Virus record (IMG/VR): IMGVR_UViG_3300036770_001877
Coordinates: 1-64,000 of that record
From: a virus
Strand: one strand, 5' to 3'
Length of the DNA stretch: 64,000 nucleotides
The notes under the pieces were generated by a model that made no database searches, was not told the DNA's origin, and worked only from the letters and a program-made list of their open reading frames with translations. This document shows positions 1 through 64,000 of the stretch, piece after piece; positions within the stretch are counted from its first letter, which is position 1; each line of letters begins with the position of its first letter. The position numbers and the translations under genes are program-made.

Positions 1-525
1 TCTGAGCAATACCGCCAGCTCTGCGCAGCGTTGAATATCGGCCTATGGCGTATCGAAGTTGGAACTCTACGCCGCGTAAGCCGCACCACCAACAAGCTTG
101 TACCTATCTTTATGCCACAAGAGATTGACGACTCTCGCCGTCCAGAGAGAGTGTTCTTACCGAACGATATGACTGGACGTACGCCCACACCTACTACGGC
201 TGGAATCTACGACATCATCTTGTACCAGGGCGATAGCTGGTACGCGATATTTGATTTCCCTGATTCAACGGATTTCTCTGACCTAGTGTTTAAAGCACAG
301 ATTAGAACCTATCCTAACTCCCCTTCTCTATGGGGCGAGTTCACTATTACAGTAGAAGATGCTCCTACTAAGAAGCTTCGTCTAGCACTTACTAAGGCAC
401 AAACTGAAAGAATTCCTGCTCGTGCATTCTGGGATTTGCAGGCTACATCCCTTAGCGATGACACCTTTGAAAAAACATACATTCGTGGCCAAGTATTCTG
501 CGAGCGCGAAATAACACAGGATTAA
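1..525 (+). CDS. Virion protein with BppU-like domain (5'-partial)
   Basis: The reading frame is open from the first base of the window, so the gene starts upstream; 174 residues are visible. A TTG at base 31 could serve as a start, but nothing forces it and the codons before it are in frame. The stretch around residues 70-170 (a YQGDSW motif followed by a DF...DLVFKAQIR pattern) resembles the N-terminal domain of BppU-type baseplate/fibre-attachment proteins, a small beta domain with a C-terminal strand pair. It lies one base before a collagen-like fibre gene, which suits a baseplate or fibre adaptor. The function is an inference from this weak resemblance and the neighbourhood. Confidence 0.6.
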
Positions 526-526
526 C

Positions 527-2044
527 ATGGCAGACGAGATTATTGTTACGCCCGCCGATGTTGTAACTGTAGAAGTATCAACCGGTACAGCTGGCGCACA
601 AGGACCTACGGGTCCTACAGGTCCTACAGGCCCTGCTGGTTCTGCATCAACAGTTCCAGGCCCTGTTGGTTCAACTGGTCCTACGGGTCCTACTGGACCG
701 CAAGGTGTAACTGGACCGACTGGACCACAAGGAGTAACTGGTCCGCTTGGACCGCAAGGTCCGTCTGGACCAACTGGACCTAGAGGTGAACTCGGTCCTA
801 CAGGTCCGACAGGTGCTGCTGGTACATCAGTAACAATTCTTGGTTCATTAGCAAATCAATCTTTACTTCCTGCTGAGGGCGACCTCGGTGATTCGTATTT
901 AATTAACGGCGACCTCTACGTCTGGGATGGCGATGAGTGGGTTAACGTTGGAACAATTCAAGGCCCTGCTGGTCCGCAAGGTATACAAGGAGCAACAGGT
1001 CCACAAGGTATTCAAGGCGAGCCTGGCCCACTTGGACCACAAGGTGAAGTTGGTCCAACAGGACCACTTGGTCCTACTGGTGCAACTGGTCCGCAAGGCG
1101 AAGCTTCAACTGTAACTGGTCCTACCGGTCCACAAGGTGAAGTCGGACCGACAGGTCCTACCGGACCGCAAGGTGAAGCATCAACAGTTGCTGGACCAAC
1201 TGGACCCCAAGGTGAGATTGGACCAACAGGTCCGCAAGGTGAAGTGGGCCCAACTGGTCCGCAAGGATTAGTTGGAGAAACAGGACCAACTGGTGCTCAA
1301 GGAATTCAAGGCGACACTGGTCCGACTGGTCCTACTGGCCCACAAGGAACCGGCGTAACAATACTTGGTTCTTATTCAGATTATTCTTCTTTAGTCGCAG
1401 CACATCCAACAGGTAACACTGGTGATGGATACATTGTCGGCGGAGATTTATATGTCTGGGATGGAACACAATGGGTAAATGTTGGAAGCATTCAAGGACC
1501 AACAGGTTCCACAGGTCCGACCGGACCAACGGGTGCTACTGGACCAATTGGTGAAACTGGACCAACGGGCCCAGAAGGAAACTTTTATGTAAGTGCTACT
1601 GCGCCATCATCTCCAATCGAAGGTGATGTCTGGTTTAACACTAACAATGCACGCAACTATGTTTACTACGACTCTTACTGGGTTGAGTGGGCATCATCTG
1701 ATATCGGCCCTACTGGACCTGCTGGTCCAACTGGAGCAACCGGACCTGCATCAACAGCTCCTGGTCCAACTGGTCCGACCGGACCTACCGGACCTACTGG
1801 TCCACTTGGTCCAGCATCAACTGTTCCAGGACCTGCTGGTATTCAAGGACCGACTGGACCAACAGGTCCAACTGGTGCAGCATCAAATGTAACTGGACCT
1901 ACTGGAGCTACTGGACCAACAGGTCCTGCTGGTGATGCTGGTCCTGCAAGCACAGTTCCAGGGCCAACAGGGCCAACAGGTGCTACTGGGCCTACTGGGC
2001 CTGCAGTTGATACGTTGCACCCGTTCCTCTTTGGAGTTATTTAA
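527..2044 (+). CDS. Collagen-like tail fibre protein
   Basis: The 505-residue protein is dominated by Gly-X-Y triplets, mostly GPT, GPQ and GPA, starting near residue 23 and running almost to the C-terminus. Such tracts form collagen triple helices, so the product is probably a trimeric, rod-like virion fibre. The triplets are interrupted by non-collagen modules of about 45 residues near residues 100-145 and 275-320 (both with VTILGS at the start and LYVWDG..W.N.G.IQG at the end) and a different one near 350-395 (GDVWF...YYDSYWVEW). Related modules recur in the other collagen-like genes of this window. The C-terminus ends in a short non-collagen tail (HPFLFGVI). Thr in the Y position is very frequent and could be glycosylated. 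Confidence 0.85.
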
Positions 2045-2087
2045 ATAAATTAATAAAGTAAACTTGATAGGATAAGGAAGGAAAACA

Positions 2088-2417
2088 GTGGCAATAACGT
2101 ATAAAGTGTTGGGCCAAGCTGTCACAACGGCTTCGGTCAACTCTGACGTATACACCGTGCCTTCTAACACTGAGGCCGTAATCAGCAGCATCGTGGTAGC
2201 TAACCGCGGGTCTGATAACACCACCTTTAACGTGGCCGTTCGTCCTAATGGAGCAACATTAGAGAACAAGCACTACGTGGCATACCAGGTGGGCATAGAC
2301 CGCAACGACACTACCGTGCTCTCATTCGGCATCACTATGGATGCTGGCGATGTGCTCACAGTCACAGCTGCCAACAACAACCTAAGCTTTAATGTCTTTG
2401 GAATGGAGACCGCATAA
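2088..2417 (+). CDS. Small fibre-cassette protein, copy 1 (unknown function)
   Basis: The 109-residue protein starts at GTG preceded by AAGGAAGG. It is rich in beta-branched residues and has no signal peptide or membrane segment. It resembles the 110-residue protein encoded at 6188 (a TAS.../T..VPS.TEAVISSIV.AN pattern with an ALxxxKHYVAY/QYALMAH equivalent in the middle), so the two are probably paralogues. Such small beta proteins beside fibre genes are often virion decoration or fibre-hinge proteins; that role is inferred from position only. Its stop overlaps the next start (TAATG). Confidence 0.7.
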   Translation: MAITYKVLGQAVTTASVNSDVYTVPSNTEAVISSIVVANRGSDNTTFNVAVRPNGATLENKHYVAYQVGIDRNDTTVLSFGITMDAGDVLTVTAANNNLSFNVFGMETA

Positions 2418-2686
2418 TGGCAGGCTTCGTTTCGCTATCAGGAAGTAGCGCTAAGTCCAAGCAAAACTTCTATGGCTTTAAGTACGACCCCGTAAACGAC
2501 GCACTGACTATTGAAGAGTTTTTATGGGGTAATACAGAAGTAATAACGCTCCCACAAGTAAACGATGATGGAACGCTGTATGTTGAATACGACGATACTT
2601 ACTATACAAATGCTGTAACTCCTTACGAGTTATCATTTTCGTGGGATACTACAAACTACGACCAGCTCATTATGGAGGTTAACTAG
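2417..2686 (+). CDS. Small fibre-cassette protein, copy 1 (unknown function)
   Basis: This 89-residue acidic, aromatic-rich protein overlaps its upstream neighbour by one base and the downstream fibre gene by one base (TAGTG). Its C-terminal end (SFSWDTTNYDQLIMEVN) matches the end of the 92-residue protein encoded at 6969 (LRFSVSATGHILMEVY), and both sit directly before a large fibre gene. I do not recognise a family. A partner or assembly role for the following fibre is the simplest inference. Confidence 0.65.
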   Translation: MAGFVSLSGSSAKSKQNFYGFKYDPVNDALTIEEFLWGNTEVITLPQVNDDGTLYVEYDDTYYTNAVTPYELSFSWDTTNYDQLIMEVN

Positions 2687-4758
2687 TGGCTTCTCAGATT
2701 TTTAACTTAGGTAAGCTTCGCTTTACCTATAAAGGCGCCTATAGTGGCTCTACTGAGTATCAGCTTAATGATGTAGTCAAAGCTAGCAATAAGCTTTACG
2801 TATACATCAATGCCGCAGCGACTACAGGCACGGCAGTCTCAAACACCTCATATTGGGCAGTAATGATTGAAGGATTTATTGACCCTGCCTCTGGTACCGC
2901 TGGTCAAACTTTAACTACTAACGGGACTGACTATGTATTTTCTGACCTAGCCCTTGTTCCAGACCAAGATACTCACGATGGAAAGATTCTAACCACAGAT
3001 GGCACAGACGCCTCTTGGACTGATTCTTTAACTGACCTTGAGTTAACCGGAGATATCGCTGGATTGGGTGCGCTGTTTGGTGGACCAGAGGCAAAAAACG
3101 ATTACGAAACTCTAGGTACAAATGTTAAGACAATATCAAATAAAGCTTTAACAAGTAACATCGCAACGATTACAACCTCTACAGCTCATGGATTTTTCCC
3201 ATTTCAATTTGTAAATGTTGATTTAACTATCCCAGATGCCGCATTTGATGGTGAACGGGAAATTATTGATACTCCTACGCCTACTACATTTACATTTGAG
3301 TCTGTATCTGGAAACATTGCATCAACCGCAGTAACAGGTTCTGTATCTGCGCTTCCAGGATACACAAACGCAGTTGCAGTATTTGGCGTAGACGCAGATG
3401 ACTATTCTCAGATTGTGTTTAGAAACGCTTCTAGTGCAGCGGCTGCTTCTACTGACTTTATCGCTTATGCAGATAACGGAACAGACTTTGCTGGTTATAT
3501 TGACATGGGTATTACAAGCTCAGGCTTTAACGACCCTGAGTTCACTATCACAGGCGCAAATGACGGATACATCTTTATGTCTGCTCCTGCAGGAACTACA
3601 GGTTCTGGAAATCTAGTTCTAGCAACTAATGACACAGGGTCTGAAAACAAGATTATTTTTGCAGCTGGCGGTTTAGGTTCTGACAACACCCAAATGGAAA
3701 TTACGCCAGACGTCAATGTTCACATTGAAATCCCAACGCCTTCCACATCATCTACTACAGGTGCTTTAACCGTAGTCGGTGGTGTAGGTGTTCAAGGTGA
3801 TATGAACATTGAAGGCTCTGTCTCTATCGTTGGTAACCTTACCTTTGGTGGCGGTTCAACTACTACTGAAAACCTAACCGTTACAAACCCTATTGTTTTC
3901 GTAGGCGATAAGAACGACGCAGATATCGTAGACCTCGGTCTTGTTGGAGAATACGCAACTACTATTACTCCAGAAGTTGCAACTGTAAACAACAAAGCTC
4001 TTGCATCTAATGTAGCTACTCTTACAACAGCCTCTGCTCATGGCTTCTTAGTTGGCGATATCGTAACAATCACAGATGTAGATGCTACATTTAACGGTAC
4101 CTACCAGATTACTGGTACTCCGCTATCTACAACTTTTACTTATGCTAAAACTGCTTCAAACGTACCAAGCACCGCAGTTTCTCCAACAGGCACAGCGACA
4201 GTAAACAAGCGCCGTAAGTTTGCGGGTGTTTTGCGTGATGCCTCTGATGGAGTAATTAAGTTTTACAAAGATGGAACTACTAAGCCAACTACAACCGCTA
4301 ACTTTGGTGAGGCTGGAGCGGCCTATGCTGATATCCAAGTAGCTGGTATAACAGCTAATGGTCTAGTATCCCTAAGCGGAACTGTTGATATACAAGAAAT
4401 GCGTGAAACAGTTGTATCAACAACAATCTCAGCAAACGCTATTGCTGCAGACTGGTCTGCTGGAAATATATTCTGGGTAAGTAGCACTCCGTCAGCTAAC
4501 TTCACAGTTAACCTTACTAACGTACCTACAGATAACGACCGCGTTATGACTATTAACGTATTTGTTACTCAAGGAGCGACTGGCTACCTTCCAAACGCGT
4601 TAAGCATTAATGGGTCTGGCGCAACTATTAAATGGCCAACCGCAGCTGCTCCAACTCCAACTTCAATAGCTGGAAGAATTGATGTTTTCACATTCACACT
4701 AATTCGTCTAAGCGGTGCGTGGACAGTACTAGGCTCAGCTAACCTGAACTGGGGGTAA
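2686..4758 (+). CDS. Large tail fibre protein, copy 1
   Basis: The protein has 690 residues from a GTG start. The N-terminus (residues 9-65) contains one copy of a CBM5/12-like module (YKGAYSGSTEYQLNDVV ... YWAVMIEG). Two copies of a beta module of about 70 residues follow (near residues 145-220 and 430-505; pattern SN.AT.TT...HGF...D...FDG...I..TP..TTFT.). Between them is a TGALTVVGGVGVQGDMNI segment typical of structural proteins from T4-like and cyanophage-type myoviruses. The C-terminus ends SANLNWG, matching the 968-residue paralogue at 7247. It is most likely a virion fibre that binds the host surface. Confidence 0.8.
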   Translation: MASQIFNLGKLRFTYKGAYSGSTEYQLNDVVKASNKLYVYINAAATTGTAVSNTSYWAVMIEGFIDPASGTAGQTLTTNGTDYVFSDLALVPDQDTHDGKILTTDGTDASWTDSLTDLELTGDIAGLGALFGGPEAKNDYETLGTNVKTISNKALTSNIATITTSTAHGFFPFQFVNVDLTIPDAAFDGEREIIDTPTPTTFTFESVSGNIASTAVTGSVSALPGYTNAVAVFGVDADDYSQIVFRNASSAAAASTDFIAYADNGTDFAGYIDMGITSSGFNDPEFTITGANDGYIFMSAPAGTTGSGNLVLATNDTGSENKIIFAAGGLGSDNTQMEITPDVNVHIEIPTPSTSSTTGALTVVGGVGVQGDMNIEGSVSIVGNLTFGGGSTTTENLTVTNPIVFVGDKNDADIVDLGLVGEYATTITPEVATVNNKALASNVATLTTASAHGFLVGDIVTITDVDATFNGTYQITGTPLSTTFTYAKTASNVPSTAVSPTGTATVNKRRKFAGVLRDASDGVIKFYKDGTTKPTTTANFGEAGAAYADIQVAGITANGLVSLSGTVDIQEMRETVVSTTISANAIAADWSAGNIFWVSSTPSANFTVNLTNVPTDNDRVMTINVFVTQGATGYLPNALSINGSGATIKWPTAAAPTPTSIAGRIDVFTFTLIRLSGAWTVLGSANLNWG

Positions 4759-4762
4759 TTAA

Positions 4763-5719
4763 ATGCCTTTTGTTAGCTCTGTTCGTGGAAGCTATGGCAG
4801 TCAAGGAAGACGCAGACCTCAAACTGGTCGCTTAGGTGCTGGTAGTACAGGCGGCTCAATTACTGAAGTTGGTGGTTACAGAATACATACATTCACCGCA
4901 GTTGGTACTAGCACTTTTGTTACTGACGGTGTAGGAACAGTTGAGTACTTAGTTGTAGCTGGTGGCGGTGGCGGTGGAGGATGGGGCGGCGGCGGCGGTG
5001 CTGGTGGATATATTTCTGGAACAACATCGGTTGCTTTAACAACTTCTTATAGTGTAATAGTTGGAAGTGGTGGAGCCCGCGGTACGTCTGTATATACAGC
5101 TGGTTCTGATGGTGGAAACTCTTCTGCGTTTTCTTCAACTGCTATTGGTGGCGGTGGTGGTGGCTATTTTAATAGAAATCCTGGCCGCTCAGGGGGTTCG
5201 GGAGGCGGACCTGGAAGCCATGACGCTAATGGAACTGCAGCTGCTTCTCCTGGAGCTGGTACTTCTGGGCAAGGATTTTCTGGCGGAACAACTCGTGTGT
5301 ATTTTAGAAATAATAATACTAGTGGTTGGTATCCAGGAGCTGGCGGCGGCGGCGGCGCTGGTGGTGTAGGAGGAAGTACGCAACAAGATGGTGGAGGAAA
5401 TTGGGGACGTGGAGGAGTGGGTGGTTTAGGAATATCAAACTCTATATCAGGGTCCTCGCTTTTTTATGCTGGCGGTGGCGGTGGGCATAGTCCTGGAAGT
5501 ATTGAGGGAGACAGCGGTGGAGAAGTTTACAACGCTCCAGGTGGTTCTGGAGTAGGCGGTCAAGGTGGAAATTATGCGGTCACTGATAATCTTTCTTACG
5601 CTGGGACAAGTGGAACAAATGGTCGCGGTGGTGGAGGCGGAGGTTCTTGGGGTGGAAATGATGCAAATGCTATTGGTGACGGTGGTTCTGGCACAGTAAT
5701 TATTAGGTATCCAATCTAA
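4763..5719 (+). CDS. Glycine-rich adhesin-like fibre protein, copy 1
   Basis: This 318-residue protein has a short basic N-terminus ([13 protein letters not shown]), a conserved [16 protein letters not shown] strand region at residues 36-52, and then long Gly runs ([17 protein letters not shown] and others) with Tyr and Ser spacers. The C-terminus ends GTVIIRYPI. This is the layout of the Gly_rich_2 family found as the exposed tip of phage fibres, comparable to polyglycine-loop adhesins such as gp38. It lies four bases after the large fibre gene, so it may be that fibre's receptor-binding tip. Confidence 0.75.
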
Positions 5720-6186
5720 TGGCCGCAATTGATTTTCCTAATTCGCCGATACTTGGCGAACAGTTCACAGCTAATAACACTACTTGGGAGTGGGATGGCA
5801 CAACGTGGACTGTTATTCGCACACCTGTTGTCGGCCCTACGGGCCCAGCTGGTTTAGAGGGAGCGACTGGTCCTACCGGACCGCAAGGCGCTACCGGACC
5901 TACTGGTCCTACTGGCTCAACCGGTGCTACAGGTACTTGGACAACAACATCAGAGACTCCTCCAGCAGGAGCAACTCAAGGTGATGCGTGGTTCGACCCT
6001 AATTCAGGCGCAATTTTTATTTTTTATGATGGATACTGGGTTGAGACTGGTGCAGCACCAATCGGACCTACAGGTCCAATAGGACCAACTGGTCCAACCG
6101 GTGCACAGGGCGAACTTGGCCCAACAGGTCCAGCTGGTTCATCCAGCGCAGGAAGCATTGGTCTATCGTGGTGGTTAGGAGTATAA
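5719..6186 (+). CDS. Short collagen-like fibre protein, copy 1
   Basis: The 155-residue protein begins with a [11 protein letters not shown] beta hairpin shared with the protein at 11635. It then has two blocks of Gly-Pro-Thr triplets (about residues 39-71 and 117-141) separated by a module with [10 protein letters not shown]...YDGYWVETG, which is related to a module in the fibre at 527. The C-terminus is [10 protein letters not shown]. The architecture is that of a short trimeric collagen-like rod. The gene closes the first copy of the duplicated fibre cassette. Confidence 0.75.
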
Positions 6187-6187
6187 A

Positions 6188-6520
6188 GTGGCAGGAATAG
6201 AACGACTAGGTGTAACAAAGCTGACGACCTCAGTCGCATTTGGCTCTTCAGGAACCACCATCTTCACAGCATCGGATAACTACCTATGCTCTGTTATCGC
6301 TACCAATACCTCTGCTGACGATGCAAATATCTATATTTATGTAATTCCTTCCGGCGCAACTACCGAATCTCAATATGCGTTGATGGCTCATAACCTATTG
6401 CTTCCTGGATACAATAGCTATGAGACTTTCCGCTTTGCGGTGAATAACGGAGATGTAGTGAAAGTTGCTGGAAGCGCAGATGTGTCTTACTACATTCAGG
6501 GCCTAGACCAGGTCACTTAG
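6188..6520 (+). CDS. Small fibre-cassette protein, copy 2 (unknown function)
   Basis: This 110-residue protein from a GTG start is the apparent paralogue of the protein at 2088. Both have a T.VAFG/TTASVN N-terminal segment, a central IATNTS/VVANRG strand, a conserved NNGDVVKVAG/MDAGDVLTVTA strand pair and a C-terminal aromatic strand. There is no signal peptide or known motif. A small virion decoration protein is possible. Confidence 0.65.
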   Translation: MAGIERLGVTKLTTSVAFGSSGTTIFTASDNYLCSVIATNTSADDANIYIYVIPSGATTESQYALMAHNLLLPGYNSYETFRFAVNNGDVVKVAGSADVSYYIQGLDQVT

Positions 6521-6528
6521 GAGAGTAA

Positions 6529-6969
6529 ATGCCAGGATACGCATACCCAGTAGATGCAGTAGCTTCTGCTGGAACAGCTAAGAGTGTTAGCTTCCTTGTC
6601 ACAGACACTGCCTCTTCTTCTGCTACCACTATCTTTACTGCTACTAGTAAAACCCGAGTGAATTCAATCGTTGCCGTCCACACTGGTGGCAGCGACACAG
6701 GCATTCTTCCTGTTGAAGTTTATGTAGGCCGCGGCACCCCAACGGTCAAGCACCTCATTGCCAAGAACCGTGTGCTCAAAAACAACTTCGTAGTACTGCC
6801 TATCGTCTCTGGCGATAGCCGAGTCGGCGAGGACGGCGACCCTACAACCAGCGGGTATAACAAAGTTCTTCCAGAATTTATCCTTCAAACAGGAGACAAG
6901 CTATACGCAACCTGTCCATTCGAGGATGTAATCCAGCTCCACATCGAGCTAACCGAGGGGGTTAAATAG
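6529..6969 (+). CDS. Fibre-cassette protein of unknown function
   Basis: This 146-residue beta-rich protein (PGYAYPVDAV N-terminus) has a GAGAGTAAATG ribosome-binding region just upstream. It shares the TTIFTA strand with the 110-residue protein before it, so it may be a further divergent member of the same small-protein family. No equivalent exists in the first cassette. Its stop overlaps the next GTG start (TAGTG). Confidence 0.6.
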   Translation: MPGYAYPVDAVASAGTAKSVSFLVTDTASSSATTIFTATSKTRVNSIVAVHTGGSDTGILPVEVYVGRGTPTVKHLIAKNRVLKNNFVVLPIVSGDSRVGEDGDPTTSGYNKVLPEFILQTGDKLYATCPFEDVIQLHIELTEGVK

Positions 6970-7247
6970 TGTCAAATACGCCTGTATTCATCAATATTGA
7001 CGGCAATACCTCAACTACCCTAACCACTTCCAACCTAGAGGACATTGCAGATAAAGTCTTTTATGGAGCAAGGCAGGACAGGGAAACAGGAAAGGCTTAT
7101 ATTGATATCATTGCTGGAGGAACTGCTATCTCGCTAGGTGATTCCTACTCGGCTCGTCCTGATGACTATTTTAACTGGATGTGGAGTAGCAACACTCTAC
7201 GTTTTAGCGTATCCGCAACTGGCCACATTCTGATGGAGGTATACTAA
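6969..7247 (+). CDS. Small fibre-cassette protein, copy 2 (unknown function)
   Basis: This 92-residue protein occupies the same place before a large fibre gene as the 89-residue protein at 2417. They share length, acidic composition and a C-terminal hydrophobic strand ending ILMEVY/LIMEVN. Both neighbouring junctions overlap by one base (TAGTG and TAATG), so it is translated with the fibre operon. No known family was recognised. Confidence 0.65.
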   Translation: MSNTPVFINIDGNTSTTLTTSNLEDIADKVFYGARQDRETGKAYIDIIAGGTAISLGDSYSARPDDYFNWMWSSNTLRFSVSATGHILMEVY

Positions 7248-10153
7248 TGGCTCAGATTCTTGACCTGGGCAAATTCCGCTTTGACTTCAAGGGAGTCTAC
7301 TCTGGCTCAACAGAGTATGAGCGCAACGATGTGGTCCAATACGGCGGTAACGTTTACTGCTATACCTTAGGTACCGCAAGCACCGGCAACCTCCCAACAG
7401 ATACGGCTTTCTGGACTTTGATGGTCGAAGGTTTTAATTATCGCGCTGCTTGGGATGTAGCAACTCAATATCTTCTAGCTGACGTGGTTTCTTACGGTGG
7501 TAAGGTTTACATTGCTCTTCAAGACACTATTGGTGATAACCCAGTAACTTCAGGTTCTGATTGGGCGGTTCTTGTTGACGGTATCCAGTACGAAGGCGAA
7601 TGGTCTTCAGCTACTAGCTATCAAAAAGGCGACGTAGTTAAGTACGGTGGAAATATATATATTGCTAATGCTAATAGTATTAACTCAGTCCCAACTACTC
7701 CTTCTGTAACTTGGGAAATTCTTGTCTATGGTGTCGAATGGAAAGGCGCCTACAACGACGCTACTGCCTACAAAGTAAACGATATTGTTTCATATGGCGG
7801 TAAGTCTTATATCTGTATTTTAGCTTCTACTGGAAACGAGCCAGCAGCTAGCCCATCTAACTGGGCAATCTTCTCAAGCGGTTTTCAATGGGAAGGACAG
7901 TGGTCTTCTTTAACAAACTATCAAGCTGGCGATGTAGTTTCCTACGGCGGTCTTGTATATGTAGCTATTGCTGACTCACTTAATAGCGCTCCAACAGACA
8001 CGCTTTATTGGGCAGTGCTTATCGAAGGCATCGCTTGGAAAGGCGAATACTCAGGGGCTACCACTTATAACAAAAACGATATTGTTTCTTACGGCGGTTC
8101 ATCTTGGATTGCTAAGCAGAACACTCAAGGCAACGCTCCGGTAGTAGGAGCTAACTGGGATACTCTAGCTGCCGGTACATTCCCATCATTCGCTGGCGCT
8201 GCTGGTTACTTCCTAAGCAACGACGGAACATCTGTCGTATGGACAGACTCAGTTACGGTCTCAGAACTTACCGCGAATGACAAAATTTATGTAGGCCCTG
8301 ATGCTGAGCAGATGGAAACTGACATCGCTCTCACCAATGCGGCCGCAGTATTTAGATTTGATAATGGCTCAGAAGATGAGCTATTCGCTCAGATTGCCTT
8401 TAAGAACGCTGACCCAACATCGTCTACAGACATTATTGTCTATTCAGACAATGGTGGCGATAGCTACGGCTGGGCATCCTTCGGTGTAACAGGCTCTGAC
8501 TTTGGCGACCCACTCTTCCCGCTAACAGGAAACAACGATGCTTATGTCTTCTACGATGCTCCTCTAGAAGTTACCTTAACAGTAACTGATAAAGAGCTTA
8601 CTTCTAACGTAGCAACTTTGACCGTTAGCGAAACTATTGACCCTGCAGAAGTATATGTCGGCTCAATCGTGGATGTAACTGGCGTAGACGCAACCTTCAA
8701 CGGTACCTATAGGCTAACGGCAGTAGATGACGTAGCGGGCACAATCTCATACGCCAAGACCGCCTCTAACGTAGCCTCAACCTCTGCCTCTGGAACTGTT
8801 GTAAGCAACGCAGGTTCACAAGGTAACTTGGTCTTTGCTACTGGTGCTAACGGTTCTGATAACAAGATTATCTTTGCAGCTGGTGGTTTCGCATCTGGTA
8901 ATACGCAGATGGAAATCACTCCAGATGTGAACGTCCACATTGAAATTCCAACACCTTCAACCTCACCGTCTACTGGTGCTCTCACTGTTGTGGGTGGCGT
9001 AGGTATCCAAGGTGACATGAATATCCAAGGTAACGTTGCAATCGTAGGTACCATCTCATTCGGCGGTTCTGGAACTACAGTTACCACTCAGAACCTTGCG
9101 GTTTCTGACCCAATCATCTTCTCTGGTACCAACAACGTAGATGACCTTGTAGACCTAGGTATCGTTGGCGAGTACACAGTAGATGTAACTGATGTAGTAA
9201 CTAGCGTAAATAACAAGGCTCTTACATCTAACGTAGCTACCCTAACCACTACCACCTCACATGGATATTCTGTATACGATGTAGTGGTTGTAACTGGCGT
9301 AGGTGTTCCGTTTGATGGAACTCACGTTATTACCGCGGTAACTTCAACCACATTTAGTTTTGCTAAAGAAAACGCAAATGTAATCTCAGCAGCGGTAGAC
9401 CCAGTTGGAACTGCTACAAAGACACGTGAGCGTAGATGGCGTGGATTTGTTCGTGACGCCTCTGACGGTGTAACTAAACTATTCCAAGGCTCTACTGCAA
9501 AGCCAGGAACCACAGTTGACTTCAGCAATGCTGGCTTAACTTATGCAGCGTTGCAGGCAGGCTCTTTTACAGCAGATGCTATTACAGCAGTAGCCACTGG
9601 TATCACCTCTACTACTGGAACTAACGCGCTAAAAGACTTAACACTTAGCGGTAGCGCAAACACTTTTGGTACATCAACTATTGCAGGTAACTTTACAGTC
9701 TCTGGCGACCCGACCTTCTCCGGAAACCCTATATTTAGTGGAACCCCGTCCTTTACTGGAACTCCAACCTTTACTGGCGGCGTTCGTGTTCAGGAAATGA
9801 TTGAAGATGTTGTAGATGTAACCCTGTCTTCTAACGCGGTAACTCTTGACTACAGCGCTGGTAACATTTTCTGGACTACTAACACACCATCAGCAGCAAT
9901 GACCTTTAATATTACAAATGCCCCAACTACAGATGGCAGAGTGTTTACTGTAAACGTTCTTGTTACTCAAGGCACTACTGGATATATTCCTACTACCCTA
10001 ACTATTAATGGAAGCGCAACTACCATTAAATGGGCTGCAGGAGTTGCTCCAACTCCAACATCAAGCTCTGGAAAGATTGACATCTTTACCTTTAACATTG
10101 TTCGCAGAGCTTCAGCGTTTACCGCATTAAGCTCAGCTAACCTCAACTTCTAA
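7247..10153 (+). CDS. Large tail fibre protein, copy 2, with six CBM-like repeats
   Basis: The protein has 968 residues and is the paralogue of the 690-residue fibre at 2686. Six tandem repeats of about 49 residues (residues 14-310) carry the consensus W.G.(Y/W)...T.Y...D(V/I)VSYGG..Y.A......P.....W..L..G, resembling CBM5/12 chitin-binding-type modules. Next come two copies of the dispersed beta module of about 70 residues (near residues 443-520 and 648-725) around a TGALTVVGGVGIQGDMNI segment. A short FSG/TFTG repeat near residues 825-845 precedes the C-terminal domain, which ends SSANLNF. Most of the length difference from copy 1 is repeat number. The role is probably surface glycan binding. 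Confidence 0.8.
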   Translation: MAQILDLGKFRFDFKGVYSGSTEYERNDVVQYGGNVYCYTLGTASTGNLPTDTAFWTLMVEGFNYRAAWDVATQYLLADVVSYGGKVYIALQDTIGDNPVTSGSDWAVLVDGIQYEGEWSSATSYQKGDVVKYGGNIYIANANSINSVPTTPSVTWEILVYGVEWKGAYNDATAYKVNDIVSYGGKSYICILASTGNEPAASPSNWAIFSSGFQWEGQWSSLTNYQAGDVVSYGGLVYVAIADSLNSAPTDTLYWAVLIEGIAWKGEYSGATTYNKNDIVSYGGSSWIAKQNTQGNAPVVGANWDTLAAGTFPSFAGAAGYFLSNDGTSVVWTDSVTVSELTANDKIYVGPDAEQMETDIALTNAAAVFRFDNGSEDELFAQIAFKNADPTSSTDIIVYSDNGGDSYGWASFGVTGSDFGDPLFPLTGNNDAYVFYDAPLEVTLTVTDKELTSNVATLTVSETIDPAEVYVGSIVDVTGVDATFNGTYRLTAVDDVAGTISYAKTASNVASTSASGTVVSNAGSQGNLVFATGANGSDNKIIFAAGGFASGNTQMEITPDVNVHIEIPTPSTSPSTGALTVVGGVGIQGDMNIQGNVAIVGTISFGGSGTTVTTQNLAVSDPIIFSGTNNVDDLVDLGIVGEYTVDVTDVVTSVNNKALTSNVATLTTTTSHGYSVYDVVVVTGVGVPFDGTHVITAVTSTTFSFAKENANVISAAVDPVGTATKTRERRWRGFVRDASDGVTKLFQGSTAKPGTTVDFSNAGLTYAALQAGSFTADAITAVATGITSTTGTNALKDLTLSGSANTFGTSTIAGNFTVSGDPTFSGNPIFSGTPSFTGTPTFTGGVRVQEMIEDVVDVTLSSNAVTLDYSAGNIFWTTNTPSAAMTFNITNAPTTDGRVFTVNVLVTQGTTGYIPTTLTINGSATTIKWAAGVAPTPTSSSGKIDIFTFNIVRRASAFTALSSANLNF
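7286..8175 (+). repeat. Six tandem ~148-bp coding repeats (CBM5/12-like)
   Basis: Six in-frame units of about 147-150 bases encode the repeats at the N-terminus of the large fibre. The DNA of the units has diverged, so they are not recent perfect duplications, but SYGG and the flanking aromatic residues are kept in nearly all. The paralogous fibre at 2686 has a single unit. Confidence 0.8.
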
Positions 10154-10161
10154 GGAGTAAC

Positions 10162-11244
10162 ATGCCCTTTGTAAGTAGCGTTAGAAACAATTTTGGTATT
10201 CAAAAAAGACCTTTTCCTATTAGTGATGGTAAAGGGTCTGTAACCTCTTCTGGCGGTACGATAACCACTCTTGGTGGTTATCGTATACATTCTTTTACAT
10301 CAACAGGTAGTTCTTCATTTACATTTACTGTTTCTGAAAATGTAGCTGGAAATGGGTCCATACGAAGTGATGGAACTTTAAACACTGGGTCTGGTACAAC
10401 GGGAGCCCTAGTAGAGATTTTAATGGTGGGAGGCGGAGGCGCAGCTGGAAACTATTCTGGTGGCGGGGGAGCTGGAGAAGTACTTTCAATATCTCGAATA
10501 TTAACTGCGGGCACGTATTCGTTAAGCATAGGGTCTGGAGGAACTGGAAGTAATACTGGAACCTGGAATGATAATAGGCATGGACAAGATACCACCGGTT
10601 TTGGAGAAACAGCTAAAAGAGGTGGTGGAGGAAAATCTTCTGACAACGATACAGATGGTGGAGTCGGTGCAAACGGAACGCTAACCTCTGTTGGAAATGG
10701 TGGTGGCGGTTCTTCACGTACTGCTGGTTATTTTGGTACTGTAGGAACTTCAGTAGGAGCTGGAGTGACTCGTTACGGGGGTAATCGTGGTGGGCAAATA
10801 TCCAGTGGTGGTGGTTCTATAAACCAAGGCCCTAACTATCCTGGTGGCGGAGGCGGAGGAGCAGGTGCTTCTGTAACTGGAGATACTGGCGGAACTACAT
10901 CTAATAACTCTTCTGGTATTGGTGGTATTGGAGTTGTAAATTCTATTTTAGGCACCGCATACTATTGGGGCGGCGGAGGAGGTGGGGGAGTTTATTATAA
11001 TAGCCCTGCAACTACTGCTGGCTCTGGAGGACTTGGTGGAGGCGGTGGAGGAGGAAATGTTAATCCTGGTTTAGGTGGCGGTCAAGCGTTAAACGCTGGT
11101 GGAAATGGGCAGGCAGTCTCCCCATATAACGGAGGAAGTGGTGGCGCTAATACTGGCGGCGGCGGTGGTGGTGGTAGAGGCGAAACTGGCGGAACTGGCG
11201 GAAATGGCGGCTCAGGAATTGTTGTAGTACGGTACCGTATATAA
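10162..11244 (+). CDS. Glycine-rich adhesin-like fibre protein, copy 2
   Basis: This 360-residue protein is the counterpart of the 318-residue protein at 4763. The N-terminus ([12 protein letters not shown]) and the GGYRIHSFTSTGSSSF segment match it, and multiple Gly runs follow (GGGGGGGVYYN, GGGGGGGR and others) before a C-terminal IVVVRYRI strand. The middle Gly-rich loops differ strongly between the copies, as expected for receptor-binding loops under selection. It fits the Gly_rich_2-type fibre-tip family. Confidence 0.75.
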   Translation: MPFVSSVRNNFGIQKRPFPISDGKGSVTSSGGTITTLGGYRIHSFTSTGSSSFTFTVSENVAGNGSIRSDGTLNTGSGTTGALVEILMVGGGGAAGNYSGGGGAGEVLSISRILTAGTYSLSIGSGGTGSNTGTWNDNRHGQDTTGFGETAKRGGGGKSSDNDTDGGVGANGTLTSVGNGGGGSSRTAGYFGTVGTSVGAGVTRYGGNRGGQISSGGGSINQGPNYPGGGGGGAGASVTGDTGGTTSNNSSGIGGIGVVNSILGTAYYWGGGGGGGVYYNSPATTAGSGGLGGGGGGGNVNPGLGGGQALNAGGNGQAVSPYNGGSGGANTGGGGGGGRGETGGTGGNGGSGIVVVRYRI

Positions 11245-11625
11245 ATGCGTTTTAAATCGTCGCAAAATATCTTTAAAGATTTTGGGGAAGTGTTTGACCC
11301 AAATTGGATGGACTCTGACAAAATAATTTTACCTCCCAAAACTGATTGGGATTACAAACGCGAAATGCGTTTTGAAGATGTAAATATTTGGGAAGTCATT
11401 TATGAGCAAGGCGGAGCTGTTGCAGTATATGCGGCTTGGGACCCATATGCAGAGTTTTATTTGGTAAGAGTAGGTTGGTTTAAAGAAGTTCAAGGCCACG
11501 GCTTTGAGACATACTACGGACCAGGAGCTCAGAAACAAGTGCAAAAACGTGCAAAAGAATTAGGCATTCATCTCTGCACTCAACAACATTGGGTAGAGCC
11601 TGAAGATATGTGGCTATACCAGTAA
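11245..11625 (+). CDS. Hypothetical protein in the fibre cluster
   Basis: This 126-residue protein starts immediately after the preceding stop. It is rich in aromatics (WDYKREMRFEDVNIWEVIYEQGG, then AVYAAWDPYAEFYLVRVGWF and TYYGPGAQKQVQKRAKELGI). It looks like a compact globular alpha/beta protein rather than a fibre. It has no equivalent in the first cassette and no recognised family. Confidence 0.65.
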   Translation: MRFKSSQNIFKDFGEVFDPNWMDSDKIILPPKTDWDYKREMRFEDVNIWEVIYEQGGAVAVYAAWDPYAEFYLVRVGWFKEVQGHGFETYYGPGAQKQVQKRAKELGIHLCTQQHWVEPEDMWLYQ

Positions 11626-11634
11626 ACTGTCAAG

Positions 11635-12000
11635 ATGGCCATCAACTTTCCAGACAGCCCTGCGCTAAATGAGCTATTCGGAGTAGGCGACCAGATTTGG
11701 TACTGGGATGGCTATGTGTGGCGCATCAGCTTAGCTCAAGGAGCTACTGGTCCTACTGGTCCAACCGGACCCATTGGACTGACAGGCGCTACTGGTCCTA
11801 CAGGACCACAAGGAGTTACTGGCCCAACTGGTCCAACAGGACCGACTGGTGCTCAAGGTATACAAGGTATTACTGGTCCAACTGGTTCTACAGGACCAAC
11901 AGGACCGACTGGTCCGGTGTTCCAAAACATTGATGGTGGAACACCAACTACAATTTATGGTGGCTCATCAATTATTGACTGCGGAGGTCCAACCGGCTAA
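11635..12000 (+). CDS. Short collagen-like fibre protein, copy 2
   Basis: The 121-residue protein begins with an [13 protein letters not shown]...[10 protein letters not shown] head shared with the protein at 5719, followed by about 20 Gly-X-Y triplets rich in GPT (residues 37-97). A short C-terminal segment ([19 protein letters not shown]) follows, a motif commonly seen at the end of phage structural proteins. Its stop overlaps the next ATG (TAATG). Confidence 0.75.
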
Positions 12001-13706
12001 TGGCTGTCAGAGTTCAATTTAGACGCGGCACCGCTTCAGAGTGGGCATCCGCTAACCCAATTATGTCTCAAGGTGAAGTCGGCTATGAGTATGACACTGG
12101 CCGATTCAAAGTAGGTAATGGTACACAAGGCTGGAACTCGCTTCCATATTCTTCAGGTGTTACTGGCCCTACTGGTCCTAGCTCTACTCTTACAGTTGGA
12201 ACTGTAACAAATCTTTCTCCCGGCGCTGCCGCTACTGTAACAAATAGCGGAACATCTACCGCAGCAGTTTTTAATTTTGGAATTCCACAAGGCGTAACTG
12301 GACCAACAGGTTCAACTGGCCCAGTTGGTAACGCAGGTCCTACTGGACCAACCGGAGCAACTGGACCAACTGGAGCTGCATCAACAGTTACTGGTCCTAC
12401 CGGACCTACTGGAGCAACGGGACCACAAGGTGTTCCTGTTCGACTTCTTGGTTCTGTTGCAGATGTACCTTCACTTCCATCTACTGGTAATACTTTAGAT
12501 GATGCTTACATTGTTGAATCTGATGGAGATTTATATGTGTGGGACGGCAGTGCTTGGTTTAATGCTGGCCCTATTGTGGGTCCACAGGGTGACACTGGAC
12601 CGACAGGCCCCACAGGCGATACAGGCCCCACAGGACCTACAGGTGCTACTGGAGTTGTATCTGTAACTGGTCCTATCACCAACACTGGAACATCAACCGA
12701 TGCGGTAATTGGTATTGACCAATCATTACTATCTTTAACTCTTTCACAAATTTCTGATGCTGGAACGGCAGCTGGAAAGAACTATCCAACTACCGGTGAT
12801 GCAGTCGCTGGTGAGGTAGTACTAGGGGATGACTCTCGTTTATCAAATGAGCGAACACCAACAGATAACTCAGTAACCACTGGCAAGATTGCAGACTCTA
12901 ACGTAACCACTGGCAAGATTGCAGATTCTAACGTAACAAATGAAAAATTAGCTAACGACAGCATTACTATTGGAACTACTGAGATTGTTCTTGGAACAAC
13001 GGCAACATCTATTTCAGATTTAACAATATCTAACTTAATAGTAGATGAATCCATAGTGTTTGAAGGCTCTACATCAGACGCCTACGAAACTACTTTGCAG
13101 GTAACAGACCCAACTGTGGATAGAACAATAACTATCCAAGATGCTTCTGGAACCCTACCCCTAGCTGAGCACGTCCTAGCTTCATTAGGTATGCCGACTA
13201 CCAATGCGGTAGACGTAGCTCCAAGATGGGACAACCAGTCGGCTGCTCTTGTCAGTGGCACGGTATATATGACGTTCTTCACTCCGCTAAAGGATATTGA
13301 GATTGACGATATCTCGGTATCTTCAGCAGGTACCGCTTCTGCTGGAACAACCCTGGCTCGTTTCGGTCTCTACACTTACGACGAGACCACAGCAACACTT
13401 GTAGCTAGAACTGCTAGCGACACCACCATATTCTCGGTGCGTAACACTCTGTATACAAGAACCCTTAACGCCACTGGTGGATATCCACTTACTTACACAC
13501 TCAAAGCTGGAGTTCGGTATGGGCTTGCAGTTGTTTGGGTTGGAACAACACCTGGAACTGCATATGTCGCATACGGTTTCCCACCAGGGTCAGTAGCAGG
13601 ATTGAGTCCAAAACTAAATGGAGCAATCACAGGTCAAACAGATTTGCCAACAACTGGAACACCAGTAACAACTCAAAACATCGGACTATGGGGTAGGTTA
13701 TCGTGA
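12000..13706 (+). CDS. Collagen-like fibre with Mtd-type N-terminal domain
   Basis: This 568-residue protein starts with [16 protein letters not shown] followed by [21 protein letters not shown], the signature of the Mtd N-terminal (phage fibre/hyaluronidase N-terminal) domain that anchors receptor-binding proteins to the baseplate. Gly-X-Y triplets follow near residues 55-145 and 197-220. Between them is the [15 protein letters not shown] module also seen at 527. Two identical short [10 protein letters not shown]-type repeats lie near residue 300, and a globular beta-rich C-terminal domain (about 390-568) is probably the receptor-binding head. It is the last gene of the fibre block. Confidence 0.8.
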
Positions 13707-13828
13707 TAGAAAGAATTGATTTAGGAATTGACCCATTAACTGGGGTACGGAAATATGAAGTTCGGGATGCAAGCACTGGGGAGGTTATAGGCTACGATTA
13801 TGTAGCTCCAGAATCCGAACCTAGTTAG
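13703..13828 (+). CDS. Small hypothetical protein (41 aa)
   Basis: A GTG start overlaps the stop of the fibre gene (GTGA), and the frame runs for 41 codons ([32 protein letters not shown]). The second half looks like a beta hairpin ([17 protein letters not shown]). The coupling and protein-like composition support a real gene. The function is unknown. Confidence 0.55.
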
Positions 13829-13835
13829 GCCTTGC

Positions 13836-14897
13836 ATGAAAGTCGCTGTTTACACCATAGCTTTAAATGAAGAACACTTTGTATCCAGATGGTACGAGTC
13901 AGCTAAAGATGCCGACTACCTACTAATTGCAGATACCGGTTCTACAGATGGAACTCCAGATACTGCAGTTAATCTAGATATAAATGTCTACGACTTGTCT
14001 ATAAAACCCTGGAGGTTTGACGACGCCCGCAACGCATCATTGGCTTTAATACCAGCCGATATTGACTACTGCATCGCACTGGATATGGATGAAGTACTCA
14101 TGCCAGGTTGGCGAAAAGAACTAGAAAAGGCCCACACCCATAAGTGGACACGACCACGATACAAATACACGTGGAGCTGGAATCCTGATGGCTCGCCAGG
14201 ATTACAGTACGGCGGTGACAAGATTCACCTACGCCATTACTATCGCTGGAAGCACCCTGTACACGAAGTCATAGTCCCTGACAGGATTGCGGAGACTCAA
14301 GGGTGGACAAATCTGGAGATACATCACTATCCAGATAGCACTAAGTCTCGTGGCCAGTACTTCCCACTTCTTGAGCTGTCAGTTAAGGAAGACCCTAGCG
14401 ATGATAGAAACGCATTTTATTACGCTAGAGAATTATTTTTTCACGGGCAATTTGAGAAATCAATTGCTGAATTCCAAAGACATCTGAGCTTACCGCGAGC
14501 TACCTGGCGGCCAGAACGCGCCGCCTCCATGCGCTACATTGCAAAGATGTCTGACAACCCGACAGAGTCAGAGGCTTGGTTTAAGCGAGCTATAGACGAA
14601 GTGCCAGATAGACGAGAGGCCTATGTAGAGCTAGCCAAGCTTTACTACGAACAAGCTAGGTGGGCAGAGTGTCTGCAGGTTTCTGAGAAAGCTTTAGAGA
14701 TTAAAGACAAGCCATTAGAATATCTGTGCGAGGAGTTTGCTTGGGGTTCAGAGCCCTGGGATTACGCGGCAATCGCATCTTACAACTTAGGTCTTTTTGA
14801 TAAAGCACTTAAATATGGAGCCAAAGCCGTAGAATTGAATCCACAGGACCAAAGGCTTAATAACAACCTGGTCTACTACCAGCTTAAGGAGGCGTAG
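13836..14897 (+). CDS. GT2-family glycosyltransferase with TPR-like C-terminus
   Basis: The 353-residue protein has a GT-A fold N-terminus: an ALNEE motif at residues 9-13, DTGSTDGT at 33-40, FDDARNASL at 61-69 and the metal/nucleotide-binding DMDE at 83-86. This is the family of SunS-like and other GT2 enzymes that transfer sugars from nucleotide sugars. The C-terminal part (from about residue 190) is helical with tetratricopeptide-like repeats (AYVELAKLYYEQARWAECLQ, then AIASYNLGLFDKALKYGAKA), as in some peptide-modifying glycosyltransferases. It is placed directly after the collagen-like fibre genes, so glycosylation of the Thr-rich collagen tracts is an attractive inference. Cell-surface or DNA glycosylation are alternatives. 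Confidence 0.85.
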   Translation: MKVAVYTIALNEEHFVSRWYESAKDADYLLIADTGSTDGTPDTAVNLDINVYDLSIKPWRFDDARNASLALIPADIDYCIALDMDEVLMPGWRKELEKAHTHKWTRPRYKYTWSWNPDGSPGLQYGGDKIHLRHYYRWKHPVHEVIVPDRIAETQGWTNLEIHHYPDSTKSRGQYFPLLELSVKEDPSDDRNAFYYARELFFHGQFEKSIAEFQRHLSLPRATWRPERAASMRYIAKMSDNPTESEAWFKRAIDEVPDRREAYVELAKLYYEQARWAECLQVSEKALEIKDKPLEYLCEEFAWGSEPWDYAAIASYNLGLFDKALKYGAKAVELNPQDQRLNNNLVYYQLKEA

Positions 14898-15430
14898 TGC
14901 GAGCCTATACTCCGGGCGGAAGATTTGATTCAGATTTTGAATTAGACTCTATGGGCGATGGAATAACCGCTGACCTAACAAACCCTGCTGGTACTACCGC
15001 TGAGTGGTGGATATTCGACAGAGTCAATAGCACTAAAGACCCGATATACGATGTAGAGCCAATCGGAGGCGGACGCCTCTGGACTGGGCCCTACACCCTA
15101 TCGGTTATTAGAGCCTCAATTACTCAAGGTGCTACCCCAGTCACTGACCGAGGTTTCTATAACGCCGATACGCTACACCTAACTTTGAACGTAGATGACC
15201 TACGCCGTGTAAGCCCTGACTTGTTTAACGACCGAGGCTTAGTCAAGTCGGCAATTGACTTATCAAACAGGTACCGCCTTGTTTGGAAAGAACAGGTCTA
15301 CCGACCATTTAAGACTCAACAAGCTGGACAGGTTTCAGATAGACACACCATCATCACCTTAGATTGCATACAATTAATGCCAGACGAGCTTGTTAACGAC
15401 ACTCAGTTCTTGGCGTACGCCCAAGCCTAG
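14897..15430 (+). CDS. Putative neck or head-tail completion protein
   Basis: This 177-residue protein from GTG overlaps the glycosyltransferase stop. The sequence shows a beta-rich core (GRLWTGPYTLSVIRASITQG, TLHLTLNVDDL, RHTIITLDCIQL). Similar small beta proteins upstream of tail genes act in head closure or as tail completion factors. No specific family was recognised, so the role is inferred from size, composition and place. Confidence 0.5.
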   Translation: MRAYTPGGRFDSDFELDSMGDGITADLTNPAGTTAEWWIFDRVNSTKDPIYDVEPIGGGRLWTGPYTLSVIRASITQGATPVTDRGFYNADTLHLTLNVDDLRRVSPDLFNDRGLVKSAIDLSNRYRLVWKEQVYRPFKTQQAGQVSDRHTIITLDCIQLMPDELVNDTQFLAYAQA

Positions 15431-15438
15431 GAGGAAAT

Positions 15439-15612
15439 ATGAAGGGTAAGAAGAAGGTCGAAAAGGTAATGAAAGAGTACAAAGAAGGAACTCTTCATTC
15501 AGGCAAAGACCCTAAGGGTCCAAAGAAAGCCAAGAAGGTAACCTCTAAAAAGCAGGCTGTAGCCATTGCTATGTCTGAGGCTGGAATGGCAAAGAAGAAA
15601 AAGAAAAAGTAA
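15439..15612 (+). CDS. DUF6496-like small lysine-rich protein
   Basis: An AGGAGG ribosome-binding site lies 5 bases before the ATG. The 57-residue product carries VEKVMKEYKEGTLHSG and SKKQAVAIAMSEAG, the hallmark of DUF6496 (small phage and environmental proteins of unknown function). It ends in a run of lysines. Its stop overlaps the next ATG (TAATG), so it is the first of a coupled set of basic mini-proteins. Confidence 0.7.
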   Translation: MKGKKKVEKVMKEYKEGTLHSGKDPKGPKKAKKVTSKKQAVAIAMSEAGMAKKKKKK

Positions 15613-15779
15613 TGCCAAAGAAACGTATTGGTCAGTCAGTGGGTAAAGCCCCTACTAAGGCTGTGAACATTGCCCTTACTGGTAGTAAGTACTCTTCTGG
15701 CGGACAGAAAGTAAAGCGTAAAAAGGGTGGCGTTATCAGAAAACCTAAAGCCACTATTCGCTACAAGAGGGGTAAGTAA
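15612..15779 (+). CDS. Lysine-rich mini-protein (55 aa)
   Basis: This is a 55-residue, strongly basic protein (KKRIGQSVGKAP ... RKPKATIRYKRGK) coupled to both neighbours through TAATG overlaps. No family was recognised. Composition suggests nucleic-acid or anionic-surface binding. Confidence 0.6.
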   Translation: MPKKRIGQSVGKAPTKAVNIALTGSKYSSGGQKVKRKKGGVIRKPKATIRYKRGK

Positions 15780-15997
15780 TGGCCAAAAAAGAAAAGCCTG
15801 CAACCATTAAAGCTGGCGGAGCTCCTCACGTTGTCTATAAAAAAGACAAAAAAGTTATAGTTGACCACCTTGGAAAAAAGGGTGGCAAGTGGGACAAGAT
15901 AGATTTAACTAAACATACAAAAGCTAAGTCTGTGAAGGAAGGGGTTAAAGCCGTAAAGAAATGGCATAAAACCCGTCCGCATAAGAAAGGCAAATAA
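15779..15997 (+). CDS. Lysine-rich mini-protein (72 aa)
   Basis: This 72-residue basic protein contains an HVVYKKDKKVIVDHLGKKGG beta-hairpin-like segment followed by a Lys-rich helix and ends RPHKKGK. TAATG overlaps couple it to the genes on both sides. The function is unknown. Confidence 0.65.
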   Translation: MAKKEKPATIKAGGAPHVVYKKDKKVIVDHLGKKGGKWDKIDLTKHTKAKSVKEGVKAVKKWHKTRPHKKGK

Positions 15998-16167
15998 TGG
16001 TCAAAAAAGAGAAGCCAGTCTGGGACAAAAAAGACCCAACTCCAGGTAAGTCTAGTAAACTTAGTAAGAAGCAAAAAGCTTCTGCCAAGGCTAAAGCTAA
16101 AGCAGCGGGGCGCCCCTACCCGAATCTAGTGGACAACATGGCTGCGGCCAGAAAGAAGAAAAAATAA
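15997..16167 (+). CDS. Lysine-rich mini-protein (56 aa)
   Basis: This 56-residue basic protein starts with VKKEKPVWDKKDPTPGKSSK, has an Ala/Lys helix in the middle and ends NMAAARKKKK. TAATG overlaps couple it to the previous and next genes. The function is unknown. Confidence 0.6.
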   Translation: MVKKEKPVWDKKDPTPGKSSKLSKKQKASAKAKAKAAGRPYPNLVDNMAAARKKKK

Positions 16168-16268
16168 TGTGCGCTAAATGTGGATGCGGGTGCAAGCCTG
16201 GTAAGCCAGCGAAGGGATGTAAGTGCTCATGCGCGACCTGCAAATCAGCCAAAAAGAAAAAGAAGTAG
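16167..16268 (+). CDS. Metallothionein-like Cys-rich mini-protein (33 aa)
   Basis: This 33-residue product has eight cysteines at positions 2, 5, 7, 9, 18, 20, 22 and 25, a mirror-symmetric C-x2-C-x-C-x-C-x8-C-x-C-x-C-x2-C arrangement. It ends in five lysines like its neighbours. The start overlaps the previous stop (TAATG). The spacing suits a metal-thiolate cluster (Zn, Cu or Cd). Metal binding is inferred from spacing; homology to known metallothioneins is not claimed. Confidence 0.55.
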   Translation: MCAKCGCGCKPGKPAKGCKCSCATCKSAKKKKK

Positions 16269-16324
16269 TTTGCGGGTGCGGTAACTGCGCTTGCGGAAAG
16301 GACAACAATGGCCAAAACTCCTAG
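16229..16324 (+). CDS. Candidate overlapping Cys-rich ORF / -1 frameshift extension
   Basis: A second frame, -1 relative to the 33-residue Cys-rich gene, is open from base 16223 to the TAG at 16322-16324. It encodes a further cysteine cluster, VCGCGNCACGK. An ATG at 16229 could start it, but no convincing ribosome-binding site precedes it. Alternatively ribosomes could slip -1 in the Lys-codon run just before the upstream stop, where tRNA-Lys on AAG can re-pair with AAA. Coincidental coding is possible. Confidence 0.3.
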   Translation: MRDLQISQKEKEVVCGCGNCACGKDNNGQNS

Positions 16325-16601
16325 CTTTATGAAGGGCAAGTATACAAAGTCTAAGGACGAGAAGATGGATGCTCGCCTTACTAAAAAGGCTGGCCTAGAT
16401 AAAGAAGACAAAGAAAAGTTTGAAAAGATGGACAAGGCTCACGGCAAGAAAAAGAAGCCTAAGACCATTGCTGAAGATAAGAAAATAGACACAGCTCTTA
16501 TCAAGAAGATTAAAGCCAAGGCTAAAGCCCATGAGAAAAAAGAAGGTAAAAAGGGCGAAGAGGCTGAGGAAAAACGAGAAAAGAAGAAGGAAAAGAAGTA
16601 A
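16308..16601 (+). CDS. Highly charged lysine-rich protein (97 aa)
   Basis: This 97-residue protein has a GGAAAGGA ribosome-binding site before its ATG. It is almost entirely Lys, Glu, Asp and Ala and is predicted to be helical or disordered (KSKDEKMDARLTKKAGLDKEDKEK ... EKREKKKEKK). It closes the basic mini-protein series and is followed by a strong terminator. The function is unknown; a DNA- or scaffold-interacting role is possible. Confidence 0.65.
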   Translation: MAKTPSFMKGKYTKSKDEKMDARLTKKAGLDKEDKEKFEKMDKAHGKKKKPKTIAEDKKIDTALIKKIKAKAKAHEKKEGKKGEEAEEKREKKKEKK

Positions 16602-16607
16602 AGCTTG

Positions 16608-16629
16608 GGCCCCCGAAAGGGGGCCTTTT
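16608..16629 (+). terminator. Rho-independent terminator
   Basis: A 7-bp GC-rich stem (GGCCCCC/GGGGGCC) closed by a GAAA tetraloop is followed by TTTT. It begins seven bases after the stop of the preceding gene and separates the mini-protein block from the tail genes. Confidence 0.85.
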
Positions 16630-16710
16630 GCTTTATTATTGAACTGGTTCCATGCGGGAACCAAAGCTGTACCCCTGCGTTTGACCTTGATACTCCACTA
16701 GGAGCTTGCC

Positions 16711-16884
16711 GTGCCCTACTTGTTTGAAGATAAGTACCGAAAGGTATCGGAGCCTACTGAGGCGGATTTTGCCCGTGGCTTAGCCGATAGCAATGCCGAA
16801 AAAACACGCAAAGGTACGCAGAACTTTTTAGCAGGGCTGGTAGTGGGTATCTTGTCAGCACGCACGGGAAAACGGCGTAGATGA
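16711..16884 (+). CDS. Small hypothetical protein (57 aa)
   Basis: A GTG start with an AGGAG site upstream opens a 57-residue frame. The N-terminal half is polar (YLFEDKYRKVSEPTEADFARGLADSNAEK); the C-terminal part has a short hydrophobic stretch (NFLAGLVVGILSA) followed by basic residues, so a single membrane-associated helix is possible. The ATGA overlap with the next gene supports it. A 7-bp hairpin (16645-16663) without a T tract lies upstream. Confidence 0.55.
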   Translation: MPYLFEDKYRKVSEPTEADFARGLADSNAEKTRKGTQNFLAGLVVGILSARTGKRRR

Positions 16885-17198
16885 TTAATGACGTTCTCTC
16901 TAGCTCACTAAAGAAGCTAACAAAAACACTTACAGCGGATATCCGCAAAGACGCCCTTATTGCTGGGTGGCCTGTGGCATTGGCCGACTCCTTGTCTGTA
17001 AAGATTGAGCGCAACTCCCTATCGGTTGAGTACCCAGAAGACTTTTCTCAAAAGATTGAAGACCTTGAGTATGGCGACGGCATGTCTACACCTAGACCTG
17101 TGCTACGCCGGTTTGCCTCTAAGCATAAGTTGAAACTGAAGAATGACATTACTGAGGCGAGCGCCGACTGGTTGTTTGAAGAAGGGATACTTCCATGA
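16881..17198 (+). CDS. Putative neck/head-tail connector protein
   Basis: This 105-residue protein overlaps both neighbours by four bases. It starts with an amphipathic helix (VLSSSLKKLTKTLTADI) and ends with SADWLFEEGILP. Its position directly before the tail terminator candidate and sheath suggests a neck or tail completion role. No family was recognised. Confidence 0.55.
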   Translation: MINDVLSSSLKKLTKTLTADIRKDALIAGWPVALADSLSVKIERNSLSVEYPEDFSQKIEDLEYGDGMSTPRPVLRRFASKHKLKLKNDITEASADWLFEEGILP

Positions 17199-17806
17199 GT
17201 TTTATCCTTGCCGAAGACGCTGCCCTAAAAACAAAGATGCAAGGCATCGTAGTTCCTGACGAAAAGAATGGAACACGCTCAGTACAAGTCTGGTTTGCTA
17301 ATCCAGATGTTGAGACTCGCCAGCAGTCGTATCCCTATATCACAATAGAACTTATTGGAATTGACTGGGCTAACTATAGACAGCACTCAGGTTATCTTGA
17401 AGATAACGACCGCCAAGGAACTGTTACCCCAATTAATGGAGAAGTGTTTAGATATGAATCCCCAGCTACTTGGGATTTGCTTTATCAAATAACAGCTTAT
17501 TCTCGTCATCCACGCCATGACAGAATTATCGTAGCCCACTTATTGGGCCAAGATTTTGTAGCAAACCGCGGGTTTCTACCCGTGCCTAATGACCTAGGAA
17601 CAGAAACTTCCTGGCGTCACATTGTTATGCAAGATTTCGCTAAGCGCGACACCATAGAGGACGGACGTCGGTTATACCGAAGTGTGTTCACTGTACTCGT
17701 GACTAGTGAAGGAACCCCGACCGACGGAGATTCTGTCGCCTGGGTTGAAGATGTACTGATAAACGAAAACCCAACCTATATCCCATCCGACTACGAAGAG
17801 TTGTAA
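17195..17806 (+). CDS. Putative tail terminator / neck protein
   Basis: This 203-residue protein immediately precedes the sheath gene, the usual place for the tail terminator that caps sheath and tube. Conserved-looking segments are SYPYITIELIGIDWA near residues 50-64 and WDLLYQITAYSRHPRHDRIIVAHLL near residues 95-120, a pattern seen in tail completion proteins that form hexameric rings. The assignment rests on synteny and this pattern. Confidence 0.55.
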   Translation: MSFILAEDAALKTKMQGIVVPDEKNGTRSVQVWFANPDVETRQQSYPYITIELIGIDWANYRQHSGYLEDNDRQGTVTPINGEVFRYESPATWDLLYQITAYSRHPRHDRIIVAHLLGQDFVANRGFLPVPNDLGTETSWRHIVMQDFAKRDTIEDGRRLYRSVFTVLVTSEGTPTDGDSVAWVEDVLINENPTYIPSDYEEL

Positions 17807-17844
17807 TACTCGTAAACCAAAGAAACTAACTAAGGAGAAAACCA

Positions 17845-19332
17845 ATGGCATACTTACGGCCAGGAGTATATGTTGAGGAAACCCTCAACCCTATTCCGCC
17901 TGTCGTAGGCGCTAATGCAACATCTGTTGCTGCTTTTCTTGGCGCTGCCGACAAGGGTCCTCTAAACCCAACACTTGTGACTTCGTGGACTCAGTACACA
18001 AGCCTTTACGGTTCATGGGGCACAGAAAACACTCTCACAACCGCTGTCTACCTTTTCTTTGCAAATGGTGGAAATCAAGCGTACATAAAGAGAGTTCCAG
18101 GTGCAGGCGCATCATCCGCTACTAGAGTGTTTGATGACCGTTCTGTATCTACTGACCCAACTCTTGCTCTTACCGCTTCAAGCGTAGGAACATGGGGCAA
18201 TTCAGTTTATATAACAATCACTAACTCCACATTAGCTGACCACTTTGATGTGACTGTCTTCTATGGAGGAACTGGAGCTGCAAACGTAGTTGAGCGTTTT
18301 ACTGACCTCAACATGACAGCTTCTAGCCCACGTTACGCAGTGAGCGTAATTAACGCAGGCTCTACTTATGTACAAGCATCAGACGAAGGCTCAACAGCTA
18401 CCGGTGGAACAAGAAACCCATCTGTAGTTTCTCTAGAGCCTCTAGCTGGTGGCGCAAACGGCTCAGCTGTAACAGAAAGCGATATCGCTAACTCTGCTGT
18501 AGCCCTAGACACAGTTACAGAATCACTAGTACTAAACGCTCCTGGAGTTACAACCTCAGCAGCTGTAAACGTACTACTCTCATACGCTGAAGGTCGCGAC
18601 GATGTGTTCATAGTTATTGACGCTATTAACGACACCGTTGCTAACCAGATTGTTAGAGCAGCAGCTTACACAGCTAGCTCACTAGGTGCGGTTTACTATC
18701 CAAACCTAACAATTCCAAGCCCTACCTCAACAGCTGCAGGAGCAACAGTTACTGCAAACGTTGGTGGAGCTATCGTTGGACAGTTCATGTCTACAGATGC
18801 TTCTCGTGGTGTCTTCAAGGCTCCAGCTGGTATCAACAACAGAATTGCAGGAGCAGTATCTGTTCCTAAGTTAACTAATGCAAACTTGGATGCTATGAAC
18901 TCCGCGTCTGCTCCAGTTAATGCAATTCGTTATATCCCAGGCAGCGGAATTGTAGTAATGGGCGCTCGTACCCTTAAAGCAGGGTATGCAGACCGTTACG
19001 TCCCAGTTCGTCGTTCCCTCATTTACCTACGCAAGGCTTTGACTGACCTCACAACCTTCGCAGTATTTGAGCCAAACGATGCTGTGCTCTGGCGAACAAT
19101 TAATTCCACGGTATCAACCTTCTTGACAGATTTCTGGTCACAAGGCGGTCTTCGTGGAGCAACTCCAGCCGAAGCGTTCTTCGTTAAGTGCGACTCCGAC
19201 ACCAACCCATTGATTAAGATTGAAAATGGAGAGGTAAACATTGAAGTCGGTGTAGCCCTACAACGCCCAGCTGAATTCGTCATTATTAAAATCGGTCAAT
19301 ACGACGGTGGAACAACCGTCTCAGTGGCGTAA
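17845..19332 (+). CDS. Contractile tail sheath protein
   Basis: The 495-residue protein opens with LRPGVYVEETLNPIPPV and GANATSVAAFLGAADKGP, the diagnostic N-terminus of the phage tail sheath family, and has a further conserved block near residues 340-430 (YIPGSGIVVMGARTL, then YVPVRRSLIYLRKAL and FEPNDAVLWRTI). The C-terminal segment (GEVNIEVGVALQRPAEFVIIKIGQ) is the part that links neighbouring sheath subunits. AAGGAG lies upstream of the ATG. It forms the contracting outer tube that drives DNA injection. Confidence 0.95.
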   Translation: MAYLRPGVYVEETLNPIPPVVGANATSVAAFLGAADKGPLNPTLVTSWTQYTSLYGSWGTENTLTTAVYLFFANGGNQAYIKRVPGAGASSATRVFDDRSVSTDPTLALTASSVGTWGNSVYITITNSTLADHFDVTVFYGGTGAANVVERFTDLNMTASSPRYAVSVINAGSTYVQASDEGSTATGGTRNPSVVSLEPLAGGANGSAVTESDIANSAVALDTVTESLVLNAPGVTTSAAVNVLLSYAEGRDDVFIVIDAINDTVANQIVRAAAYTASSLGAVYYPNLTIPSPTSTAAGATVTANVGGAIVGQFMSTDASRGVFKAPAGINNRIAGAVSVPKLTNANLDAMNSASAPVNAIRYIPGSGIVVMGARTLKAGYADRYVPVRRSLIYLRKALTDLTTFAVFEPNDAVLWRTINSTVSTFLTDFWSQGGLRGATPAEAFFVKCDSDTNPLIKIENGEVNIEVGVALQRPAEFVIIKIGQYDGGTTVSVA

Positions 19333-19344
19333 GGAGAATAATCA

Positions 19345-19941
19345 ATGGCTACTAGCAATATCTCGCGTTTTTCTAAGCTCGCAACAGACCCGTTGCGCAG
19401 TTTTAGATTCTACGCAGAATTTACGCCAGCTGAAACAGCTGCGTATGCGGGGAACAATAACTTCACCAAGTTTACTGGTGGGTTTACTAATATCTCGGGT
19501 TTATCAATTAACACCCAGAGCATTGGATACCGCGAAGGTGGATACAACACTACTCTGCACCAGATTCCAGGGATGACCACCTTCTCCCCAGTTTCTTTCC
19601 AACGCGGAACTCTCTTCGGAGAAGACCAAGCTATCAAGTGGATGCGCGGCCTCTTTGCTGCTGCTGCCGGAGACGGAATTGCAGTAACACCAGATGCAAG
19701 CTCATTCCGCTGCAACGTTAACATCTGGGTTCTAGACCACCCTATTGCAGACCAGGGCGAGAACGCGTTTAAGATGCGGTTCAAGATTCACAACGCTTGG
19801 ATTAGCAGCCTTAGCTACTCAGACCTCAATGCAACAGACAACCAAATCTTGTTCGAGACAATGCAGCTCGTACATGAGGGTCTATCGGTATCCTTTACCG
19901 ACTCAGCAGGAAATCCTTTAGCAAGTCAGGCAAAGGGATAA
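19345..19941 (+). CDS. Tail tube protein (gp19-like)
   Basis: This 198-residue protein follows the sheath gene and matches the T4 gp19-like tube family. It has an N-terminal DPLRSFRFYAEF strand, a SGLSINTQSIGYREGG loop, the TTFSPVSFQRGTLFGEDQAIKWM block in the middle and a C-terminal FKIHNAWISSLSYSDLNATDNQILFETMQLVHEGL. It polymerises as hexameric rings to form the inner tube. An AAGGAGAA site precedes the start. Confidence 0.92.
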   Translation: MATSNISRFSKLATDPLRSFRFYAEFTPAETAAYAGNNNFTKFTGGFTNISGLSINTQSIGYREGGYNTTLHQIPGMTTFSPVSFQRGTLFGEDQAIKWMRGLFAAAAGDGIAVTPDASSFRCNVNIWVLDHPIADQGENAFKMRFKIHNAWISSLSYSDLNATDNQILFETMQLVHEGLSVSFTDSAGNPLASQAKG

Positions 19942-19964
19942 AACTACTTTAAGGAGAACAATTC

Positions 19965-20759
19965 GTGACTGAAAAGCTAATAACAGACGCGTCGCTACTC
20001 GAAGAACTTACCAAGAAGATTGAGGAACCGGCTGCAGAAATTAAAACTGTAGCCCCTTCCAACACTGAGGTAGCTCTTCCCGGCGGCTTTGTTAACCGGG
20101 AAGGCTCCTTGGTGAAGTACGCCGAGGTACGAGAACTAACAGGAGTTGATGAAGAAGCAATTTCTAAATCAGGTTCTGTTGGCCGAGCGCTCAACATGAT
20201 GTTGACCCGAGGCCTTGTAAGCCTTGGAATGGAAACGGCACAGCGAGAAGACCTTGACAGCCTTCTTTCAGGAGACCGGGACGCAATCTTGATAGGAATT
20301 CGTAAGTGCACCTTCGGTGACACAATGCAATTCCAAATTAAGTGTCCGCACTGCGACACAGATTTAGATGTGACTGTAGACCTCAACAAAGACATACCTT
20401 ACCGAGAACTAGAAGACCCAATTAATAATCGCACGTTCACGTTCAAGTCAAAGCTTGGAGAAGTACTTGTGAAGCTTCCAACTGGAGCTACGCAACGAAA
20501 GTTGATGGAGAACACCGACAAGACAGTGGCTGAGTTAAACACAATGCTGCTAGCTGGTTGTGTCTCTAGTATCAATGGCACTCCTTCTTTAGGAGCATCT
20601 ACTGTTCTCAAGTTTGGAATGGCTGACCGTGAAAAGCTTATTAATGAAATCCTTGACCGTAACCCAGGTCCACGCCTCGGGGAGGTGAGTACGGCCTGTG
20701 AGGCATGCGGCGAGAACATCGCAATGCCGTTGAGCCTGGCCGACTTATTTCGTCTATGA
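19965..20759 (+). CDS. T4_baseplate-family tail assembly chaperone
   Basis: This 264-residue protein from GTG (AAGGAG upstream) lies between tube and tape measure. It resembles the T4 baseplate (gp26-type) family: a central GDRDAILIGIRKCTFGDTMQFQIKCPHC segment, and two CxxC pairs (CPHC near residue 128 and CEAC near residue 245) able to bind one Zn ion. In this genomic position such proteins act as tail assembly chaperones. The stop is UGA followed by C, and a protein-like frame continues in +1, so part of the product is probably extended by frameshifting. Confidence 0.75.
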   Translation: MTEKLITDASLLEELTKKIEEPAAEIKTVAPSNTEVALPGGFVNREGSLVKYAEVRELTGVDEEAISKSGSVGRALNMMLTRGLVSLGMETAQREDLDSLLSGDRDAILIGIRKCTFGDTMQFQIKCPHCDTDLDVTVDLNKDIPYRELEDPINNRTFTFKSKLGEVLVKLPTGATQRKLMENTDKTVAELNTMLLAGCVSSINGTPSLGASTVLKFGMADREKLINEILDRNPGPRLGEVSTACEACGENIAMPLSLADLFRL

Positions 20760-20904
20760 CGAAAAGGATTACGAAAGCTTACTAGACCAGTATGAGATAT
20801 TAACTAGAGCCTTTCCAGGCTGGACGTTAGAAGACATACGAAGTCTTTCGGTAAGAGAACGAATGAACTGGATTTTAAGAGCTCAAAGAAAGAGAACTAA
20901 ATAG
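20734..20904 (+). CDS. Frameshift extension of the tail assembly chaperone
   Basis: The +1 frame is open from 20734 to the TAG at 20902-20904 and encodes YDEKDYESLLDQYEILTRAF followed by a helix ending LSVRERMNWILRAQRKRTK. It has no usable start codon except an ATG close to its end. It overlaps the chaperone frame by 26 bases, within which any shift must occur. A TTT codon followed by C (20748-20751) lets tRNA-Phe move from UUU to UUC in +1, giving ...SLADLF-VYDEKDYESLL. Gene order matches the classic frameshifted pair before tape measure genes. A separate gene with an unusual start is the alternative. Confidence 0.55.
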   Translation, partial: AWPTYFVYDEKDYESLLDQYEILTRAFPGWTLEDIRSLSVRERMNWILRAQRKRTK

Positions 20905-20917
20905 GAGGTGATGTCAG

Positions 20918-23179
20918 ATGTCAGTGCTTAGAGGCATGAATATTGGTGGCGGTAGAAACCAGACAAAAAAAGTAGAGTTGGTTTCTGAGTTAATTGCTGA
21001 ATACCAAAAGCTAAACCAAGTACTTGAGAAGACCAAAACTCTCTCAGCCGACATCGCCAACAATTTAGAAAAGAGCAAAACTGCTGTATCCATGGCTGGT
21101 GGCCGTGGCGGCGGTGGCATAATCCCTGGTAAAGAAGGCCAGTTCGTAGACGAACCAGGTTATTCATCTTCAGCACAAGCAGCTGCTGAGGAATCTGCAA
21201 GTGGAATGAAATTTGGCAGGTTCTTAGGAACTACTGCCGTAGCTGCTGTTGGTTCAGCAATTGCTGGTATGCCAACTAATGCTCAAGTAATGGAAAACCG
21301 CTTTATAGAACAGCGCATGGCTTTTATGAGTGGCCGTGGAGTAGGAGCTGTTCGTGGTCAGCTAGCTGCTGCCGCAATGGGTGGAATTGTTACTAATGAA
21401 CTAGATGCCGCTAGAGCTGCTGCAGCTGGTATGAGCTTTGGACTCATGCCTGGTGCAAATGCAAATGTAATGGGCAATGCCGCCACATTTTCTTATCTAT
21501 CGCCAGGCGCAGGTTTAGAAGGTGGAATGAGAGCTACTGCAGCTCTTAACCAAGCTGGTAGCGTAAACAGACTTCGTATGCTTGGTATAAACGTCAGAGG
21601 CAACGACGGCTTCATGCGTGACGTAAAAGACATTGCCAATGAAGTTTACGACAGAATTTTAAAGCCTGCCGCAGGCAACCGCCCAATAACTAGAAAAGCG
21701 ATTGCCCTATCGCTTCAGTCCGGTGGCGCGTTAGATATGTTCCTGAATCAATATTTCGGCGGAGACCCAGTACTTAGACAAGGTGTAGTAAACGCTATCT
21801 TGCAAAGAGCTGGTGGCGGAGAGATATCTAAGGAAGCAGTAGTTGAGTCTGGTTTAGTGCCTGATATCGCTCAATCAGAGTCTGAAAGAATGGGCCAAGC
21901 TTTCAAAGGTATTCAAGCTTCTACAGACCCAATGATTAAGGGAATAATTGAAGCAAATGAAAAACTAACAGCTTTGGGCAGAGCATTTGAAGAGTTTGCT
22001 AAAACTGGAATAGGTCAAGCAACGTTAGCCCTTAAAGGTTTTGCTGCTCAATTAGCCACAGGTGGCAATGGCGCAATGGGTGGTTTTATGGGCGTATTTT
22101 TAGGAAGTTTAATGGCTAATGTTATTCGCCCGCTATTTACAAAAATTGGCGCGATGATGGGGATTGGTGGCGCTGCTGGAGCTGCAGGAGCGGCTGGAGC
22201 TGCTGGCGCTAAAGGAAAAATGGGTTTTGGGAAGTTAGGACTCGCTTCTATTGCAGCTTGGTTAGCTACCATGGGCTTAGACAAAATGTTTGGCGACGAT
22301 GTTTCAGAGGGTACTAGAGAAAAAGGCTTAGCTGCTGCAAGCATTGGAACTTATGCGCTAACTGGCGCAGCGCTTGGTAGTTTTCTTCCAGGTCCTGGCA
22401 CTGCGATAGGTGCTGTTCTTGGAACAACGTACGGAGCATTTAAACATGGAGGAACTCTTTTAGGCCTTGGAGGAGACGCATCTGACGACCCAGGCTCAAT
22501 GATGGGCGCGGTAAAACCTTTTAGTGGAAACTACAGAATCACATCTAACTATGGTGAAGTCAGACACTTAACCTTTCCTTCTGGAATAAAAAGCCCTTCA
22601 TATGGCAAGCCTCACGGTGGAATTGACTTTGGTACACCTATGGGGACTCCGATATACGCCGCACAAGACGGAATCGTAGAGTCCACCCCTTACGACTCGG
22701 ATGGTTTTGGAAACTACATAAAAATAAAACACAGCAATGGACTAGAGTCTTTTTATGGGCACCTTGCTTCTAAAGAACGCAGTGGAGGTTCAGCTGTACG
22801 AGCTGGAGAATTAATTGGTTACAGCGGTAACAGTGGACAAACTACCGGTCCACACTTGCATTTTGAAGTTAGACGCAACGGCGAAAAAATACATCCTAAT
22901 GCCCTTTTAGAAGGAGCTGGTGAAGTTTCTGGCTCAAATGCTGGAGTGTACGCCAACTCTCAAATGGCTTCTAGTATTCAGTCTCTTCTTCCAAGAATGA
23001 GCACTGGCTTTCTTCCAGGAATTGGTGGAGGAGACGGCGGCTCTTCTGTTTCTTATGGCGGCGTATCAGTAACTATAAATATTCCTAAAGGCACCGCAAT
23101 GGACGAAACAAAACTAGCAAAAGAGATTAAACGAGTTTTATCTGACGAAAACCAGTTAAGAATGGCGGTAACTAGATAA
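20918..23179 (+). CDS. Tape measure protein with M23 peptidase domain
   Basis: The 753-residue protein starts after a near-perfect AGGAGGTG site. Its N-terminus has a coiled-coil-like segment (residues 20-55), then Ala/Gly-rich helical regions with hydrophobic stretches (near residues 100-115, 385-440 and 465-500), as in tape measure proteins. Residues 540-660 form an M23 metallopeptidase domain: HGGIDFG (about 566) and GPHLHFEVR (about 643) supply the HxxxD and HxH zinc ligands. M23 enzymes cut peptidoglycan cross-links, so this domain probably opens the cell wall during injection. Length sets tail length. Confidence 0.85.
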   Translation: MSVLRGMNIGGGRNQTKKVELVSELIAEYQKLNQVLEKTKTLSADIANNLEKSKTAVSMAGGRGGGGIIPGKEGQFVDEPGYSSSAQAAAEESASGMKFGRFLGTTAVAAVGSAIAGMPTNAQVMENRFIEQRMAFMSGRGVGAVRGQLAAAAMGGIVTNELDAARAAAAGMSFGLMPGANANVMGNAATFSYLSPGAGLEGGMRATAALNQAGSVNRLRMLGINVRGNDGFMRDVKDIANEVYDRILKPAAGNRPITRKAIALSLQSGGALDMFLNQYFGGDPVLRQGVVNAILQRAGGGEISKEAVVESGLVPDIAQSESERMGQAFKGIQASTDPMIKGIIEANEKLTALGRAFEEFAKTGIGQATLALKGFAAQLATGGNGAMGGFMGVFLGSLMANVIRPLFTKIGAMMGIGGAAGAAGAAGAAGAKGKMGFGKLGLASIAAWLATMGLDKMFGDDVSEGTREKGLAAASIGTYALTGAALGSFLPGPGTAIGAVLGTTYGAFKHGGTLLGLGGDASDDPGSMMGAVKPFSGNYRITSNYGEVRHLTFPSGIKSPSYGKPHGGIDFGTPMGTPIYAAQDGIVESTPYDSDGFGNYIKIKHSNGLESFYGHLASKERSGGSAVRAGELIGYSGNSGQTTGPHLHFEVRRNGEKIHPNALLEGAGEVSGSNAGVYANSQMASSIQSLLPRMSTGFLPGIGGGDGGSSVSYGGVSVTINIPKGTAMDETKLAKEIKRVLSDENQLRMAVTR

Positions 23180-24504
23180 TGGGAAATCTAAATGGTTCAC
23201 CTAAAAACAACGCTCAAAATACTCCCAGACCAACTCCAAGTCCAAGTCCTGGAGTAGGACTAGTAACTCCAGTTGGGGCCACTGTTACATCAGTTACTAC
23301 TAAAACCTCTTTTACATCAAAAATAAAAAACTGGTGGAAATCACAAGGACAGCTATCTACTTCAAGCATCCCTGTTTGGCAAGCCTACGCAGGTACGACT
23401 GTCGCTCCTGGCTCAGGACTATCCCGTGGAGCAAGTTTTGTTGCTTTTGCAGATAAACAAGCGAGTAAAGCGAACAGCACCAGAAATGAACCAAAGACAG
23501 CTGCACAACATCTACAAGATTTAAAAAAGATAGAAAAAGATATAGAAGCGGCTAATAGAAAAGACCCAAAACAAAAAAAGTTGCCTCCACCAAATCCAAG
23601 CGAATACGACTGGAATCTACCACCACATAGATGGAGCCTTCCTCTTAGCTCCCAAACCGTTAATAATATTGAAAATCAAGAGCCTTTTGGTGTACGAGGA
23701 GAACCTCATGATGCCTATAGGCGCGGTCGTATCTGGTGGAAAGCTAATTATGGTCTTGACATAAACTACGGAAAAGATAAAAAATCTGTAAAGCTAGGTC
23801 AAGGAGACAACGATAGGAAAATTGGTTTCCAATTTCTTTGGAATCCAGAAACCTTTGGAACCCAAGTCGCTGTGCAAATGGAAGCTGTCCCTCAACCAGC
23901 GGATATATTCCTAGGGGTTAGCGGCGCTTTCCCAGCTACTGAGGTAATCTCATTTAATATCAGAATAGATAGAACTAACGACTTTGCGTGCGCTGCAGCC
24001 CGTGTTCCAAGACCTCGTCTTCAAGACAACACATTTAACCTAATACAGTACGAGCGCGGTTTTGCTGCTGGTGATTCTACTAGCGCTGCACGCTACATAC
24101 TAACGGACTCAATAGGAAAAGAACGCGTTACAGACTTAAAAGAGTTTTATTCTGTTAGCGGAGGTTTTTTCTATTACGGAGACCGTCTAGAACAAAAAAT
24201 TGCCGACTTGTTGAACTACGGAACAATAGCCGACATAGAGTACTTGTACAGCGCTATAAACGGTAAGGGTCCTGGTAACGGAAAACCATGGATAAATGGT
24301 AGAGGCAGAAAAACTGCAGACATAGGTTTCCTAATGCCAACCCTACTGCATGTTGATATTGGACCTCTTTCTTATGAAGGTTACGTGACTAACCTAAACG
24401 TAAACCACATAGCTTTCACTCCAGATATGGTGCCTATCCGTACTGATGTGAGCTTCTCTATGAACCTATTGGCAACTGTCACTCTTAGTAATAGCGAGGA
24501 GTAA
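23179..24504 (+). CDS. Putative baseplate/tail protein
   Basis: This 441-residue protein overlaps the tape measure stop by one base. The first 170 residues are Pro/Thr/Lys-rich and probably disordered. The C-terminal 250 residues look folded (IGFQFLWNPETFGTQVAVQMEAVPQPADIFL, VISFNIRIDRTNDFACAAARVPRPRL, then a C-terminal LHVDIGPLSYEGYVTNLNVNHIAFTPDMVPIRTDVSFSM pattern). That C-terminal signature is shared by proteins encoded next to LysM-type baseplate proteins in simple myoviruses and contractile injection systems. It is likely a tube-initiator or inner-baseplate component. Confidence 0.6.
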   Translation: MGNLNGSPKNNAQNTPRPTPSPSPGVGLVTPVGATVTSVTTKTSFTSKIKNWWKSQGQLSTSSIPVWQAYAGTTVAPGSGLSRGASFVAFADKQASKANSTRNEPKTAAQHLQDLKKIEKDIEAANRKDPKQKKLPPPNPSEYDWNLPPHRWSLPLSSQTVNNIENQEPFGVRGEPHDAYRRGRIWWKANYGLDINYGKDKKSVKLGQGDNDRKIGFQFLWNPETFGTQVAVQMEAVPQPADIFLGVSGAFPATEVISFNIRIDRTNDFACAAARVPRPRLQDNTFNLIQYERGFAAGDSTSAARYILTDSIGKERVTDLKEFYSVSGGFFYYGDRLEQKIADLLNYGTIADIEYLYSAINGKGPGNGKPWINGRGRKTADIGFLMPTLLHVDIGPLSYEGYVTNLNVNHIAFTPDMVPIRTDVSFSMNLLATVTLSNSEE

Positions 24505-24505
24505 T

Positions 24506-24787
24506 ATGTCTATAAAACTAGGCTCCAGGTACGAACTTTCAGTAGTTGACTACCTGTCATTAGACATTCTTGGAGACTCATACCCAGTCGTCTTTTATGA
24601 GTTTGAAGACTTGGGTACTTTAACATACCAAGAGTACCCTTGGAAAGAAGGCGACAGATTAGACAACATAGCTGTTAAGTTTTATAGAAATCCTCGTCTA
24701 TGGTGGGTTATAGCTGAAGCAAACCCTGAAATAGAAGACATTCAGTACATCCCCGCTGGAACTGTTTTGAGGATTCCAAGTGTATAA
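24506..24787 (+). CDS. LysM-type baseplate protein (gp53/gpX-like)
   Basis: This 93-residue protein has the LysM-type tail signature in its second half: YPWKEGDRLDNIAVKFYRNPRLWWVIAEANP, then a C-terminal IPAGTVLRIP. Small LysM proteins connect inner baseplate and wedges (T4 gp53, P2 gpX, Afp7-like proteins). It sits between the tube-initiator candidate and the hub, which is the expected order. It overlaps the next start by eight bases. Confidence 0.8.
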   Translation: MSIKLGSRYELSVVDYLSLDILGDSYPVVFYEFEDLGTLTYQEYPWKEGDRLDNIAVKFYRNPRLWWVIAEANPEIEDIQYIPAGTVLRIPSV

Positions 24788-26099
24788 AGCAACAGTTTCT
24801 TTACCTACAAGTTTTAGCCAACCAGACCGAATACATAGAGCCTGGATTCGCCAAGCTCCTTATGAGCACGAGTTTGCTGAAATTAAATTCCGTGAATGGG
24901 GCATTGATTTATCTCGGGTTAAACCTGGAACCCCTATAGAGCTAACCATAGACACAAAGAAGTTTGTAGGCTATATACACGACGTGAAATCAGATATGTC
25001 AGCTACCACTAACTTCACTACAGTGTCGGCAATAGGCGCCTCCTATGTAATGAAGCAGCCAAACCAAACAATATATAAAAACATAACTGCCAGTGAAGTA
25101 GTCAAAAAAATAGCAATCAAGTATGGCTTCTCATATAACATCGAGCCCCATCCCCGAGTTTATCCACAGATATCTCAAGCTGGTCTTACTGATTGGCAGC
25201 TCATGGTCCGTTTAGCAAAACAAAACGGATACTTTTTAATAGTAGACGGCACTACCCTGCACTTTAAACCGCTTTTAAAAGACTTTAACGACAACATACA
25301 AGAGGCTAAATACTTTGCAAGAGGTGAGGTTGGTTTTAAAAACAAAGACCTGCTTTACACCTTCTATCCTGTAATTGGTGAAACTTTGTCACACGCTGGG
25401 GCTGATAAATCAGCAGTAGCTGTTTCTGGAATAGACCCCATAACAGGAGAAATACTAAAAGTAGTAAAGCAAGTACGAAGCACACCAACAAGAAAAAACT
25501 CTCAGACAGAACTTTTTGATAGGTACGCTACTTCTGTCGTAGCAAGTGATTTTGCTACAGCAAAATACGAAGCAGACGCCGCAGACGAGAACAGTAAGTT
25601 TCCTTATAGAGCTGAGATGGAAACAATTTGCAAAGGCAGCCTAAGACCAGGTATGCCTGTATATGTAGATAACGTAGGAGCTGAGCATTCCGGGTATTGG
25701 ACAGTCTTAGAGTCTATTCATAAAATGGAAGAAACTTCTCTAAATGTTATGAACTTTACTTCTGAGTTTAAATTGGGAACAGACTCACTAGGCAGAGTAA
25801 ACTCAGGAAGCGTTGAAACAAAACCTATAAATAATGGAAACAGAGTTTTAATCCCTAATGTAAGACAAACGCGAATTGTGCCTAAAAGCAATTTAAAAAG
25901 TCCATCTGTTAGGGTAAAGCCAACCGGAGATGTTAGGTTAGTGACCTCTAAAAATAGAACAGCCCCTAACAAAAAGTTTTATGAGATAGCACAGAACACT
26001 TGGAGCTCAGACCAGGGAAACCTTAAAACTAAAACCCCAGAAAAACGACGCTCAGCTCTAGCAGCTGCAAAGGTAAGAACCCATGCTTCCAGATTCTGA
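24780..26099 (+). CDS. Baseplate hub protein (gp27/gpD-like)
   Basis: This 439-residue protein resembles the late-control gene D / VgrG N-terminal family that forms the trimeric hub. The features are TPIELTIDTKKFVGYIHDVKSDMS near residues 58-82, NITASEVVKKIAIKYGF near residues 100-117, and AGLTDWQLMVRLAKQNGYFLIVDGTTLHF near residues 135-165. The C-terminal 130 residues are basic and Thr/Asn-rich and probably extended. The gene is followed by the spike gene, which it overlaps by 17 bases, as in other hub-spike pairs. Confidence 0.82.
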   Translation: MYKATVSLPTSFSQPDRIHRAWIRQAPYEHEFAEIKFREWGIDLSRVKPGTPIELTIDTKKFVGYIHDVKSDMSATTNFTTVSAIGASYVMKQPNQTIYKNITASEVVKKIAIKYGFSYNIEPHPRVYPQISQAGLTDWQLMVRLAKQNGYFLIVDGTTLHFKPLLKDFNDNIQEAKYFARGEVGFKNKDLLYTFYPVIGETLSHAGADKSAVAVSGIDPITGEILKVVKQVRSTPTRKNSQTELFDRYATSVVASDFATAKYEADAADENSKFPYRAEMETICKGSLRPGMPVYVDNVGAEHSGYWTVLESIHKMEETSLNVMNFTSEFKLGTDSLGRVNSGSVETKPINNGNRVLIPNVRQTRIVPKSNLKSPSVRVKPTGDVRLVTSKNRTAPNKKFYEIAQNTWSSDQGNLKTKTPEKRRSALAAAKVRTHASRF

Positions 26100-26769
26100 A
26101 CATCGTTATTACGGCATGTACAGGGCTACAGTTGTTGATAACAACGACCCTGAAGAGTACGGCCGAGTAAAGCTAATAGTTCCTCAAGTTACAGGTCTTG
26201 AGCCAACAGAGTGGGCATGGCCTGTAGGCGGAGCTATATCTCAAATTAAATGGCCATACGGAAGCTTTTATACAACCGCAGACCAAGCAATAGGAGTTAG
26301 TACACCTACTTTGGTAACTGGGTGGACAGAGTCTGACACTAACAAAATGTCGTTAAGCGGAAACCGCATATATGTAGATGAATCCGGAGATTATTTTGTT
26401 CAGTTCTCCTGTATGTTTACCAAAACTAGCGCTAACTCAGGAACAGCCGATATGTGGTTTAGGGTAAATGGAGTGGATGTCCCATACAGTAACACCCGAA
26501 TTACCCTTGCTGGAAGCAACGCTGAAATAACAATGACTGTTAGCCTTATTTTAGACTTAGAAGCTGGAGACTATGTAGAATTTGTTTCATCAGCTAGTGC
26601 AACAAACACATTTTTAAGCGCTTCTTCAGCAGGTGTTGGGCCAGGGGTACCTGGAATAATCGCTACTTTAAACTTAATAGGTAAATGGAAACCACAAGAG
26701 AACACTGGCGTATGGGCCATGTTTGAGGGTGGAGACCCTAACTTTCCGCTTTGGATAGGAGCATTCTGA
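26083..26769 (+). CDS. Baseplate spike (gp5/gpV OB-fold) with inserted domain
   Basis: The 228-residue protein begins with an OB-fold half typical of gp5/gpV spikes (YRATVVDNNDPEEYGRVKLIVPQVTG, then EWAWPVGG). It ends with the other half (GVWAMFEGGDPNFPLWIGAF), where an uninterrupted family member would continue directly. Residues about 70-200 between them form a beta-rich insert (ISLSGNRI-like MSLSGNRIYVDESGDYFVQFSCMF followed by ITMTVSLILDLEAGDYVEF), resembling a C1q/TNF-like jelly roll. No needle repeat is visible after the OB domain. It caps the hub and pierces the envelope. Confidence 0.75.
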   Translation: MLPDSEHRYYGMYRATVVDNNDPEEYGRVKLIVPQVTGLEPTEWAWPVGGAISQIKWPYGSFYTTADQAIGVSTPTLVTGWTESDTNKMSLSGNRIYVDESGDYFVQFSCMFTKTSANSGTADMWFRVNGVDVPYSNTRITLAGSNAEITMTVSLILDLEAGDYVEFVSSASATNTFLSASSAGVGPGVPGIIATLNLIGKWKPQENTGVWAMFEGGDPNFPLWIGAF

Positions 26770-27179
26770 TGACTACTTCAGCAATATCACTGCCTTTTTC
26801 TTTTAATAATTTCGGTCAGCTCTCCTCTAGTAGTGACCCTAAAAAGATATGGCAAGACCGCGTGTTGTTAGTCCTCATGACAAGATTTGGTGAACGAGTT
26901 ATGAGACCAGACTTTGGCTCTAATGTTTCCGCGACTCTTTTTGAGCCAGATTCGGTTGCCATAGAAACCATACGCCGGACCATCTCTGAAGCTTTTTCTG
27001 AATGGTTAGGAGACCTAGAGTTAACAGCTATAAATCCAGTGTTCAACCCCGACACTGGAGCGCTAAATGTAAGCGTGACCTACCGACTTCCTACAGGGGA
27101 GGAGGACACAGTGCCCTTAAAAACCGCTATCCTTAGTAGGTCAGGAGACATAATCCAGGAGATACCTAACAATGGCTGA
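26769..27179 (+). CDS. Baseplate wedge protein gp25-like
   Basis: The 136-residue protein belongs to the GPW/gp25 family: KKIWQDRVLLVLMTRFGERVMRPDFGSNVSATLFEPDS is the diagnostic stretch (residues 24-61). The ATG at 26769 overlaps the spike stop (TGATG) and is preferred over a TTG 18 bases upstream. The EPR core motif usual in gp25 is not obvious; the matching place reads EWLGDLEL. gp25 joins the wedge to the inner baseplate and helps to start sheath polymerisation. Confidence 0.88.
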   Translation: MTTSAISLPFSFNNFGQLSSSSDPKKIWQDRVLLVLMTRFGERVMRPDFGSNVSATLFEPDSVAIETIRRTISEAFSEWLGDLELTAINPVFNPDTGALNVSVTYRLPTGEEDTVPLKTAILSRSGDIIQEIPNNG

Positions 27180-28866
27180 TGCTAGCAACTTTATCCCACA
27201 GGTGGACTACACCTCCAGGGATTATGAATCTATCCGAGAAGACCTCATTAATCTCATTCCTAACTATGCCCCTAACTGGACGAATAGAGACCCGTCTGAC
27301 TTTGGTATAACACTTATTGAGTTGTTCTCTTATATGGGGGACTTGCTCAACTTTTATATAGACCGTGCAGCCAATGAAGGGTTCTTAGCTACAGCTAGTC
27401 AACGAGATAGCATTCTAAGAATTGCTTCTATGCTTAATTACACCCCAACTGAAAGCTCTCCTGCTAGAGCAACTTTGACGTTTACTAACACAAATGCGGT
27501 AACAAAAACCATACCCGCTTTAACTCAGATTGCAACAACAGCTATCGTTGATGGAGTAAGCACACAAATAATTTTTGAAACAGATGAGGAAATAGTAGTC
27601 CCAGCAAAAGTTGGAGCTGTTAACGGAGTTGCTGAAGTAGACGCAACGCAAGGGTATACAGTTACTAATGAGCTTTTAGGAACCTCAACCGGCAATCCAA
27701 ATCAAGTATTTAAACTCGCACAGTCTCCTGTTATAGGTGACAGCGTGTCTTTGTCTGTAAACGGGATTACTTACAACTTCATACCGTTTCTTATTGACGC
27801 TACATTGTTTGACCCTGTCTTTACAACCTTCTCTGATTCTGAAGGAAGTACGTACGTACAATTTGGTGACGGTGTTGGGGGAAGAATACCTCCCACTAGC
27901 TCTACCATAACAGCTACTTATAGAGTTGGAGCTGGCTCAGCTGGTAACGTTCCGGTTAATAAATTAACTTTCTTTTTAACAAACGTAACCGCTGGAGTAA
28001 CGGTAACAAACCAATCTGCAGCAATTGGAGGGGCAGACGAAGAAGCTACAGACTCAGTTCGCACCAATGCTCCATTAGCGTTACGAGCTTTAAATAGGTC
28101 TGTGTCCTTATCTGATTACGCCTCTACAGCGCTTCAAGTTCCAGGAGTAGCAAAAGCTAATGCTGAAGCTGAAGTTTATTCAAGCGTGCTTCTTTACATA
28201 GCTCCTTTTGGAGACCCAGGCGTTATAGGCGGCTCAACTACTCCAACATTTGATGATTTAGCAACAAGAGTAGAGCAGTACTTTATAGAAAAAGCTCCGC
28301 CAAATACAACGCTAACTGTTCTCCCACCTTCTTACGTAGAAGTTAACTTAGAAATGACCATATATGTACTCCCACAATACAAACAAACAATAGTTCAGAA
28401 TCAAGTCCTCTCAGCAGTTAGAGAGCTGTTTGATTTTGACAATACATTCTTTTCAGAGACCATACCTATTCAGTATATTTTGTCAGCTGCAGGTCAAGTA
28501 ACTGGTGTTGATTACGCAACAATACAGTTATACAGAAGAGACTCTGATGAGCAGCTATTTAATATGAGCAATATTGCTAGAACGTCAAACATAGCAACCA
28601 TTACCACCTCTGTAAACCATGATTTTACAGTTGGTCAAAAAGTTCGTGTTGATAACCCATCTAATACATCACTTGATGGGGACCATGTAGTTTTATCAGT
28701 TACCTCAAACACGTTCACTTTTGCAAGCATTGGCGGAAACATTGTTTCTGGACCAGTGAGCACCGGCACAGTTAGAGCTCTAGAAATAGAAACTCTAGTG
28801 TGCGGTGTAGATGAAATACCTCAAGAAGGCACCTTCAACATAGAAGTTGAAGGCGGGATAGCTTAG
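27172..28866 (+). CDS. Baseplate wedge protein gp6/J-like
   Basis: This 564-residue protein starts VDYTSRDYESIREDLINLIPNYAPNWTNRDPSDFGITLIELFSYM and later has NRSVSLSDYASTALQVPGVAKANA, both typical of Baseplate_J/gp6-type proteins. The C-terminal part includes a domain of about 75 residues (roughly 463-540: SNIATITTSVNHDFTVGQKVRVDN ... SNTFTFASIGGN) that is not standard for the family and recurs in the two large fibres. gp6-like proteins dimerise to form the ring holding the baseplate wedges. Confidence 0.9.
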   Translation: MADASNFIPQVDYTSRDYESIREDLINLIPNYAPNWTNRDPSDFGITLIELFSYMGDLLNFYIDRAANEGFLATASQRDSILRIASMLNYTPTESSPARATLTFTNTNAVTKTIPALTQIATTAIVDGVSTQIIFETDEEIVVPAKVGAVNGVAEVDATQGYTVTNELLGTSTGNPNQVFKLAQSPVIGDSVSLSVNGITYNFIPFLIDATLFDPVFTTFSDSEGSTYVQFGDGVGGRIPPTSSTITATYRVGAGSAGNVPVNKLTFFLTNVTAGVTVTNQSAAIGGADEEATDSVRTNAPLALRALNRSVSLSDYASTALQVPGVAKANAEAEVYSSVLLYIAPFGDPGVIGGSTTPTFDDLATRVEQYFIEKAPPNTTLTVLPPSYVEVNLEMTIYVLPQYKQTIVQNQVLSAVRELFDFDNTFFSETIPIQYILSAAGQVTGVDYATIQLYRRDSDEQLFNMSNIARTSNIATITTSVNHDFTVGQKVRVDNPSNTSLDGDHVVLSVTSNTFTFASIGGNIVSGPVSTGTVRALEIETLVCGVDEIPQEGTFNIEVEGGIA

Positions 28867-28873
28867 GAGAAAC

Positions 28874-29335
28874 ATGGCAGCCGTATACCCAGGGTCAATA
28901 CGTTCTTTTACTACAAAAGCAAACAACGTTGACGTAATTGACGCGTCACATCCAAATCTTATTCAAGAAGAGGTTGTGGCCATCCAAAGCACTCTAGGCA
29001 CTAATCCAGCTACCTCTTCAACAGGCTCTGGTGTTTATGTATCTACTTCCACAGCCTTTGCTACAGTAAAAGCAAGATTAGATAACATTGAAAACGGTGT
29101 TTTAGGTGACGTCCACACTCAGTACGCAAAAAATGTAGGTGGTAGCACCATAACCCCATCAGCTGCTGCAACAAAAGGACTAGTCATTAGAGCTGCGTCT
29201 GGTCAAACAGCTAACCTACAAGAATGGCAAGATTCTTCTGGTACTGTAGTTTCATATATTGATAGCGATGGAGTTTTAAACGCAGACAGCAGCGCACGAG
29301 ATAACTTAACAGTCATAACCTGGCTTTTTGGATAA
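28874..29335 (+). CDS. Baseplate/fibre adaptor-like protein
   Basis: The 153-residue protein has the N-terminal pattern DVIDASHPNLIQEEVVAIQSTLGTNP seen in many phage structural proteins that attach fibres to baseplates. A coiled-coil-like segment follows (VKARLDNIENGV), then a beta C-terminal region (GLVIRAASGQTANLQEWQDSSGTVVSYIDSDGVL) found in fibre and tail-spike head domains. GGAGAA precedes the start. It lies between the gp6-like and gpI-like genes, as an adaptor would. Confidence 0.65.
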   Translation: MAAVYPGSIRSFTTKANNVDVIDASHPNLIQEEVVAIQSTLGTNPATSSTGSGVYVSTSTAFATVKARLDNIENGVLGDVHTQYAKNVGGSTITPSAAATKGLVIRAASGQTANLQEWQDSSGTVVSYIDSDGVLNADSSARDNLTVITWLFG

Positions 29336-29338
29336 TAA

Positions 29339-31393
29339 ATGGCTAGATACGGCGATAGTTTCTACGGCCTTGCGTACTACGGTGCTGCAACACTTGTTGA
29401 CTTTGACGCATCACCGTTTTTGGCTACGCCAACTGACTATGGAAAAATAACCGTAACCTGGACTGAACCAACAGGTTCCTGGGACAAACTGCGGCTTATT
29501 AGAAATCCTTTTGGCTTCCCAATGACTCCAGACGACGGAGACCTGTTGGTTGCAAGCACGCAAGCTGATGACGATGTAATCTATGTTGACATTGGTCAAG
29601 TTCCAAATAACTCTGGATTGCTAGAAGGCCATACCTATTACTACGCAATATTTGTTAGAGAAACCACCCAGTACACTTGGGTAAAAGCTGGAGAAGCTCT
29701 TGGAGTATCCGTTAGAGACTACGGAACTGTAGACCAAATGTATGAATACCTACCCGCTATATACAAGGTAAACAATGTATTTTCTGCGTCTGACAACGAC
29801 ACTGAGATAAATGACGACTTATACAACTTTCTAAATATCCTGGCTTTTGAATACGACTTTTTTAAAACTTTAGCGCAAAATGTCAGTGAAAGGTTTGACA
29901 CTCTAAACCTAGATGGGCGACTTATACCCACGCTTATGAATGAGTTTGGCCTTGTATATGAACCTGAAATTGGGTTACAACAAGCAAGAATTCTACTTAG
30001 AAATGCAATCCGCATCTTCTCAAACAAAGGTAACTTATTTGGTTTAAAGACTTACGTTACAGCTTTTACTGGGTTTAACTGCGAAATAGGTGAGCCTGTA
30101 AATCTTATGTTAGATGTTAATTCCGGCTCTTTTAAAGAAACAATTGGATTATGGGAGTCAGAAAGCAATGTAACTTTAACTCGTGGTACTTTGACTTCTG
30201 AAACACCAGCGGTAGCGCCTTATGAAGAGCCATTATCTCCTTCTAATTACCCAAATTTACAAAAAGGGTTTTTAAAGACTACAGCTACTTCTGCGGGAGA
30301 AATGACATTTTCTTGTGGGGTTTCCAACCCTAAACTAAAAGGAATACCTGTAATAGCGGGTCATACGTACACCCTTAGTTTATATAGTTGGGCTAAAACA
30401 ACTGCAAGAACTGTAGTTGTTGATATTCATTGGTTTGATAGAAACGAAACATTTTTAGGCTCAACAGGTGAAGCGTCATACACTAACTCAGTAGGGGTAT
30501 GGACTAGAAGCCCTGGTTCAACCGGCTCAGCTCCAGCAGAAGCTTACTTTGCTGTTCCACAAGTACGGATTGAAGCCGCGGCGTCTGGTGAAGTGCATTA
30601 CATTGATGCGGTTCAATTTGAAGAGTCAGCATCTGTAACCACCTACGTAGACCCAAGAAGAGTAGACATTATATTAAAAGCAAATAGAGTTAATTTAATT
30701 AAAAACCCAAGCTTTGAATCTTCAGGAGGTTTAAGCTATTGGGAAGAGTCTAACGGTGCCGATTTGGCATATCCGCTTTCAGTATCACAAGAGGCTACTA
30801 ATCCAATAAGTGATGAATTTGATTCTGTAGATAATCTAGTTAATATTTGGTTAAATGTGACTAACACCACAGACGCTCATATTAGAAATGTAGAACCAAT
30901 AGAGGTTGTTCCTGGGGAACAGTACGCATTAAGCAGTTATGTATGGGGACCAGTTGTATATGGAACTCCGACTGAACAAGTCACCGCAACGATAGCTTGG
31001 TTTGATGAGTCGGATACTTATATTTCATCCTCTTCAGGAGATGCCGTAGTCCCATCTCTTGCTGCGTGGGTTAGGCCTTCAGTTGTAGGAACTGCACCAA
31101 CTAACGCTAGATATGCAAGAGCTACTTTTATTTTTGGAGCTTCGCCTGGAGCCCTTACTGTTTATGGTATGGACGGCGTGCTGCTGGAGAGGTCTTCGTA
31201 TGTGGCTCCATACTTTGACGGCTCTTATGGGTACAACCAACTTTCAGATTTAGTGTGGGAAGGCACCCCAGGATTAAGTAGAAGCCATTACTATAAAAAT
31301 AGATTAGTTATTCAAGACAGGCTTGCTGAAACAGTAGGTAACTACATAATCCACGGCATTCCGTGGGCAGTATTCGTCGCCCAGCCTGACTAG
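29339..31393 (+). CDS. gpI-like tail protein with CBM-like domains
   Basis: The protein has 684 residues. Residues 20-125 look like a fibronectin-III-type domain (YGKITVTWTEPTGSWDKLRLIRNP ... HTYYYAIFVRET). Residues 135-245 match the P2 gpI-type tail family (YLPAIYKVNN, NFLNILAFEYDFFKTLAQNVSERFDTL, LNEFGL-like LMNEFGLVYE, LLRNAIRIFSNKGNLFGLKTYV). Two beta-sandwich carbohydrate-binding-like domains follow (about 265-440 and 460-640, each with a YTLSLYSWAK / YALSSYVWGP core and a terminal YVDPRR / YFDGSYG pattern). It probably links the wedge to fibres and adds glycan binding. Confidence 0.82.
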   Translation: MARYGDSFYGLAYYGAATLVDFDASPFLATPTDYGKITVTWTEPTGSWDKLRLIRNPFGFPMTPDDGDLLVASTQADDDVIYVDIGQVPNNSGLLEGHTYYYAIFVRETTQYTWVKAGEALGVSVRDYGTVDQMYEYLPAIYKVNNVFSASDNDTEINDDLYNFLNILAFEYDFFKTLAQNVSERFDTLNLDGRLIPTLMNEFGLVYEPEIGLQQARILLRNAIRIFSNKGNLFGLKTYVTAFTGFNCEIGEPVNLMLDVNSGSFKETIGLWESESNVTLTRGTLTSETPAVAPYEEPLSPSNYPNLQKGFLKTTATSAGEMTFSCGVSNPKLKGIPVIAGHTYTLSLYSWAKTTARTVVVDIHWFDRNETFLGSTGEASYTNSVGVWTRSPGSTGSAPAEAYFAVPQVRIEAAASGEVHYIDAVQFEESASVTTYVDPRRVDIILKANRVNLIKNPSFESSGGLSYWEESNGADLAYPLSVSQEATNPISDEFDSVDNLVNIWLNVTNTTDAHIRNVEPIEVVPGEQYALSSYVWGPVVYGTPTEQVTATIAWFDESDTYISSSSGDAVVPSLAAWVRPSVVGTAPTNARYARATFIFGASPGALTVYGMDGVLLERSSYVAPYFDGSYGYNQLSDLVWEGTPGLSRSHYYKNRLVIQDRLAETVGNYIIHGIPWAVFVAQPD

Positions 31394-31442
31394 AAAGTTT
31401 TTCCTAGTGGTGTAGTCTAGCCCCTCCATCAAGGAGGTACTG

Positions 31443-32081
31443 ATGAGACTACAAACTGTAGTAATCATAGGAAATGGCAAGACTTCTAGAGCAAATGTAG
31501 AAGCAATACTTAGTGATGTAATAACCGTACATAAAGAAAATATTCAGTTTGCTTTTATAGCAAGAAGCACGCAGTCTGAAGGCATCATATGGGCTCAACA
31601 GTACGTCGCTGAGCAGGGCCGAGTTGGCGTTGTATATGGTTCAGATTTATCCCTAGACCTAAAGAAACTAAAAGAAGACAACGCTGGTAGAACCATAGAG
31701 TTCTATGTGCTTTGGGATGATGAAGACTACGACTGCTTAGAGGCAGTTAGTTTTTGCCAAGAGAACAACATAGCTATGTTCGACTTAACAAATGGGCTCA
31801 TAGCTATAAAACCATCTGTAAAGATAGAACAACCTGTACTAGTGGAGATGCCTGAAGTAGAAAAGATAACTAACCCTGAAGCTGGTTTAGTTAAAAAAGT
31901 TATTAAAACCGATGAGGAAGAGGAAGAAGAAGAGGAAGAGTTTGAGGACGATGAGGAAGAGCTAGACTCCGAAGACATCATCCTTGAAGGTATACAAGAA
32001 ATTGCTAGGGTGTTTGCCATGGCGATTGCTGCAGAACTCAAGACGATACTAAAGCCTGAGGCTGACAATGAAGATAAGTAA
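31443..32081 (+). CDS. Hypothetical acidic protein (Rossmann-like N-terminus)
   Basis: An AAGGAGG site precedes the ATG. The 212-residue protein begins with a strand and turn (QTVVIIGNGKTSRANVEAIL) reminiscent of a Rossmann-type fold without a canonical GxGxxG. Near residues 158-178 is a long run of Glu/Asp, and the C-terminal 40 residues form a helix (IILEGIQEIARVFAMAIAAELKTIL). It is the first gene after the tail module and may begin the early operon. The function is unknown. Confidence 0.65.
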   Translation: MRLQTVVIIGNGKTSRANVEAILSDVITVHKENIQFAFIARSTQSEGIIWAQQYVAEQGRVGVVYGSDLSLDLKKLKEDNAGRTIEFYVLWDDEDYDCLEAVSFCQENNIAMFDLTNGLIAIKPSVKIEQPVLVEMPEVEKITNPEAGLVKKVIKTDEEEEEEEEEFEDDEEELDSEDIILEGIQEIARVFAMAIAAELKTILKPEADNEDK

Positions 32082-32919
32082 ATTGGCACGAGAGTGGCTG
32101 GTTTACTTTTCTAACCACCCTCATGTCCGCATAAACACCCGCTCTTTAGTTGAGCGAGGCCTAAGCCGTAGGAAGAGCCAATCAGTCATTAGGGAGCTTC
32201 TAGAGGCAGGTTATTTGAAGTCTAGAAAGAACTCCCGGATAGGTACAAAGCTAGAGCTAGACACTACCACTCTGGTATCGTCCGATATAGCTGTATATAG
32301 CCATACTGGCTCAAGCTATATTTCTAATAGCGAAATAGCTCCAGCTGTATTTCTATATAAGCAGGTTAGTGAATATTTGTCCGACGGAGTCGGACCTAAA
32401 GGAGAAACCATGGGTTGGGATATATTCAAACCGACGAGTGACCCCAAAGCCGAAATGCTTGAAGAGCGTCGTAAGTTTGAAGAGCGCAAGAAAGCCGAGT
32501 ACCGCGAAGAGCGTTCCAAGAAGCAAGCCGAGAGGCGAGTCCACCGCTCTAAGGTTCCCACCGACCTATGGAAGTCCCAAGATGTGGCGCATGAGTTTGC
32601 CGACCGCCTTATGGACTTTTGGGATATCCCGCCGTTCCGCGTAATTAATTCCAGATTCGTCCCCGCGCTTGCACAGATGAGAAAGACCCTAGATACCAAC
32701 GGCACCATAGAGCTCGTTATGATGGAGCTGTTCTTTGGTTCTATCCAGCATGACAAGTACAACGATGCGGACCACCTATGGAGAGCCTTTATCAAGATGG
32801 CCCCTTCTTTCGTTGAGCAAGCCCGTCGTTCTGTAGTTACACCAGAGGAGGCTGTGACCAACAAGATTGATGCCGAGGTTCAGGCAGACAAGAAGCTATC
32901 TAGGTTTGAGGAGGAATAG
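32068..32919 (+). CDS. Winged-helix replication organiser-like protein
   Basis: This 283-residue protein overlaps its upstream neighbour by 14 bases. The N-terminal 60 residues look like a winged helix (TRSLVERGLSRRKSQSVIRELLEAGYLKSRKN). A highly charged linker (residues 118-165, ERRKFEERKKAEYREERSKKQ) leads to a helical C-terminal domain (FADRLMDFWDIPPFRVINSRFVPALAQM). Placed directly before a DnaC-type loader, it is probably an origin-binding or replisome-organiser protein. The role is inferred from order and layout. Confidence 0.55.
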   Translation: MKISKLAREWLVYFSNHPHVRINTRSLVERGLSRRKSQSVIRELLEAGYLKSRKNSRIGTKLELDTTTLVSSDIAVYSHTGSSYISNSEIAPAVFLYKQVSEYLSDGVGPKGETMGWDIFKPTSDPKAEMLEERRKFEERKKAEYREERSKKQAERRVHRSKVPTDLWKSQDVAHEFADRLMDFWDIPPFRVINSRFVPALAQMRKTLDTNGTIELVMMELFFGSIQHDKYNDADHLWRAFIKMAPSFVEQARRSVVTPEEAVTNKIDAEVQADKKLSRFEEE

Positions 32920-33605
32920 TGTTCGATATAAACGAAGTGCCTATCCGACGTAGGACTTGGATACAGATGGCAAACCTGCCAAAGGCCCGTGTGGGCTGGG
33001 AATTGGGTGACTGTACAGACGTACCCCAGGCTGACCTAGAACGGGTCTCTAAATGGCTCACAGGGCTCTACAAGGGCATCGTGGTCGGCGCCACAGGAAA
33101 GGATACGTGCGGCGTAGGACTACTCCTCTACGGCCTTCCAGGGCGCGGTAAGACGGCATTGGCAGCCTCTATCCTCCAGGAAATCATGCGCCATGCCACT
33201 CCTGAGGCCTTAAAGATGGAGGATGGCAAGGTCTTGGTACGCCCCTGCTACTTCACGACTTTTAGCGCCCTTCTAGACCTGAAAGGCGCCAATATGGATG
33301 AACCTGAGGAATCAGAGGCAAGCCTGTTCAACGGCATATTTGGGACCAACAAGTCCGATGCCTACAATGTCAGGGTCTTGGTCTTAGATGATGTCGGGCG
33401 CGAACACGCCAGTCTCTCTGGCTGGCAGAAGAGTGTTCTTCATCACTTGCTTAGGACCCGCTACAACAACGGTCTTCCAACTATCGTAACCTCAAATGTG
33501 TTGAAGAAAGAATGGGCTGCTCTCTACGGTGATGCAACCGCATCTTTTGTAGACGAAGCCTTTGTTCCCCTATCAATGGACAACGAAGACTTGAGGAGAC
33601 TATGA
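32919..33605 (+). CDS. DnaC-like helicase loader ATPase
   Basis: The 228-residue AAA+ protein has Walker A GLPGRGKT (near residues 70-77) and Walker B VRVLVLDDVG (near 146-155), followed by a sensor-1-like TIVTSN. This size and motif set fits DnaC/IstB-type loaders that place the replicative helicase on DNA. The context supports it: a winged-helix protein lies upstream and a DnaB-type helicase and primase downstream. Start and stop codons overlap on both sides. Confidence 0.85.
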   Translation: MFDINEVPIRRRTWIQMANLPKARVGWELGDCTDVPQADLERVSKWLTGLYKGIVVGATGKDTCGVGLLLYGLPGRGKTALAASILQEIMRHATPEALKMEDGKVLVRPCYFTTFSALLDLKGANMDEPEESEASLFNGIFGTNKSDAYNVRVLVLDDVGREHASLSGWQKSVLHHLLRTRYNNGLPTIVTSNVLKKEWAALYGDATASFVDEAFVPLSMDNEDLRRL

Positions 33606-33901
33606 ACGAGTACCGGCTATTGCAGGTGTTCCTAAGCACAAGCTCTACAAACCCAGGCCCAGGAATTTTTGAGGTTTACGGAGATGAAGAGCAGAACTTG
33701 AAATGTTCATGCCCAGGATTTAACGTCAAAGGAACATGCAAGCACACTAAGTACGTGAACCTGCGTATTGATGAGAACGATGGTGTGTATCCTGTTGAAA
33801 TTTCAACTAAAGCTTCGGTAGCCGAGGCTGAATTGGCTAAGAATGACCCCGATAAATTTAGGGAATTCCTAATTAAATACGGGAAAATTGAGGTTTTCTA
33901 A
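33602..33901 (+). CDS. Small SWIM-type zinc finger protein
   Basis: The 99-residue protein contains CSCPGFNVKGTCKHTKYV (residues 35-52), a CxC...CxH arrangement matching SWIM zinc fingers, which bind DNA or proteins. The rest is short and mixed. It lies inside the replication operon with overlapping ends, so a DNA-linked role is likely. Confidence 0.7.
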   Translation: MNEYRLLQVFLSTSSTNPGPGIFEVYGDEEQNLKCSCPGFNVKGTCKHTKYVNLRIDENDGVYPVEISTKASVAEAELAKNDPDKFREFLIKYGKIEVF

Positions 33902-34308
33902 TGCAGAACGGGGATATAAGCAACGCTTTGCCTCCACGGTTCTTGGTTACGCTAGACGTGATAACCGACGAGTACGTGGACGAGCAGAAGATTTGGCGCA
34001 TAATCCCCGTCAAGAGAACTAAGACGCACTACAACAGACTTGTTTTAAGTCATCTATACGTGACTTCCTTAAAGCGCGGGTGGACCTTAGAACTGATTGG
34101 ATATGGGAAAACAGACGAGGAGATGGTTGAAGTAATGCAATATCTTGACCAGTACGGCACTAATCCGTTTAGATATGCCTCTGGGTACAAGTCAATTGAC
34201 GCACTTGTCAGCCAATTGCCATACAGGCCAGAGATTGCAGGAGTTATAGATATGCCAACGAACCTACTTCGTTACGGAAGTTGGGGAATGGATTTCCCAC
34301 GACTATGA
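33901..34308 (+). CDS. Hypothetical replication-operon protein
   Basis: This 135-residue protein is coupled to both neighbours by overlaps. It has an N-terminal beta segment (PRFLVTLDVITDEYVDEQKIWRIIPV) and an alpha segment (TDEEMVEVMQYLDQYGTNPFRYASGY). I do not recognise a family. Its place between the SWIM protein and the replicative helicase suggests an accessory replication role. Confidence 0.55.
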   Translation: MQNGDISNALPPRFLVTLDVITDEYVDEQKIWRIIPVKRTKTHYNRLVLSHLYVTSLKRGWTLELIGYGKTDEEMVEVMQYLDQYGTNPFRYASGYKSIDALVSQLPYRPEIAGVIDMPTNLLRYGSWGMDFPRL

Positions 34309-35531
34309 CAAACGAATCTCGCTTACTTAGTTCTGCAATTGCTCACCGCGATTTATCTCCATTGTTCGAGCGCGGTGCCCGCGACTCTTGGTTCGTAGAT
34401 GAAGAAGACCGCCGTATATGGGTGTTTCTGCGCACACACTTTTCAAAGTATGGCGAGTGCCCAAGCATCGAAGTTGTTAACGATAACTTCCCTACCTACA
34501 AGCTTTTAGATGTTGCAGACTCCATTGACTACCTAATTGACGACCTGATTGCAAAGCGTCGCAAGGTTGCAACTAGCAACATGTTGCGTGAGGCAATTAC
34601 AAAGATTGAAAGAGAGCAAGACCACGAAGGAGCCTTACTTGCTCTGCAGAGCGGTATCGTTCAAATTGAGCAGAGCGGTCTTAGCCAAACTTCTGATGTA
34701 AACCTAATCAAGACCACCGAAGAGCGGTGGGAGGAGTACCAAGCTCTTAAGTTAAACCCGGGACTACTTGGATGGCCTACTGGATTTCCAACTATTGACT
34801 CTGTAACTAATGGTTTACAGAACGGCCAGTTGTTAGTTCTAACCGCTCAACCAAAGACCGGTAAGTCCACGTTGCTTATGCAGATTGCCCATAACATTCA
34901 CAAGGCTGGAGCTGTTCCGTTGTTCCAGTCTTTTGAGATGAGTAACTCTGAACAGCAGAAACGTTACGACATTATGCGAGCGCAGATTTCTTATCAGCGT
35001 TTGATTACAGGTACTCTCACTCCAGAAGAAGAGGCTCGTTACAGAAACTCACTTTCTGATATGTCTGAGGACGAGCATAACTTTTGGTTGGTAGATGCGG
35101 TTAACGGAGCCACAGTTTCAGCTATTGCTAGCAAAGTTCAGACGCTTCAACCTGACATCATCTTTATTGATGGCGTTTATCTAATGATTGATGAGCAGAG
35201 CGGAGAGTCCAACACACCTCTTGCTATTACTAACATAACTCGTTCTCTAAAGCGCCTAGCTCAGAAGTTTAATAAACCAGTATTTATAACAACTCAGTCT
35301 TTGACATGGAAGATGCGCAAAGGCAAGGTCACTTCGGACTCAATTGGTTACTCATCTTCGTTCTTCCAAGACGCGGACGTACTCTTTGGTCTTGAGCGAG
35401 AAGATGAAAACATTGACGACACTCGTATATTTAAAGTCATGAACGCAAGAAATTCTGGGCCAGTAGAGACCTCACTTTTGTTTACATTCGACACTGGACA
35501 GTTCAGAGAACTAACAGGCGATGACATATGA
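34305..35531 (+). CDS. DnaB-type replicative helicase
   Basis: The 408-residue protein has an N-terminal helical domain (SRLLSSAIAHRDLSPLFERG) and a RecA-like ATPase domain with Walker A AQPKTGKST (about residues 179-187), IIFIDGVYLM as Walker B, and later TTQSLTW and a YSSSFFQDADVLFGLE stretch, as in DnaB. The ATG at 34305 overlaps the upstream stop (ATGA) and is preferred to a TTG 24 bases earlier. It unwinds the fork as a hexamer and is encoded next to the primase. Confidence 0.88.
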   Translation: MTNESRLLSSAIAHRDLSPLFERGARDSWFVDEEDRRIWVFLRTHFSKYGECPSIEVVNDNFPTYKLLDVADSIDYLIDDLIAKRRKVATSNMLREAITKIEREQDHEGALLALQSGIVQIEQSGLSQTSDVNLIKTTEERWEEYQALKLNPGLLGWPTGFPTIDSVTNGLQNGQLLVLTAQPKTGKSTLLMQIAHNIHKAGAVPLFQSFEMSNSEQQKRYDIMRAQISYQRLITGTLTPEEEARYRNSLSDMSEDEHNFWLVDAVNGATVSAIASKVQTLQPDIIFIDGVYLMIDEQSGESNTPLAITNITRSLKRLAQKFNKPVFITTQSLTWKMRKGKVTSDSIGYSSSFFQDADVLFGLEREDENIDDTRIFKVMNARNSGPVETSLLFTFDTGQFRELTGDDI

Positions 35532-36487
35532 CAATAGAAGAGATGGAGGAGATTCTTGCCCGTCTCAATATGGATGTGGTAGGAATCAACGGCTCCGAAA
35601 TACGTTCGTTTTGCCCAGGTCATTTAGAGATTAAGGGTAAGGAAGACTCCAACCCTTCTTGGTATATAAATTCAGACACTGGCGCTCACATATGTTTTTC
35701 TTGTGGTTTTAAGGGCAGTCTTTTATCCCTAATAGCGTATGTAAAAGGCTTTAAGGATGTTCACGGAAATCTTGATTACGCAGATGCAAAAGATTGGCTG
35801 TACTTAGAGAATACTGACTTGTCGCTCCTTTTGGAGAGGGCTGAAAGAAAACCTAAAACTGAAGATGTATTCAAAGAGGTGACTGAGATTAGCGACGCCC
35901 GCTTAGCTATTTTCACAGACCCTCCCGCTGATGCCTTGTCGGCTCGCGGTTTGACCCTAGCTGCTGCTAGAAAATATCAATTGTTGTGGGACCCCAAACA
36001 CAGCAACTGGGTCACGCCCATACGTGACCCTTTTACAAACGAACTTATGGGGTGGCAGGAGAAAGGTTATGAGAAACGCTTTTTCAGGAATTATCCTACC
36101 GGGATTGAAAAGGGCAAAGCCCTCTTTGGTTTTGCTCAGTATTCTGGCGGGCGGCTTGTTGTTGTTGAATCTCCTCTAGATGTTGTACGCCTAGAGTCGG
36201 TTGGCGTTTCTGGTGGGGTTGCTACCTTTGGAGCCCTAGTGACCAAAGAGCAGATAAACCTCATTAGAGGCGCCGACCAAATATTTTTTGCGTTTGACCA
36301 TGATGACGCTGGTAAACTTGCTTCTGAAAAAGTTTTGGAACTGTCTTCTAAATATCAGTTTGAAGCTTGGTTCTTTAACTACTCACACACAGATATGAAA
36401 GACGTGGGCGCTATGAGTAAGTCTGAGATACTTCAAGGACTTGAGAGCGCTCGCCATTCTTTACACGGTTCAAAGGCATTAACGTGA
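35528..36487 (+). CDS. DnaG-type DNA primase
   Basis: This 319-residue primase has a CHCC zinc-binding domain (C29, H32, C56, C59) and a TOPRIM domain with the catalytic Glu in VVVESPLDVV (near residue 213) and the FDHDDAG metal motif (near residue 256). It is shorter than bacterial DnaG (about 600 residues), lacking the C-terminal helicase-interaction domain, as in other phage primases. It makes RNA primers for lagging-strand synthesis. Confidence 0.88.
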   Translation: MTIEEMEEILARLNMDVVGINGSEIRSFCPGHLEIKGKEDSNPSWYINSDTGAHICFSCGFKGSLLSLIAYVKGFKDVHGNLDYADAKDWLYLENTDLSLLLERAERKPKTEDVFKEVTEISDARLAIFTDPPADALSARGLTLAAARKYQLLWDPKHSNWVTPIRDPFTNELMGWQEKGYEKRFFRNYPTGIEKGKALFGFAQYSGGRLVVVESPLDVVRLESVGVSGGVATFGALVTKEQINLIRGADQIFFAFDHDDAGKLASEKVLELSSKYQFEAWFFNYSHTDMKDVGAMSKSEILQGLESARHSLHGSKALT

Positions 36488-36693
36488 ATAGTTACGAAGA
36501 TGCCATTAAAGTTGTAAAAGAGTTCTACTACAGATGTCCAAATATAGAGGACCACAAGTGCTATACCTGGTGGCGTCACGAACAATGCGCTGTGCTCATG
36601 GCTATTCTTTTTGTTTTAACCAAAGACCCAGTCTACGACTTAGGTGAGTCGGGAGATTGGTGGGATAGGTTTTTTGATGACATTCAAAGGTGA
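36484..36693 (+). CDS. Small hypothetical protein (69 aa)
   Basis: A GTG start overlaps the primase stop (four bases). The 69-residue product is rich in aromatics and acidic residues (TWWRHEQCAVLMAILFVLTKDP ... DWWDRFFDDIQR) with a short hydrophobic stretch, possibly a buried helix. The function is unknown. It overlaps the helicase gene by 17 bases. Confidence 0.55.
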   Translation: MNSYEDAIKVVKEFYYRCPNIEDHKCYTWWRHEQCAVLMAILFVLTKDPVYDLGESGDWWDRFFDDIQR

Positions 36694-38260
36694 GCTACTT
36701 CCATATCAACCAGAGGCCGTTGACAAGATGTGTGAGCGGAAAAAGATGCTGGTTGCTTATGACTTGGGGTTAGGCAAAACAGTATTAACTATTGCCGCTT
36801 TAGAGCGCTTAATGGATGAGGGTGCGATTACAGAACCTGGAATTATTATCTGTTTGTCTAGCTTAAAGTATCAATGGTCTAATCAGATTAAAAAGTTTAC
36901 CGAGGGCACGTCTAAGTCAATCGTTATAGACGGCACTCCTAAGCAGAGAGAAGACCAGTACAACAAAGCCTACCGTTGGAAAGACTCAAAAATAGACTAC
37001 GTAATCGTTAACTACGAGCAGGTAGTGAACGACTGGAAGTTTATACAAAAGCTTCCTAGGGGTTTTATTGTTATTGACGAGGCTACAGCTATCAAGTCAT
37101 TTCGTTCTAAAAGGTCTAGAGCTGTAAAGAAACTAGCAGACGCTCCTTACAAGTTTGCTCTTACCGGCACTCCAATTGAAAATGGTAAACCAGAAGAGCT
37201 ATTCAGCATAATGCAGTTTGTAGATGACAAGGTTTTAGGGAGGTTTGATATCTTTGATGCAGCATTTATTGTACGTAATCATTGGGGTGGTGTTAGGCGG
37301 TATAGGAACCTTCCTACTTTGCATTCTCGTCTTAAGGAAGCTTGTGTTAGGAAATCGCAAAAAGACCCAGATGTCGCCCCGTATCTTCCAGATGCTATTT
37401 ATAAAGAACCGATACAAGTAGTTCTTGACCGTAAGTCTGCAAAGTTATACAAACAGATAATTGACGATGTTCTAATTGACTTAGACACAGCGCAGACTAT
37501 CTTTGGCTCAAACTTTAATTTGTTGGCTCATTATGGATACGACCGCTCCTCTTCTCAAGGCGATGAGCTACGAGGCAAGATAATGTCTAAAATTGGATGC
37601 TTGAAGATGCTTTGTTGTTCTCCAGAGCTTTTACGGACTAGCGCCAGAAAGTTTTCACAAGCAAATGGGGAAGGCTCTGCGTATGCCTATGACCTAGAAC
37701 AGGCAGGGCTTTTAGACGGCCTTCCCAATACAAAGCTAGATATCCTTATAGATTACGCTAGTGATTTTTTAGCACAACAAGAGACAAACAAACTAGTCAT
37801 ATTCTGCACTTACGTTGACATACTCGACATGATTGCAGAACGCCTGGGCCCAGATATGTGTCGGATTTATTCAGGACGCATAGACGCTAAGACTAAAGAG
37901 GAGAACAAGGTTGCTTTCAATACAGACCCTGCTGTACGTGTGCTTATATCTAGCGATGCTGGGGGGTATGGTGTTGACCTACCGGCTGCTAACCAACTTA
38001 TTAACTTCGATTTACCTTGGTCTTCTGGTTCGGCAACACAGCGAAACGGAAGAATAAATAGGGCTTCTTCGGAATGGCCCACCATAGTCATACAAGACAT
38101 CCTTGTCAGCGGTTCTATTGAGATTCGACAACACGAGGCTCTTCAACAGAAGAACGCCGTTGCCTCAGCGGTCATAGATGGACAAGGCATAAATGACAAG
38201 GGCGGGGTTGACTTAACTATCGGTAGTCTGACCCAGTTCCTTCGGGCTGCTGCTGTTTGA
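36677..38260 (+). CDS. SNF2-type DNA helicase
   Basis: From the ATG at 36677 (preferred to a GTG 33 bases upstream) the protein has 527 residues. Helicase motifs are clear: LLPYQPEAVDKM (Q-type), DLGLGKT (residues 29-35), VIDEAT as motif II, LTGTPIENG as motif III, VRVLISSDAGGYGVDLPAAN and QRNGRINRASS as motifs V and VI. This is a superfamily 2 SNF2-like translocase, common in phages beside the primase, with likely roles in recombination-coupled replication or branch migration. Confidence 0.88.
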   Translation: MTFKGELLPYQPEAVDKMCERKKMLVAYDLGLGKTVLTIAALERLMDEGAITEPGIIICLSSLKYQWSNQIKKFTEGTSKSIVIDGTPKQREDQYNKAYRWKDSKIDYVIVNYEQVVNDWKFIQKLPRGFIVIDEATAIKSFRSKRSRAVKKLADAPYKFALTGTPIENGKPEELFSIMQFVDDKVLGRFDIFDAAFIVRNHWGGVRRYRNLPTLHSRLKEACVRKSQKDPDVAPYLPDAIYKEPIQVVLDRKSAKLYKQIIDDVLIDLDTAQTIFGSNFNLLAHYGYDRSSSQGDELRGKIMSKIGCLKMLCCSPELLRTSARKFSQANGEGSAYAYDLEQAGLLDGLPNTKLDILIDYASDFLAQQETNKLVIFCTYVDILDMIAERLGPDMCRIYSGRIDAKTKEENKVAFNTDPAVRVLISSDAGGYGVDLPAANQLINFDLPWSSGSATQRNGRINRASSEWPTIVIQDILVSGSIEIRQHEALQQKNAVASAVIDGQGINDKGGVDLTIGSLTQFLRAAAV

Positions 38261-38350
38261 TTTTGTCAAATGTGGCCCAGCTCACACGCCGAGTCCTGTT
38301 ATATAGTTTTAAGCCTATATTTTAGTGTTTTAAGGTGTTAAAATATTTAA
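38261..38350 (+). promoter_or_regulatory. AT-rich leader with tandem GTTTTAAG sites
   Basis: This 90-base gap before the ribbon-helix-helix gene is AT-rich in its last 50 bases. It contains two GTTTTAAG copies, at 38306-38313 and 38327-38334, exactly 21 bases apart (two helical turns). TATAGT at 38302-38307 could be a -10 box, but no good -35 was found. The arrangement fits an operator for the downstream regulator. Confidence 0.4.
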
Positions 38351-38506
38351 ATGCCTAATGCACCTAAGACGCCTACCCGTACCATCCGCGTATCGGACGA
38401 GCTGTGGACCGCTGTTCAGGCTAAGGCTGCCCAAGAAGCGGTAACCGTGACTAGCGTAATTATTAAAGCTTTAGAGGAATACGTCTCAGGTATTGACAAC
38501 AACTAG
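38351..38506 (+). CDS. Ribbon-helix-helix (Arc/CopG-type) regulator, 51 aa
   Basis: The 51-residue protein has a TRTIRVSDELWTAVQAKAAQ segment (beta strand and first helix) followed by TVTSVIIKALEEYVSG (second helix), the pattern of ribbon-helix-helix DNA-binding proteins. It is the only gene between two operon segments, and its leader carries phased direct repeats, so autoregulation and control of nearby genes are likely. Confidence 0.75.
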   Translation: MPNAPKTPTRTIRVSDELWTAVQAKAAQEAVTVTSVIIKALEEYVSGIDNN

Positions 38507-38548
38507 CTCTTGGCTCTAAGTTTGTACCCAACCTAATGGGAGGTACAA

Positions 38549-38971
38549 ATGACAATGCCAGAAGCAATTTCGCTAGACATTATAAAGTCAGAAGTTAGAC
38601 AGTATCAAGCTCTTAAAGATGAAGTAGAGCTACTTAATAAAAGAAAAGACGACGTTAAAGGTCGTATATTTCAAAGCGCTGAAACTCAAGGAGAACAGAA
38701 CGACAGAGGTCATTTTGTTCTAGAGATTGATGATGAAGTAAGCGGTATCAAGCGAGTAGTTAAACAACGACGCGCTTCTAAATCTTTTAATCCAGAAGCA
38801 GCAGAGGTACTTCTTACACAGAAAGAACTACGCGACTCATGCGTTAAAACTGTTGAGTTGTTGGATGAAGACGCCATTATGGCTGCTTACTATGAAGGCA
38901 AGTTAACTGATGCCGACATTGATTTAATGTTCCCCGACAAAATTACCTGGGCTCTTATTCTGGAGAAGTAA
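38549..38971 (+). CDS. Hypothetical coiled-coil protein
   Basis: A GGGAGGTACA site precedes the ATG. The 140-residue protein begins with a coiled-coil-like helix (DIIKSEVRQYQALKDEVELLNKRKDDVKGRI), then a beta hairpin (GHFVLEIDDEVSGIKRVVKQRR) and a charged C-terminal part. It is the first gene of the SSB-polymerase segment and overlaps the next gene by one base. No family was recognised. Confidence 0.6.
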   Translation: MTMPEAISLDIIKSEVRQYQALKDEVELLNKRKDDVKGRIFQSAETQGEQNDRGHFVLEIDDEVSGIKRVVKQRRASKSFNPEAAEVLLTQKELRDSCVKTVELLDEDAIMAAYYEGKLTDADIDLMFPDKITWALILEK

Positions 38972-39429
38972 TGTCTTCAGACTTTATTGAGGAGACTTTT
39001 TCAGGTCTCGATGCTTATTACCCAAATAGTAAACGTAAGCGTCGTCCTGTTGAGACAAAGAAACAAGTAAAGTCTGAGTCTTGGGAAGATGATTTTTACG
39101 AAAAGATGATTGGTGGTGTGAACAGACAAATGTATACATTGGGTTCACTAGCCAAAGCATTGAACAGGTCCCCAAAGACATTGCGTCAATGGATGGACGA
39201 TGATAAGTTTCCACTTGCGCCTTACAGGCTTCCAGATAAAACTGGACGTAATGGAAAGGTCTACGCCGGTCGTAGGCTTTACAGTAAGGCTATGGTGGAG
39301 GCTGCGGTAAAGATATTTACCTCAGCTGGACTGCTACACGCGGATAAGGTAGACTGGTCAATGCACCGGAATCTCGTTGATGAGATTGCCGAGGCGTGGG
39401 CCACAATCCGCGCAAACGAACTAACCTAA
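38971..39429 (+). CDS. MerR-type helix-turn-helix protein
   Basis: The 152-residue protein has a Lys-rich N-terminus and, at residues 55-115, a MerR-like helix-turn-helix (YTLGSLAKALNRSPKTLRQWMDDDKFPLAPYRLP, then RRLYSKAMVEAAVKIF). Such single-domain proteins are common in actinophages as regulators or excisionase-like DNA binders. No integrase is in the window, so a recombination-direction role cannot be supported. Confidence 0.7.
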   Translation: MSSDFIEETFSGLDAYYPNSKRKRRPVETKKQVKSESWEDDFYEKMIGGVNRQMYTLGSLAKALNRSPKTLRQWMDDDKFPLAPYRLPDKTGRNGKVYAGRRLYSKAMVEAAVKIFTSAGLLHADKVDWSMHRNLVDEIAEAWATIRANELT

Positions 39430-39442
39430 GGAGAAAAAGGCT

Positions 39443-40108
39443 ATGGCCATTCAGCAAGATGCCCCCGATGCTTCAGCTTATTTAACTGAAGACTCAATTG
39501 ATGAGCGACCAGCTCAATCAACAACCAAGATGTCTGACGACATCGTTAAGTCCGGATGGGAAGCCGCAGAGAAACTTTCTGTTAGCTCATCCGATTTCCC
39601 AACTGAGGTTCGCTTTGTAGAAGGCGAATATCTCGTTCTCAAGTTCCTCGATGCAGACGGCCCGTTTGCAAGTTACAAGCAACACTTCCTTAACAAAACA
39701 GGTAAGCGTTCTTACACTTGCTTGGGTGCTGTATGTCCTCTTTGCACAAAGCTTGAGGACCGTCCAGAGAACAAGCGTGCTTTTTCAGTGGTTAACTTTA
39801 GCCACGAAGAAGGACCAAAGAAGCAGATGATTGTTGCAGGCGCTCGCCTGTTTCAGGCAATTCACGCTGCTCACTTCTCTCCACAAGGACCGCTCAATCA
39901 AAACTATTGGGCTGTACTTCGTACAGGAAAGAATGCTGCAACCTCTTACACAATCATGCCTGTAAAAGAGCGTGACTTGATGGAGGATTGGAAGATTGAC
40001 CCTGCTATGGCCTCAGAGGCTATTGCAAACGTTGAGCCATATACGGCTGACGTAATTCAGAAACATTCAGTAGAAGAACTAGACGATATCGCGTCAGCAC
40101 TTCTATAA
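39443..40108 (+). CDS. Single-stranded DNA-binding protein (gp32-like)
   Basis: The 221-residue protein has the zinc-binding motif TCLGAVCPLCTKL (residues 90-102) within an OB-fold-like core (FVEGEYLVLKFLDADGPF, AFSVVNFSHEEGPKKQMIVAGARLFQAI), the layout of gp32-type ssDNA-binding proteins in actinophages. The C-terminus is acidic (SVEELDDIASALL), as expected for partner binding. The gene precedes the DNA polymerase. Confidence 0.75.
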   Translation: MAIQQDAPDASAYLTEDSIDERPAQSTTKMSDDIVKSGWEAAEKLSVSSSDFPTEVRFVEGEYLVLKFLDADGPFASYKQHFLNKTGKRSYTCLGAVCPLCTKLEDRPENKRAFSVVNFSHEEGPKKQMIVAGARLFQAIHAAHFSPQGPLNQNYWAVLRTGKNAATSYTIMPVKERDLMEDWKIDPAMASEAIANVEPYTADVIQKHSVEELDDIASALL

Positions 40109-40115
40109 GTAATTG

Positions 40116-40147
40116 GAGGCGACGGCCAACGTGCTGGTCGTCGCCTC
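40116..40147 (+). other. Strong hairpin between SSB and DNA polymerase genes
   Basis: GAGGCGAC (40116-40123) pairs with GTCGCCTC (40140-40147) and the stem continues with four more pairs (one G-U) to give 12 bp with an 8-base loop. No T tract follows, so it is not a simple Rho-independent terminator. It could stabilise the SSB mRNA end or attenuate transcription into the polymerase. Confidence 0.6.
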
Positions 40148-40167
40148 TAAACTTAGGGGTCGCATAT

Positions 40168-42147
40168 ATGAACATAATTACTACACCTGACGCTCTTAAT
40201 GAGATGGTGTCTCATTACTTAACTCAAGACGCTTTTGCTTTTGACGTGGAGACTGTTGGTCCTAACAGAGGCATCACAGTATTAAATGAGGTTTTATGGA
40301 TTACCTTCGCTACACACGGGAGATGCGATGTTATTCCTATGGGACACCCAAACGGCGAGTTCATAGAGGAGATTTTTCCTTTAACAGGTCAGGGAGAGAA
40401 GCGCCAACAGCAGGGCCTTGTAGTACGACCCACTGATTATTCTCGGGATAAGAAGAAAGCCACAAAAGTATTTGGCCCACCTCCCGAGCAGTTATATCCT
40501 GGAGAAGTTTTCAAGGCTTTGGAGCCTTTGTTTTTCTCCACTGAGATTCTTAAGATAGGCCACAATTTGGTATTTGACTTAACTTCTGTAGCTAAATACT
40601 ACAAGGGTCGAATTCCAGAGCCTCCTTATTTTGACACTATGGTTGTGTCTTTTATTGTTGATAACCGTAATAAAAACAAGTGCGGTTTAGATGATTGTTT
40701 AAAGCGCGAGTTTAATTATGAGATGGTTAAGGGCGTTGGTAAAGAGGTTGAAAAACACTCATTTGATGAGGTAGCAAAATACGCATATCTAGACGCCAAA
40801 TACACTTTCTTGTTGTGGAAAGCTCTTCTTCCCAAAGTTGAGGCTGCAAACTTACAGAAGGTAGTGGCTCTTGAGATGGATGTCTTGAGCGTTCTTTGCG
40901 ACATGAAGCTAACGGGTGCTCTTATAGATGTAGATGAACTAGGCAGATTGAAAACAGCACTTGAGCAAGACCTTGAACGAACCAAGGCTGAGATATGGAA
41001 AACCGCTGGAAGAGAGTTCAATATAAACTCTAATACTGAGAAGCAGTGGCTTTTGTATAGCCCAAAGGATTCCGGAGGTCGAGGGTTAAAGCCAAAGCTT
41101 CTTACTACTAAAGGCTTAGAAAAGGACCGAGAGGGCAAAGAGTTACTTCTTACGGATTACTCCACTTCATCAGAGGCACTAGAGCCCTATAGAAACAAGG
41201 ACCCGTTTGTAACAGCCTTGCTTGAGTATGCTGATATCAACAAGTTATTGACTACTTACGTAACCCCGTATCTAGGTGGTGAAGTTGTTAGGACAGTAGG
41301 CGGAAAGTCTCGTACTGAATACAAGGACAGCCTTTTAATTAAGGGGCGTATCCACGCTGACTTTATCCAGCATGGTGCTGAAACTGGGAGGTTCTCAAGC
41401 CGTAATCCAAATCTGCAGAATGTTCCTTCCCCCCACACTGCTCATGGAAAATCTATTAGAAATCTTTTTATAGCTCCTAAAGACCATACGCTCGTTGTTG
41501 CTGACTACAGCCAGATTGAGCCTAGAGTTATTGCTTCGTTTTCCAATGACCCGATTATGGTCAAGAACTATTTAGAGGGCTCAGATATCTATACAACCGT
41601 AGGAGAAACAGTCGGCGTAGACAGAAAAGCTGGAAAAGTTTTAGTCTTGTCTATGGCTTATGGAGTAGGTCCAGATAAGATTGCTAGGTCAATTGGTTGT
41701 TCAATAACAGCAGCTAAAGAATTACTCAATCGTTTTGGCGAGAGTTTCCCAGCGGTAGCTAGTTATAAGTCTAAGGTTCTAGGAGTTGCTAGACGAGGTA
41801 GGCCTCCTTTCGTAACGACCATAACAGGTCGTCGTAGGTATCTTCCCGAGATGCTGTCAAAAGAACCAGGCCTTCGTGCAGCTGCAGAACGACAGGCTTT
41901 TAATACAAAGATTCAGGGCTCAGCCGCGGATATCATCAAGATAGCCATGGTGCGGGCGCACTCAATGGTTCCAAAAGAGGCTAAGATAATCCTCACAGTT
42001 CATGACGAATTGGTGGTCACAACCCCAGACCATTTGGTAGACGATACGGTCTCTAGATTACGAGAGGCTATGGAAGGAATCCAAGTGCTTCAAGTCCCGT
42101 TAGTGGCCGACATTACTACTGTTAAAAGATGGGGTGACGCTAAATGA
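40168..42147 (+). CDS. polA: Family A DNA polymerase
   Basis: The 659-residue protein has an N-terminal 3'-5' exonuclease domain (FDVETVG with D26 and E28; GHNLVFDLTSVAKYY; a late YLDAKYTFLLW) and a polymerase domain. Motif A is DYSQIEPR with D446. Motif B has R486, K490, L494 and Y498, matching R754, K758, F762 and Y766 of E. coli Pol I. Motif C is HDELV with D613. No 5' nuclease domain is present, as usual in phage enzymes. Leu at the 762 position is notable. It is the replicative polymerase. Confidence 0.95.
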   Translation: MNIITTPDALNEMVSHYLTQDAFAFDVETVGPNRGITVLNEVLWITFATHGRCDVIPMGHPNGEFIEEIFPLTGQGEKRQQQGLVVRPTDYSRDKKKATKVFGPPPEQLYPGEVFKALEPLFFSTEILKIGHNLVFDLTSVAKYYKGRIPEPPYFDTMVVSFIVDNRNKNKCGLDDCLKREFNYEMVKGVGKEVEKHSFDEVAKYAYLDAKYTFLLWKALLPKVEAANLQKVVALEMDVLSVLCDMKLTGALIDVDELGRLKTALEQDLERTKAEIWKTAGREFNINSNTEKQWLLYSPKDSGGRGLKPKLLTTKGLEKDREGKELLLTDYSTSSEALEPYRNKDPFVTALLEYADINKLLTTYVTPYLGGEVVRTVGGKSRTEYKDSLLIKGRIHADFIQHGAETGRFSSRNPNLQNVPSPHTAHGKSIRNLFIAPKDHTLVVADYSQIEPRVIASFSNDPIMVKNYLEGSDIYTTVGETVGVDRKAGKVLVLSMAYGVGPDKIARSIGCSITAAKELLNRFGESFPAVASYKSKVLGVARRGRPPFVTTITGRRRYLPEMLSKEPGLRAAAERQAFNTKIQGSAADIIKIAMVRAHSMVPKEAKIILTVHDELVVTTPDHLVDDTVSRLREAMEGIQVLQVPLVADITTVKRWGDAK

Positions 42148-42593
42148 TTTGGCCTTTTAGAAAAAAAGATGAGTACAACTTAGAGATGGGTTCAGTGCCT
42201 TTGAGCACTCTTGTCAGATGGTATTTATATGATGCAGGTGTTGTAAATCCAAATAAAGCAGCTTCTTATTTTGAGATGACGCCCGTGTCTGAAGAGGGTT
42301 CAGAAAAAGAAGAAGCAGACAGCGCTAAAAGAATTGAAGCAGTTATTCCGTTGTTTCCATATTTAGCCGTGTTAGCAGAAGTAAACGCTAGAGTAATCTC
42401 TTCTCTACAAAAAGATGAATTAGTAGAGGCTGGAATGGACCCCAGCAAGTTAGAGAATGAGTTAGAAAGCATGAAAGAGTTTTATGAACAACTTGGCTTT
42501 ACCGGTTTAATTACAGCTTTTAGTGCTGCAGCTGAACTCGGTTTAATCACCATAACTGGTGAGTTCTCAGAAATACAAAACTTGGAGATATGA
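42144..42593 (+). CDS. Hypothetical protein after DNA polymerase
   Basis: This 149-residue, mostly helical acidic protein is coupled to the polymerase stop (ATGA). Segments are VPLSTLVRWYLYDAGVVNP, IPLFPYLAVLAEVNARVISSL and LENELESMKEFYEQL. It may be a polymerase partner by position. No family was recognised. Confidence 0.6.
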   Translation: MIWPFRKKDEYNLEMGSVPLSTLVRWYLYDAGVVNPNKAASYFEMTPVSEEGSEKEEADSAKRIEAVIPLFPYLAVLAEVNARVISSLQKDELVEAGMDPSKLENELESMKEFYEQLGFTGLITAFSAAAELGLITITGEFSEIQNLEI

Positions 42594-42594
42594 A

Positions 42595-42942
42595 ATGAGC
42601 GACTGGTGGACAAAAAAACTAACAAATCAAACCCCTCAACAACAGCCTTACCAACCTACTCCTCCTGTTGTACAACCACCCCCAGCGACACATACCCCGA
42701 GTGGAAACAGGCTCCCACAAAGCGCTATGAACGCGTCACTATGTCCGAACTGTTCGAGCGGGAATTATGGGAAGAGTACCCCGGAAGCAAGAGCCCGGTG
42801 TTACGACTGCGGGTATCCAATACAACAGTCAGGGTCAGGAGCACCTGGAGTGAACGTACCGACCAGTGGTCCGGTACAGTCAGCTAAACAAGTTAGCACC
42901 TCTAGTTCTTTTAGTATGACTCCACAAGAGAAGCTGGGATGA
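42595..42942 (+). CDS. Zinc-ribbon protein with Pro-rich linker
   Basis: The ATG at 42595 follows TTGGAGATA and is preferred to an upstream TTG at 42559. The 115-residue product has a WWTKKL start, a Pro/Gln-rich region (PQQQPYQPTPPVV), a zinc ribbon formed by CPNC and CYDC (residues 51-73), and a Ser/Gly-rich end. It lies between DNA polymerase and RecA. Small proteins of this type may tether or bind DNA or proteins. Confidence 0.6.
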   Translation: MSDWWTKKLTNQTPQQQPYQPTPPVVQPPPATHTPSGNRLPQSAMNASLCPNCSSGNYGKSTPEARARCYDCGYPIQQSGSGAPGVNVPTSGPVQSAKQVSTSSSFSMTPQEKLG

Positions 42943-42946
42943 CAAA

Positions 42947-44002
42947 ATGGGTTTAGATAAAATAAAAGCTTTAATAAATAAGAAGTACGGTGACGGCACT
43001 ATGGTCATCGCTTCTGATGTCATACCGAGCGGACGCTTGCCGTCAGGTTCTTTGGCTTTGGATGTTATTTTAGGTGGCGGTTGGCCAACTAATAAATGGC
43101 ATGAGATTGTTGGAGAAGCAAGCAATGGTAAGACAGCTTTAGCTTTAAAGACTATTGCTGCTAATCAAAAGCGAGACCCTGAGTTCACAACTATGTGGGT
43201 TGCTGCTGAGCAGTGGGTTCCTGAGTATGCTGAGATGTGTGGAGTAGATTTAACTAGAGTCTATGTACTAAACACAAATGTTATGGAAATTGCTTTAAAT
43301 ACAGTCCTAGAAGTTGTAGAGGACAAAGAAATAGATTGTGTAGTTATTGATTCGCTTCCCGCTTTGGTGCCTTCAGCTGAAGACGAGAAGATGATGGAAG
43401 AGTTTACAGTTGGTCGCGCAGCTATGCTTATGGCTAAGTTCTTCAGAAAGATGGAGAAAGCCGGAAGCCGAAGCCTAACTAAAACTGAGCGCCCATTCAT
43501 AGGCTTAATAATTAACCAGTATCGTATGAAGATTGGTGTTTCACAATATGCTGACCCCCGCACTACCCCAGGTGGCGAAGCTAAGAACTACTTTTTCTTT
43601 ACTCGTGTAGAGGTCAGGCGAGATGAATGGATTGAAGTTGGTAAAGGTCAGGGGAAAAAAAGAATTGGTCAGACTATCAAGTTTCAGACTAAGAAGAATA
43701 AGACAGCTCCTCCGTCGCAGTCGGCTTTCGTTGACTTCTACTTCGCGGATGGAGGCCCTGTATCTAAGGGCGATTTTGATTTCGCAAAAGAAATTGTTGC
43801 TCTCGGATACCTATACAAGGTCATTGCAAGAGCGGGCTCGTACCTCAGGTACGAAGGAAGACAATGGCACGGTGCCGACGCAATGTTAGATTCGTTGCGG
43901 GAAGAGATTGACCTTAAAGAAAAATTGGAGCGGGAGGTGCTAGACGTGGTCAAAACTGTAGGGACTTTAGGCGCCGACCCCATTGACATAGATGAGGAGT
44001 GA
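42947..44002 (+). CDS. RecA-like recombinase
   Basis: The 351-residue RecA/UvsX-type protein has RLPSGSLALDVILGGGWP (residues 30-47), Walker A GEASNGKT (56-63, where bacterial RecA has GPESSGKT), Walker B as DCVVIDSLPALVP, and the loop-2-type segment TPGGEAKNYFFFTRVEVRR. It catalyses strand exchange for recombination-dependent replication and repair. The C-terminal 40 residues are charged. It overlaps the next gene by 11 bases. Confidence 0.92.
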   Translation: MGLDKIKALINKKYGDGTMVIASDVIPSGRLPSGSLALDVILGGGWPTNKWHEIVGEASNGKTALALKTIAANQKRDPEFTTMWVAAEQWVPEYAEMCGVDLTRVYVLNTNVMEIALNTVLEVVEDKEIDCVVIDSLPALVPSAEDEKMMEEFTVGRAAMLMAKFFRKMEKAGSRSLTKTERPFIGLIINQYRMKIGVSQYADPRTTPGGEAKNYFFFTRVEVRRDEWIEVGKGQGKKRIGQTIKFQTKKNKTAPPSQSAFVDFYFADGGPVSKGDFDFAKEIVALGYLYKVIARAGSYLRYEGRQWHGADAMLDSLREEIDLKEKLEREVLDVVKTVGTLGADPIDIDEE

Positions 44003-44327
44003 AGGACAAAAGCGCTCAAGAGCCCACGAAGAACGACTTGCCCGTCTGGTTGGTGGTAGCCGAAACGCTGGCTCGGGTGCTTTTTGGTCACGTAAGGGTG
44101 ATGTCAGGTCTGACGACCTACTCATCGAGCACAAATGGACAGGAAAAAAGTCCTTCACAATGAAGTCCAGCGTCCTAGAGAAGATAGTTGAGGAAGCTAT
44201 CCTAGACGGCAGGACGCCTGTACTTGGTTTCAGTTTAAACAATGAGAACTACATAGTATTGACTGAGGACGACTTTTTGGAAATGCGTGAGTATCTGTTA
44301 GACTTAGCCGGTACGGAGGAGAAGTAG
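43992..44327 (+). CDS. PD-(D/E)XK Holliday-junction resolvase-like nuclease
   Basis: The 111-residue protein reads SRNAGSGAFWSRKGDVRSDDLLIEHKWTGKKSFTMKSSVLEKI, with an acidic residue in KGDV and the E-x-K pair in IEHK giving the PD-(D/E)XK pattern of small archaeal-Hjc-like or phage junction resolvases. It follows RecA with a short overlap. A nicking endonuclease is an alternative. Confidence 0.65.
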   Translation: MRSEGQKRSRAHEERLARLVGGSRNAGSGAFWSRKGDVRSDDLLIEHKWTGKKSFTMKSSVLEKIVEEAILDGRTPVLGFSLNNENYIVLTEDDFLEMREYLLDLAGTEEK

Positions 44328-44350
44328 AGCCCTAATTAAGGAGCCCTACC

Positions 44351-44659
44351 CTGCCTGGTCAAGATGTAGATGACTGGCGTTATGCTGCGAAATGTCGCGG
44401 TATGGATACCGAACTTTGGTATCCGCCAAGAGATAAAGACTTATATAAATTAATAGCTGATAAAGCTAAAGCTGTTTGCTTTGGTAAAGATGGCAAGCCT
44501 GAGTGTCCAGTGCGCAAAGAATGTTTGTTGGAGGCTGACCGGATGGACGAACCCCATGGAATATGGGGCGGGCTGTCCCATCGTGAGCGTAATGCTCTAA
44601 AAAGAAAAGCTGAAAAGAAAGGCCTGACGCTAGCTCAGTGGGTGAGCTTAGACGACTGA
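44351..44659 (+). CDS. WhiB-family Fe-S regulator (CTG start)
   Basis: The product is 102 residues if started at CTG 44351, seven bases after AAGGAG (44338-44343). Starting at the ATG 44402 would remove the first cluster cysteine (C15 in YAAKCRGMD), so the upstream start is preferred; an in-frame TAA at 44333 blocks anything earlier. The four cysteines (C15, C43, C52, C58) and the GIWGG turn (70-74) are the WhiB signature, with C-x8-C in place of the usual C-x2-C spacing between the second and third. WhiB proteins bind a 4Fe-4S cluster and modulate the actinobacterial sigma factor. Confidence 0.85.
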   Translation: MPGQDVDDWRYAAKCRGMDTELWYPPRDKDLYKLIADKAKAVCFGKDGKPECPVRKECLLEADRMDEPHGIWGGLSHRERNALKRKAEKKGLTLAQWVSLDD

Positions 44660-44690
44660 TGTGGTAAGTTCCTCCATGAGAGGAGAACCC

Positions 44691-45575
44691 ATGGCTATTC
44701 AAAAAGAGAAAAGAAGCTCTGCTATGTCTGCGTTCTTGAAGGCTAAGGATGATTCAACAAGAGTATTAGGAAAAGTAGAGCGGTACGTGATGGCTCGTAA
44801 GCTATCCGTTCCGTCTGGAAGAAAAGATAACTGGATACACCCATCTCAGATGGTGTCTAAGTATTGGTGCCACAGAGCATCGTTCTTTCATATATTAGGT
44901 AAAGAGCCCGCAAAACAACCTACTAATCTTTCTAGAGAACTGGTGTTTGAGCAGGGTCATAGGATTCACGATATTTGGCAAACCTGGTTCGGACAGATGG
45001 GTAACCTCTACGGACGTTGGGAATGCGAGCAGTTGATGTGCAAAAACAGTTGGTGGGATACGAGCCCTAGCAACTGCCCTATGTGTAAGGGGCCTTGGAT
45101 TAAGTACAAAGAAGTCCCACTTGAAAGCAAGGAATATATGATTACCGGTCATGCTGATGGCTGGTTAAAAGGTTTTGGTGACGACCTTTTATTAGAGGTT
45201 AAGTCAATTGGAGTTGGTAGTTTCAGATACTACTCAGGCAACCGTGGTTTTACTGATGCTGATTTTGCAGACGCTTGGAAGAACTTAGACACTCCATTTG
45301 AGTCGCACATCTCACAGGCGCAGGTTTACATGAAGCTGTTGGAGATTATGGGAGTAGACAACCCACCACAAGAAGCTTTGTTTATCTATGAGTCCAAGGT
45401 CAACCAGGAAGTCAAAGAGTTTGTGATTCCTAAATCTAACTTTGGTATAACTGAGCTTTTTGATGCAGCAAAGATGATTGTTGAGTGTTTGGAGAACAAG
45501 CGTCCTCCTATATGTAACATTTCTGGTCCTCAAGGGTGCAACAGCTGTAAGGAGTATTTCTACGATGAAGTCTAG
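44691..45575 (+). CDS. Cas4-like PD-(D/E)XK exonuclease
   Basis: The ATG at 44691 follows AGAGGAG and is preferred to a GTG 30 bases upstream. The 294-residue protein shows the RecB/Cas4 fold: GHADGWLKGFGDDLLLEVKSIG (catalytic Asp, Glu and Lys) and a C-terminal cysteine set (PPICNISGPQGCNSC) that, with an N-terminal Cys in KYWCHRASF, can bind a 4Fe-4S cluster. An extra zinc-ribbon-like insert (CKNSWWDTSPSNCPMC) lies in the middle. It may act with RecA in end processing. No CRISPR genes are present. Confidence 0.75.
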   Translation: MAIQKEKRSSAMSAFLKAKDDSTRVLGKVERYVMARKLSVPSGRKDNWIHPSQMVSKYWCHRASFFHILGKEPAKQPTNLSRELVFEQGHRIHDIWQTWFGQMGNLYGRWECEQLMCKNSWWDTSPSNCPMCKGPWIKYKEVPLESKEYMITGHADGWLKGFGDDLLLEVKSIGVGSFRYYSGNRGFTDADFADAWKNLDTPFESHISQAQVYMKLLEIMGVDNPPQEALFIYESKVNQEVKEFVIPKSNFGITELFDAAKMIVECLENKRPPICNISGPQGCNSCKEYFYDEV

Positions 45576-46065
45576 TTTGATTGTTGACTCCGCTAGTAAT
45601 AACGCCATAGAGTCTTTAAACGCTCAGGGATTGCCCCTACCTTTAGACGCAGAGCTTGAGAAGCCAAGTATTCCTACTGATATTACTACTATCAGTGATG
45701 ATGACTTGATGGAGCTTTACACAAAGTTTGTTGCTTACTCCGACTTTGTCAACACCCAGCTTTCTTGTGCTTTGATTGACGAAAAAGATATAGAGCGTCG
45801 CATAGAGTTTGAAGAGGCTAAGGTGTTTTTAGAGTTGCACAGCGCCTCTAAATCTAGCACCGTGACTTTAATAAAAGCACAGGTTGATGCTAATGAAGAT
45901 ATAGCAAGATTAAAAAGTGAATTGATGCAGAAGTACGCTTATAGAAAACTTATAGAAACTATGGCTAACAACTATGACCGAGGCAGCGCTGTCTGCAGCC
46001 GTGAGTTAACTAGAAGAACTTCCAATGATAACTTTAAGACGAGGGCTAGAAAGTTTCAGATATGA
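45565..46065 (+). CDS. Hypothetical helical protein
   Basis: The ATG at 45565 follows AAGGAG and overlaps the upstream stop by 11 bases. The 166-residue product is mostly alpha-helical with coiled-coil character (SDDDLMELYTKFVAYSDFVNTQL, VTLIKAQVDANEDIARLKSELMQKYAYRKLIETM) and a basic C-terminus. It sits between Cas4-like and RuvC-like genes. The function is unknown. Confidence 0.6.
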   Translation: MKSSLIVDSASNNAIESLNAQGLPLPLDAELEKPSIPTDITTISDDDLMELYTKFVAYSDFVNTQLSCALIDEKDIERRIEFEEAKVFLELHSASKSSTVTLIKAQVDANEDIARLKSELMQKYAYRKLIETMANNYDRGSAVCSRELTRRTSNDNFKTRARKFQI

Positions 46066-46646
46066 GTGCGCCTTTAAAGTTTTACGATGGCGGTTTGGAT
46101 AAATCCGCAAAGAGGTTAGCAATAGGTATAGACCAGTCTTACACTGGGTTTGCGTTTACTGCGTTAGACATAGACACAGGTAATTGGATGACCACCGTCA
46201 GCAAAGCGCCTGGCACCCACGTAGACAGGCTTTACTGGATTGGTAGAAATTTAGAAAATAGCTTGGTTACTTTATCTAAAGAAGCCGATGAGGTCTTAGT
46301 TGCAATGGAGGGGTATGCCTATGGAGCCCAGCTGGCTAACATGGCTGGAGAACTCGGCGGTTTAGTAAAGCTGACTTGTTATATGTATTTAGACGGCTTC
46401 GAAGGCAAGTACCCGTACATAGTAGCTCCGACTACTTTGAAGAAGTATGTGACAGGCAAAGGCACTGGTATCCAGAAGAACCAGATTTTGTTGCACGTGT
46501 ACAAGAAGTGGGGAATTGAGTTTAACGATGATAATGCTGCTGATTCGTATGCTCTAGCCCATCTGATATCGGGTAGGGCTGAGTTAGCTTATGAGAAAGA
46601 AATATATGAAAAGATTCAAGACCCCAAATACAGAGAGAAGCCATGA
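46062..46646 (+). CDS. RuvC-like Holliday junction resolvase
   Basis: The 194-residue protein has the RuvC/RNase H-fold acidic set: D24 in IGIDQSYTGF, E83 in VAMEGYAYG, and D156/D157 with D161 in FNDDNAADSYALAH. These are the metal-binding catalytic residues for cutting four-way junctions. It overlaps neighbours by four bases on both sides. It probably resolves recombination intermediates before packaging. Confidence 0.85.
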   Translation: MSAPLKFYDGGLDKSAKRLAIGIDQSYTGFAFTALDIDTGNWMTTVSKAPGTHVDRLYWIGRNLENSLVTLSKEADEVLVAMEGYAYGAQLANMAGELGGLVKLTCYMYLDGFEGKYPYIVAPTTLKKYVTGKGTGIQKNQILLHVYKKWGIEFNDDNAADSYALAHLISGRAELAYEKEIYEKIQDPKYREKP

Positions 46647-46852
46647 CTTCATGGAGAGAGCTCAAGCCTGATTACACAGGCTCGATGGACTATGAAGACC
46701 AGGTCCTGCATGAGTGCCCTATCTGTGAGTCCAACCTCTGGAACGTTAAATGCTCATTTGACGACTACGAGATATCCTCCTATATCTTAGATATGGAGTG
46801 CGCCGTATGTGGGACCTTTGCTAAGGCCCCGACTCCTTTAGACCGCCCTTGA
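46643..46852 (+). CDS. Small zinc-ribbon protein (69 aa)
   Basis: The 69-residue protein has CPIC (residues 25-28) and CAVC (residues 53-56) pairs flanking a beta segment, a classic zinc ribbon. It is coupled to the RuvC-like gene. A DNA or protein interaction role is likely but not specified. Confidence 0.7.
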   Translation: MTSWRELKPDYTGSMDYEDQVLHECPICESNLWNVKCSFDDYEISSYILDMECAVCGTFAKAPTPLDRP

Positions 46853-46878
46853 TACAGATTTGATATACCCTGTATACC
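46849..46878 (+). promoter_or_regulatory. Candidate promoter/operator before the SpoVS gene
   Basis: TTGATA (46849-46854) and TATACC (46873-46878) are separated by 18 bases, an acceptable promoter spacing. TATACC also occurs at 46864-46869, so the site holds two direct half-sites. A related motif lies after the gene at 47202-47218. The assignment is tentative. Confidence 0.4.
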
Positions 46879-46909
46879 ACGGGAGCACTAAACGAACATA
46901 GAGGTAATA

Positions 46910-47191
46910 ATGTCTGAAGCACAAGAAGAGCAGATTCTGCGGGTAGGTGCGGGTAGCAATCCGCAATCCGTAGCATCAGCAATAGCTCACGCTATTTATG
47001 AAAATAACACCTGCAAGCTACGAGCTGTAGGAGCTGGGGCCGTGAACCAAGCCGTCAAGGCTATAGCGATAGCCCGAGGCTATACCGCCCCTAGAGGTAT
47101 TGACCTGGCCTGTGTGCCTGGGTTTGCCTCAGTGGATAGCAATGGCGACACCATTAGTGCCATTGTTTTTAGAATTAACGCAGTTTCCTGA
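46910..47191 (+). CDS. SpoVS-family protein
   Basis: This 93-residue protein matches the stage V sporulation protein S family: ILRVGAGSNPQSVASAIAHAI, CKLRAVGAGAVNQAVKAIAIARGY and a PRGIDLACVPGF segment. SpoVS is an Alba-like-fold putative nucleic-acid-binding protein of 80-90 residues that affects septation and sporulation in Firmicutes. In a phage it may bind host RNA or DNA or alter host development. It is flanked by short operator-like sequences on both sides, so it is probably its own transcription unit. Confidence 0.85.
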   Translation: MSEAQEEQILRVGAGSNPQSVASAIAHAIYENNTCKLRAVGAGAVNQAVKAIAIARGYTAPRGIDLACVPGFASVDSNGDTISAIVFRINAVS

Positions 47192-47193
47192 TA

Positions 47194-47218
47194 GGTATTG
47201 CAATACCCTAGTAATACC
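47194..47218 (+). promoter_or_regulatory. Operator-like palindrome after the SpoVS gene
   Basis: A perfect 14-base palindrome, GGTATTGCAATACC (47194-47207), is followed by another AATACC half-site at 47213-47218, 11 bases after the previous one. Similar TATACC half-sites precede the SpoVS gene. It could be an operator for the next gene. Confidence 0.45.
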
Positions 47219-47244
47219 AACTCTTAGGCCGAAGAGGACGATTA

Positions 47245-47586
47245 ATGAAAACTGATTCAAAGAAGAACCCAAAGCCAATCGCGCCCGTTAGTGCGGGAAC
47301 CGAGAACGCTTCTGGTCTCAAATTTACTTCGCCGACTGCATCACCCAAAGGCGGAAAGCTTATGAAGAAGAAGGGTGCCCAAGCTGGCGACCCTTACGCT
47401 CAGCCTGTTGGCAAGCGTGCTAATAAGAAAGCAACTTCTAAAGCAAGCTACGGTGGCATCAAGACAATGATGTCAGCCACTATTGACCCAGCTGCTGGCT
47501 TAACTCAAGCAAATGGTCGGGTCATCTCACAAGCAGCACGTAAGCAAGCTCCGAACTTTAGTTCTGGCGCTGCTGACGTGATGTAA
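47245..47586 (+). CDS. Basic hypothetical protein
   Basis: The 113-residue protein is low-complexity, rich in Lys, Ala, Ser and Gly (KGGKLMKKKGAQAGDPYAQPVGKRANKKATSK), and probably disordered. It is bounded upstream by an operator-like palindrome and downstream by a terminator, so it is a separate unit. The function is unknown. Confidence 0.6.
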   Translation: MKTDSKKNPKPIAPVSAGTENASGLKFTSPTASPKGGKLMKKKGAQAGDPYAQPVGKRANKKATSKASYGGIKTMMSATIDPAAGLTQANGRVISQAARKQAPNFSSGAADVM

Positions 47587-47600
47587 CAACTTAATAGCGA

Positions 47601-47645
47601 AGAAGCCCGCCACCCCCACCACCTCGGCGGGCTTCTTGCATTTCT
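47601..47645 (+). terminator. Rho-independent terminator
   Basis: AGAAGCCCGCC (47601-47611) pairs perfectly with GGCGGGCTTCT (47626-47636) around a 14-base C-rich loop. The following TTGCATTTCT is only moderately T-rich. It ends the basic-protein transcript. Confidence 0.75.
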
Positions 47646-47659
47646 GTTAGTATTTGCTC

Positions 47660-48043
47660 GTGGCTAACCTTTCTTCCTTCGATTTAGACTTTGGTTATGG
47701 CAAACAAGGCGAGCAATTAGTAGAGGATTTACTTACCGGCGGTAAGACCGTAGAAGTAAAGCGGGACCGCAAGTGGTATAAAACTAACAACTTATATATT
47801 GAAACCGAGTGTTATTTTGTTGGCAGAGGGGCGTGGGCTCCTAGCGGTTTATCTGTGACTGAGGCAGCTTACTGGGCGTTTGTCATAGAGCAGAGCACAT
47901 TCATAGTTCCAGTGGATGTCCTGAGATTTGCGGTCAAGGAGTTTGGCCGAGAGATAGAGTGCGAAATACCCCCTAACTTATCTAAGGGATACTTAATTAC
48001 AGTAGAAAACTTACTGTCAGCAACACGACTTTGTAGAGAATAA
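47660..48043 (+). CDS. PD-(D/E)XK-like endonuclease
   Basis: The 127-residue protein contains GYGKQGEQLVEDLL followed by TVEVKRDRKWYKTNNLYIETEC, a glutamate, then E-x-K, as in the PD-(D/E)XK fold of small phage endonucleases. The start is uncertain: GTG 47660 and TTG 47654 are both in frame, neither has a ribosome-binding site, and the gene begins a few bases after a TTAGTAT element following a terminator, so a leaderless message is possible. Confidence 0.6.
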   Translation: MANLSSFDLDFGYGKQGEQLVEDLLTGGKTVEVKRDRKWYKTNNLYIETECYFVGRGAWAPSGLSVTEAAYWAFVIEQSTFIVPVDVLRFAVKEFGREIECEIPPNLSKGYLITVENLLSATRLCRE

Positions 48044-48070
48044 GCACTTAAATAGACTTAAACTTGGTAT

Positions 48071-48598
48071 ATGCCAGGTACCCATCAAAACGTCCAAAGC
48101 CTTGGAGCATCCGGGCTTTATGGAACATACACCAATTACGGTGGCGGCGGTGTTCCTGTTGCTCGTTCTGAGCTCGACTATCTACGTATGGGTGTGGGTC
48201 GAGAGCCGTCCGCAGAATATCCAGATGGGTACCTCGGCACTATTCGTTCACGCCGTGATGATAGAGGCCGTGCCAACGGAACTTCGGACCGAGTCCTTGA
48301 CAAACTAAAGCAACGAGTAGGTCAGCGTTCATATCAACGAGGCGTGCACCGCGGAGAAAGAATTGACCCGTCAGATTATTATTATCCTTCAGGTCTTGAA
48401 AGAGAACGAGGAATTAGACGACAGATGGCTGCAGCACGACGCAACGTGCCAGCTGCGAGAAACGCACCTGTTGTTTCACTAGCTCCAGCTCCTCATCTAG
48501 TTAATGACGGCAAAGCCAACACTAAAGCTAATGCGCCGTATGAAGTAAATCAAAGAAGAGTTGACCAGATTTCACGACTAAAGCCGAATTGGAAATAA
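48071..48598 (+). CDS. Basic Arg-rich hypothetical protein
   Basis: The 175-residue protein is Arg/Gly/Tyr-rich (TIRSRRDDRGRANGTSDRVLDKLKQRVGQRSYQRGVHRGE). No ribosome-binding site lies before the ATG; the leader contains GGTATATG. It has no recognised family and looks partly disordered, perhaps nucleic-acid-binding. It begins a long run of small unknown genes. Confidence 0.55.
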   Translation: MPGTHQNVQSLGASGLYGTYTNYGGGGVPVARSELDYLRMGVGREPSAEYPDGYLGTIRSRRDDRGRANGTSDRVLDKLKQRVGQRSYQRGVHRGERIDPSDYYYPSGLERERGIRRQMAAARRNVPAARNAPVVSLAPAPHLVNDGKANTKANAPYEVNQRRVDQISRLKPNWK

Positions 48599-48599
48599 C

Positions 48600-48800
48600 A
48601 TGCCCTTTTATAGAGTGGACTGCAACCTTTGCGAGATTAGCCCGACTCATCACCAATCAGAGAGTTCTGAGGCAGCCAGCGCGTCTCACGCAAACATTAG
48701 ACAACACAAAGAAGCTGAGGAGCGTTTTGGTGCCCTCATAAAATCTTTTGAGAAACCTCGCAGCAACGAGTTTACACACGGCAAAGACCACCATGCCTAA
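48600..48800 (+). CDS. Small Cys/His protein (66 aa)
   Basis: This 66-residue protein starts FYRVDCNLCEISPTHHQ, so CNLC plus HH may bind zinc. It then has a polar helix. The start is one base after the previous stop. The function is unknown. Confidence 0.55.
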   Translation: MPFYRVDCNLCEISPTHHQSESSEAASASHANIRQHKEAEERFGALIKSFEKPRSNEFTHGKDHHA

Positions 48801-49155
48801 TACACCAGATGGAGTATACGGCGAGCGCCCTTGGTCTACGAACAGACCTTGGTTAGCAGCTGGTAAAGCAGCGTACCCTCCACAAGCGTATATCGGTCCA
48901 TTCGCAAGTAACCAAGAGCGTTTAGTAAGCCAGTCTTTGGAAGTCGCCAACATGACTGCCCAAGAAATCCAAGAGTATGTCCGACCACCCCTACCTCAGG
49001 TAGAGATGTTCCCAGCCAGATATGGGTATAAGACCACAGAGTTCAGCATTGAGGATATCGTTGAGCTAAATGGTAGGACTTACGAGAGAACTGACTACGC
49101 ACAGCAGCCAAATACTACTGAGTCCACCAGTCGAAACACCCTAGGACAGGTATAA
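48793..49155 (+). CDS. Hypothetical protein (120 aa)
   Basis: The ATG at 48793 overlaps the end of the previous gene by eight bases and is preferred to an upstream in-frame start at 48748. The 120-residue product has a WSTNRPWLAAGKAAYPP N-terminus and a C-terminal FSIEDIVELNGRTYERTDYAQQ. No family was recognised. Confidence 0.55.
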   Translation: MPNTPDGVYGERPWSTNRPWLAAGKAAYPPQAYIGPFASNQERLVSQSLEVANMTAQEIQEYVRPPLPQVEMFPARYGYKTTEFSIEDIVELNGRTYERTDYAQQPNTTESTSRNTLGQV

Positions 49156-49164
49156 AATAATATT

Positions 49165-49380
49165 ATGTCAATGCCACTTCAATATCTAGACCCAATGGGC
49201 GAGGGTATGCCGTACGTGCTTGACCCAACAACTGGAAAAAGCTTGTCTGTATACAACGGGTCCGCACCGTGTGAAGTGTGCGGAAGCATGCTAAACCCAG
49301 TGCAGTCGTTGAACTCAACCCTTTGCGCAGGTTGCAATCGCAAGAAAGCAGCCGCACAAGTAGCAAACAGAATGGCATAG
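49165..49380 (+). CDS. Small zinc-ribbon protein (71 aa)
   Basis: The 71-residue protein has CEVC (36-39) and CAGC (54-57) pairs, a zinc ribbon, then a basic helix (NRKKAAAQVANRMA). The ribosome-binding site is weak. It may bind nucleic acid or host proteins. Confidence 0.6.
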   Translation: MSMPLQYLDPMGEGMPYVLDPTTGKSLSVYNGSAPCEVCGSMLNPVQSLNSTLCAGCNRKKAAAQVANRMA

Positions 49381-49390
49381 AGAGGTAGAA

Positions 49391-49597
49391 ATGGCCGTAA
49401 ATAACTCGCGTTCACAAAACGCGGACATGCTAGAGGGGGCTACTGACGGTAAATACCGTAAGCGTCGTCCCAACACAGCAGTAGCAGCAGGTATGGGAGA
49501 CCAGACTGTAGTAGCTAACCGCGCTGACCTTCATCCTTATAACAACTGGGGCTTTGCAAATTCAGAAGCACCTAACAAGGTCAACCCAGGAGCATAA
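49391..49597 (+). CDS. Small hypothetical protein (68 aa)
   Basis: An AGAGGTAG site precedes the ATG. The 68-residue product (SRSQNADMLEGATDGKYRKRRPN ... ADLHPYNNWGFANSEAP) is polar and probably disordered. No family was recognised. Confidence 0.5.
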   Translation: MAVNNSRSQNADMLEGATDGKYRKRRPNTAVAAGMGDQTVVANRADLHPYNNWGFANSEAPNKVNPGA

Positions 49598-49599
49598 CG

Positions 49600-49800
49600 A
49601 TGGGAAAGCTTGTAACATCACAGTTTTCAGATGACCCATGGAGTGATGATTACAGAAGCAAAGCAACTCCAGCCAAGGCTGACAAGCCTGCAAAGCAACC
49701 TGCAAGGTTTAAAGATGCTGGCGGAGGAACTCCAAGCTGGTTATCACAAAAGCCTAAAGGTACTTATGATTCCCACAAATACAGAAATGATTTAGATTAA
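49600..49800 (+). CDS. Small hypothetical protein (66 aa)
   Basis: The 66-residue polar protein (SDDPWSDDYRSKATPAKADKPAKQPARFKDAGGG) is Lys/Pro-rich in the middle and probably extended. Its stop overlaps the next ATG. The function is unknown. Confidence 0.5.
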   Translation: MGKLVTSQFSDDPWSDDYRSKATPAKADKPAKQPARFKDAGGGTPSWLSQKPKGTYDSHKYRNDLD

Positions 49801-50117
49801 TGCCTAAACCAAAGAGAACAAGCAACACGAAGTCCGGCGCGTACATTGCCGCTAAAGCTCCGTTTCAAGGAAGCAACTTACGCGGAGGTAGCGCAGAGCT
49901 AGGTCTTGGCCGTCTTCCTCAGGAACACGCGGAAACGTTCAAAGCGCATAATCCTGATTATGTTGTGAGTTCTTACAGCACTCCAATTGCTTGGCATTCA
50001 GAAGAGCACGGATGGCACATGCCAGAGACAAAGTACAGCTCAACTACTTCACGTCATCAAAGCTTAGTACGTAGGTCTGTTCACTTCAACGACGGCATAG
50101 ACAAAGCGAGGCAGTAA
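49800..50117 (+). CDS. DUF8033-like protein
   Basis: The 105-residue protein contains YVVSSYSTPIAWHSEEHGWHMPETKYSSTTSRHQSLVRR (about residues 59-95). This matches the recurring SY.TPIAW ... YS.TTS.HQ pattern of the DUF8033 phage/plasmid family, whose function is unknown. The N-terminus is basic (KPKRTSNTKSG). Confidence 0.65.
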   Translation: MPKPKRTSNTKSGAYIAAKAPFQGSNLRGGSAELGLGRLPQEHAETFKAHNPDYVVSSYSTPIAWHSEEHGWHMPETKYSSTTSRHQSLVRRSVHFNDGIDKARQ

Positions 50118-50118
50118 C

Positions 50119-50685
50119 ATGGCAGTATCAAAGGGCCAACAGTTTCGTAAGATTCAGCTAGCTCCTCAATCTGAGGAAGAGGTTCGCAGCGTTGTAGCCA
50201 AAGGTAACCGCAAAGCCAATGCTCGTCGTTCCAGCGAAGAGAGTGAGTTAGAGAAACATCTTGGACGACTTTCCAGAGAAGAAAAGGCTAGTTCGAGGAA
50301 GTCCCATCAAGCTTTAGATACACGAGCACCTCAAGCCGCTGACTACAAGTTTATGCCTAATTTGTCAGACCGAGAGCACGCTGCAATACAGCGAGCACAG
50401 AACATGTTTGAAACATCTACTGGCGCTGAAAGAGAAAAGCACAGGACTTCTATTGGTAGAGCTATCCAAAAGGGCGTTGTAGACGCGACTAAAGTACGAC
50501 AGCTTGCCTGCCAGACTCCAGGATGCGGTCAATCAGTATCAATGCAGTCATCAAAGGGCGATGTTGTTTGCCCAGGCTGTTCTTCAAAAGGTGACACTGC
50601 TGGAGCAACTTACAAGGAACGCCCAAAGACTGTTATGTCTGGTGACCGTTCCGATGTCGGAACAAAACGTTCTAAAAGCGCGTAA
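50119..50685 (+). CDS. Zinc-ribbon protein with helical N-terminus (188 aa)
   Basis: The 188-residue protein starts with a highly charged helical region (EEEVRSVVAKGNRKANARRSSEESELEKHLGRLSREEKASSRK) and has a C-terminal zinc ribbon made of CQTPGC and CPGC (about residues 131-154). It may bind nucleic acids. No family was recognised. Confidence 0.6.
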   Translation: MAVSKGQQFRKIQLAPQSEEEVRSVVAKGNRKANARRSSEESELEKHLGRLSREEKASSRKSHQALDTRAPQAADYKFMPNLSDREHAAIQRAQNMFETSTGAEREKHRTSIGRAIQKGVVDATKVRQLACQTPGCGQSVSMQSSKGDVVCPGCSSKGDTAGATYKERPKTVMSGDRSDVGTKRSKSA

Positions 50686-50723
50686 CATCTGCTAGGCTGA
50701 GCGCCTACAGAACGGAGCACTAT

Positions 50724-51251
50724 ATGGTCTTAGATTTGTCCAGCCTGCAAGAAGGTCCCGCAGAGCAAGAGCCATACTTCAGACTATTGGTATGTCGAAC
50801 CTGTAAAACCATTGATGAGCTCCCCCCAGCTGAAGAAGACCCTAACAATGTTTTGTTACAGATAACGGTCGAGCGCCACGGAGAAAACCATATAGGTTTG
50901 TTGTACAACGTACCGGCTTTGATATGGATGTCGGAAAAGATGCGTCCAGCAATCGTCGAGCAGATTCAACAAGGTTCGACAGGTTTGGATGCTTTTGGCA
51001 CCCAGTTCTACCAGACACGCATGCAGTTTGGCGAGGACGCCATGGCTTGTTATGCCCAGCACAATAAGCCGAAAGGTCAGTGCCCTGACTACAAGTCGGA
51101 AAAGAAAGTTTTGAAACCTGGAACAGAAAAAGAAAGAAAAGCAGAAGGGTTGGGAGCACCAACTGGCCCTAAAGTTTATTTATGCGACTTCTGCCCAGTT
51201 AAGTCTTACAACATGAAGCGAGCAAACGAGACGAAAGGACTGTATACATGA
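50724..51251 (+). CDS. Hypothetical protein with two CxxC pairs (175 aa)
   Basis: The 175-residue protein has CRTC (24-27) near the start and CDFCPVK (about 153-159) near the end, with a further Cys at GQCPDY. The pairs could form one zinc site bridging the termini. The middle is helical (MRPAIVEQIQQGSTGLDAFGTQFYQTRMQF). It overlaps the next start by four bases. The function is unknown. Confidence 0.6.
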   Translation: MVLDLSSLQEGPAEQEPYFRLLVCRTCKTIDELPPAEEDPNNVLLQITVERHGENHIGLLYNVPALIWMSEKMRPAIVEQIQQGSTGLDAFGTQFYQTRMQFGEDAMACYAQHNKPKGQCPDYKSEKKVLKPGTEKERKAEGLGAPTGPKVYLCDFCPVKSYNMKRANETKGLYT

Positions 51252-51514
51252 TGGCTGAAGGTGGCTACGCACCTGAAGAAGCTGCAGCTGCAGTAGAAGC
51301 AGGAGAGGTAGAAGTTTCAGGGTTGACGGCTTTTATATTATTAAAAAAGCCAGACGGCAATTGGAAAGTTGTTACAGATTTAACACAACCATTTGCGGTG
51401 TCTGGAGCATCCACTATGGGGGACATAAAGCAAGGCTGTCGTGAGATTTTAGACGCTATCAAGCTCCAAGAGGTCTCCTGGGCCGTTTCCGAAAGGTTGA
51501 AGGCCAAAGAATAG
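51248..51514 (+). CDS. Hypothetical protein (88 aa)
   Basis: The 88-residue protein has an acidic Ala-rich helix (APEEAAAAVEAGEVEVSG), a beta hairpin (LTAFILLKKPDGNWKVVTDL) and a C-terminal helix. It is coupled to the previous gene and followed by a GCAGG-CCCC-CCTGC mini-hairpin. The function is unknown. Confidence 0.55.
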   Translation: MMAEGGYAPEEAAAAVEAGEVEVSGLTAFILLKKPDGNWKVVTDLTQPFAVSGASTMGDIKQGCREILDAIKLQEVSWAVSERLKAKE

Positions 51515-51565
51515 CCAGCAGGCCCCCCTGCGATACAGGTAAACTGTAATGACAGGAGGCCACCC

Positions 51566-51793
51566 ATGTTCGTTGAGTTAGTCTGCACCTGCGGTGCATC
51601 AATGCAGTTCGAACAATCAAATAACGAAGACGCACTTTGGCTATTAACAAACAGATTTGTTGAATCACACACTTCATGCGGGTTTGTGAATAAACTGCAA
51701 TCTGATAGCCCAGATAAAACTGAACGATATGATTTAAAATTTAAGAGACGACCCCGTTTAGATGCGGGATACGAAGAGGACGAGGACGACTAA
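51566..51793 (+). CDS. Small zinc-binding-like protein (75 aa)
   Basis: An AGGAGG site precedes the ATG. The 75-residue protein starts FVELVCTCGASMQFEQ and has SHTSCGF in the middle, so CxC plus H..C may bind zinc. The C-terminus is strongly acidic (EEDEDD). A GTAAACTGTAAT element upstream resembles a -10 region, but no -35 box is evident. Confidence 0.55.
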   Translation: MFVELVCTCGASMQFEQSNNEDALWLLTNRFVESHTSCGFVNKLQSDSPDKTERYDLKFKRRPRLDAGYEEDEDD

Positions 51794-51794
51794 T

Positions 51795-52691
51795 ATGCTA
51801 GAGACGGCGGAGACCTCCTACTTCAGCGAGCCCGCCGCAGGTCTAGACCCCCGTCTGTTCCGCAACGGTAAGCTGATACCTAATGTTCGAAACACTATTT
51901 TAGAAGTCCTAATTAATTATATTAATTCCCGGTTTGCTGGTTCAAGTGGTTGGATGACAGCTTGGCTAGCCGGTTCAGGTGTTTCGTTTAATTGGGCCGC
52001 TCACAGGGAGCCCGCTGACCTAGACTGCCTTGTCGGCGTGGACTTCGCCAGATTTCGTGAAGCAAACCTGTCGTATTCGGGTTTGAGCAACAAAGAGATA
52101 GCCCAAATGTTTAATGAAGGGTTTAACGCTGACCTTCACCCAAAGACCAAAACATTCATGGATGCGTTTGAGCTGACCTTTTATGTGAACCAACGAGCCA
52201 ACATTGTAGAGCTAAAGCCTTACGCAGCATATTCCCTGATGTCCGATGACTGGACGGTTTTCCCTACAGCAGAGCGTATTGAAGAGAACCCTGTTTGGGA
52301 ACAGAAAGTGTTAAAAGATAAATCCACAGCTGTGGATATTTTAGGACGTTACGCAACTGCCATGTCTAAGTTGGAGACCGCTTCCTCTGACCCAGTTCGA
52401 GTAAATGCACGAAACGAGTTAAGGTTAGCCATGACCCAAGCCACTGCACTATACGAAGATATCCATTCTGGAAGAAAAGTAGCGTTTGGTGAATCTGGTG
52501 AAGGTTATAAAGATTTTAGTAATTATCGTTGGCAAGCCGGAAAAAGAACAGGTGTAGTTCAAGCATTGAAGCGTTTGAAAGAATCGCAAGAACAAGAAGC
52601 AAAAGTTTTTGCGGAGAAAACATACGGAGCTGAGTTACCTTCTGCTAATGTTCTGATACGTAGGGCGGCGTCTCAACGAGCCCAGCAGTAA
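51795..52691 (+). CDS. Nucleotidyltransferase (pol beta-like fold)
   Basis: The ATG at 51795 is preferred to an in-frame ATG at 51762 that overlaps the upstream gene. The 298-residue protein has AWLAGSGVSFNWAAHREPADLDCLVGVDF (about residues 58-87): a GS followed after 13 residues by DLD, the catalytic signature of the DNA polymerase beta-like nucleotidyltransferase superfamily. The third acidic residue may lie in ELTFYVN or ELKPY. The C-terminal half is helical. The substrate (nucleic acid, protein or antibiotic) is unknown. Confidence 0.65.
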   Translation: MLETAETSYFSEPAAGLDPRLFRNGKLIPNVRNTILEVLINYINSRFAGSSGWMTAWLAGSGVSFNWAAHREPADLDCLVGVDFARFREANLSYSGLSNKEIAQMFNEGFNADLHPKTKTFMDAFELTFYVNQRANIVELKPYAAYSLMSDDWTVFPTAERIEENPVWEQKVLKDKSTAVDILGRYATAMSKLETASSDPVRVNARNELRLAMTQATALYEDIHSGRKVAFGESGEGYKDFSNYRWQAGKRTGVVQALKRLKESQEQEAKVFAEKTYGAELPSANVLIRRAASQRAQQ

Positions 52692-52716
52692 CGACAACAG
52701 ATACGGAGCATAACTT

Positions 52717-53172
52717 GTGTCAATCATAGTGTTTGCGGACGGCGTAATCCGCACTGATACAAGAGTTCCAATCTTTGAAGGTATATCTGTTTATCATGCT
52801 TTAAATGCAGACGCTAAAGTTACGTTAGCTTTTGATGATGAAGAAGAAGCAGAGCGTTGGTGCAGAGAACACAAATTTTTAGAAGTTGATGACATATTAA
52901 GTAACGACAAATTTAAATTTGAACAAGATAAAAACTTTGCAAAGGTGAAGCACCTACAGTCTCAAGGTCCTGTATTTCTTGTAGTCACCGCTGATTTAGA
53001 TTTAGCTAAAAAATGTATTGAGCACGGAGTTAGAGTATTCCTGTTCTTACACCCAAAGTACATAAGTCATAAGTTCAGACCCGATAGTCGTGAGGGAATC
53101 CGGTCTTGGGCAGCAATACAGGAGGAGCTCGACCGCCAGATAGAGTTGCGTTCCGAGGATAAGCGGGCATGA
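52717..53172 (+). CDS. HAD-like fold protein
   Basis: The 151-residue protein from GTG has an N-terminal strand (IIVFADGVIRTDTRVPI) and a GPVFLVVTADLDLAKKCIEHGVRVFLFLHPKY segment, the order seen in HAD-like hydrolases or their degenerate relatives. The usual DxD nucleophile pair is not conserved: the place reads ADGV, so catalysis is doubtful. Similar proteins are common in actinophages. It overlaps the next gene by four bases. Confidence 0.55.
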   Translation: MSIIVFADGVIRTDTRVPIFEGISVYHALNADAKVTLAFDDEEEAERWCREHKFLEVDDILSNDKFKFEQDKNFAKVKHLQSQGPVFLVVTADLDLAKKCIEHGVRVFLFLHPKYISHKFRPDSREGIRSWAAIQEELDRQIELRSEDKRA

Positions 53173-54632
53173 ATATTATTTTTTTAGGGGCCGAAGTCCC
53201 CAGCAATCGAACCATCCTTACAGCTGCAGGTGCTAGCTGCGTGGGAGTTAGCTTTTGGGGCCTCCAGAAGCGCGGAATGCCTAAAACTAAAAAATACGAG
53301 CTAAAAAATTATTTTCTTGACGACGTCAGCGTGTATTTAATTCCAGGTTTACCCTCAAAGCAAACCTTCAGTAAGACTGAGCTAGACGACTTCGCCGCCG
53401 ACTACGAGCAGTTCGTGGCGGAGAACCTAGACCGCCTTTCAGGATTCATGGAGATAGACCACCCAGACATAGCCAAGCCTTTCATAGAGGAACAGCGCAT
53501 AACCAGTTGGGCTGATGTTCCAGAGGATAAGTTCTGGCCGGTATACCAGCTCGGAGAGGACCTAGAGTCCCTGTCAGTTCGGTATTTAAATGTGGCTATC
53601 CCAGGGCAATTAATAGAAAATGAGACCAAATTAATTACGGTAATGCGCCGTGCCCACCAGCAACATGGCACCACCTTCCACGCCATTGCAGCTGCAAAGC
53701 CGGACAACCTACGGCAGATGCCAGTTGAGACTGCCAGCACCCTATCGTGGCTATCGCCGATGATGCGGGGCGAAACGATAGTTTGGGACGGGTCGAAGTT
53801 AGTTCGCTATCCGAAACGGATGAAGGAACAAGCACGACCGCGTTACAAGAGCATATACGAGCGGGCTGGGCTAGACTTCGACAAGATTCTAGCCGACGAT
53901 GCCGTTGAGATTTCAAAGCTTGCGATATGGTCATACCTCCAGTATCAAGACTGGCACAACAAAACAGGACAGGACATAGTAACTATGAGTGAGTGGAGGG
54001 AAGTGGAGGAAAGTGGGGAAACTACCCCCAATGAAGTTACCATGAGGGGGGTCCCAATGCGGAAACTTGAACCCCGAAAACCAGAGGAAATGGGCGTACT
54101 TCCAGTCCTAAATGTTGAGATTTCAACCACGATTGAACCCGATGAAACAGGCAACCAAGTTATCAAAGAGGTGCCAGTACTTAGGTCAAGTGGAACCAGT
54201 TTACGGATGTGTGACACCTGCTTCGTGTCAGCTAATTGCCCCGCCTTTAAACCACAGAGTACCTGCGCTTTCAACCTTCCAGTAGAGGTAAAGACCAGAG
54301 AACAGTTGAAAGCACTAATCAATGCTTTACTTGAAATGCAGGGTCAAAGAGTGGCTTTCGCTAAGTTTAGCGAGGATTTGAACGGCGGTTATCCCGACCC
54401 AAACGTCGGGCAAGAGTTGGATAGATTTTTCAAAATGCTTAAAACCATCAAGGAATTGGATGACTCGCGGGAGTTCATTCGCATGACAGTTGAGCGTCAA
54501 GGAGCGGGCGGTGTACTATCCGCTATCTTCGGAGACAGGGCTCAGGCACTTAAAGAATTGCCCAATGAAGGGCTCAATGAGCACAAGACTAACGAGGTAA
54601 TTAAGAAGATAACGGATGAAGAGAAGGAGTAG
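53169..54632 (+). CDS. Possible TGT/DpdA-like TIM-barrel protein
   Basis: The 487-residue protein has an N-terminal part of about 270 residues whose pattern recalls tRNA-guanine transglycosylase-like barrels such as DpdA: GVSFWGLQKRG, DFAADYEQFVAENLDRLSGFMEID, VYQLGEDLESLSVRYLNVAI, and TASTLSWLSPMMRGETIVWDG (a TSW-type motif near residue 200). Residues 345-370 form a Cys cluster (CDTCFVSANCPAF ... STC), possibly zinc-binding. Catalytic aspartates are not securely identified. If correct, it would exchange guanine for a 7-deazaguanine in nucleic acid. This is an inference from a pattern, not a firm match. Confidence 0.4.
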   Translation: MNIIFLGAEVPSNRTILTAAGASCVGVSFWGLQKRGMPKTKKYELKNYFLDDVSVYLIPGLPSKQTFSKTELDDFAADYEQFVAENLDRLSGFMEIDHPDIAKPFIEEQRITSWADVPEDKFWPVYQLGEDLESLSVRYLNVAIPGQLIENETKLITVMRRAHQQHGTTFHAIAAAKPDNLRQMPVETASTLSWLSPMMRGETIVWDGSKLVRYPKRMKEQARPRYKSIYERAGLDFDKILADDAVEISKLAIWSYLQYQDWHNKTGQDIVTMSEWREVEESGETTPNEVTMRGVPMRKLEPRKPEEMGVLPVLNVEISTTIEPDETGNQVIKEVPVLRSSGTSLRMCDTCFVSANCPAFKPQSTCAFNLPVEVKTREQLKALINALLEMQGQRVAFAKFSEDLNGGYPDPNVGQELDRFFKMLKTIKELDDSREFIRMTVERQGAGGVLSAIFGDRAQALKELPNEGLNEHKTNEVIKKITDEEKE

Positions 54633-54972
54633 TACATAGTAACTATGAGCACCGAAAACGATATGGAACAGGGTAGTCCTGAGACGATACTACAAGAAGC
54701 ACAAAGATTAGTTACTTCAGATAGGAATGAGGCGTATGACCATCCCTATGATAACTTCACTCGCATAGCCCAGATATGGTCTGCGATTCTAGGAATTAAG
54801 GTTTCGTACCGACAAGTAGCCTTGTGTATGGATGGGGTCAAGTTAGCCCGAGAAGCGTACAAGTCAAAGCGGGATAACCGTATTGACGGCGCGGGATATT
54901 GGCTAGCCCTTGACATGGCGATTCAGGAAGAGGAACGTCGCAAGGGCTTATAGCAAGACAAGACATAGTAAC
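53974..54972 (+). repeat. Dispersed ACATAGTAAC elements
   Basis: The 16-mer ACATAGTAACTATGAG occurs identically at 53974-53989 and 54634-54649, and its first ten bases recur at 54963-54972. CATAGTAACTATG is a palindrome around a central A. The second copy contains the start codon of the gene at 54645, and the third overlaps a candidate promoter of the ribonucleotide reductase gene. Confidence 0.6.
54645..54953 (+). CDS. DUF6378 (MazG-like) protein
   Basis: The 102-residue protein matches DUF6378: ETILQEAQRLVTSDRNEAYDHPYDNFTRIAQIWSAILG, then VALCMDGVKLAREAYKSKRDNRIDGAGY. These small helical proteins resemble MazG/dUTPase-like all-alpha NTP hydrolases and may cleanse or balance nucleotide pools, which fits the ribonucleotide reductase downstream. 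The start lies inside a palindrome. An in-frame ATG at 54663 is an alternative start. Confidence 0.75.
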   Translation: MSTENDMEQGSPETILQEAQRLVTSDRNEAYDHPYDNFTRIAQIWSAILGIKVSYRQVALCMDGVKLAREAYKSKRDNRIDGAGYWLALDMAIQEEERRKGL

Positions 54973-54997
54973 AACCTTCTTCCTCAAAATATATAAA
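54968..54997 (+). promoter_or_regulatory. Candidate promoter of the ribonucleotide reductase gene
   Basis: GTAACA (54968-54973) and TATAAA (54992-54997) are 18 bases apart, giving four and five matches to the sigma70-type consensus boxes. AAGGAGAG follows before the ATG at 55031. The -35 overlaps the third ACATAGTAAC element. Confidence 0.4.
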
Positions 54998-55030
54998 CTG
55001 TAAGACCCCATACCATTACAAGGAGAGAAC

Positions 55031-57067
55031 ATGGCTATTTCGTTTAATTTATCTTCAGATTTCGTAGATTCATACAGAGGCAAGCAAGTGCCATGGGGAT
55101 ACAAGGATGCCGCGGGTAACGCCTTAGGTGAGATTACCTTCCTGCGTACCTACTCCCGCCTAAAAGAGGATGGAACCAAAGAGACTTGGGTAGATGTCTG
55201 CGAGCGGGTAATCAACGGGATGTACTCCTTACAGAAAGACCATTGTAAGTCGAACCGATTGCCGTGGAACGATAGCAAGGCACAGGCATCAGCGAAGGAA
55301 GCCTTCGACCGCATGTTCAACTTGAAGTGGACACCGCCGGGGCGAGGTCTATGGGTGATGGGCACACCGTTGGTGAACGAACAGAAGAATAGTGCCGCCC
55401 TACAAAACTGCGCCTTTGTGTCCACCAACTCGATGACCAAAGCAGACCCGTCTAAACCATTTGCCTTCCTCATGGAAGCGTCCATGCTTGGAGTGGGTGT
55501 TGGCTTCGATGACAAGGGAGCCGATAAGGAGTTCATGGTCTATGAGCCTAGTGGCGCACCAGCGTTGATTGTGATTGCAGACACCAGAGAGGGATGGGTC
55601 GAGTCCACCGCTATATTGATAAATTCGTATTTAAAGCCCGACCAACCAGTATATGAATTTGATTATTCGCTAATTAGAAAGGCTGGAGAGCCTATCCGTA
55701 CATTTGGAGGCACAGCTGCCGGGCCAGAGCCGCTAATGAGACTACATGCTTCTATATCCAAAATATTTAAAAAGCGCGTTGGAAATATTTTAACTCGTAC
55801 CGATATTGCAGATTTAGGCAATTTAATAGGAGTATGTGTTGTCTCCGGCAACGTCCGCCGCAGTGCGGAGCTACTGCTCGGTAGGCTAGAGGATGACAAC
55901 TTCCTGAACTTGAAGAACCCTTCTGTGTACCCCGAGCGCAACTCATACAACCCTGACGAGCCTGGCTGGGCATGGATGTCAAACAATTCTGTCGAGGTAT
56001 CGGTAGGCGATGACCTAACTAAAATCGTAGATGGAATCAGGTTAAATGGCGAGCCCGGCGTTGTGTGGATGGATGTTACCCGCAAGTATGGTCGCCTCAT
56101 TGACCCACCTAACAACAAGGACTGGCGTGCTGTTGGATACAACCCCTGCGCCGAGCAATCCCTTGAATCGTTTGAGTGTTGTACGCTGGTCGAGACCTAC
56201 TTGAATCGCCACGATAGCCTTGATGATTTCAAGCGAACTCTCAAGTTTGCCTATCTGTACGCAAAGACGGTTACTCTTCTTCCGACTCATTGGGAAGAAA
56301 CGAACGCTATCATGCAAAGAAATAGAAGAATCGGAACTTCAATTTCTGGTATTGCTAATTTCGCAGACCGAAAAGGCATCCCTGTCCTGAAGGAGTGGAT
56401 GGACGCTGGCTACGCAGTAATCCAAAACTATGACAAAGGCTACTCCGAGTGGCTGGGAATCCGTGAATCAATAAAGATGACAACGGTGAAACCAAGCGGA
56501 ACTGTGTCAATCCTTGCTGGTGAATCTCCTGGGGTTCATTGGACTCCTGGCGGTCAATACTTCCTTCGAGCCATTAGGTTTTCGAACGAGGACGCCATGC
56601 TTCCGTTGTTCAAAATGGCAAACTATACTGTCGAGCCTGCTAGTGAATCACCCAAGACTACCTCAGTAGTTTTCTTTCCTGTTGAATCTGACTCAAAGCG
56701 TTCTGAGAAAGATGTAACCATATTTGAAAAAATGTCTCTTGCTTCTATGGCTCAACGGCATTGGTCTGACAACTCAGTTTCGGTTACTGTCTCGTTTAAT
56801 CAGGAAAATGAAGGCGAGCATATTGGTACTGTGCTACACATGTTCGACGGGCAGCTGAAGACTGTCTCCTTCTTACCTATGGGAAATACTGTTTATCCTC
56901 AAATGCCTTATACTCAAATAAATAAAGAGGACTACGAGGAGTATAAATATAAATTGTTCCCAATAGATTTCTCTGGAATCTACGATGGTCTGGGCTCAGA
57001 TGCTATCGGTGAAGCGTATTGTACAACTGACGCTTGCGAGATTAAATTGATAAAGGATAATCAATGA
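55031..57067 (+). CDS. nrdJ: Class II (B12-dependent) ribonucleoside-triphosphate reductase
   Basis: The 678-residue monomeric enzyme has the reductase active-site set: C127 (QNCAF), N371-C373-E375 in NPCAEQ, a second cysteine at C384 (ECCTLVE), and a C-terminal CTTDAC dithiol. Spacing matches the Lactobacillus-type adenosylcobalamin-dependent RTPR (C408, E410, C419 and a C-x4-C tail). It reduces ribonucleotides with a 5'-deoxyadenosyl radical and needs no small subunit, so the phage depends on host B12. It is the last large gene before the convergent junction. Confidence 0.93.
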   Translation: MAISFNLSSDFVDSYRGKQVPWGYKDAAGNALGEITFLRTYSRLKEDGTKETWVDVCERVINGMYSLQKDHCKSNRLPWNDSKAQASAKEAFDRMFNLKWTPPGRGLWVMGTPLVNEQKNSAALQNCAFVSTNSMTKADPSKPFAFLMEASMLGVGVGFDDKGADKEFMVYEPSGAPALIVIADTREGWVESTAILINSYLKPDQPVYEFDYSLIRKAGEPIRTFGGTAAGPEPLMRLHASISKIFKKRVGNILTRTDIADLGNLIGVCVVSGNVRRSAELLLGRLEDDNFLNLKNPSVYPERNSYNPDEPGWAWMSNNSVEVSVGDDLTKIVDGIRLNGEPGVVWMDVTRKYGRLIDPPNNKDWRAVGYNPCAEQSLESFECCTLVETYLNRHDSLDDFKRTLKFAYLYAKTVTLLPTHWEETNAIMQRNRRIGTSISGIANFADRKGIPVLKEWMDAGYAVIQNYDKGYSEWLGIRESIKMTTVKPSGTVSILAGESPGVHWTPGGQYFLRAIRFSNEDAMLPLFKMANYTVEPASESPKTTSVVFFPVESDSKRSEKDVTIFEKMSLASMAQRHWSDNSVSVTVSFNQENEGEHIGTVLHMFDGQLKTVSFLPMGNTVYPQMPYTQINKEDYEEYKYKLFPIDFSGIYDGLGSDAIGEAYCTTDACEIKLIKDNQ

Positions 57068-57231
57068 AGCGGATAATCAAGAACGCAGATGAACAAGACG
57101 CATATACTTTTGCTCGCAAGTTCTACTGCTACCTATCTAGACCGGGTATAGTAAAAAAGATTAAGCGTAGGACTCACAAGCGCGAGCGCAGAGAATCTAA
57201 ACGCTGGATAACTGAACAACTAAATGATTAG
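57064..57231 (+). CDS. Small basic hypothetical protein (55 aa)
   Basis: The ATG overlaps the reductase stop (ATGA). The 55-residue product is strongly basic (KKIKRRTHKRERRESKRWITEQL) with a short aromatic segment (FYCYLSRPG). The coupling supports translation. It is the last plus-strand gene. The function is unknown. Confidence 0.6.
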   Translation: MKRIIKNADEQDAYTFARKFYCYLSRPGIVKKIKRRTHKRERRESKRWITEQLND

Positions 57232-57232
57232 T

Positions 57233-57278
57233 TAGTCTGCCGTTGGCTTCTCTCTTGTAAGCATTAAACGGCAGGCTA
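57233..57278. terminator. Large hairpin between convergent operons
   Basis: A 12-bp stem (57233-57244 with 57267-57278, one G-U pair) encloses a smaller GCTT/AAGC stem. It lies two bases after the last plus-strand stop and four bases before the last minus-strand stop, so it probably ends transcription in both directions, although T tracts are weak. Confidence 0.65.
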
Positions 57279-57282
57279 AACG

Positions 57283-57381
57283 CTACTCATCTTCTTCGTC
57301 GTCAGTTTCTTCGTAAATGTCGTCGTCCTCTATGTTGGGCGTAGGTCTCTCCCATAGAGGTTCAGGGATTATGAAACTCAT
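57283..57381 (-). CDS. Acidic mini-protein (32 aa)
   Basis: The 32-residue product (SFIIPEPLWERPTPNIEDDDIYEETDDEEDE) is Asp/Glu-rich in its second half. Its ATG overlaps the stop of the upstream minus-strand gene (ATGA), which supports translation. The function is unknown. Confidence 0.5.
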   Translation of the reverse strand: MSFIIPEPLWERPTPNIEDDDIYEETDDEEDE

Positions 57382-57635
57382 ACTCTTACTTCAGTATGGT
57401 TTCTCATGCTCAATGGCTTCCCTTCGGGATTAGCCGAGGTAACTTCCCAAGTTAGTCGAGAGCGACCAATTTGTTCAGCGCACCACTTCTTTGCTTTTGC
57501 GCTGGTTGTCCATGCCGAGCAATTAGCCTTTTGGCTTTTGCCTTCGCGGTCTTTGGCGTTGTATTCAGCGAGCCATGCGCCACCCTTCTCAGGGTTCTTT
57601 CCTACTGTGAAGTAGTAGTGTAGTTTGTCTGTCAT
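57378..57635 (-). CDS. Hypothetical protein (85 aa)
   Basis: The 85-residue protein has an N-terminal KLHYYFTVGKNPEKGGAWLAEYNAKDREGKSQ and a C-terminal TTSAKAKKWCAEQIGRSRLTWEVTSANPEGKPL. A GAGAAAGAGAG purine-rich site precedes the ATG on the minus strand. It looks like a compact alpha/beta protein. No family was recognised. Confidence 0.6.
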   Translation of the reverse strand: MTDKLHYYFTVGKNPEKGGAWLAEYNAKDREGKSQKANCSAWTTSAKAKKWCAEQIGRSRLTWEVTSANPEGKPLSMRNHTEVRV

Positions 57636-57701
57636 GTGCCTGTATCTCTCTTTCTCGATTAGGTAAGGCGGATAAATACTACCACCATGCGAACATGCGT
57701 T

Positions 57702-57857
57702 CTATTTCTCGTCTAGTATTCGGTATTCAACTTCGTCTAATAAATTATTTTCTAACGAGTGCCTCTTGGCATACCACATCTCTGCTGTCATCTCCTGGAA
57801 CCACTCAACGGGGTCAAGCTCATTGGGAGTGCTTATCTCCACCATTATAGTTTTCAT
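57702..57857 (-). CDS. Small hypothetical protein (51 aa)
   Basis: The 51-residue acidic product (KTIMVEISTPNELDPVEWFQEMTAEMWYAKRHSL ... EYRILDEK) starts at an ATG preceded by AAAGAGAGAAAC on the minus strand. It lies in a gap that has no other coding candidate. The function is unknown. Confidence 0.55.
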   Translation of the reverse strand: MKTIMVEISTPNELDPVEWFQEMTAEMWYAKRHSLENNLLDEVEYRILDEK

Positions 57858-57922
57858 ATATTTGTTTCTCTCTTTCTCTCTCTTTTACTGTATTAAATTG
57901 CTACTTCCTTACTACTCCTGCT

Positions 57923-58429
57923 TTATACCCCGGTGCGGTCCGGCGGCGGGCTATTTTTTGTGACCCAGAAATAGGGTAGGTCAGAGGGTATTCCACTAAA
58001 ATAAACGGAGTAATAATTTATATCTTTTCTCAACAAGTTTGATTTATGGCTAGTGTGTAATCTCTCCTCTCCAAGCCAGATGGGTGCTCTCTTGCTACCG
58101 CTACATGACTCGGGAAAATACTTACCCATATCGGTTATCTTTTGGCGCAGGGTGTCTTTGTATCCTCTGCTAATCCACTCATCACATATCGCTTGACCAT
58201 ACTCGATAAGACTATCTTCATGCCCGCACCACATAAGCACCGCAGGGTGGTTGCGCCACCCTTTCGTCATGCCCGCGAGCACCCTGAGTATCTGATAAGC
58301 CTCAACCCTTTGTTTGCCTAGACGCTTGTTATCCAATACCTGAGCGCACTCGGAAAAGTTTGGGTAGGGCAGGAAAGTCTGAATAGTTAGACCTGACCTT
58401 CTACGCGGGTAGTCATACACCGAGCGCAC
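57923..58429 (-). CDS. Pyrimidine-dimer DNA glycosylase-family protein
   Basis: The 168-residue protein carries QTFLPYPNFSECAQVLDNKRLGKQRVEAYQILRVL, GWRNHPAVLMWCGHEDSLIEYGQAICDEW and WLGEERLHTSHKSNLL. This is the MSMEG_6728-type relative of the pyrimidine-dimer glycosylase family (Pyr_excise) found in actinobacteria and phages, so repair of UV photolesions is likely. The start is uncertain: GTG 58429 and 58420 are in frame, and family homology begins near an ATT about 48 bases further in. It overlaps the upstream gene in either case. Confidence 0.78.
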   Translation of the reverse strand: MRSVYDYPRRRSGLTIQTFLPYPNFSECAQVLDNKRLGKQRVEAYQILRVLAGMTKGWRNHPAVLMWCGHEDSLIEYGQAICDEWISRGYKDTLRQKITDMGKYFPESCSGSKRAPIWLGEERLHTSHKSNLLRKDINYYSVYFSGIPSDLPYFWVTKNSPPPDRTGV

Positions 58430-58566
58430 TCGACTTGTGTTACTCCGTCGCTCATCAGGTATCGGGTGTCTGTAACTTCCCCGTGTTCATTGTAAGTATG
58501 TCTATTCCATATTGCTTCTAAGACATTGAACACTTCAACATTGTCACACTCTAGGCATTTCGGCAT
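58387..58566 (-). CDS. Small zinc-ribbon protein (59 aa)
   Basis: The 59-residue protein has CLEC (residues 4-7) and CARC (47-50) pairs, a zinc ribbon, with a hydrophobic helix between (EVFNVLEAIWNRH). It overlaps neighbours on both sides by several bases, as the whole minus-strand block does. The function is unknown. Confidence 0.6.
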   Translation of the reverse strand: MPKCLECDNVEVFNVLEAIWNRHTYNEHGEVTDTRYLMSDGVTQVECARCMTTRVEGQV

Positions 58567-58669
58567 TGGACTCCCCCTCTATACACTCGAAGCAGACTTC
58601 TACCTGCTTGTTGTTTTCTTTTACCGATACTGTCTGAACACCATAACTAGAGCAGAAATCACATATCAT
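58544..58669 (-). CDS. Small zinc-ribbon protein (41 aa)
   Basis: The 41-residue product has CDFC (3-6) and CFEC (26-29) pairs around a short beta segment (VQTVSVKENNKQVEV), a minimal zinc ribbon. Its ATG overlaps the previous stop (TAATG) and its end overlaps the next gene by 23 bases. Confidence 0.6.
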   Translation of the reverse strand: MICDFCSSYGVQTVSVKENNKQVEVCFECIEGESNAEMPRV

Positions 58670-58830
58670 TAGTAATCCCACACTTCATTGTCGTTGTCAT
58701 TGTTTTCGGATAGGAAAAAGTCGGTCATACACTTTGGACAATTTCCGTTTGTTGTGATAGTGACGGGCGATAAGCACCCGTCACACCACATTTCACTATT
58801 ATCGCGCTTGCGTTTTGCCATACGCGCCAT
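58669..58830 (-). CDS. Small zinc-ribbon protein (53 aa)
   Basis: The 53-residue product has CDGC (16-19) and CPKC (31-34) pairs followed by an acidic tail (ENNDNDNEVWDY). Its stop overlaps the next start. A second in-frame ATG at 58821 could be used instead. Three adjacent zinc-ribbon mini-genes are unusual. Confidence 0.6.
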   Translation of the reverse strand: MARMAKRKRDNSEMWCDGCLSPVTITTNGNCPKCMTDFFLSENNDNDNEVWDY

Positions 58831-58834
58831 AATA

Positions 58835-58850
58835 GTTACTCACAAGTAAC
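58835..58850. repeat. Perfect short inverted repeat at the VWA gene end
   Basis: GTTACT and AGTAAC are separated by four bases (CACA), forming a 6-bp stem across the VWA stop codon. On the minus strand it sits just before the zinc-ribbon gene start. It could modulate translation of that gene. Confidence 0.5.
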
Positions 58851-60813
58851 TTAGCAACCTTTGGCGAACAATATCTTTGGCGACCATTATCAACGCAGAA
58901 GGCTCGGCAATAGCGCGGAATATATCCGCACCATGCGCTAACTTGGCAGGGTCAGAGTAGTGCTCGATACTTCCGAGATACACGACCGCAACAAGACAAC
59001 CTTGTTCTTTCATGCGTGCGATTATGTTGTCGTTCTCATTACCCCACCATTGTCCGTCAGTAAGTATCACAACAAGTTTGGTAGGTCGTTGGCTTGCCAA
59101 CATGACTCGCTCGGTTTCGATTAGACCATAGTGCGGGTCTGTTCCACCGCAGGAAGAAACGAATCTGTAATCAGTATCCGCTCGCTCCTCACCTGAATAC
59201 AACAATTTTGATACATGGTTGAAAGTGACTACGGATACACGCCCGTCAATTTGTTCAATAGCGCGTTTTATCACCCACGCTGAACGGCATACCGAGTCAA
59301 TATCCCTGCCCATTGAGCCCGAGTGGTCGAGTAGTAGCACCGCTTCAATTTCATGGTTGTCGTTGCCGATTTCCCACCTATCGAATAGTTTGCCTATGTC
59401 GTTCAGGTCAGAGTTCATGGCTCGCTTCATGTTGAGGCGACCACTTGGCTTCTCCCTGTTCCACGCGGGGTCTGCTTCAATGCGAAGTTGCTCTAGTTCT
59501 TGGGCGAACATGCGAGCGGTTGCTATGTCACCATGCGTGGGCGAACGCAGGTCACCTGTTTTGCGACCGAGAATTGACTTATTCGCATTTGATTTAGTAA
59601 TAGATAATTGTGTTTCCCGAACCTTATTTAGTAATTCCTTATTTTGTTTGGCTTGGGTCACTTCCTCAGTAAGTTTGTCGAGTGCTTTTTGGTCGCGCTT
59701 TGCTTGTTCTGCCATAGGCGCGTTTGTTTCCTCATCACCCGAATTACCTGCCGAGTCACCAACACCTTTTAGTTTTTTATCATCAGGTTGTTGAGTGTCA
59801 CTATCGAAGTCAGGGCACGCTTGGTCGTTATGTATGTCCATGCCCTCTTGTTGCTTCCCTGTTTCAGGTCGCCCGTTCTTTAGTGGTCGGCGACCACCAC
59901 ACCCGTTTGGAGTGTTGATATTAGGTGGCAGGTAGCGGTGGAGAGTTCTTATCAGAAACTTTGCCTTCTCATAATCACGGGGAAAGACAAGGGTGCGGTA
60001 AGCGTTGATAGTGCGCCACACAATACGGGCTTGTGTTGCTCCATATTTACGGGCATACGCTCGACCTAGTTCTGTTCTAGTTTCGTATGAGAAATAACGG
60101 CGACCCGCTAACAAGATAAAGTTGTCAGAGAAATCGAGCCCGTCTGCTTGTTTGTCATTGAGTATGTAATCGCCGAGCGTTGCTATCAGGAAGTTGCGAG
60201 TAGTTGGAAACTTCTCGACAAGATAGGTTTCAGCGCGGTTGTCCTCTAATATGTTGAAACTAACTTGATAGTCTTGTTCCATTACCCATTGACCGAGTTC
60301 AGTTCCTATGCGTGGGGAGTATAGGAGATGAGCGAGTTCATGGTAATTGAGCCCATGAATACCCATAATCGTATTATCGTCATTGTCTTTTATTATTTTT
60401 TCATTGAAAGATATGACTTTGCCGTCGTTCCATGCTGGAGCGTCTAAGTCATTGTCCTCAGGCATACCGATACGGACTTCAATATCGAGCCCTGTGAGAA
60501 TACTGTCGGCACGCTCATACACCGAAGCAATACTGTCTAGCAAGTTATTACGGACTTGAAGTAGTTGTTGCTTTTCCTCACGGATAGTTTCGAGTTCGTT
60601 CTTGTAGTCCTCTTGTAGGTCGAAAAATCTTGCGTGGTTTTTCTCCATGACTTCATCAGGAGTCATGCCACGCTTCTTACCTATCTCGGTAGCCTTGTCG
60701 AGGTTTAGGTCAATGACATACTCAGGGTCAGGGTTGTCGCGCATGAAGTCGTCGAAACTAATCCACTCATTATCGCTCAGTTCTGCTCTGAGGTTGCGGT
60801 TTATCTTTGGCAT
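58840..60813 (-). CDS. CobT-like VWA protein with HExxH motif
   Basis: The 657-residue protein starts at an ATG overlapping the upstream AAA+ stop (TAATG). Residues 70-100 are coiled-coil-like. NYHELAHLLYSPR supplies an HExxH motif (H158, E159, H162) and a later NILEDNRAE (E190) is a possible third zinc ligand. A low-complexity acidic linker (about 310-400) follows. The C-terminal VWA domain has the MIDAS DHSGSMG (about residue 496), with TFNHVS and LTDGQWWG. The layout resembles CobT and MoxR-associated VWA proteins that work with a AAA+ partner. The substrate is unknown. Confidence 0.8.
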   Translation of the reverse strand: MPKINRNLRAELSDNEWISFDDFMRDNPDPEYVIDLNLDKATEIGKKRGMTPDEVMEKNHARFFDLQEDYKNELETIREEKQQLLQVRNNLLDSIASVYERADSILTGLDIEVRIGMPEDNDLDAPAWNDGKVISFNEKIIKDNDDNTIMGIHGLNYHELAHLLYSPRIGTELGQWVMEQDYQVSFNILEDNRAETYLVEKFPTTRNFLIATLGDYILNDKQADGLDFSDNFILLAGRRYFSYETRTELGRAYARKYGATQARIVWRTINAYRTLVFPRDYEKAKFLIRTLHRYLPPNINTPNGCGGRRPLKNGRPETGKQQEGMDIHNDQACPDFDSDTQQPDDKKLKGVGDSAGNSGDEETNAPMAEQAKRDQKALDKLTEEVTQAKQNKELLNKVRETQLSITKSNANKSILGRKTGDLRSPTHGDIATARMFAQELEQLRIEADPAWNREKPSGRLNMKRAMNSDLNDIGKLFDRWEIGNDNHEIEAVLLLDHSGSMGRDIDSVCRSAWVIKRAIEQIDGRVSVVTFNHVSKLLYSGEERADTDYRFVSSCGGTDPHYGLIETERVMLASQRPTKLVVILTDGQWWGNENDNIIARMKEQGCLVAVVYLGSIEHYSDPAKLAHGADIFRAIAEPSALIMVAKDIVRQRLLSYL

Positions 60814-62180
60814 TAGAGGCTCACCTCATCTACCTGCTTGGGTGCTACCGCGACTTCAATGCCTAGTTCCTTGCCGATATTGTGCTTGTAAGTGTCGAGC
60901 ACTAGGGTCACCGCTTCACGCTCGGTGTCGTCAATGAAAGTGTTTGCGTAGCACTCGGTCGCGTAGTCGAGCCCGAGATTTTCTGTGTTCTTGATGAAAT
61001 TGACGAGAGAGCGGGTCGAGATAGGGGTGTTGAGTTTGCCCTTTATCATCAGGTCACGGAGTTTGTCTGCCATTTCGAGCAACGCCTTGTTCTTGACAAG
61101 TTTGTTTTCAATGCTCGGGTCGTATGGGAAGTTGAGTTTGTGATGAAATCTATCTACCCACGCTTGGTTCATTGGGCGAGTTCCGCGATAGTGCGGGTTC
61201 ATGTCTGCGACTATCAGGAGTTCAGGGTGAGCCCTGATAACTTCACCGCCATTTTCCATGATTTGTATTTCACGGCGGTCGTCAAGTAAGCCGAACAAGA
61301 TAGTCGTGACACGCTCGGGCATGAAATTGACTTCGTTCAGTAGGAGCACGCCACCATTTCTAACAAGGTCTGTGACCGCGCCGTCTTGCCACCTAAAGTG
61401 TCCGTCAGGCGTTGGAATCCATGAGCCGAATAACTGTGTCGGTTCAAGTCCGATATGGCTTGAAACATTGTAGTAGCGGTGTCCTCTCGCGCTTGCGTAG
61501 GCGAGCACGCTCATTGTCTTACCGCTTCCCGCGTGACCCATAATCAAGATGTTTTCGTGATTACGCATGGCGTTGTCGTAGATGTCGAAGTCGAGTCGCC
61601 CTGCGATTTTGCGGTTGATGTAGGTCTGCGACCACTTTATTGCTGGAACGCTGGCTAGTTCCATATTTGTAAATACCGAAACGGGTTGGCGAGAGCCCAC
61701 CTGCGCTGGCGTAGCGGAAAGAGAAACTTCCTGAGCGGGGATATTTATTTCAGGTTTGACCTGTAATGGAACAAGTCTAATAGGCGTAGTTCTGCGCCCG
61801 TCTTTGAGGTAATCGTTGAGGGTGTTGTCACCTGCGGTCAGGCGGTCTGTAAGACTTGATACGACAACCCTGTGTTGCTCGCCCTGCTCGATTTGGTCTG
61901 CTTGCTCGGTCGTCACTAGGAGTTTGACCCCGAGCGTTGTGATTTGCCCGTAAGACAAGGCTTCCGAGTCTTTGAGAGTGAGAGCGACCGCCGTAGGCGA
62001 GTGAGTGGTGCTGGTGAGTGGCAGGTCGTCTAGTTCGACCTGCTTCCATGCTTGACCGCGACCCCGAGAGCCTGTGCTGACTCGGTGGAAGTAACGGACT
62101 TCGTTATTGACGGGTGCGACAATAGTTTGTTCCTTCGCCCCGTTCGTATCGGTAGTTTCTACCAATAGCGCAATAGACAT
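60813..62180 (-). CDS. MoxR/CobS-like AAA+ ATPase
   Basis: The ATG at 62180 follows GAAAGGCTCACT on the minus strand and gives 455 residues; an upstream frame extension to 62363 is rich in odd Trp/Arg and is not favoured. The ATPase core has Walker A GHAGSGKT (about 214-221), VLLLNEVNFMP in the Walker B place (about 277), and MNPHYRGTRPMNQAWVDRFHHKLNF as sensor 1 and arginine-finger region. Walker B has Asn where Asp is usual. It is paired with the VWA gene and probably acts as a chaperone-like remodelling ATPase or a cobaltochelatase-like subunit. Confidence 0.82.
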   Translation of the reverse strand: MSIALLVETTDTNGAKEQTIVAPVNNEVRYFHRVSTGSRGRGQAWKQVELDDLPLTSTTHSPTAVALTLKDSEALSYGQITTLGVKLLVTTEQADQIEQGEQHRVVVSSLTDRLTAGDNTLNDYLKDGRRTTPIRLVPLQVKPEINIPAQEVSLSATPAQVGSRQPVSVFTNMELASVPAIKWSQTYINRKIAGRLDFDIYDNAMRNHENILIMGHAGSGKTMSVLAYASARGHRYYNVSSHIGLEPTQLFGSWIPTPDGHFRWQDGAVTDLVRNGGVLLLNEVNFMPERVTTILFGLLDDRREIQIMENGGEVIRAHPELLIVADMNPHYRGTRPMNQAWVDRFHHKLNFPYDPSIENKLVKNKALLEMADKLRDLMIKGKLNTPISTRSLVNFIKNTENLGLDYATECYANTFIDDTEREAVTLVLDTYKHNIGKELGIEVAVAPKQVDEVSL

Positions 62181-62231
62181 AGTGAGCCTTTCAGTAATCA
62201 CGCCGAGCCCTATTGCTGGCGTAGTGGGTCG

Positions 62232-62260
62232 AGTGTAATGCCATTTGTAAAATATGTAAA
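62232..62260 (-). promoter_or_regulatory. Promoter for the AAA+/VWA operon
   Basis: On the minus strand TTTACA (62255-62260) and TACACT (62232-62237) are spaced by 17 bases, giving good and fair matches to a sigma70-type promoter. The transcript would have a leader of about 45 bases before the ATG at 62180. Confidence 0.5.
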
Positions 62261-63020
62261 TACGGCGTTCCACTATTTTTCGTGTCGTTTTTCGTGTCAC
62301 CTGCTCGACCACCCACCGACAACCTTCGCACCGCCACCACCGCCACCTATACAACCTGAACAACCTATGGACAATTTTACGCTGTTACAACGGCAGGGCA
62401 GGAGAGAGCCCGAGAGCCCTATTCGCCTAATTTATTTTCAGATTTCACCCATATAACACTAATAAGAGAGAGCAATATACCGCTCGCTCGCACCGCCCTC
62501 TGGCGTGCGTTAGCACTCGCCTAGTGGGAGTGCTAGTAACTACGCTCGCCCTGCCCTTGCCGTAGGTCTGGCTATACCAACGGCTCGACAAGCCTGTCGT
62601 AGGCAGTAGCCCTGTTGGGCTCGCCAAGCCTGTCGAGCCGAGCAACTTCGTTGCCCGAAGCCCCGCGTGCCACAATGCCTGTGCCTCTGGCAGGTGACGA
62701 GCCCGCGCTCGCCTATATTGCTATTTCCCCAATATATGTTTCAGATTCAACCTGTGACATATACATAGCCATATACGCACTCTCTCTGCTCTCTCTGCCC
62801 TGCGAGCCGAGCAAGCCTGTCTATCTCTCCCTCAGGAGTCGCTGACTCTCTCGTTGGGCTCTCTAACTCTCGGAACGAGAAGCCTTTATCACAACGGCAG
62901 GCTCTCTGTCAAGCCCCAACGGGCTATTGTGAGGCAATTCACTTGTTTGGGTTGGAAGCCCTAAGCCCTGAAGCGAAGCTTCATGCCATTTGCTAGGGCT
63001 GGGCTTAGGGCTTCCAACCC
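62261..63020. other. Hairpin-dense non-coding region
   Basis: About 760 bases contain no convincing gene on either strand. It is rich in short perfect stems: TAGCACTC/GAGTGCTA (62511-62535), a 10-bp stem enclosing another (62581-62640), GCAAC-TTC-GTTGC (62642-62654), AGCCC-CAAC-GGGCT (62912-62925), and the 26-bp repeat described separately. CAAGCCTGTC is repeated three times (62589, 62625 and 62809 areas). GC content appears higher than in nearby genes. It could be a replication origin, an RNA gene or a regulatory region. Confidence 0.6.
62581..62640. repeat. Nested 60-base stem-loop
   Basis: CGGCTCGACA (62581-62590) pairs perfectly with TGTCGAGCCG (62631-62640). Inside it AGCCC and GGGCT (62608-62621) pair around TGTT. 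The whole element is a compact two-tier hairpin. Confidence 0.65.
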
Positions 63021-63026
63021 AAACAA
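62943..63026. repeat. Perfect 26-bp inverted repeat with inner hairpin
   Basis: Bases 62943-62968 and 63001-63026 are exact reverse complements over 26 bp. The 32-base spacer holds another perfect hairpin, TGAAGC-GAA-GCTTCA (62969-62983). The right arm overlaps the T tract of the adjacent minus-strand terminator. Confidence 0.85.
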
Positions 63027-63058
63027 AACTGCCCTGAGCACGCAGGCACTCAGGGCAG
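63022..63058 (-). terminator. Rho-independent terminator for the Api92-like operon
   Basis: Read on the minus strand, a perfect 10-bp stem (CTGCCCTGAG at 63029-63038 with its complement at 63049-63058) with a 10-base loop is followed by TTTTGTTT. It ends the two-gene operon that reads in from the right edge. A further 6-bp stem (63065-63087) lies just before it. Confidence 0.8.
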
Positions 63059-63082
63059 GTCTGTCTTAGCGGGAAGGGAGTG

Positions 63083-63343
63083 CTAAGAATCCAACAAAGG
63101 CTCGACAACCTTGTGCGGTCCTGAAGAAAGGCTTTCCAAGATGTCGTAAAAGGTTGAGGAAGGCTTTTCCTCTGTTGGAACAATCGAATCTACGCTTGTT
63201 TCGGCTCCATTTGTCAAGCCAATGTTGTCGTAGTCAATACCACTCATAGCCGTAGCGATAGCAACGGCGTGGTCGTAGTCATTTGCCTGAATGACTCCTT
63301 GCGCCTCGTAATGAATCGTGGCATACACCTGATAGAACGGCAT
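63083..63343 (-). CDS. Hypothetical protein (86 aa)
   Basis: The 86-residue protein starts at an ATG overlapping the upstream stop (TAATG). It begins with a beta strand and helix pattern (FYQVYATIHYEAQGVIQANDYDHAVAIATAMSG) and ends in a Ser/Pro-rich acidic region. The N-terminal half resembles a ferredoxin-like small domain. The function is unknown. Confidence 0.6.
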   Translation of the reverse strand: MPFYQVYATIHYEAQGVIQANDYDHAVAIATAMSGIDYDNIGLTNGAETSVDSIVPTEEKPSSTFYDILESLSSGPHKVVEPLLDS

Positions 63344-64000
63344 TAGACTAACCCCTCAATCGTGTCAGGAACAACAAGTTTGTTGTATTCAGCGCACCGA
63401 TACGAAGCACGAACCTCATCATACTCCTCTAGAGTATTGGAACAAGCCCAGCAATCACCATACATTTCTATTTTCAGCGCATGGTCTATACGAATGTCAT
63501 GCTCGTATGTTTGCTCGCCTGACTCCCAAAACACCTCTCCTGCGAAACAGTCGTTCTCGTCAATAAATCTACTGTGGAAGGACAATGTTGGGAACATCTC
63601 AGCAAGTTTGTCTATTGCTTGGATAGGTGGTGACCATGCTGTCGAGTAGGCATACTTCAGTTTGCCTTCCTCAACCAGCAACTGTGCGCCGTCTATCTCC
63701 CACTTAGTGCCCCACTCACGAATGTTCCAATGATACCAATCCTGCTTTGTCTCAACTTCACGCTGAAACTGTGACAAGATGTCCTCACTCATGGGTGGCA
63801 TGTTGCTAATAACGCCGTCTAACTTCTTTACGAACTCCTCAGGGCTTTCGGGCTGTTCTTGCTTAGCCTTTTCCACCCGAGCCTCGCGTTCAGCGAACTC
63901 CTCATCAGAGGTGAATCCGTGATAAGTAGCCAAGTCTGTCGGGCTCGCTATGTTCCATAACAAGAAAGAGCCGACAATGGTGGCTTCGTTTATTTCATTT
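63343..64000 (-). CDS. Api92-like (YubB ferredoxin-like) protein, 5'-partial
   Basis: The frame remains open to the last base of the window, so the true N-terminus lies beyond it; a TTG at 63963 is not a supported start. At least 219 residues are visible. The segment DWYHWNIREWGTKWEI, then YAYSTAWSPPIQAIDKLAEMFPTLSFHSRF and FAGEVFWESGE, matches the ferredoxin-like domain of Api92/YubB proteins carried by phages and plasmids, with unknown function. CWAC and a later Cys near the C-terminus could bind metal. Confidence 0.75.
   Translation of the reverse strand, partial: NEINEATIVGSFLLWNIASPTDLATYHGFTSDEEFAEREARVEKAKQEQPESPEEFVKKLDGVISNMPPMSEDILSQFQREVETKQDWYHWNIREWGTKWEIDGAQLLVEEGKLKYAYSTAWSPPIQAIDKLAEMFPTLSFHSRFIDENDCFAGEVFWESGEQTYEHDIRIDHALKIEMYGDCWACSNTLEEYDEVRASYRCAEYNKLVVPDTIEGLV

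Follow-up and report, generated by a model that had tools for sequence, protein, structure and literature searches.

The two gene sets that stand in series at 2088-12000 of this phage genome are best read as a modular array of adhesion devices, assembled by recombination in collagen tracts from partners with matching ends, rather than as a simple tandem duplication (probability about 0.64). The window, that is, the whole stretch of DNA analysed, comprises 64,000 of the 64,251 bases of record IMGVR_UViG_3300036770_001877, which represents a contractile-tailed phage with genes for a sheath (17845-19332), a baseplate wedge (27172-28866), a DNA polymerase (40168-42147) and a ribonucleotide reductase (55031-57067). 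Sheath and polymerase most closely match those of Streptomyces phages of the BRock/Alone3 kind (approximately 40%). A WhiB-like regulator gene was identified at 44375-44599 (60.4 bits, above the cut-off), and WhiB is present in 21 of 25 related records; it serves as an actinophage marker (PMC10202952). Together with the Streptomyces-phage-like sheath and polymerase, the WhiB gene therefore points to an aquatic actinobacterium as the most likely host.

The array lies downstream of gene g0 (31-525), which is probably truncated by the start of the record, because its homologue in the related L009 is 356 aa long. The features of the array, with its two sets labelled A and B, are as follows.

527..2044, + strand: g1, long collagen-like rod of 505 aa (PF01391, E 3.5e-37; GPT tracts)
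2088..2417, + strand: A1, small beta protein of 109 aa that may form the tip of rod g1 (coupling to the upstream tail; phrog_1276)
2417..2686, + strand: A2, 89-aa adaptor that ends in LIMEVN and is predicted to pair with the fibre N-terminus (profile match to B2; gene order)
2686..4758, + strand: A3, tail fibre of 690 aa (homology to B3; phrog_5073 tail fibre)
4763..5719, + strand: A4, glycine-rich adhesin of 318 aa with docking motif MPFVSSVRG and a TNF-like/glycine-rich domain (PF21722, E 1e-14)
5719..6186, + strand: A5, short collagen rod of 155 aa with head, R domain and tail LSWWLGV (chimeric relation to single-set rods)
6188..6520, + strand: B1, small beta-sandwich protein of 110 aa that may form the tip of rod A5 (AlphaFold2 pLDDT 95.6; WWLG-type tails upstream)
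6529..6969, + strand: Bx, 146-aa protein weakly related to B1 (BLASTP E 4e-4; follows B1 in B-type sets)
6969..7247, + strand: B2, adaptor of 92 aa ending ILMEVY (profile match to A2; precedes the fibre)
7247..10153, + strand: B3, 968-aa tail fibre whose N-terminal part contains six CBM5/12-like repeats (PF02839, E 1.6e-29, 5 stretches; FIBn repeats)
10162..11244, + strand: B4, glycine-rich adhesin of 360 aa with docking motif MPFVSSVRN (phrog_2295, E 5e-21; alignment)
11245..11625, + strand: By, 126-aa protein, candidate chaperone for the adhesin or accessory protein (directly 3' of the glycine-rich adhesin in many relatives, in either set)
11635..12000, + strand: B5, short collagen rod of 121 aa ending IIDCGGPTG (46-aa head in common with A5)
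12000..13706, + strand: C568, collagen-containing tail protein that has Mtd_N as its N-terminal domain and bounds the array downstream (PF18454, E 9e-13; boundary conserved in relatives)
1574..5857, + strand: predicted exchangeable block, consisting of the g1 R domain and tail, A1, A2, A3, A4 and the A5 head (presence/absence in relatives)

The limits of the last feature are the predicted window equivalent of a segment in the relative L013, transferred by homology. The R-like domain of g1 (17 protein letters not shown) and its tail LHPFLFGVI were compared across relatives, which are mostly metagenome contigs. A homologue of A1 in Pontimonas phage phiPsal1 is annotated as "putative virion structural protein". 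Neither Bx nor By had a Pfam or PHROG family match, and By matched no TFA family in Pfam at E 0.01 or in PHROG.

The original prediction described two consecutive gene sets in the same order, and this description stands: the open reading frames have the coordinates and lengths that it gave, the second set contains the extra genes Bx and By, the small proteins preceding the fibres end alike, and both large fibres have the ANLN ending (SANLNWG in A3, SANLNF in B3). Alignment indicated that all five protein pairs are related beyond low-complexity tracts. A3 and B3 are 38.8% identical over 799 columns (E 4e-130), or 51% over 443 aa when low-complexity tracts are masked (BLASTP E 2e-103), and much of the 278-aa excess of B3 consists of its six CBM5/12-like repeats, of which A3 has one. 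The first 43 aa of A4 and B4 are 56% identical (E 2.5e-8, masked), and the 46-aa N-terminal head of A5 and B5 is related beyond the collagen tract (E 1e-7, masked). Pairwise similarity is weak for A1 and B1 (22%, E 0.012) and undetectable for A2 and B2 (local z 0.9); profile-profile comparison by hhalign gave a probability of 97.8% and E 1.1e-12 for A2/B2 and 58% and E 1e-4 for A1/B1, with wrong-partner controls at E 0.03-0.8.

These homologies had been taken as evidence for tandem duplication of the cassette, and the part of that claim which survives is the presence of homologous sets in one order. The best direct DNA repeat outside collagen is 257 nt long at 72% identity (3607-3863 and 8822-9078), too diverged for a recent duplication. 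Such an event is disfavoured: homologues stand in the same order, but high DNA identity over the unit is lacking and, for the fibre C-terminal domain, the two copies are not each other's closest relatives. When 52 fibre C-terminal domains were placed in a tree, orthologues of A3 grouped with the fibres of L017, L019 and L020, and those of B3 with the fibres of L027, L028 and L036. A tree with A and B forced into one clade is worse by 150 log units (AU p 2e-55), which rejects simple in-place tandem duplication for this domain. A2 and B2 also fall in deeply separated clades. The second-slot fibres of L010 and L014 form a third group, whose union with the B3 type is rejected (AU p 3e-63), and the trees of the A block and of g0 disagree (AU p 0.004). 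A tree of the fibre middle domain, inspected for domain-wise signal, was poorly resolved with long branches.

An in-lineage duplication of the five-gene cassette followed by divergence would account for the identical order and the homology of all five pairs, and also for rod A5, which looks like a B5-type head joined to the R domain of a g1-type rod, the product to be expected of unequal crossing-over in collagen. Against it stand the grouping of the A and B fibre C-terminal domains with fibres of other phages, the deep separation of the adaptors, and the near absence of recognisable pairwise similarity in A1/B1 and A2/B2, so that we regard it as improbable. A much older duplication, predating the radiation of these phages, is conceivable. 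From these trees, the slots are more readily understood as filled and refilled with homologous modules that had already diverged. Homologous sets in series thus need not mean tandem duplication, which corrects a natural misreading of such loci.

The gene junctions suggest which proteins belong together. Proteins ending in LMGA or LFGVI precede A1-type proteins and those ending in WWLG(V/A) or similar precede B1-type proteins, with zero crossed pairs; at a 60% redundancy cut the two combinations numbered 7:7 with none crossed (p 6e-4). An A2/B2-type adaptor stands directly before 45 of 46 fibres with the FIBn (IDLGK-RF) N-terminal domain and before 0 of 15 others, the 46th being preceded by a weak look-alike ending LLMEFE. 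Fibres with an LNF-type C-terminus are followed by an MPFxSSVRG adhesin in 41 of 50 cases, other fibres in 1 of 18 (table 41/9/1/17; Fisher p 1e-8, uncorrected for kinship); in the nine exceptions, which have a strong fibre C-terminal domain, the motif in the next gene is below threshold and in several is still recognisable. Most of these counts come from the contigs on which the patterns themselves had been defined, and identity-based redundancy reduction applies to the A1/B1 test only.

Two isolates outside the set that defined the A1 rule conform to it, namely Planktophila phage LanE43-AprF5, in which the end preceding A1 is FMLMGA, and Pontimonas phage phiPsal1, in which it is LMLMGG; one A1-type query gave zero matches in the isolate search. 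B1-like proteins were found among isolates only in DSL-LC01, which departs from the rule in that the protein ahead of the B1-like one has no WWLG end, and a second counterexample is L131, where the gene after a WWLG rod encodes an unrelated protein.

Part of this coupling is linkage, because adjacent genes are inherited together. If it were entirely so, the locus would represent ordinary mosaicism, with independent fibre genes side by side and no docking between them, as the hypervariability of the fibre region in relatives and the joint travel of adjacent genes might suggest. We consider this unlikely, given that coupling occurs at three separate junctions and that the tails are the only evident common part of otherwise different upstream proteins, which range from 642-aa rods to ORFs of 58-97 aa. 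Moreover, the codons of the WWLG tail vary (TCG, TCT or TCA for serine; GTA, GTC, GTT or GCT for the last residue) while the residues stay. The matched ends appear instead to reflect docking between rod tail and tip, adaptor and fibre base, and fibre tip and adhesin. Because of this coupling at gene junctions, the predicted functional units are a rod with its small beta protein and an adaptor with its fibre and adhesin; the block boundaries of the original prediction are offset from them, since A1 pairs with the upstream rod (527-2044) and B1 with rod A5.

Comparison of relatives showed that the array varies by whole blocks. Two sets occur at the same place in L010, L014, L015 and L031, and a single set of B type in L023/L024/L026, L030/L035, L208 and L210. 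Set A corresponds to an in-frame block of approximately 4.3-4.6 kb that is present or absent between close relatives (L013 versus L210/L208; L010 versus L023/L024). L210 matches L013 at 92.8% DNA identity across the capsid gene, g0 and the N-terminal half of the rod, then skips 4.6 kb and resumes at 89.2% in the L013 region running from the second half of A5 through B1 to Bx. Both seams fall in GPT-coding tracts of the flanking rod genes, and the frame is kept. The pair L010/L024 independently repeats this presence and absence. The single-set rod is an in-frame chimera with a g1-like N-terminus, collagen, an A5-like R domain and a WWLG tail; exact matches between g1 and A5 of the window reach 20 nt. 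Since single and dual states were each met repeatedly, in contigs assembled from different samples, an assembly artefact was judged an unlikely source of them. The g0 tree places the two states side by side at two independent positions, a pattern compatible with either gain or loss of the block. A survey by capsid gene revealed that the region 3' of g0 is hypervariable, with the dual state one among many.

In the arrangement that we propose, one unit would consist of a collagen rod and a separately encoded small beta-sandwich tip (g1 with A1; A5 with B1/Bx), and a second of adaptor, fibre and glycine-rich adhesin (A2-A3-A4; B2-B3-B4, with By as a probable accessory). The C-terminal tail of the rod would specify the type of small protein, LMGA/LFGVI calling for A1 and WWLG for B1, the LMEV-type adaptor end would match the fibre N-terminus, and the LNF-type fibre C-terminal domain would match the MPFxSSVRG adhesin N-terminus. 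Because each end adjoins its partner, recombination within long GPT tracts would exchange whole matched blocks in frame, and the number and type of devices may thereby differ between close relatives. More tentatively, and with somewhat less than even confidence, we suggest that aquatic actinophages use an address code, in which short C-terminal tails of rods, adaptors and fibres (WWLG(V/A), LMGA, LMEV, LNF) specify the separately encoded tip or next segment that docks and collagen genes serve as in-frame recombination seams.

Predicted folds are consistent with the proposed roles of the tip proteins. The A4 model (mean pLDDT 73.6) is confident for residues 31-130, and its best Foldseek matches in the PDB, weak at E ~1e-3, are the Pam3 fibre 7ypx (probability 1.00) and the LTK/ALK TG domain; together with the PF21722 match they indicate a TNF-like domain followed by a glycine-rich domain. 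In the glycine-rich part (residues 131-280), where a polyglycine lattice was looked for, block pLDDT ranges over 49-78 and is mostly low. B1 is modelled as a confident beta-sandwich with weak PDB matches, including TNF-family ligands and the exosporium protein ExsFA. Its fold recurs in a viral structure library in many phage proteins of ~110 aa, some annotated as virion structural and most as "uncharacterized". A collagen rod capped by a TNF-like head from a gene of its own would be comparable to a C1q-like protein divided in two.

Matched inheritance of fibre tips and tip proteins, and mosaic fibres, are known from T4-like and lambdoid phages. In phage S16, gp38 is a separately encoded glycine-rich adhesin that caps the fibre C-terminus and carries variable loops on a conserved scaffold (PMC9608196). 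The array resembles this T-even gp37-gp38 (S16-type) system in that a fibre gene is followed by a separate glycine-rich adhesin gene and that fibre C-terminus and adhesin N-terminus vary as a pair, the capping here being suggested by the genes; it differs in its docking motif, adaptor gene, collagen rods and likely actinobacterial host, and gp38 is absent among the PDB matches listed for the A4 model. Myocyanophage Pam3 has a fibre, gp24, with a TNF-like and a glycine-rich domain, and a chaperone, gp25 (PMC9608196). A4 shares this domain pair, and the small gene By, next after the adhesin, has a position that would suit a chaperone gene; in contrast to Pam3, the glycine-rich protein of the array would form a separate tip on a long fibre, two sets are present, and By has no detectable family.

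Collagen tracts have been implicated in fibre modularity before. The side-tail fibres of E. coli prophages are modular with collagen tracts, and recombination has been proposed to create their combinations (PMC3368898); those fibres combine domains within one protein, whereas in the array collagen forms the seams of in-frame blocks of several genes, as seen between close relatives. The antireceptors of Streptococcus thermophilus phages, which determine host range and contain a variable region, have their domains separated by collagen-like repeats (PMC5601072). That antireceptor is a single protein, and stacked multi-gene sets such as those of the array are not described in that work. A limited literature search returned no description of the coupling between rod tail and small protein or of collagen as the seam for whole multi-gene blocks.

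Judging from the genes, a virion could plausibly carry two adhesion devices, since divergent relatives retain both sets intact and in identical order; such a pair of devices may affect host range. The sets might instead be alternative versions of one device that compete for one baseplate site and yield mixed virions, which would fit the 50% identity of the N-terminal 62 aa of A3 and B3 and the position of both fibres behind an A2/B2 adaptor; the deep separation of A2 and B2 would equally allow distinct attachment, and we hold this alternative to be somewhat unlikely. The switchable host range that had been envisaged found no counterpart in the record. A diversity-generating retroelement was rejected, as no RVT_1 reverse transcriptase was found in the record, which may be incomplete, even though C568 has an Mtd_N domain; an invertible tail-fibre switch was likewise rejected, as the record has no resolvase/invertase-family gene and all fibre genes lie on one strand. 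A promoter and terminator scan gave counts near those of shuffled sequences and nothing that separates the sets. The variation seen is between genomes, as gain, loss and swap of blocks.

If the proposed arrangement is correct, whole adhesion devices would be stackable, removable and swappable like connectors, with assembly unbroken, and the widespread ~110-aa beta-sandwich virion proteins may be separately encoded heads of collagen rods. The matching ends and recombination sites would then explain, in a form open to test, the rearrangement of host-recognition devices in aquatic actinophages, which are abundant.

The two tail fibres of the array differ in their N-terminal parts, where B3 carries six CBM5/12-like repeats of approximately 50 aa each (7247-8200) and A3 only one; this difference is a polymorphism in fibre-shaft length. 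The baseplate and the fibre have a domain in common: towards its C-terminus, the baseplate wedge protein (27172-28866) contains a 79-aa domain (28561-28794) with 49% identity to residues 149-227 of A3. The longest terminator-like stem found in the region by a promoter and terminator scan (14 bp) belongs to a hairpin at 10256-10286, which is followed by a T-rich stretch and lies inside the start of the adhesin gene B4.

Immediately downstream of the collagen-containing tail protein C568 lies a position that is conserved for a family-2 glycosyltransferase in relatives:

13836-14897, family-2 glycosyltransferase with TPR repeats (phrog_13126 beta-1,4-glycosyltransferase, E 2e-121)

A homologue in the phage isolate DSL-LC01 adjoins a tryptophan halogenase close to the fibre genes.

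Several related viral contigs contain cargo genes on the opposite strand between the 126-aa protein By (or the adhesin) and the short collagen rod B5:

Opposite-strand cargo loci in relatives
L010:17555-20435
L015:18317-19936
L019:13776-16868
L024:14958-19655
L210:9790-12288
L027, L028 and L031

This cargo includes the FAD tryptophan-halogenase family, 2OG-Fe(II) oxygenases, a carbamoyltransferase, the CMD family and DUF6065, with recurrent "WYK..P" proteins of approximately 230 aa; modification of fibre proteins or of host glycans is a possible role of its products. Cargo is absent from the same interval of the window.

In the single-set genomes L030 (8423-12515) and L035 (12612-16698), three unknown proteins of 441-464 aa take the place of the adhesin and of the C-terminal domain of the fibre; none of the three in L030 has a Pfam match.

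The family of the capsid gene at L010:5107-6195 has at least 600 matching stretches in viral contigs; the aquatic, actinophage-like group bearing this capsid is very abundant.
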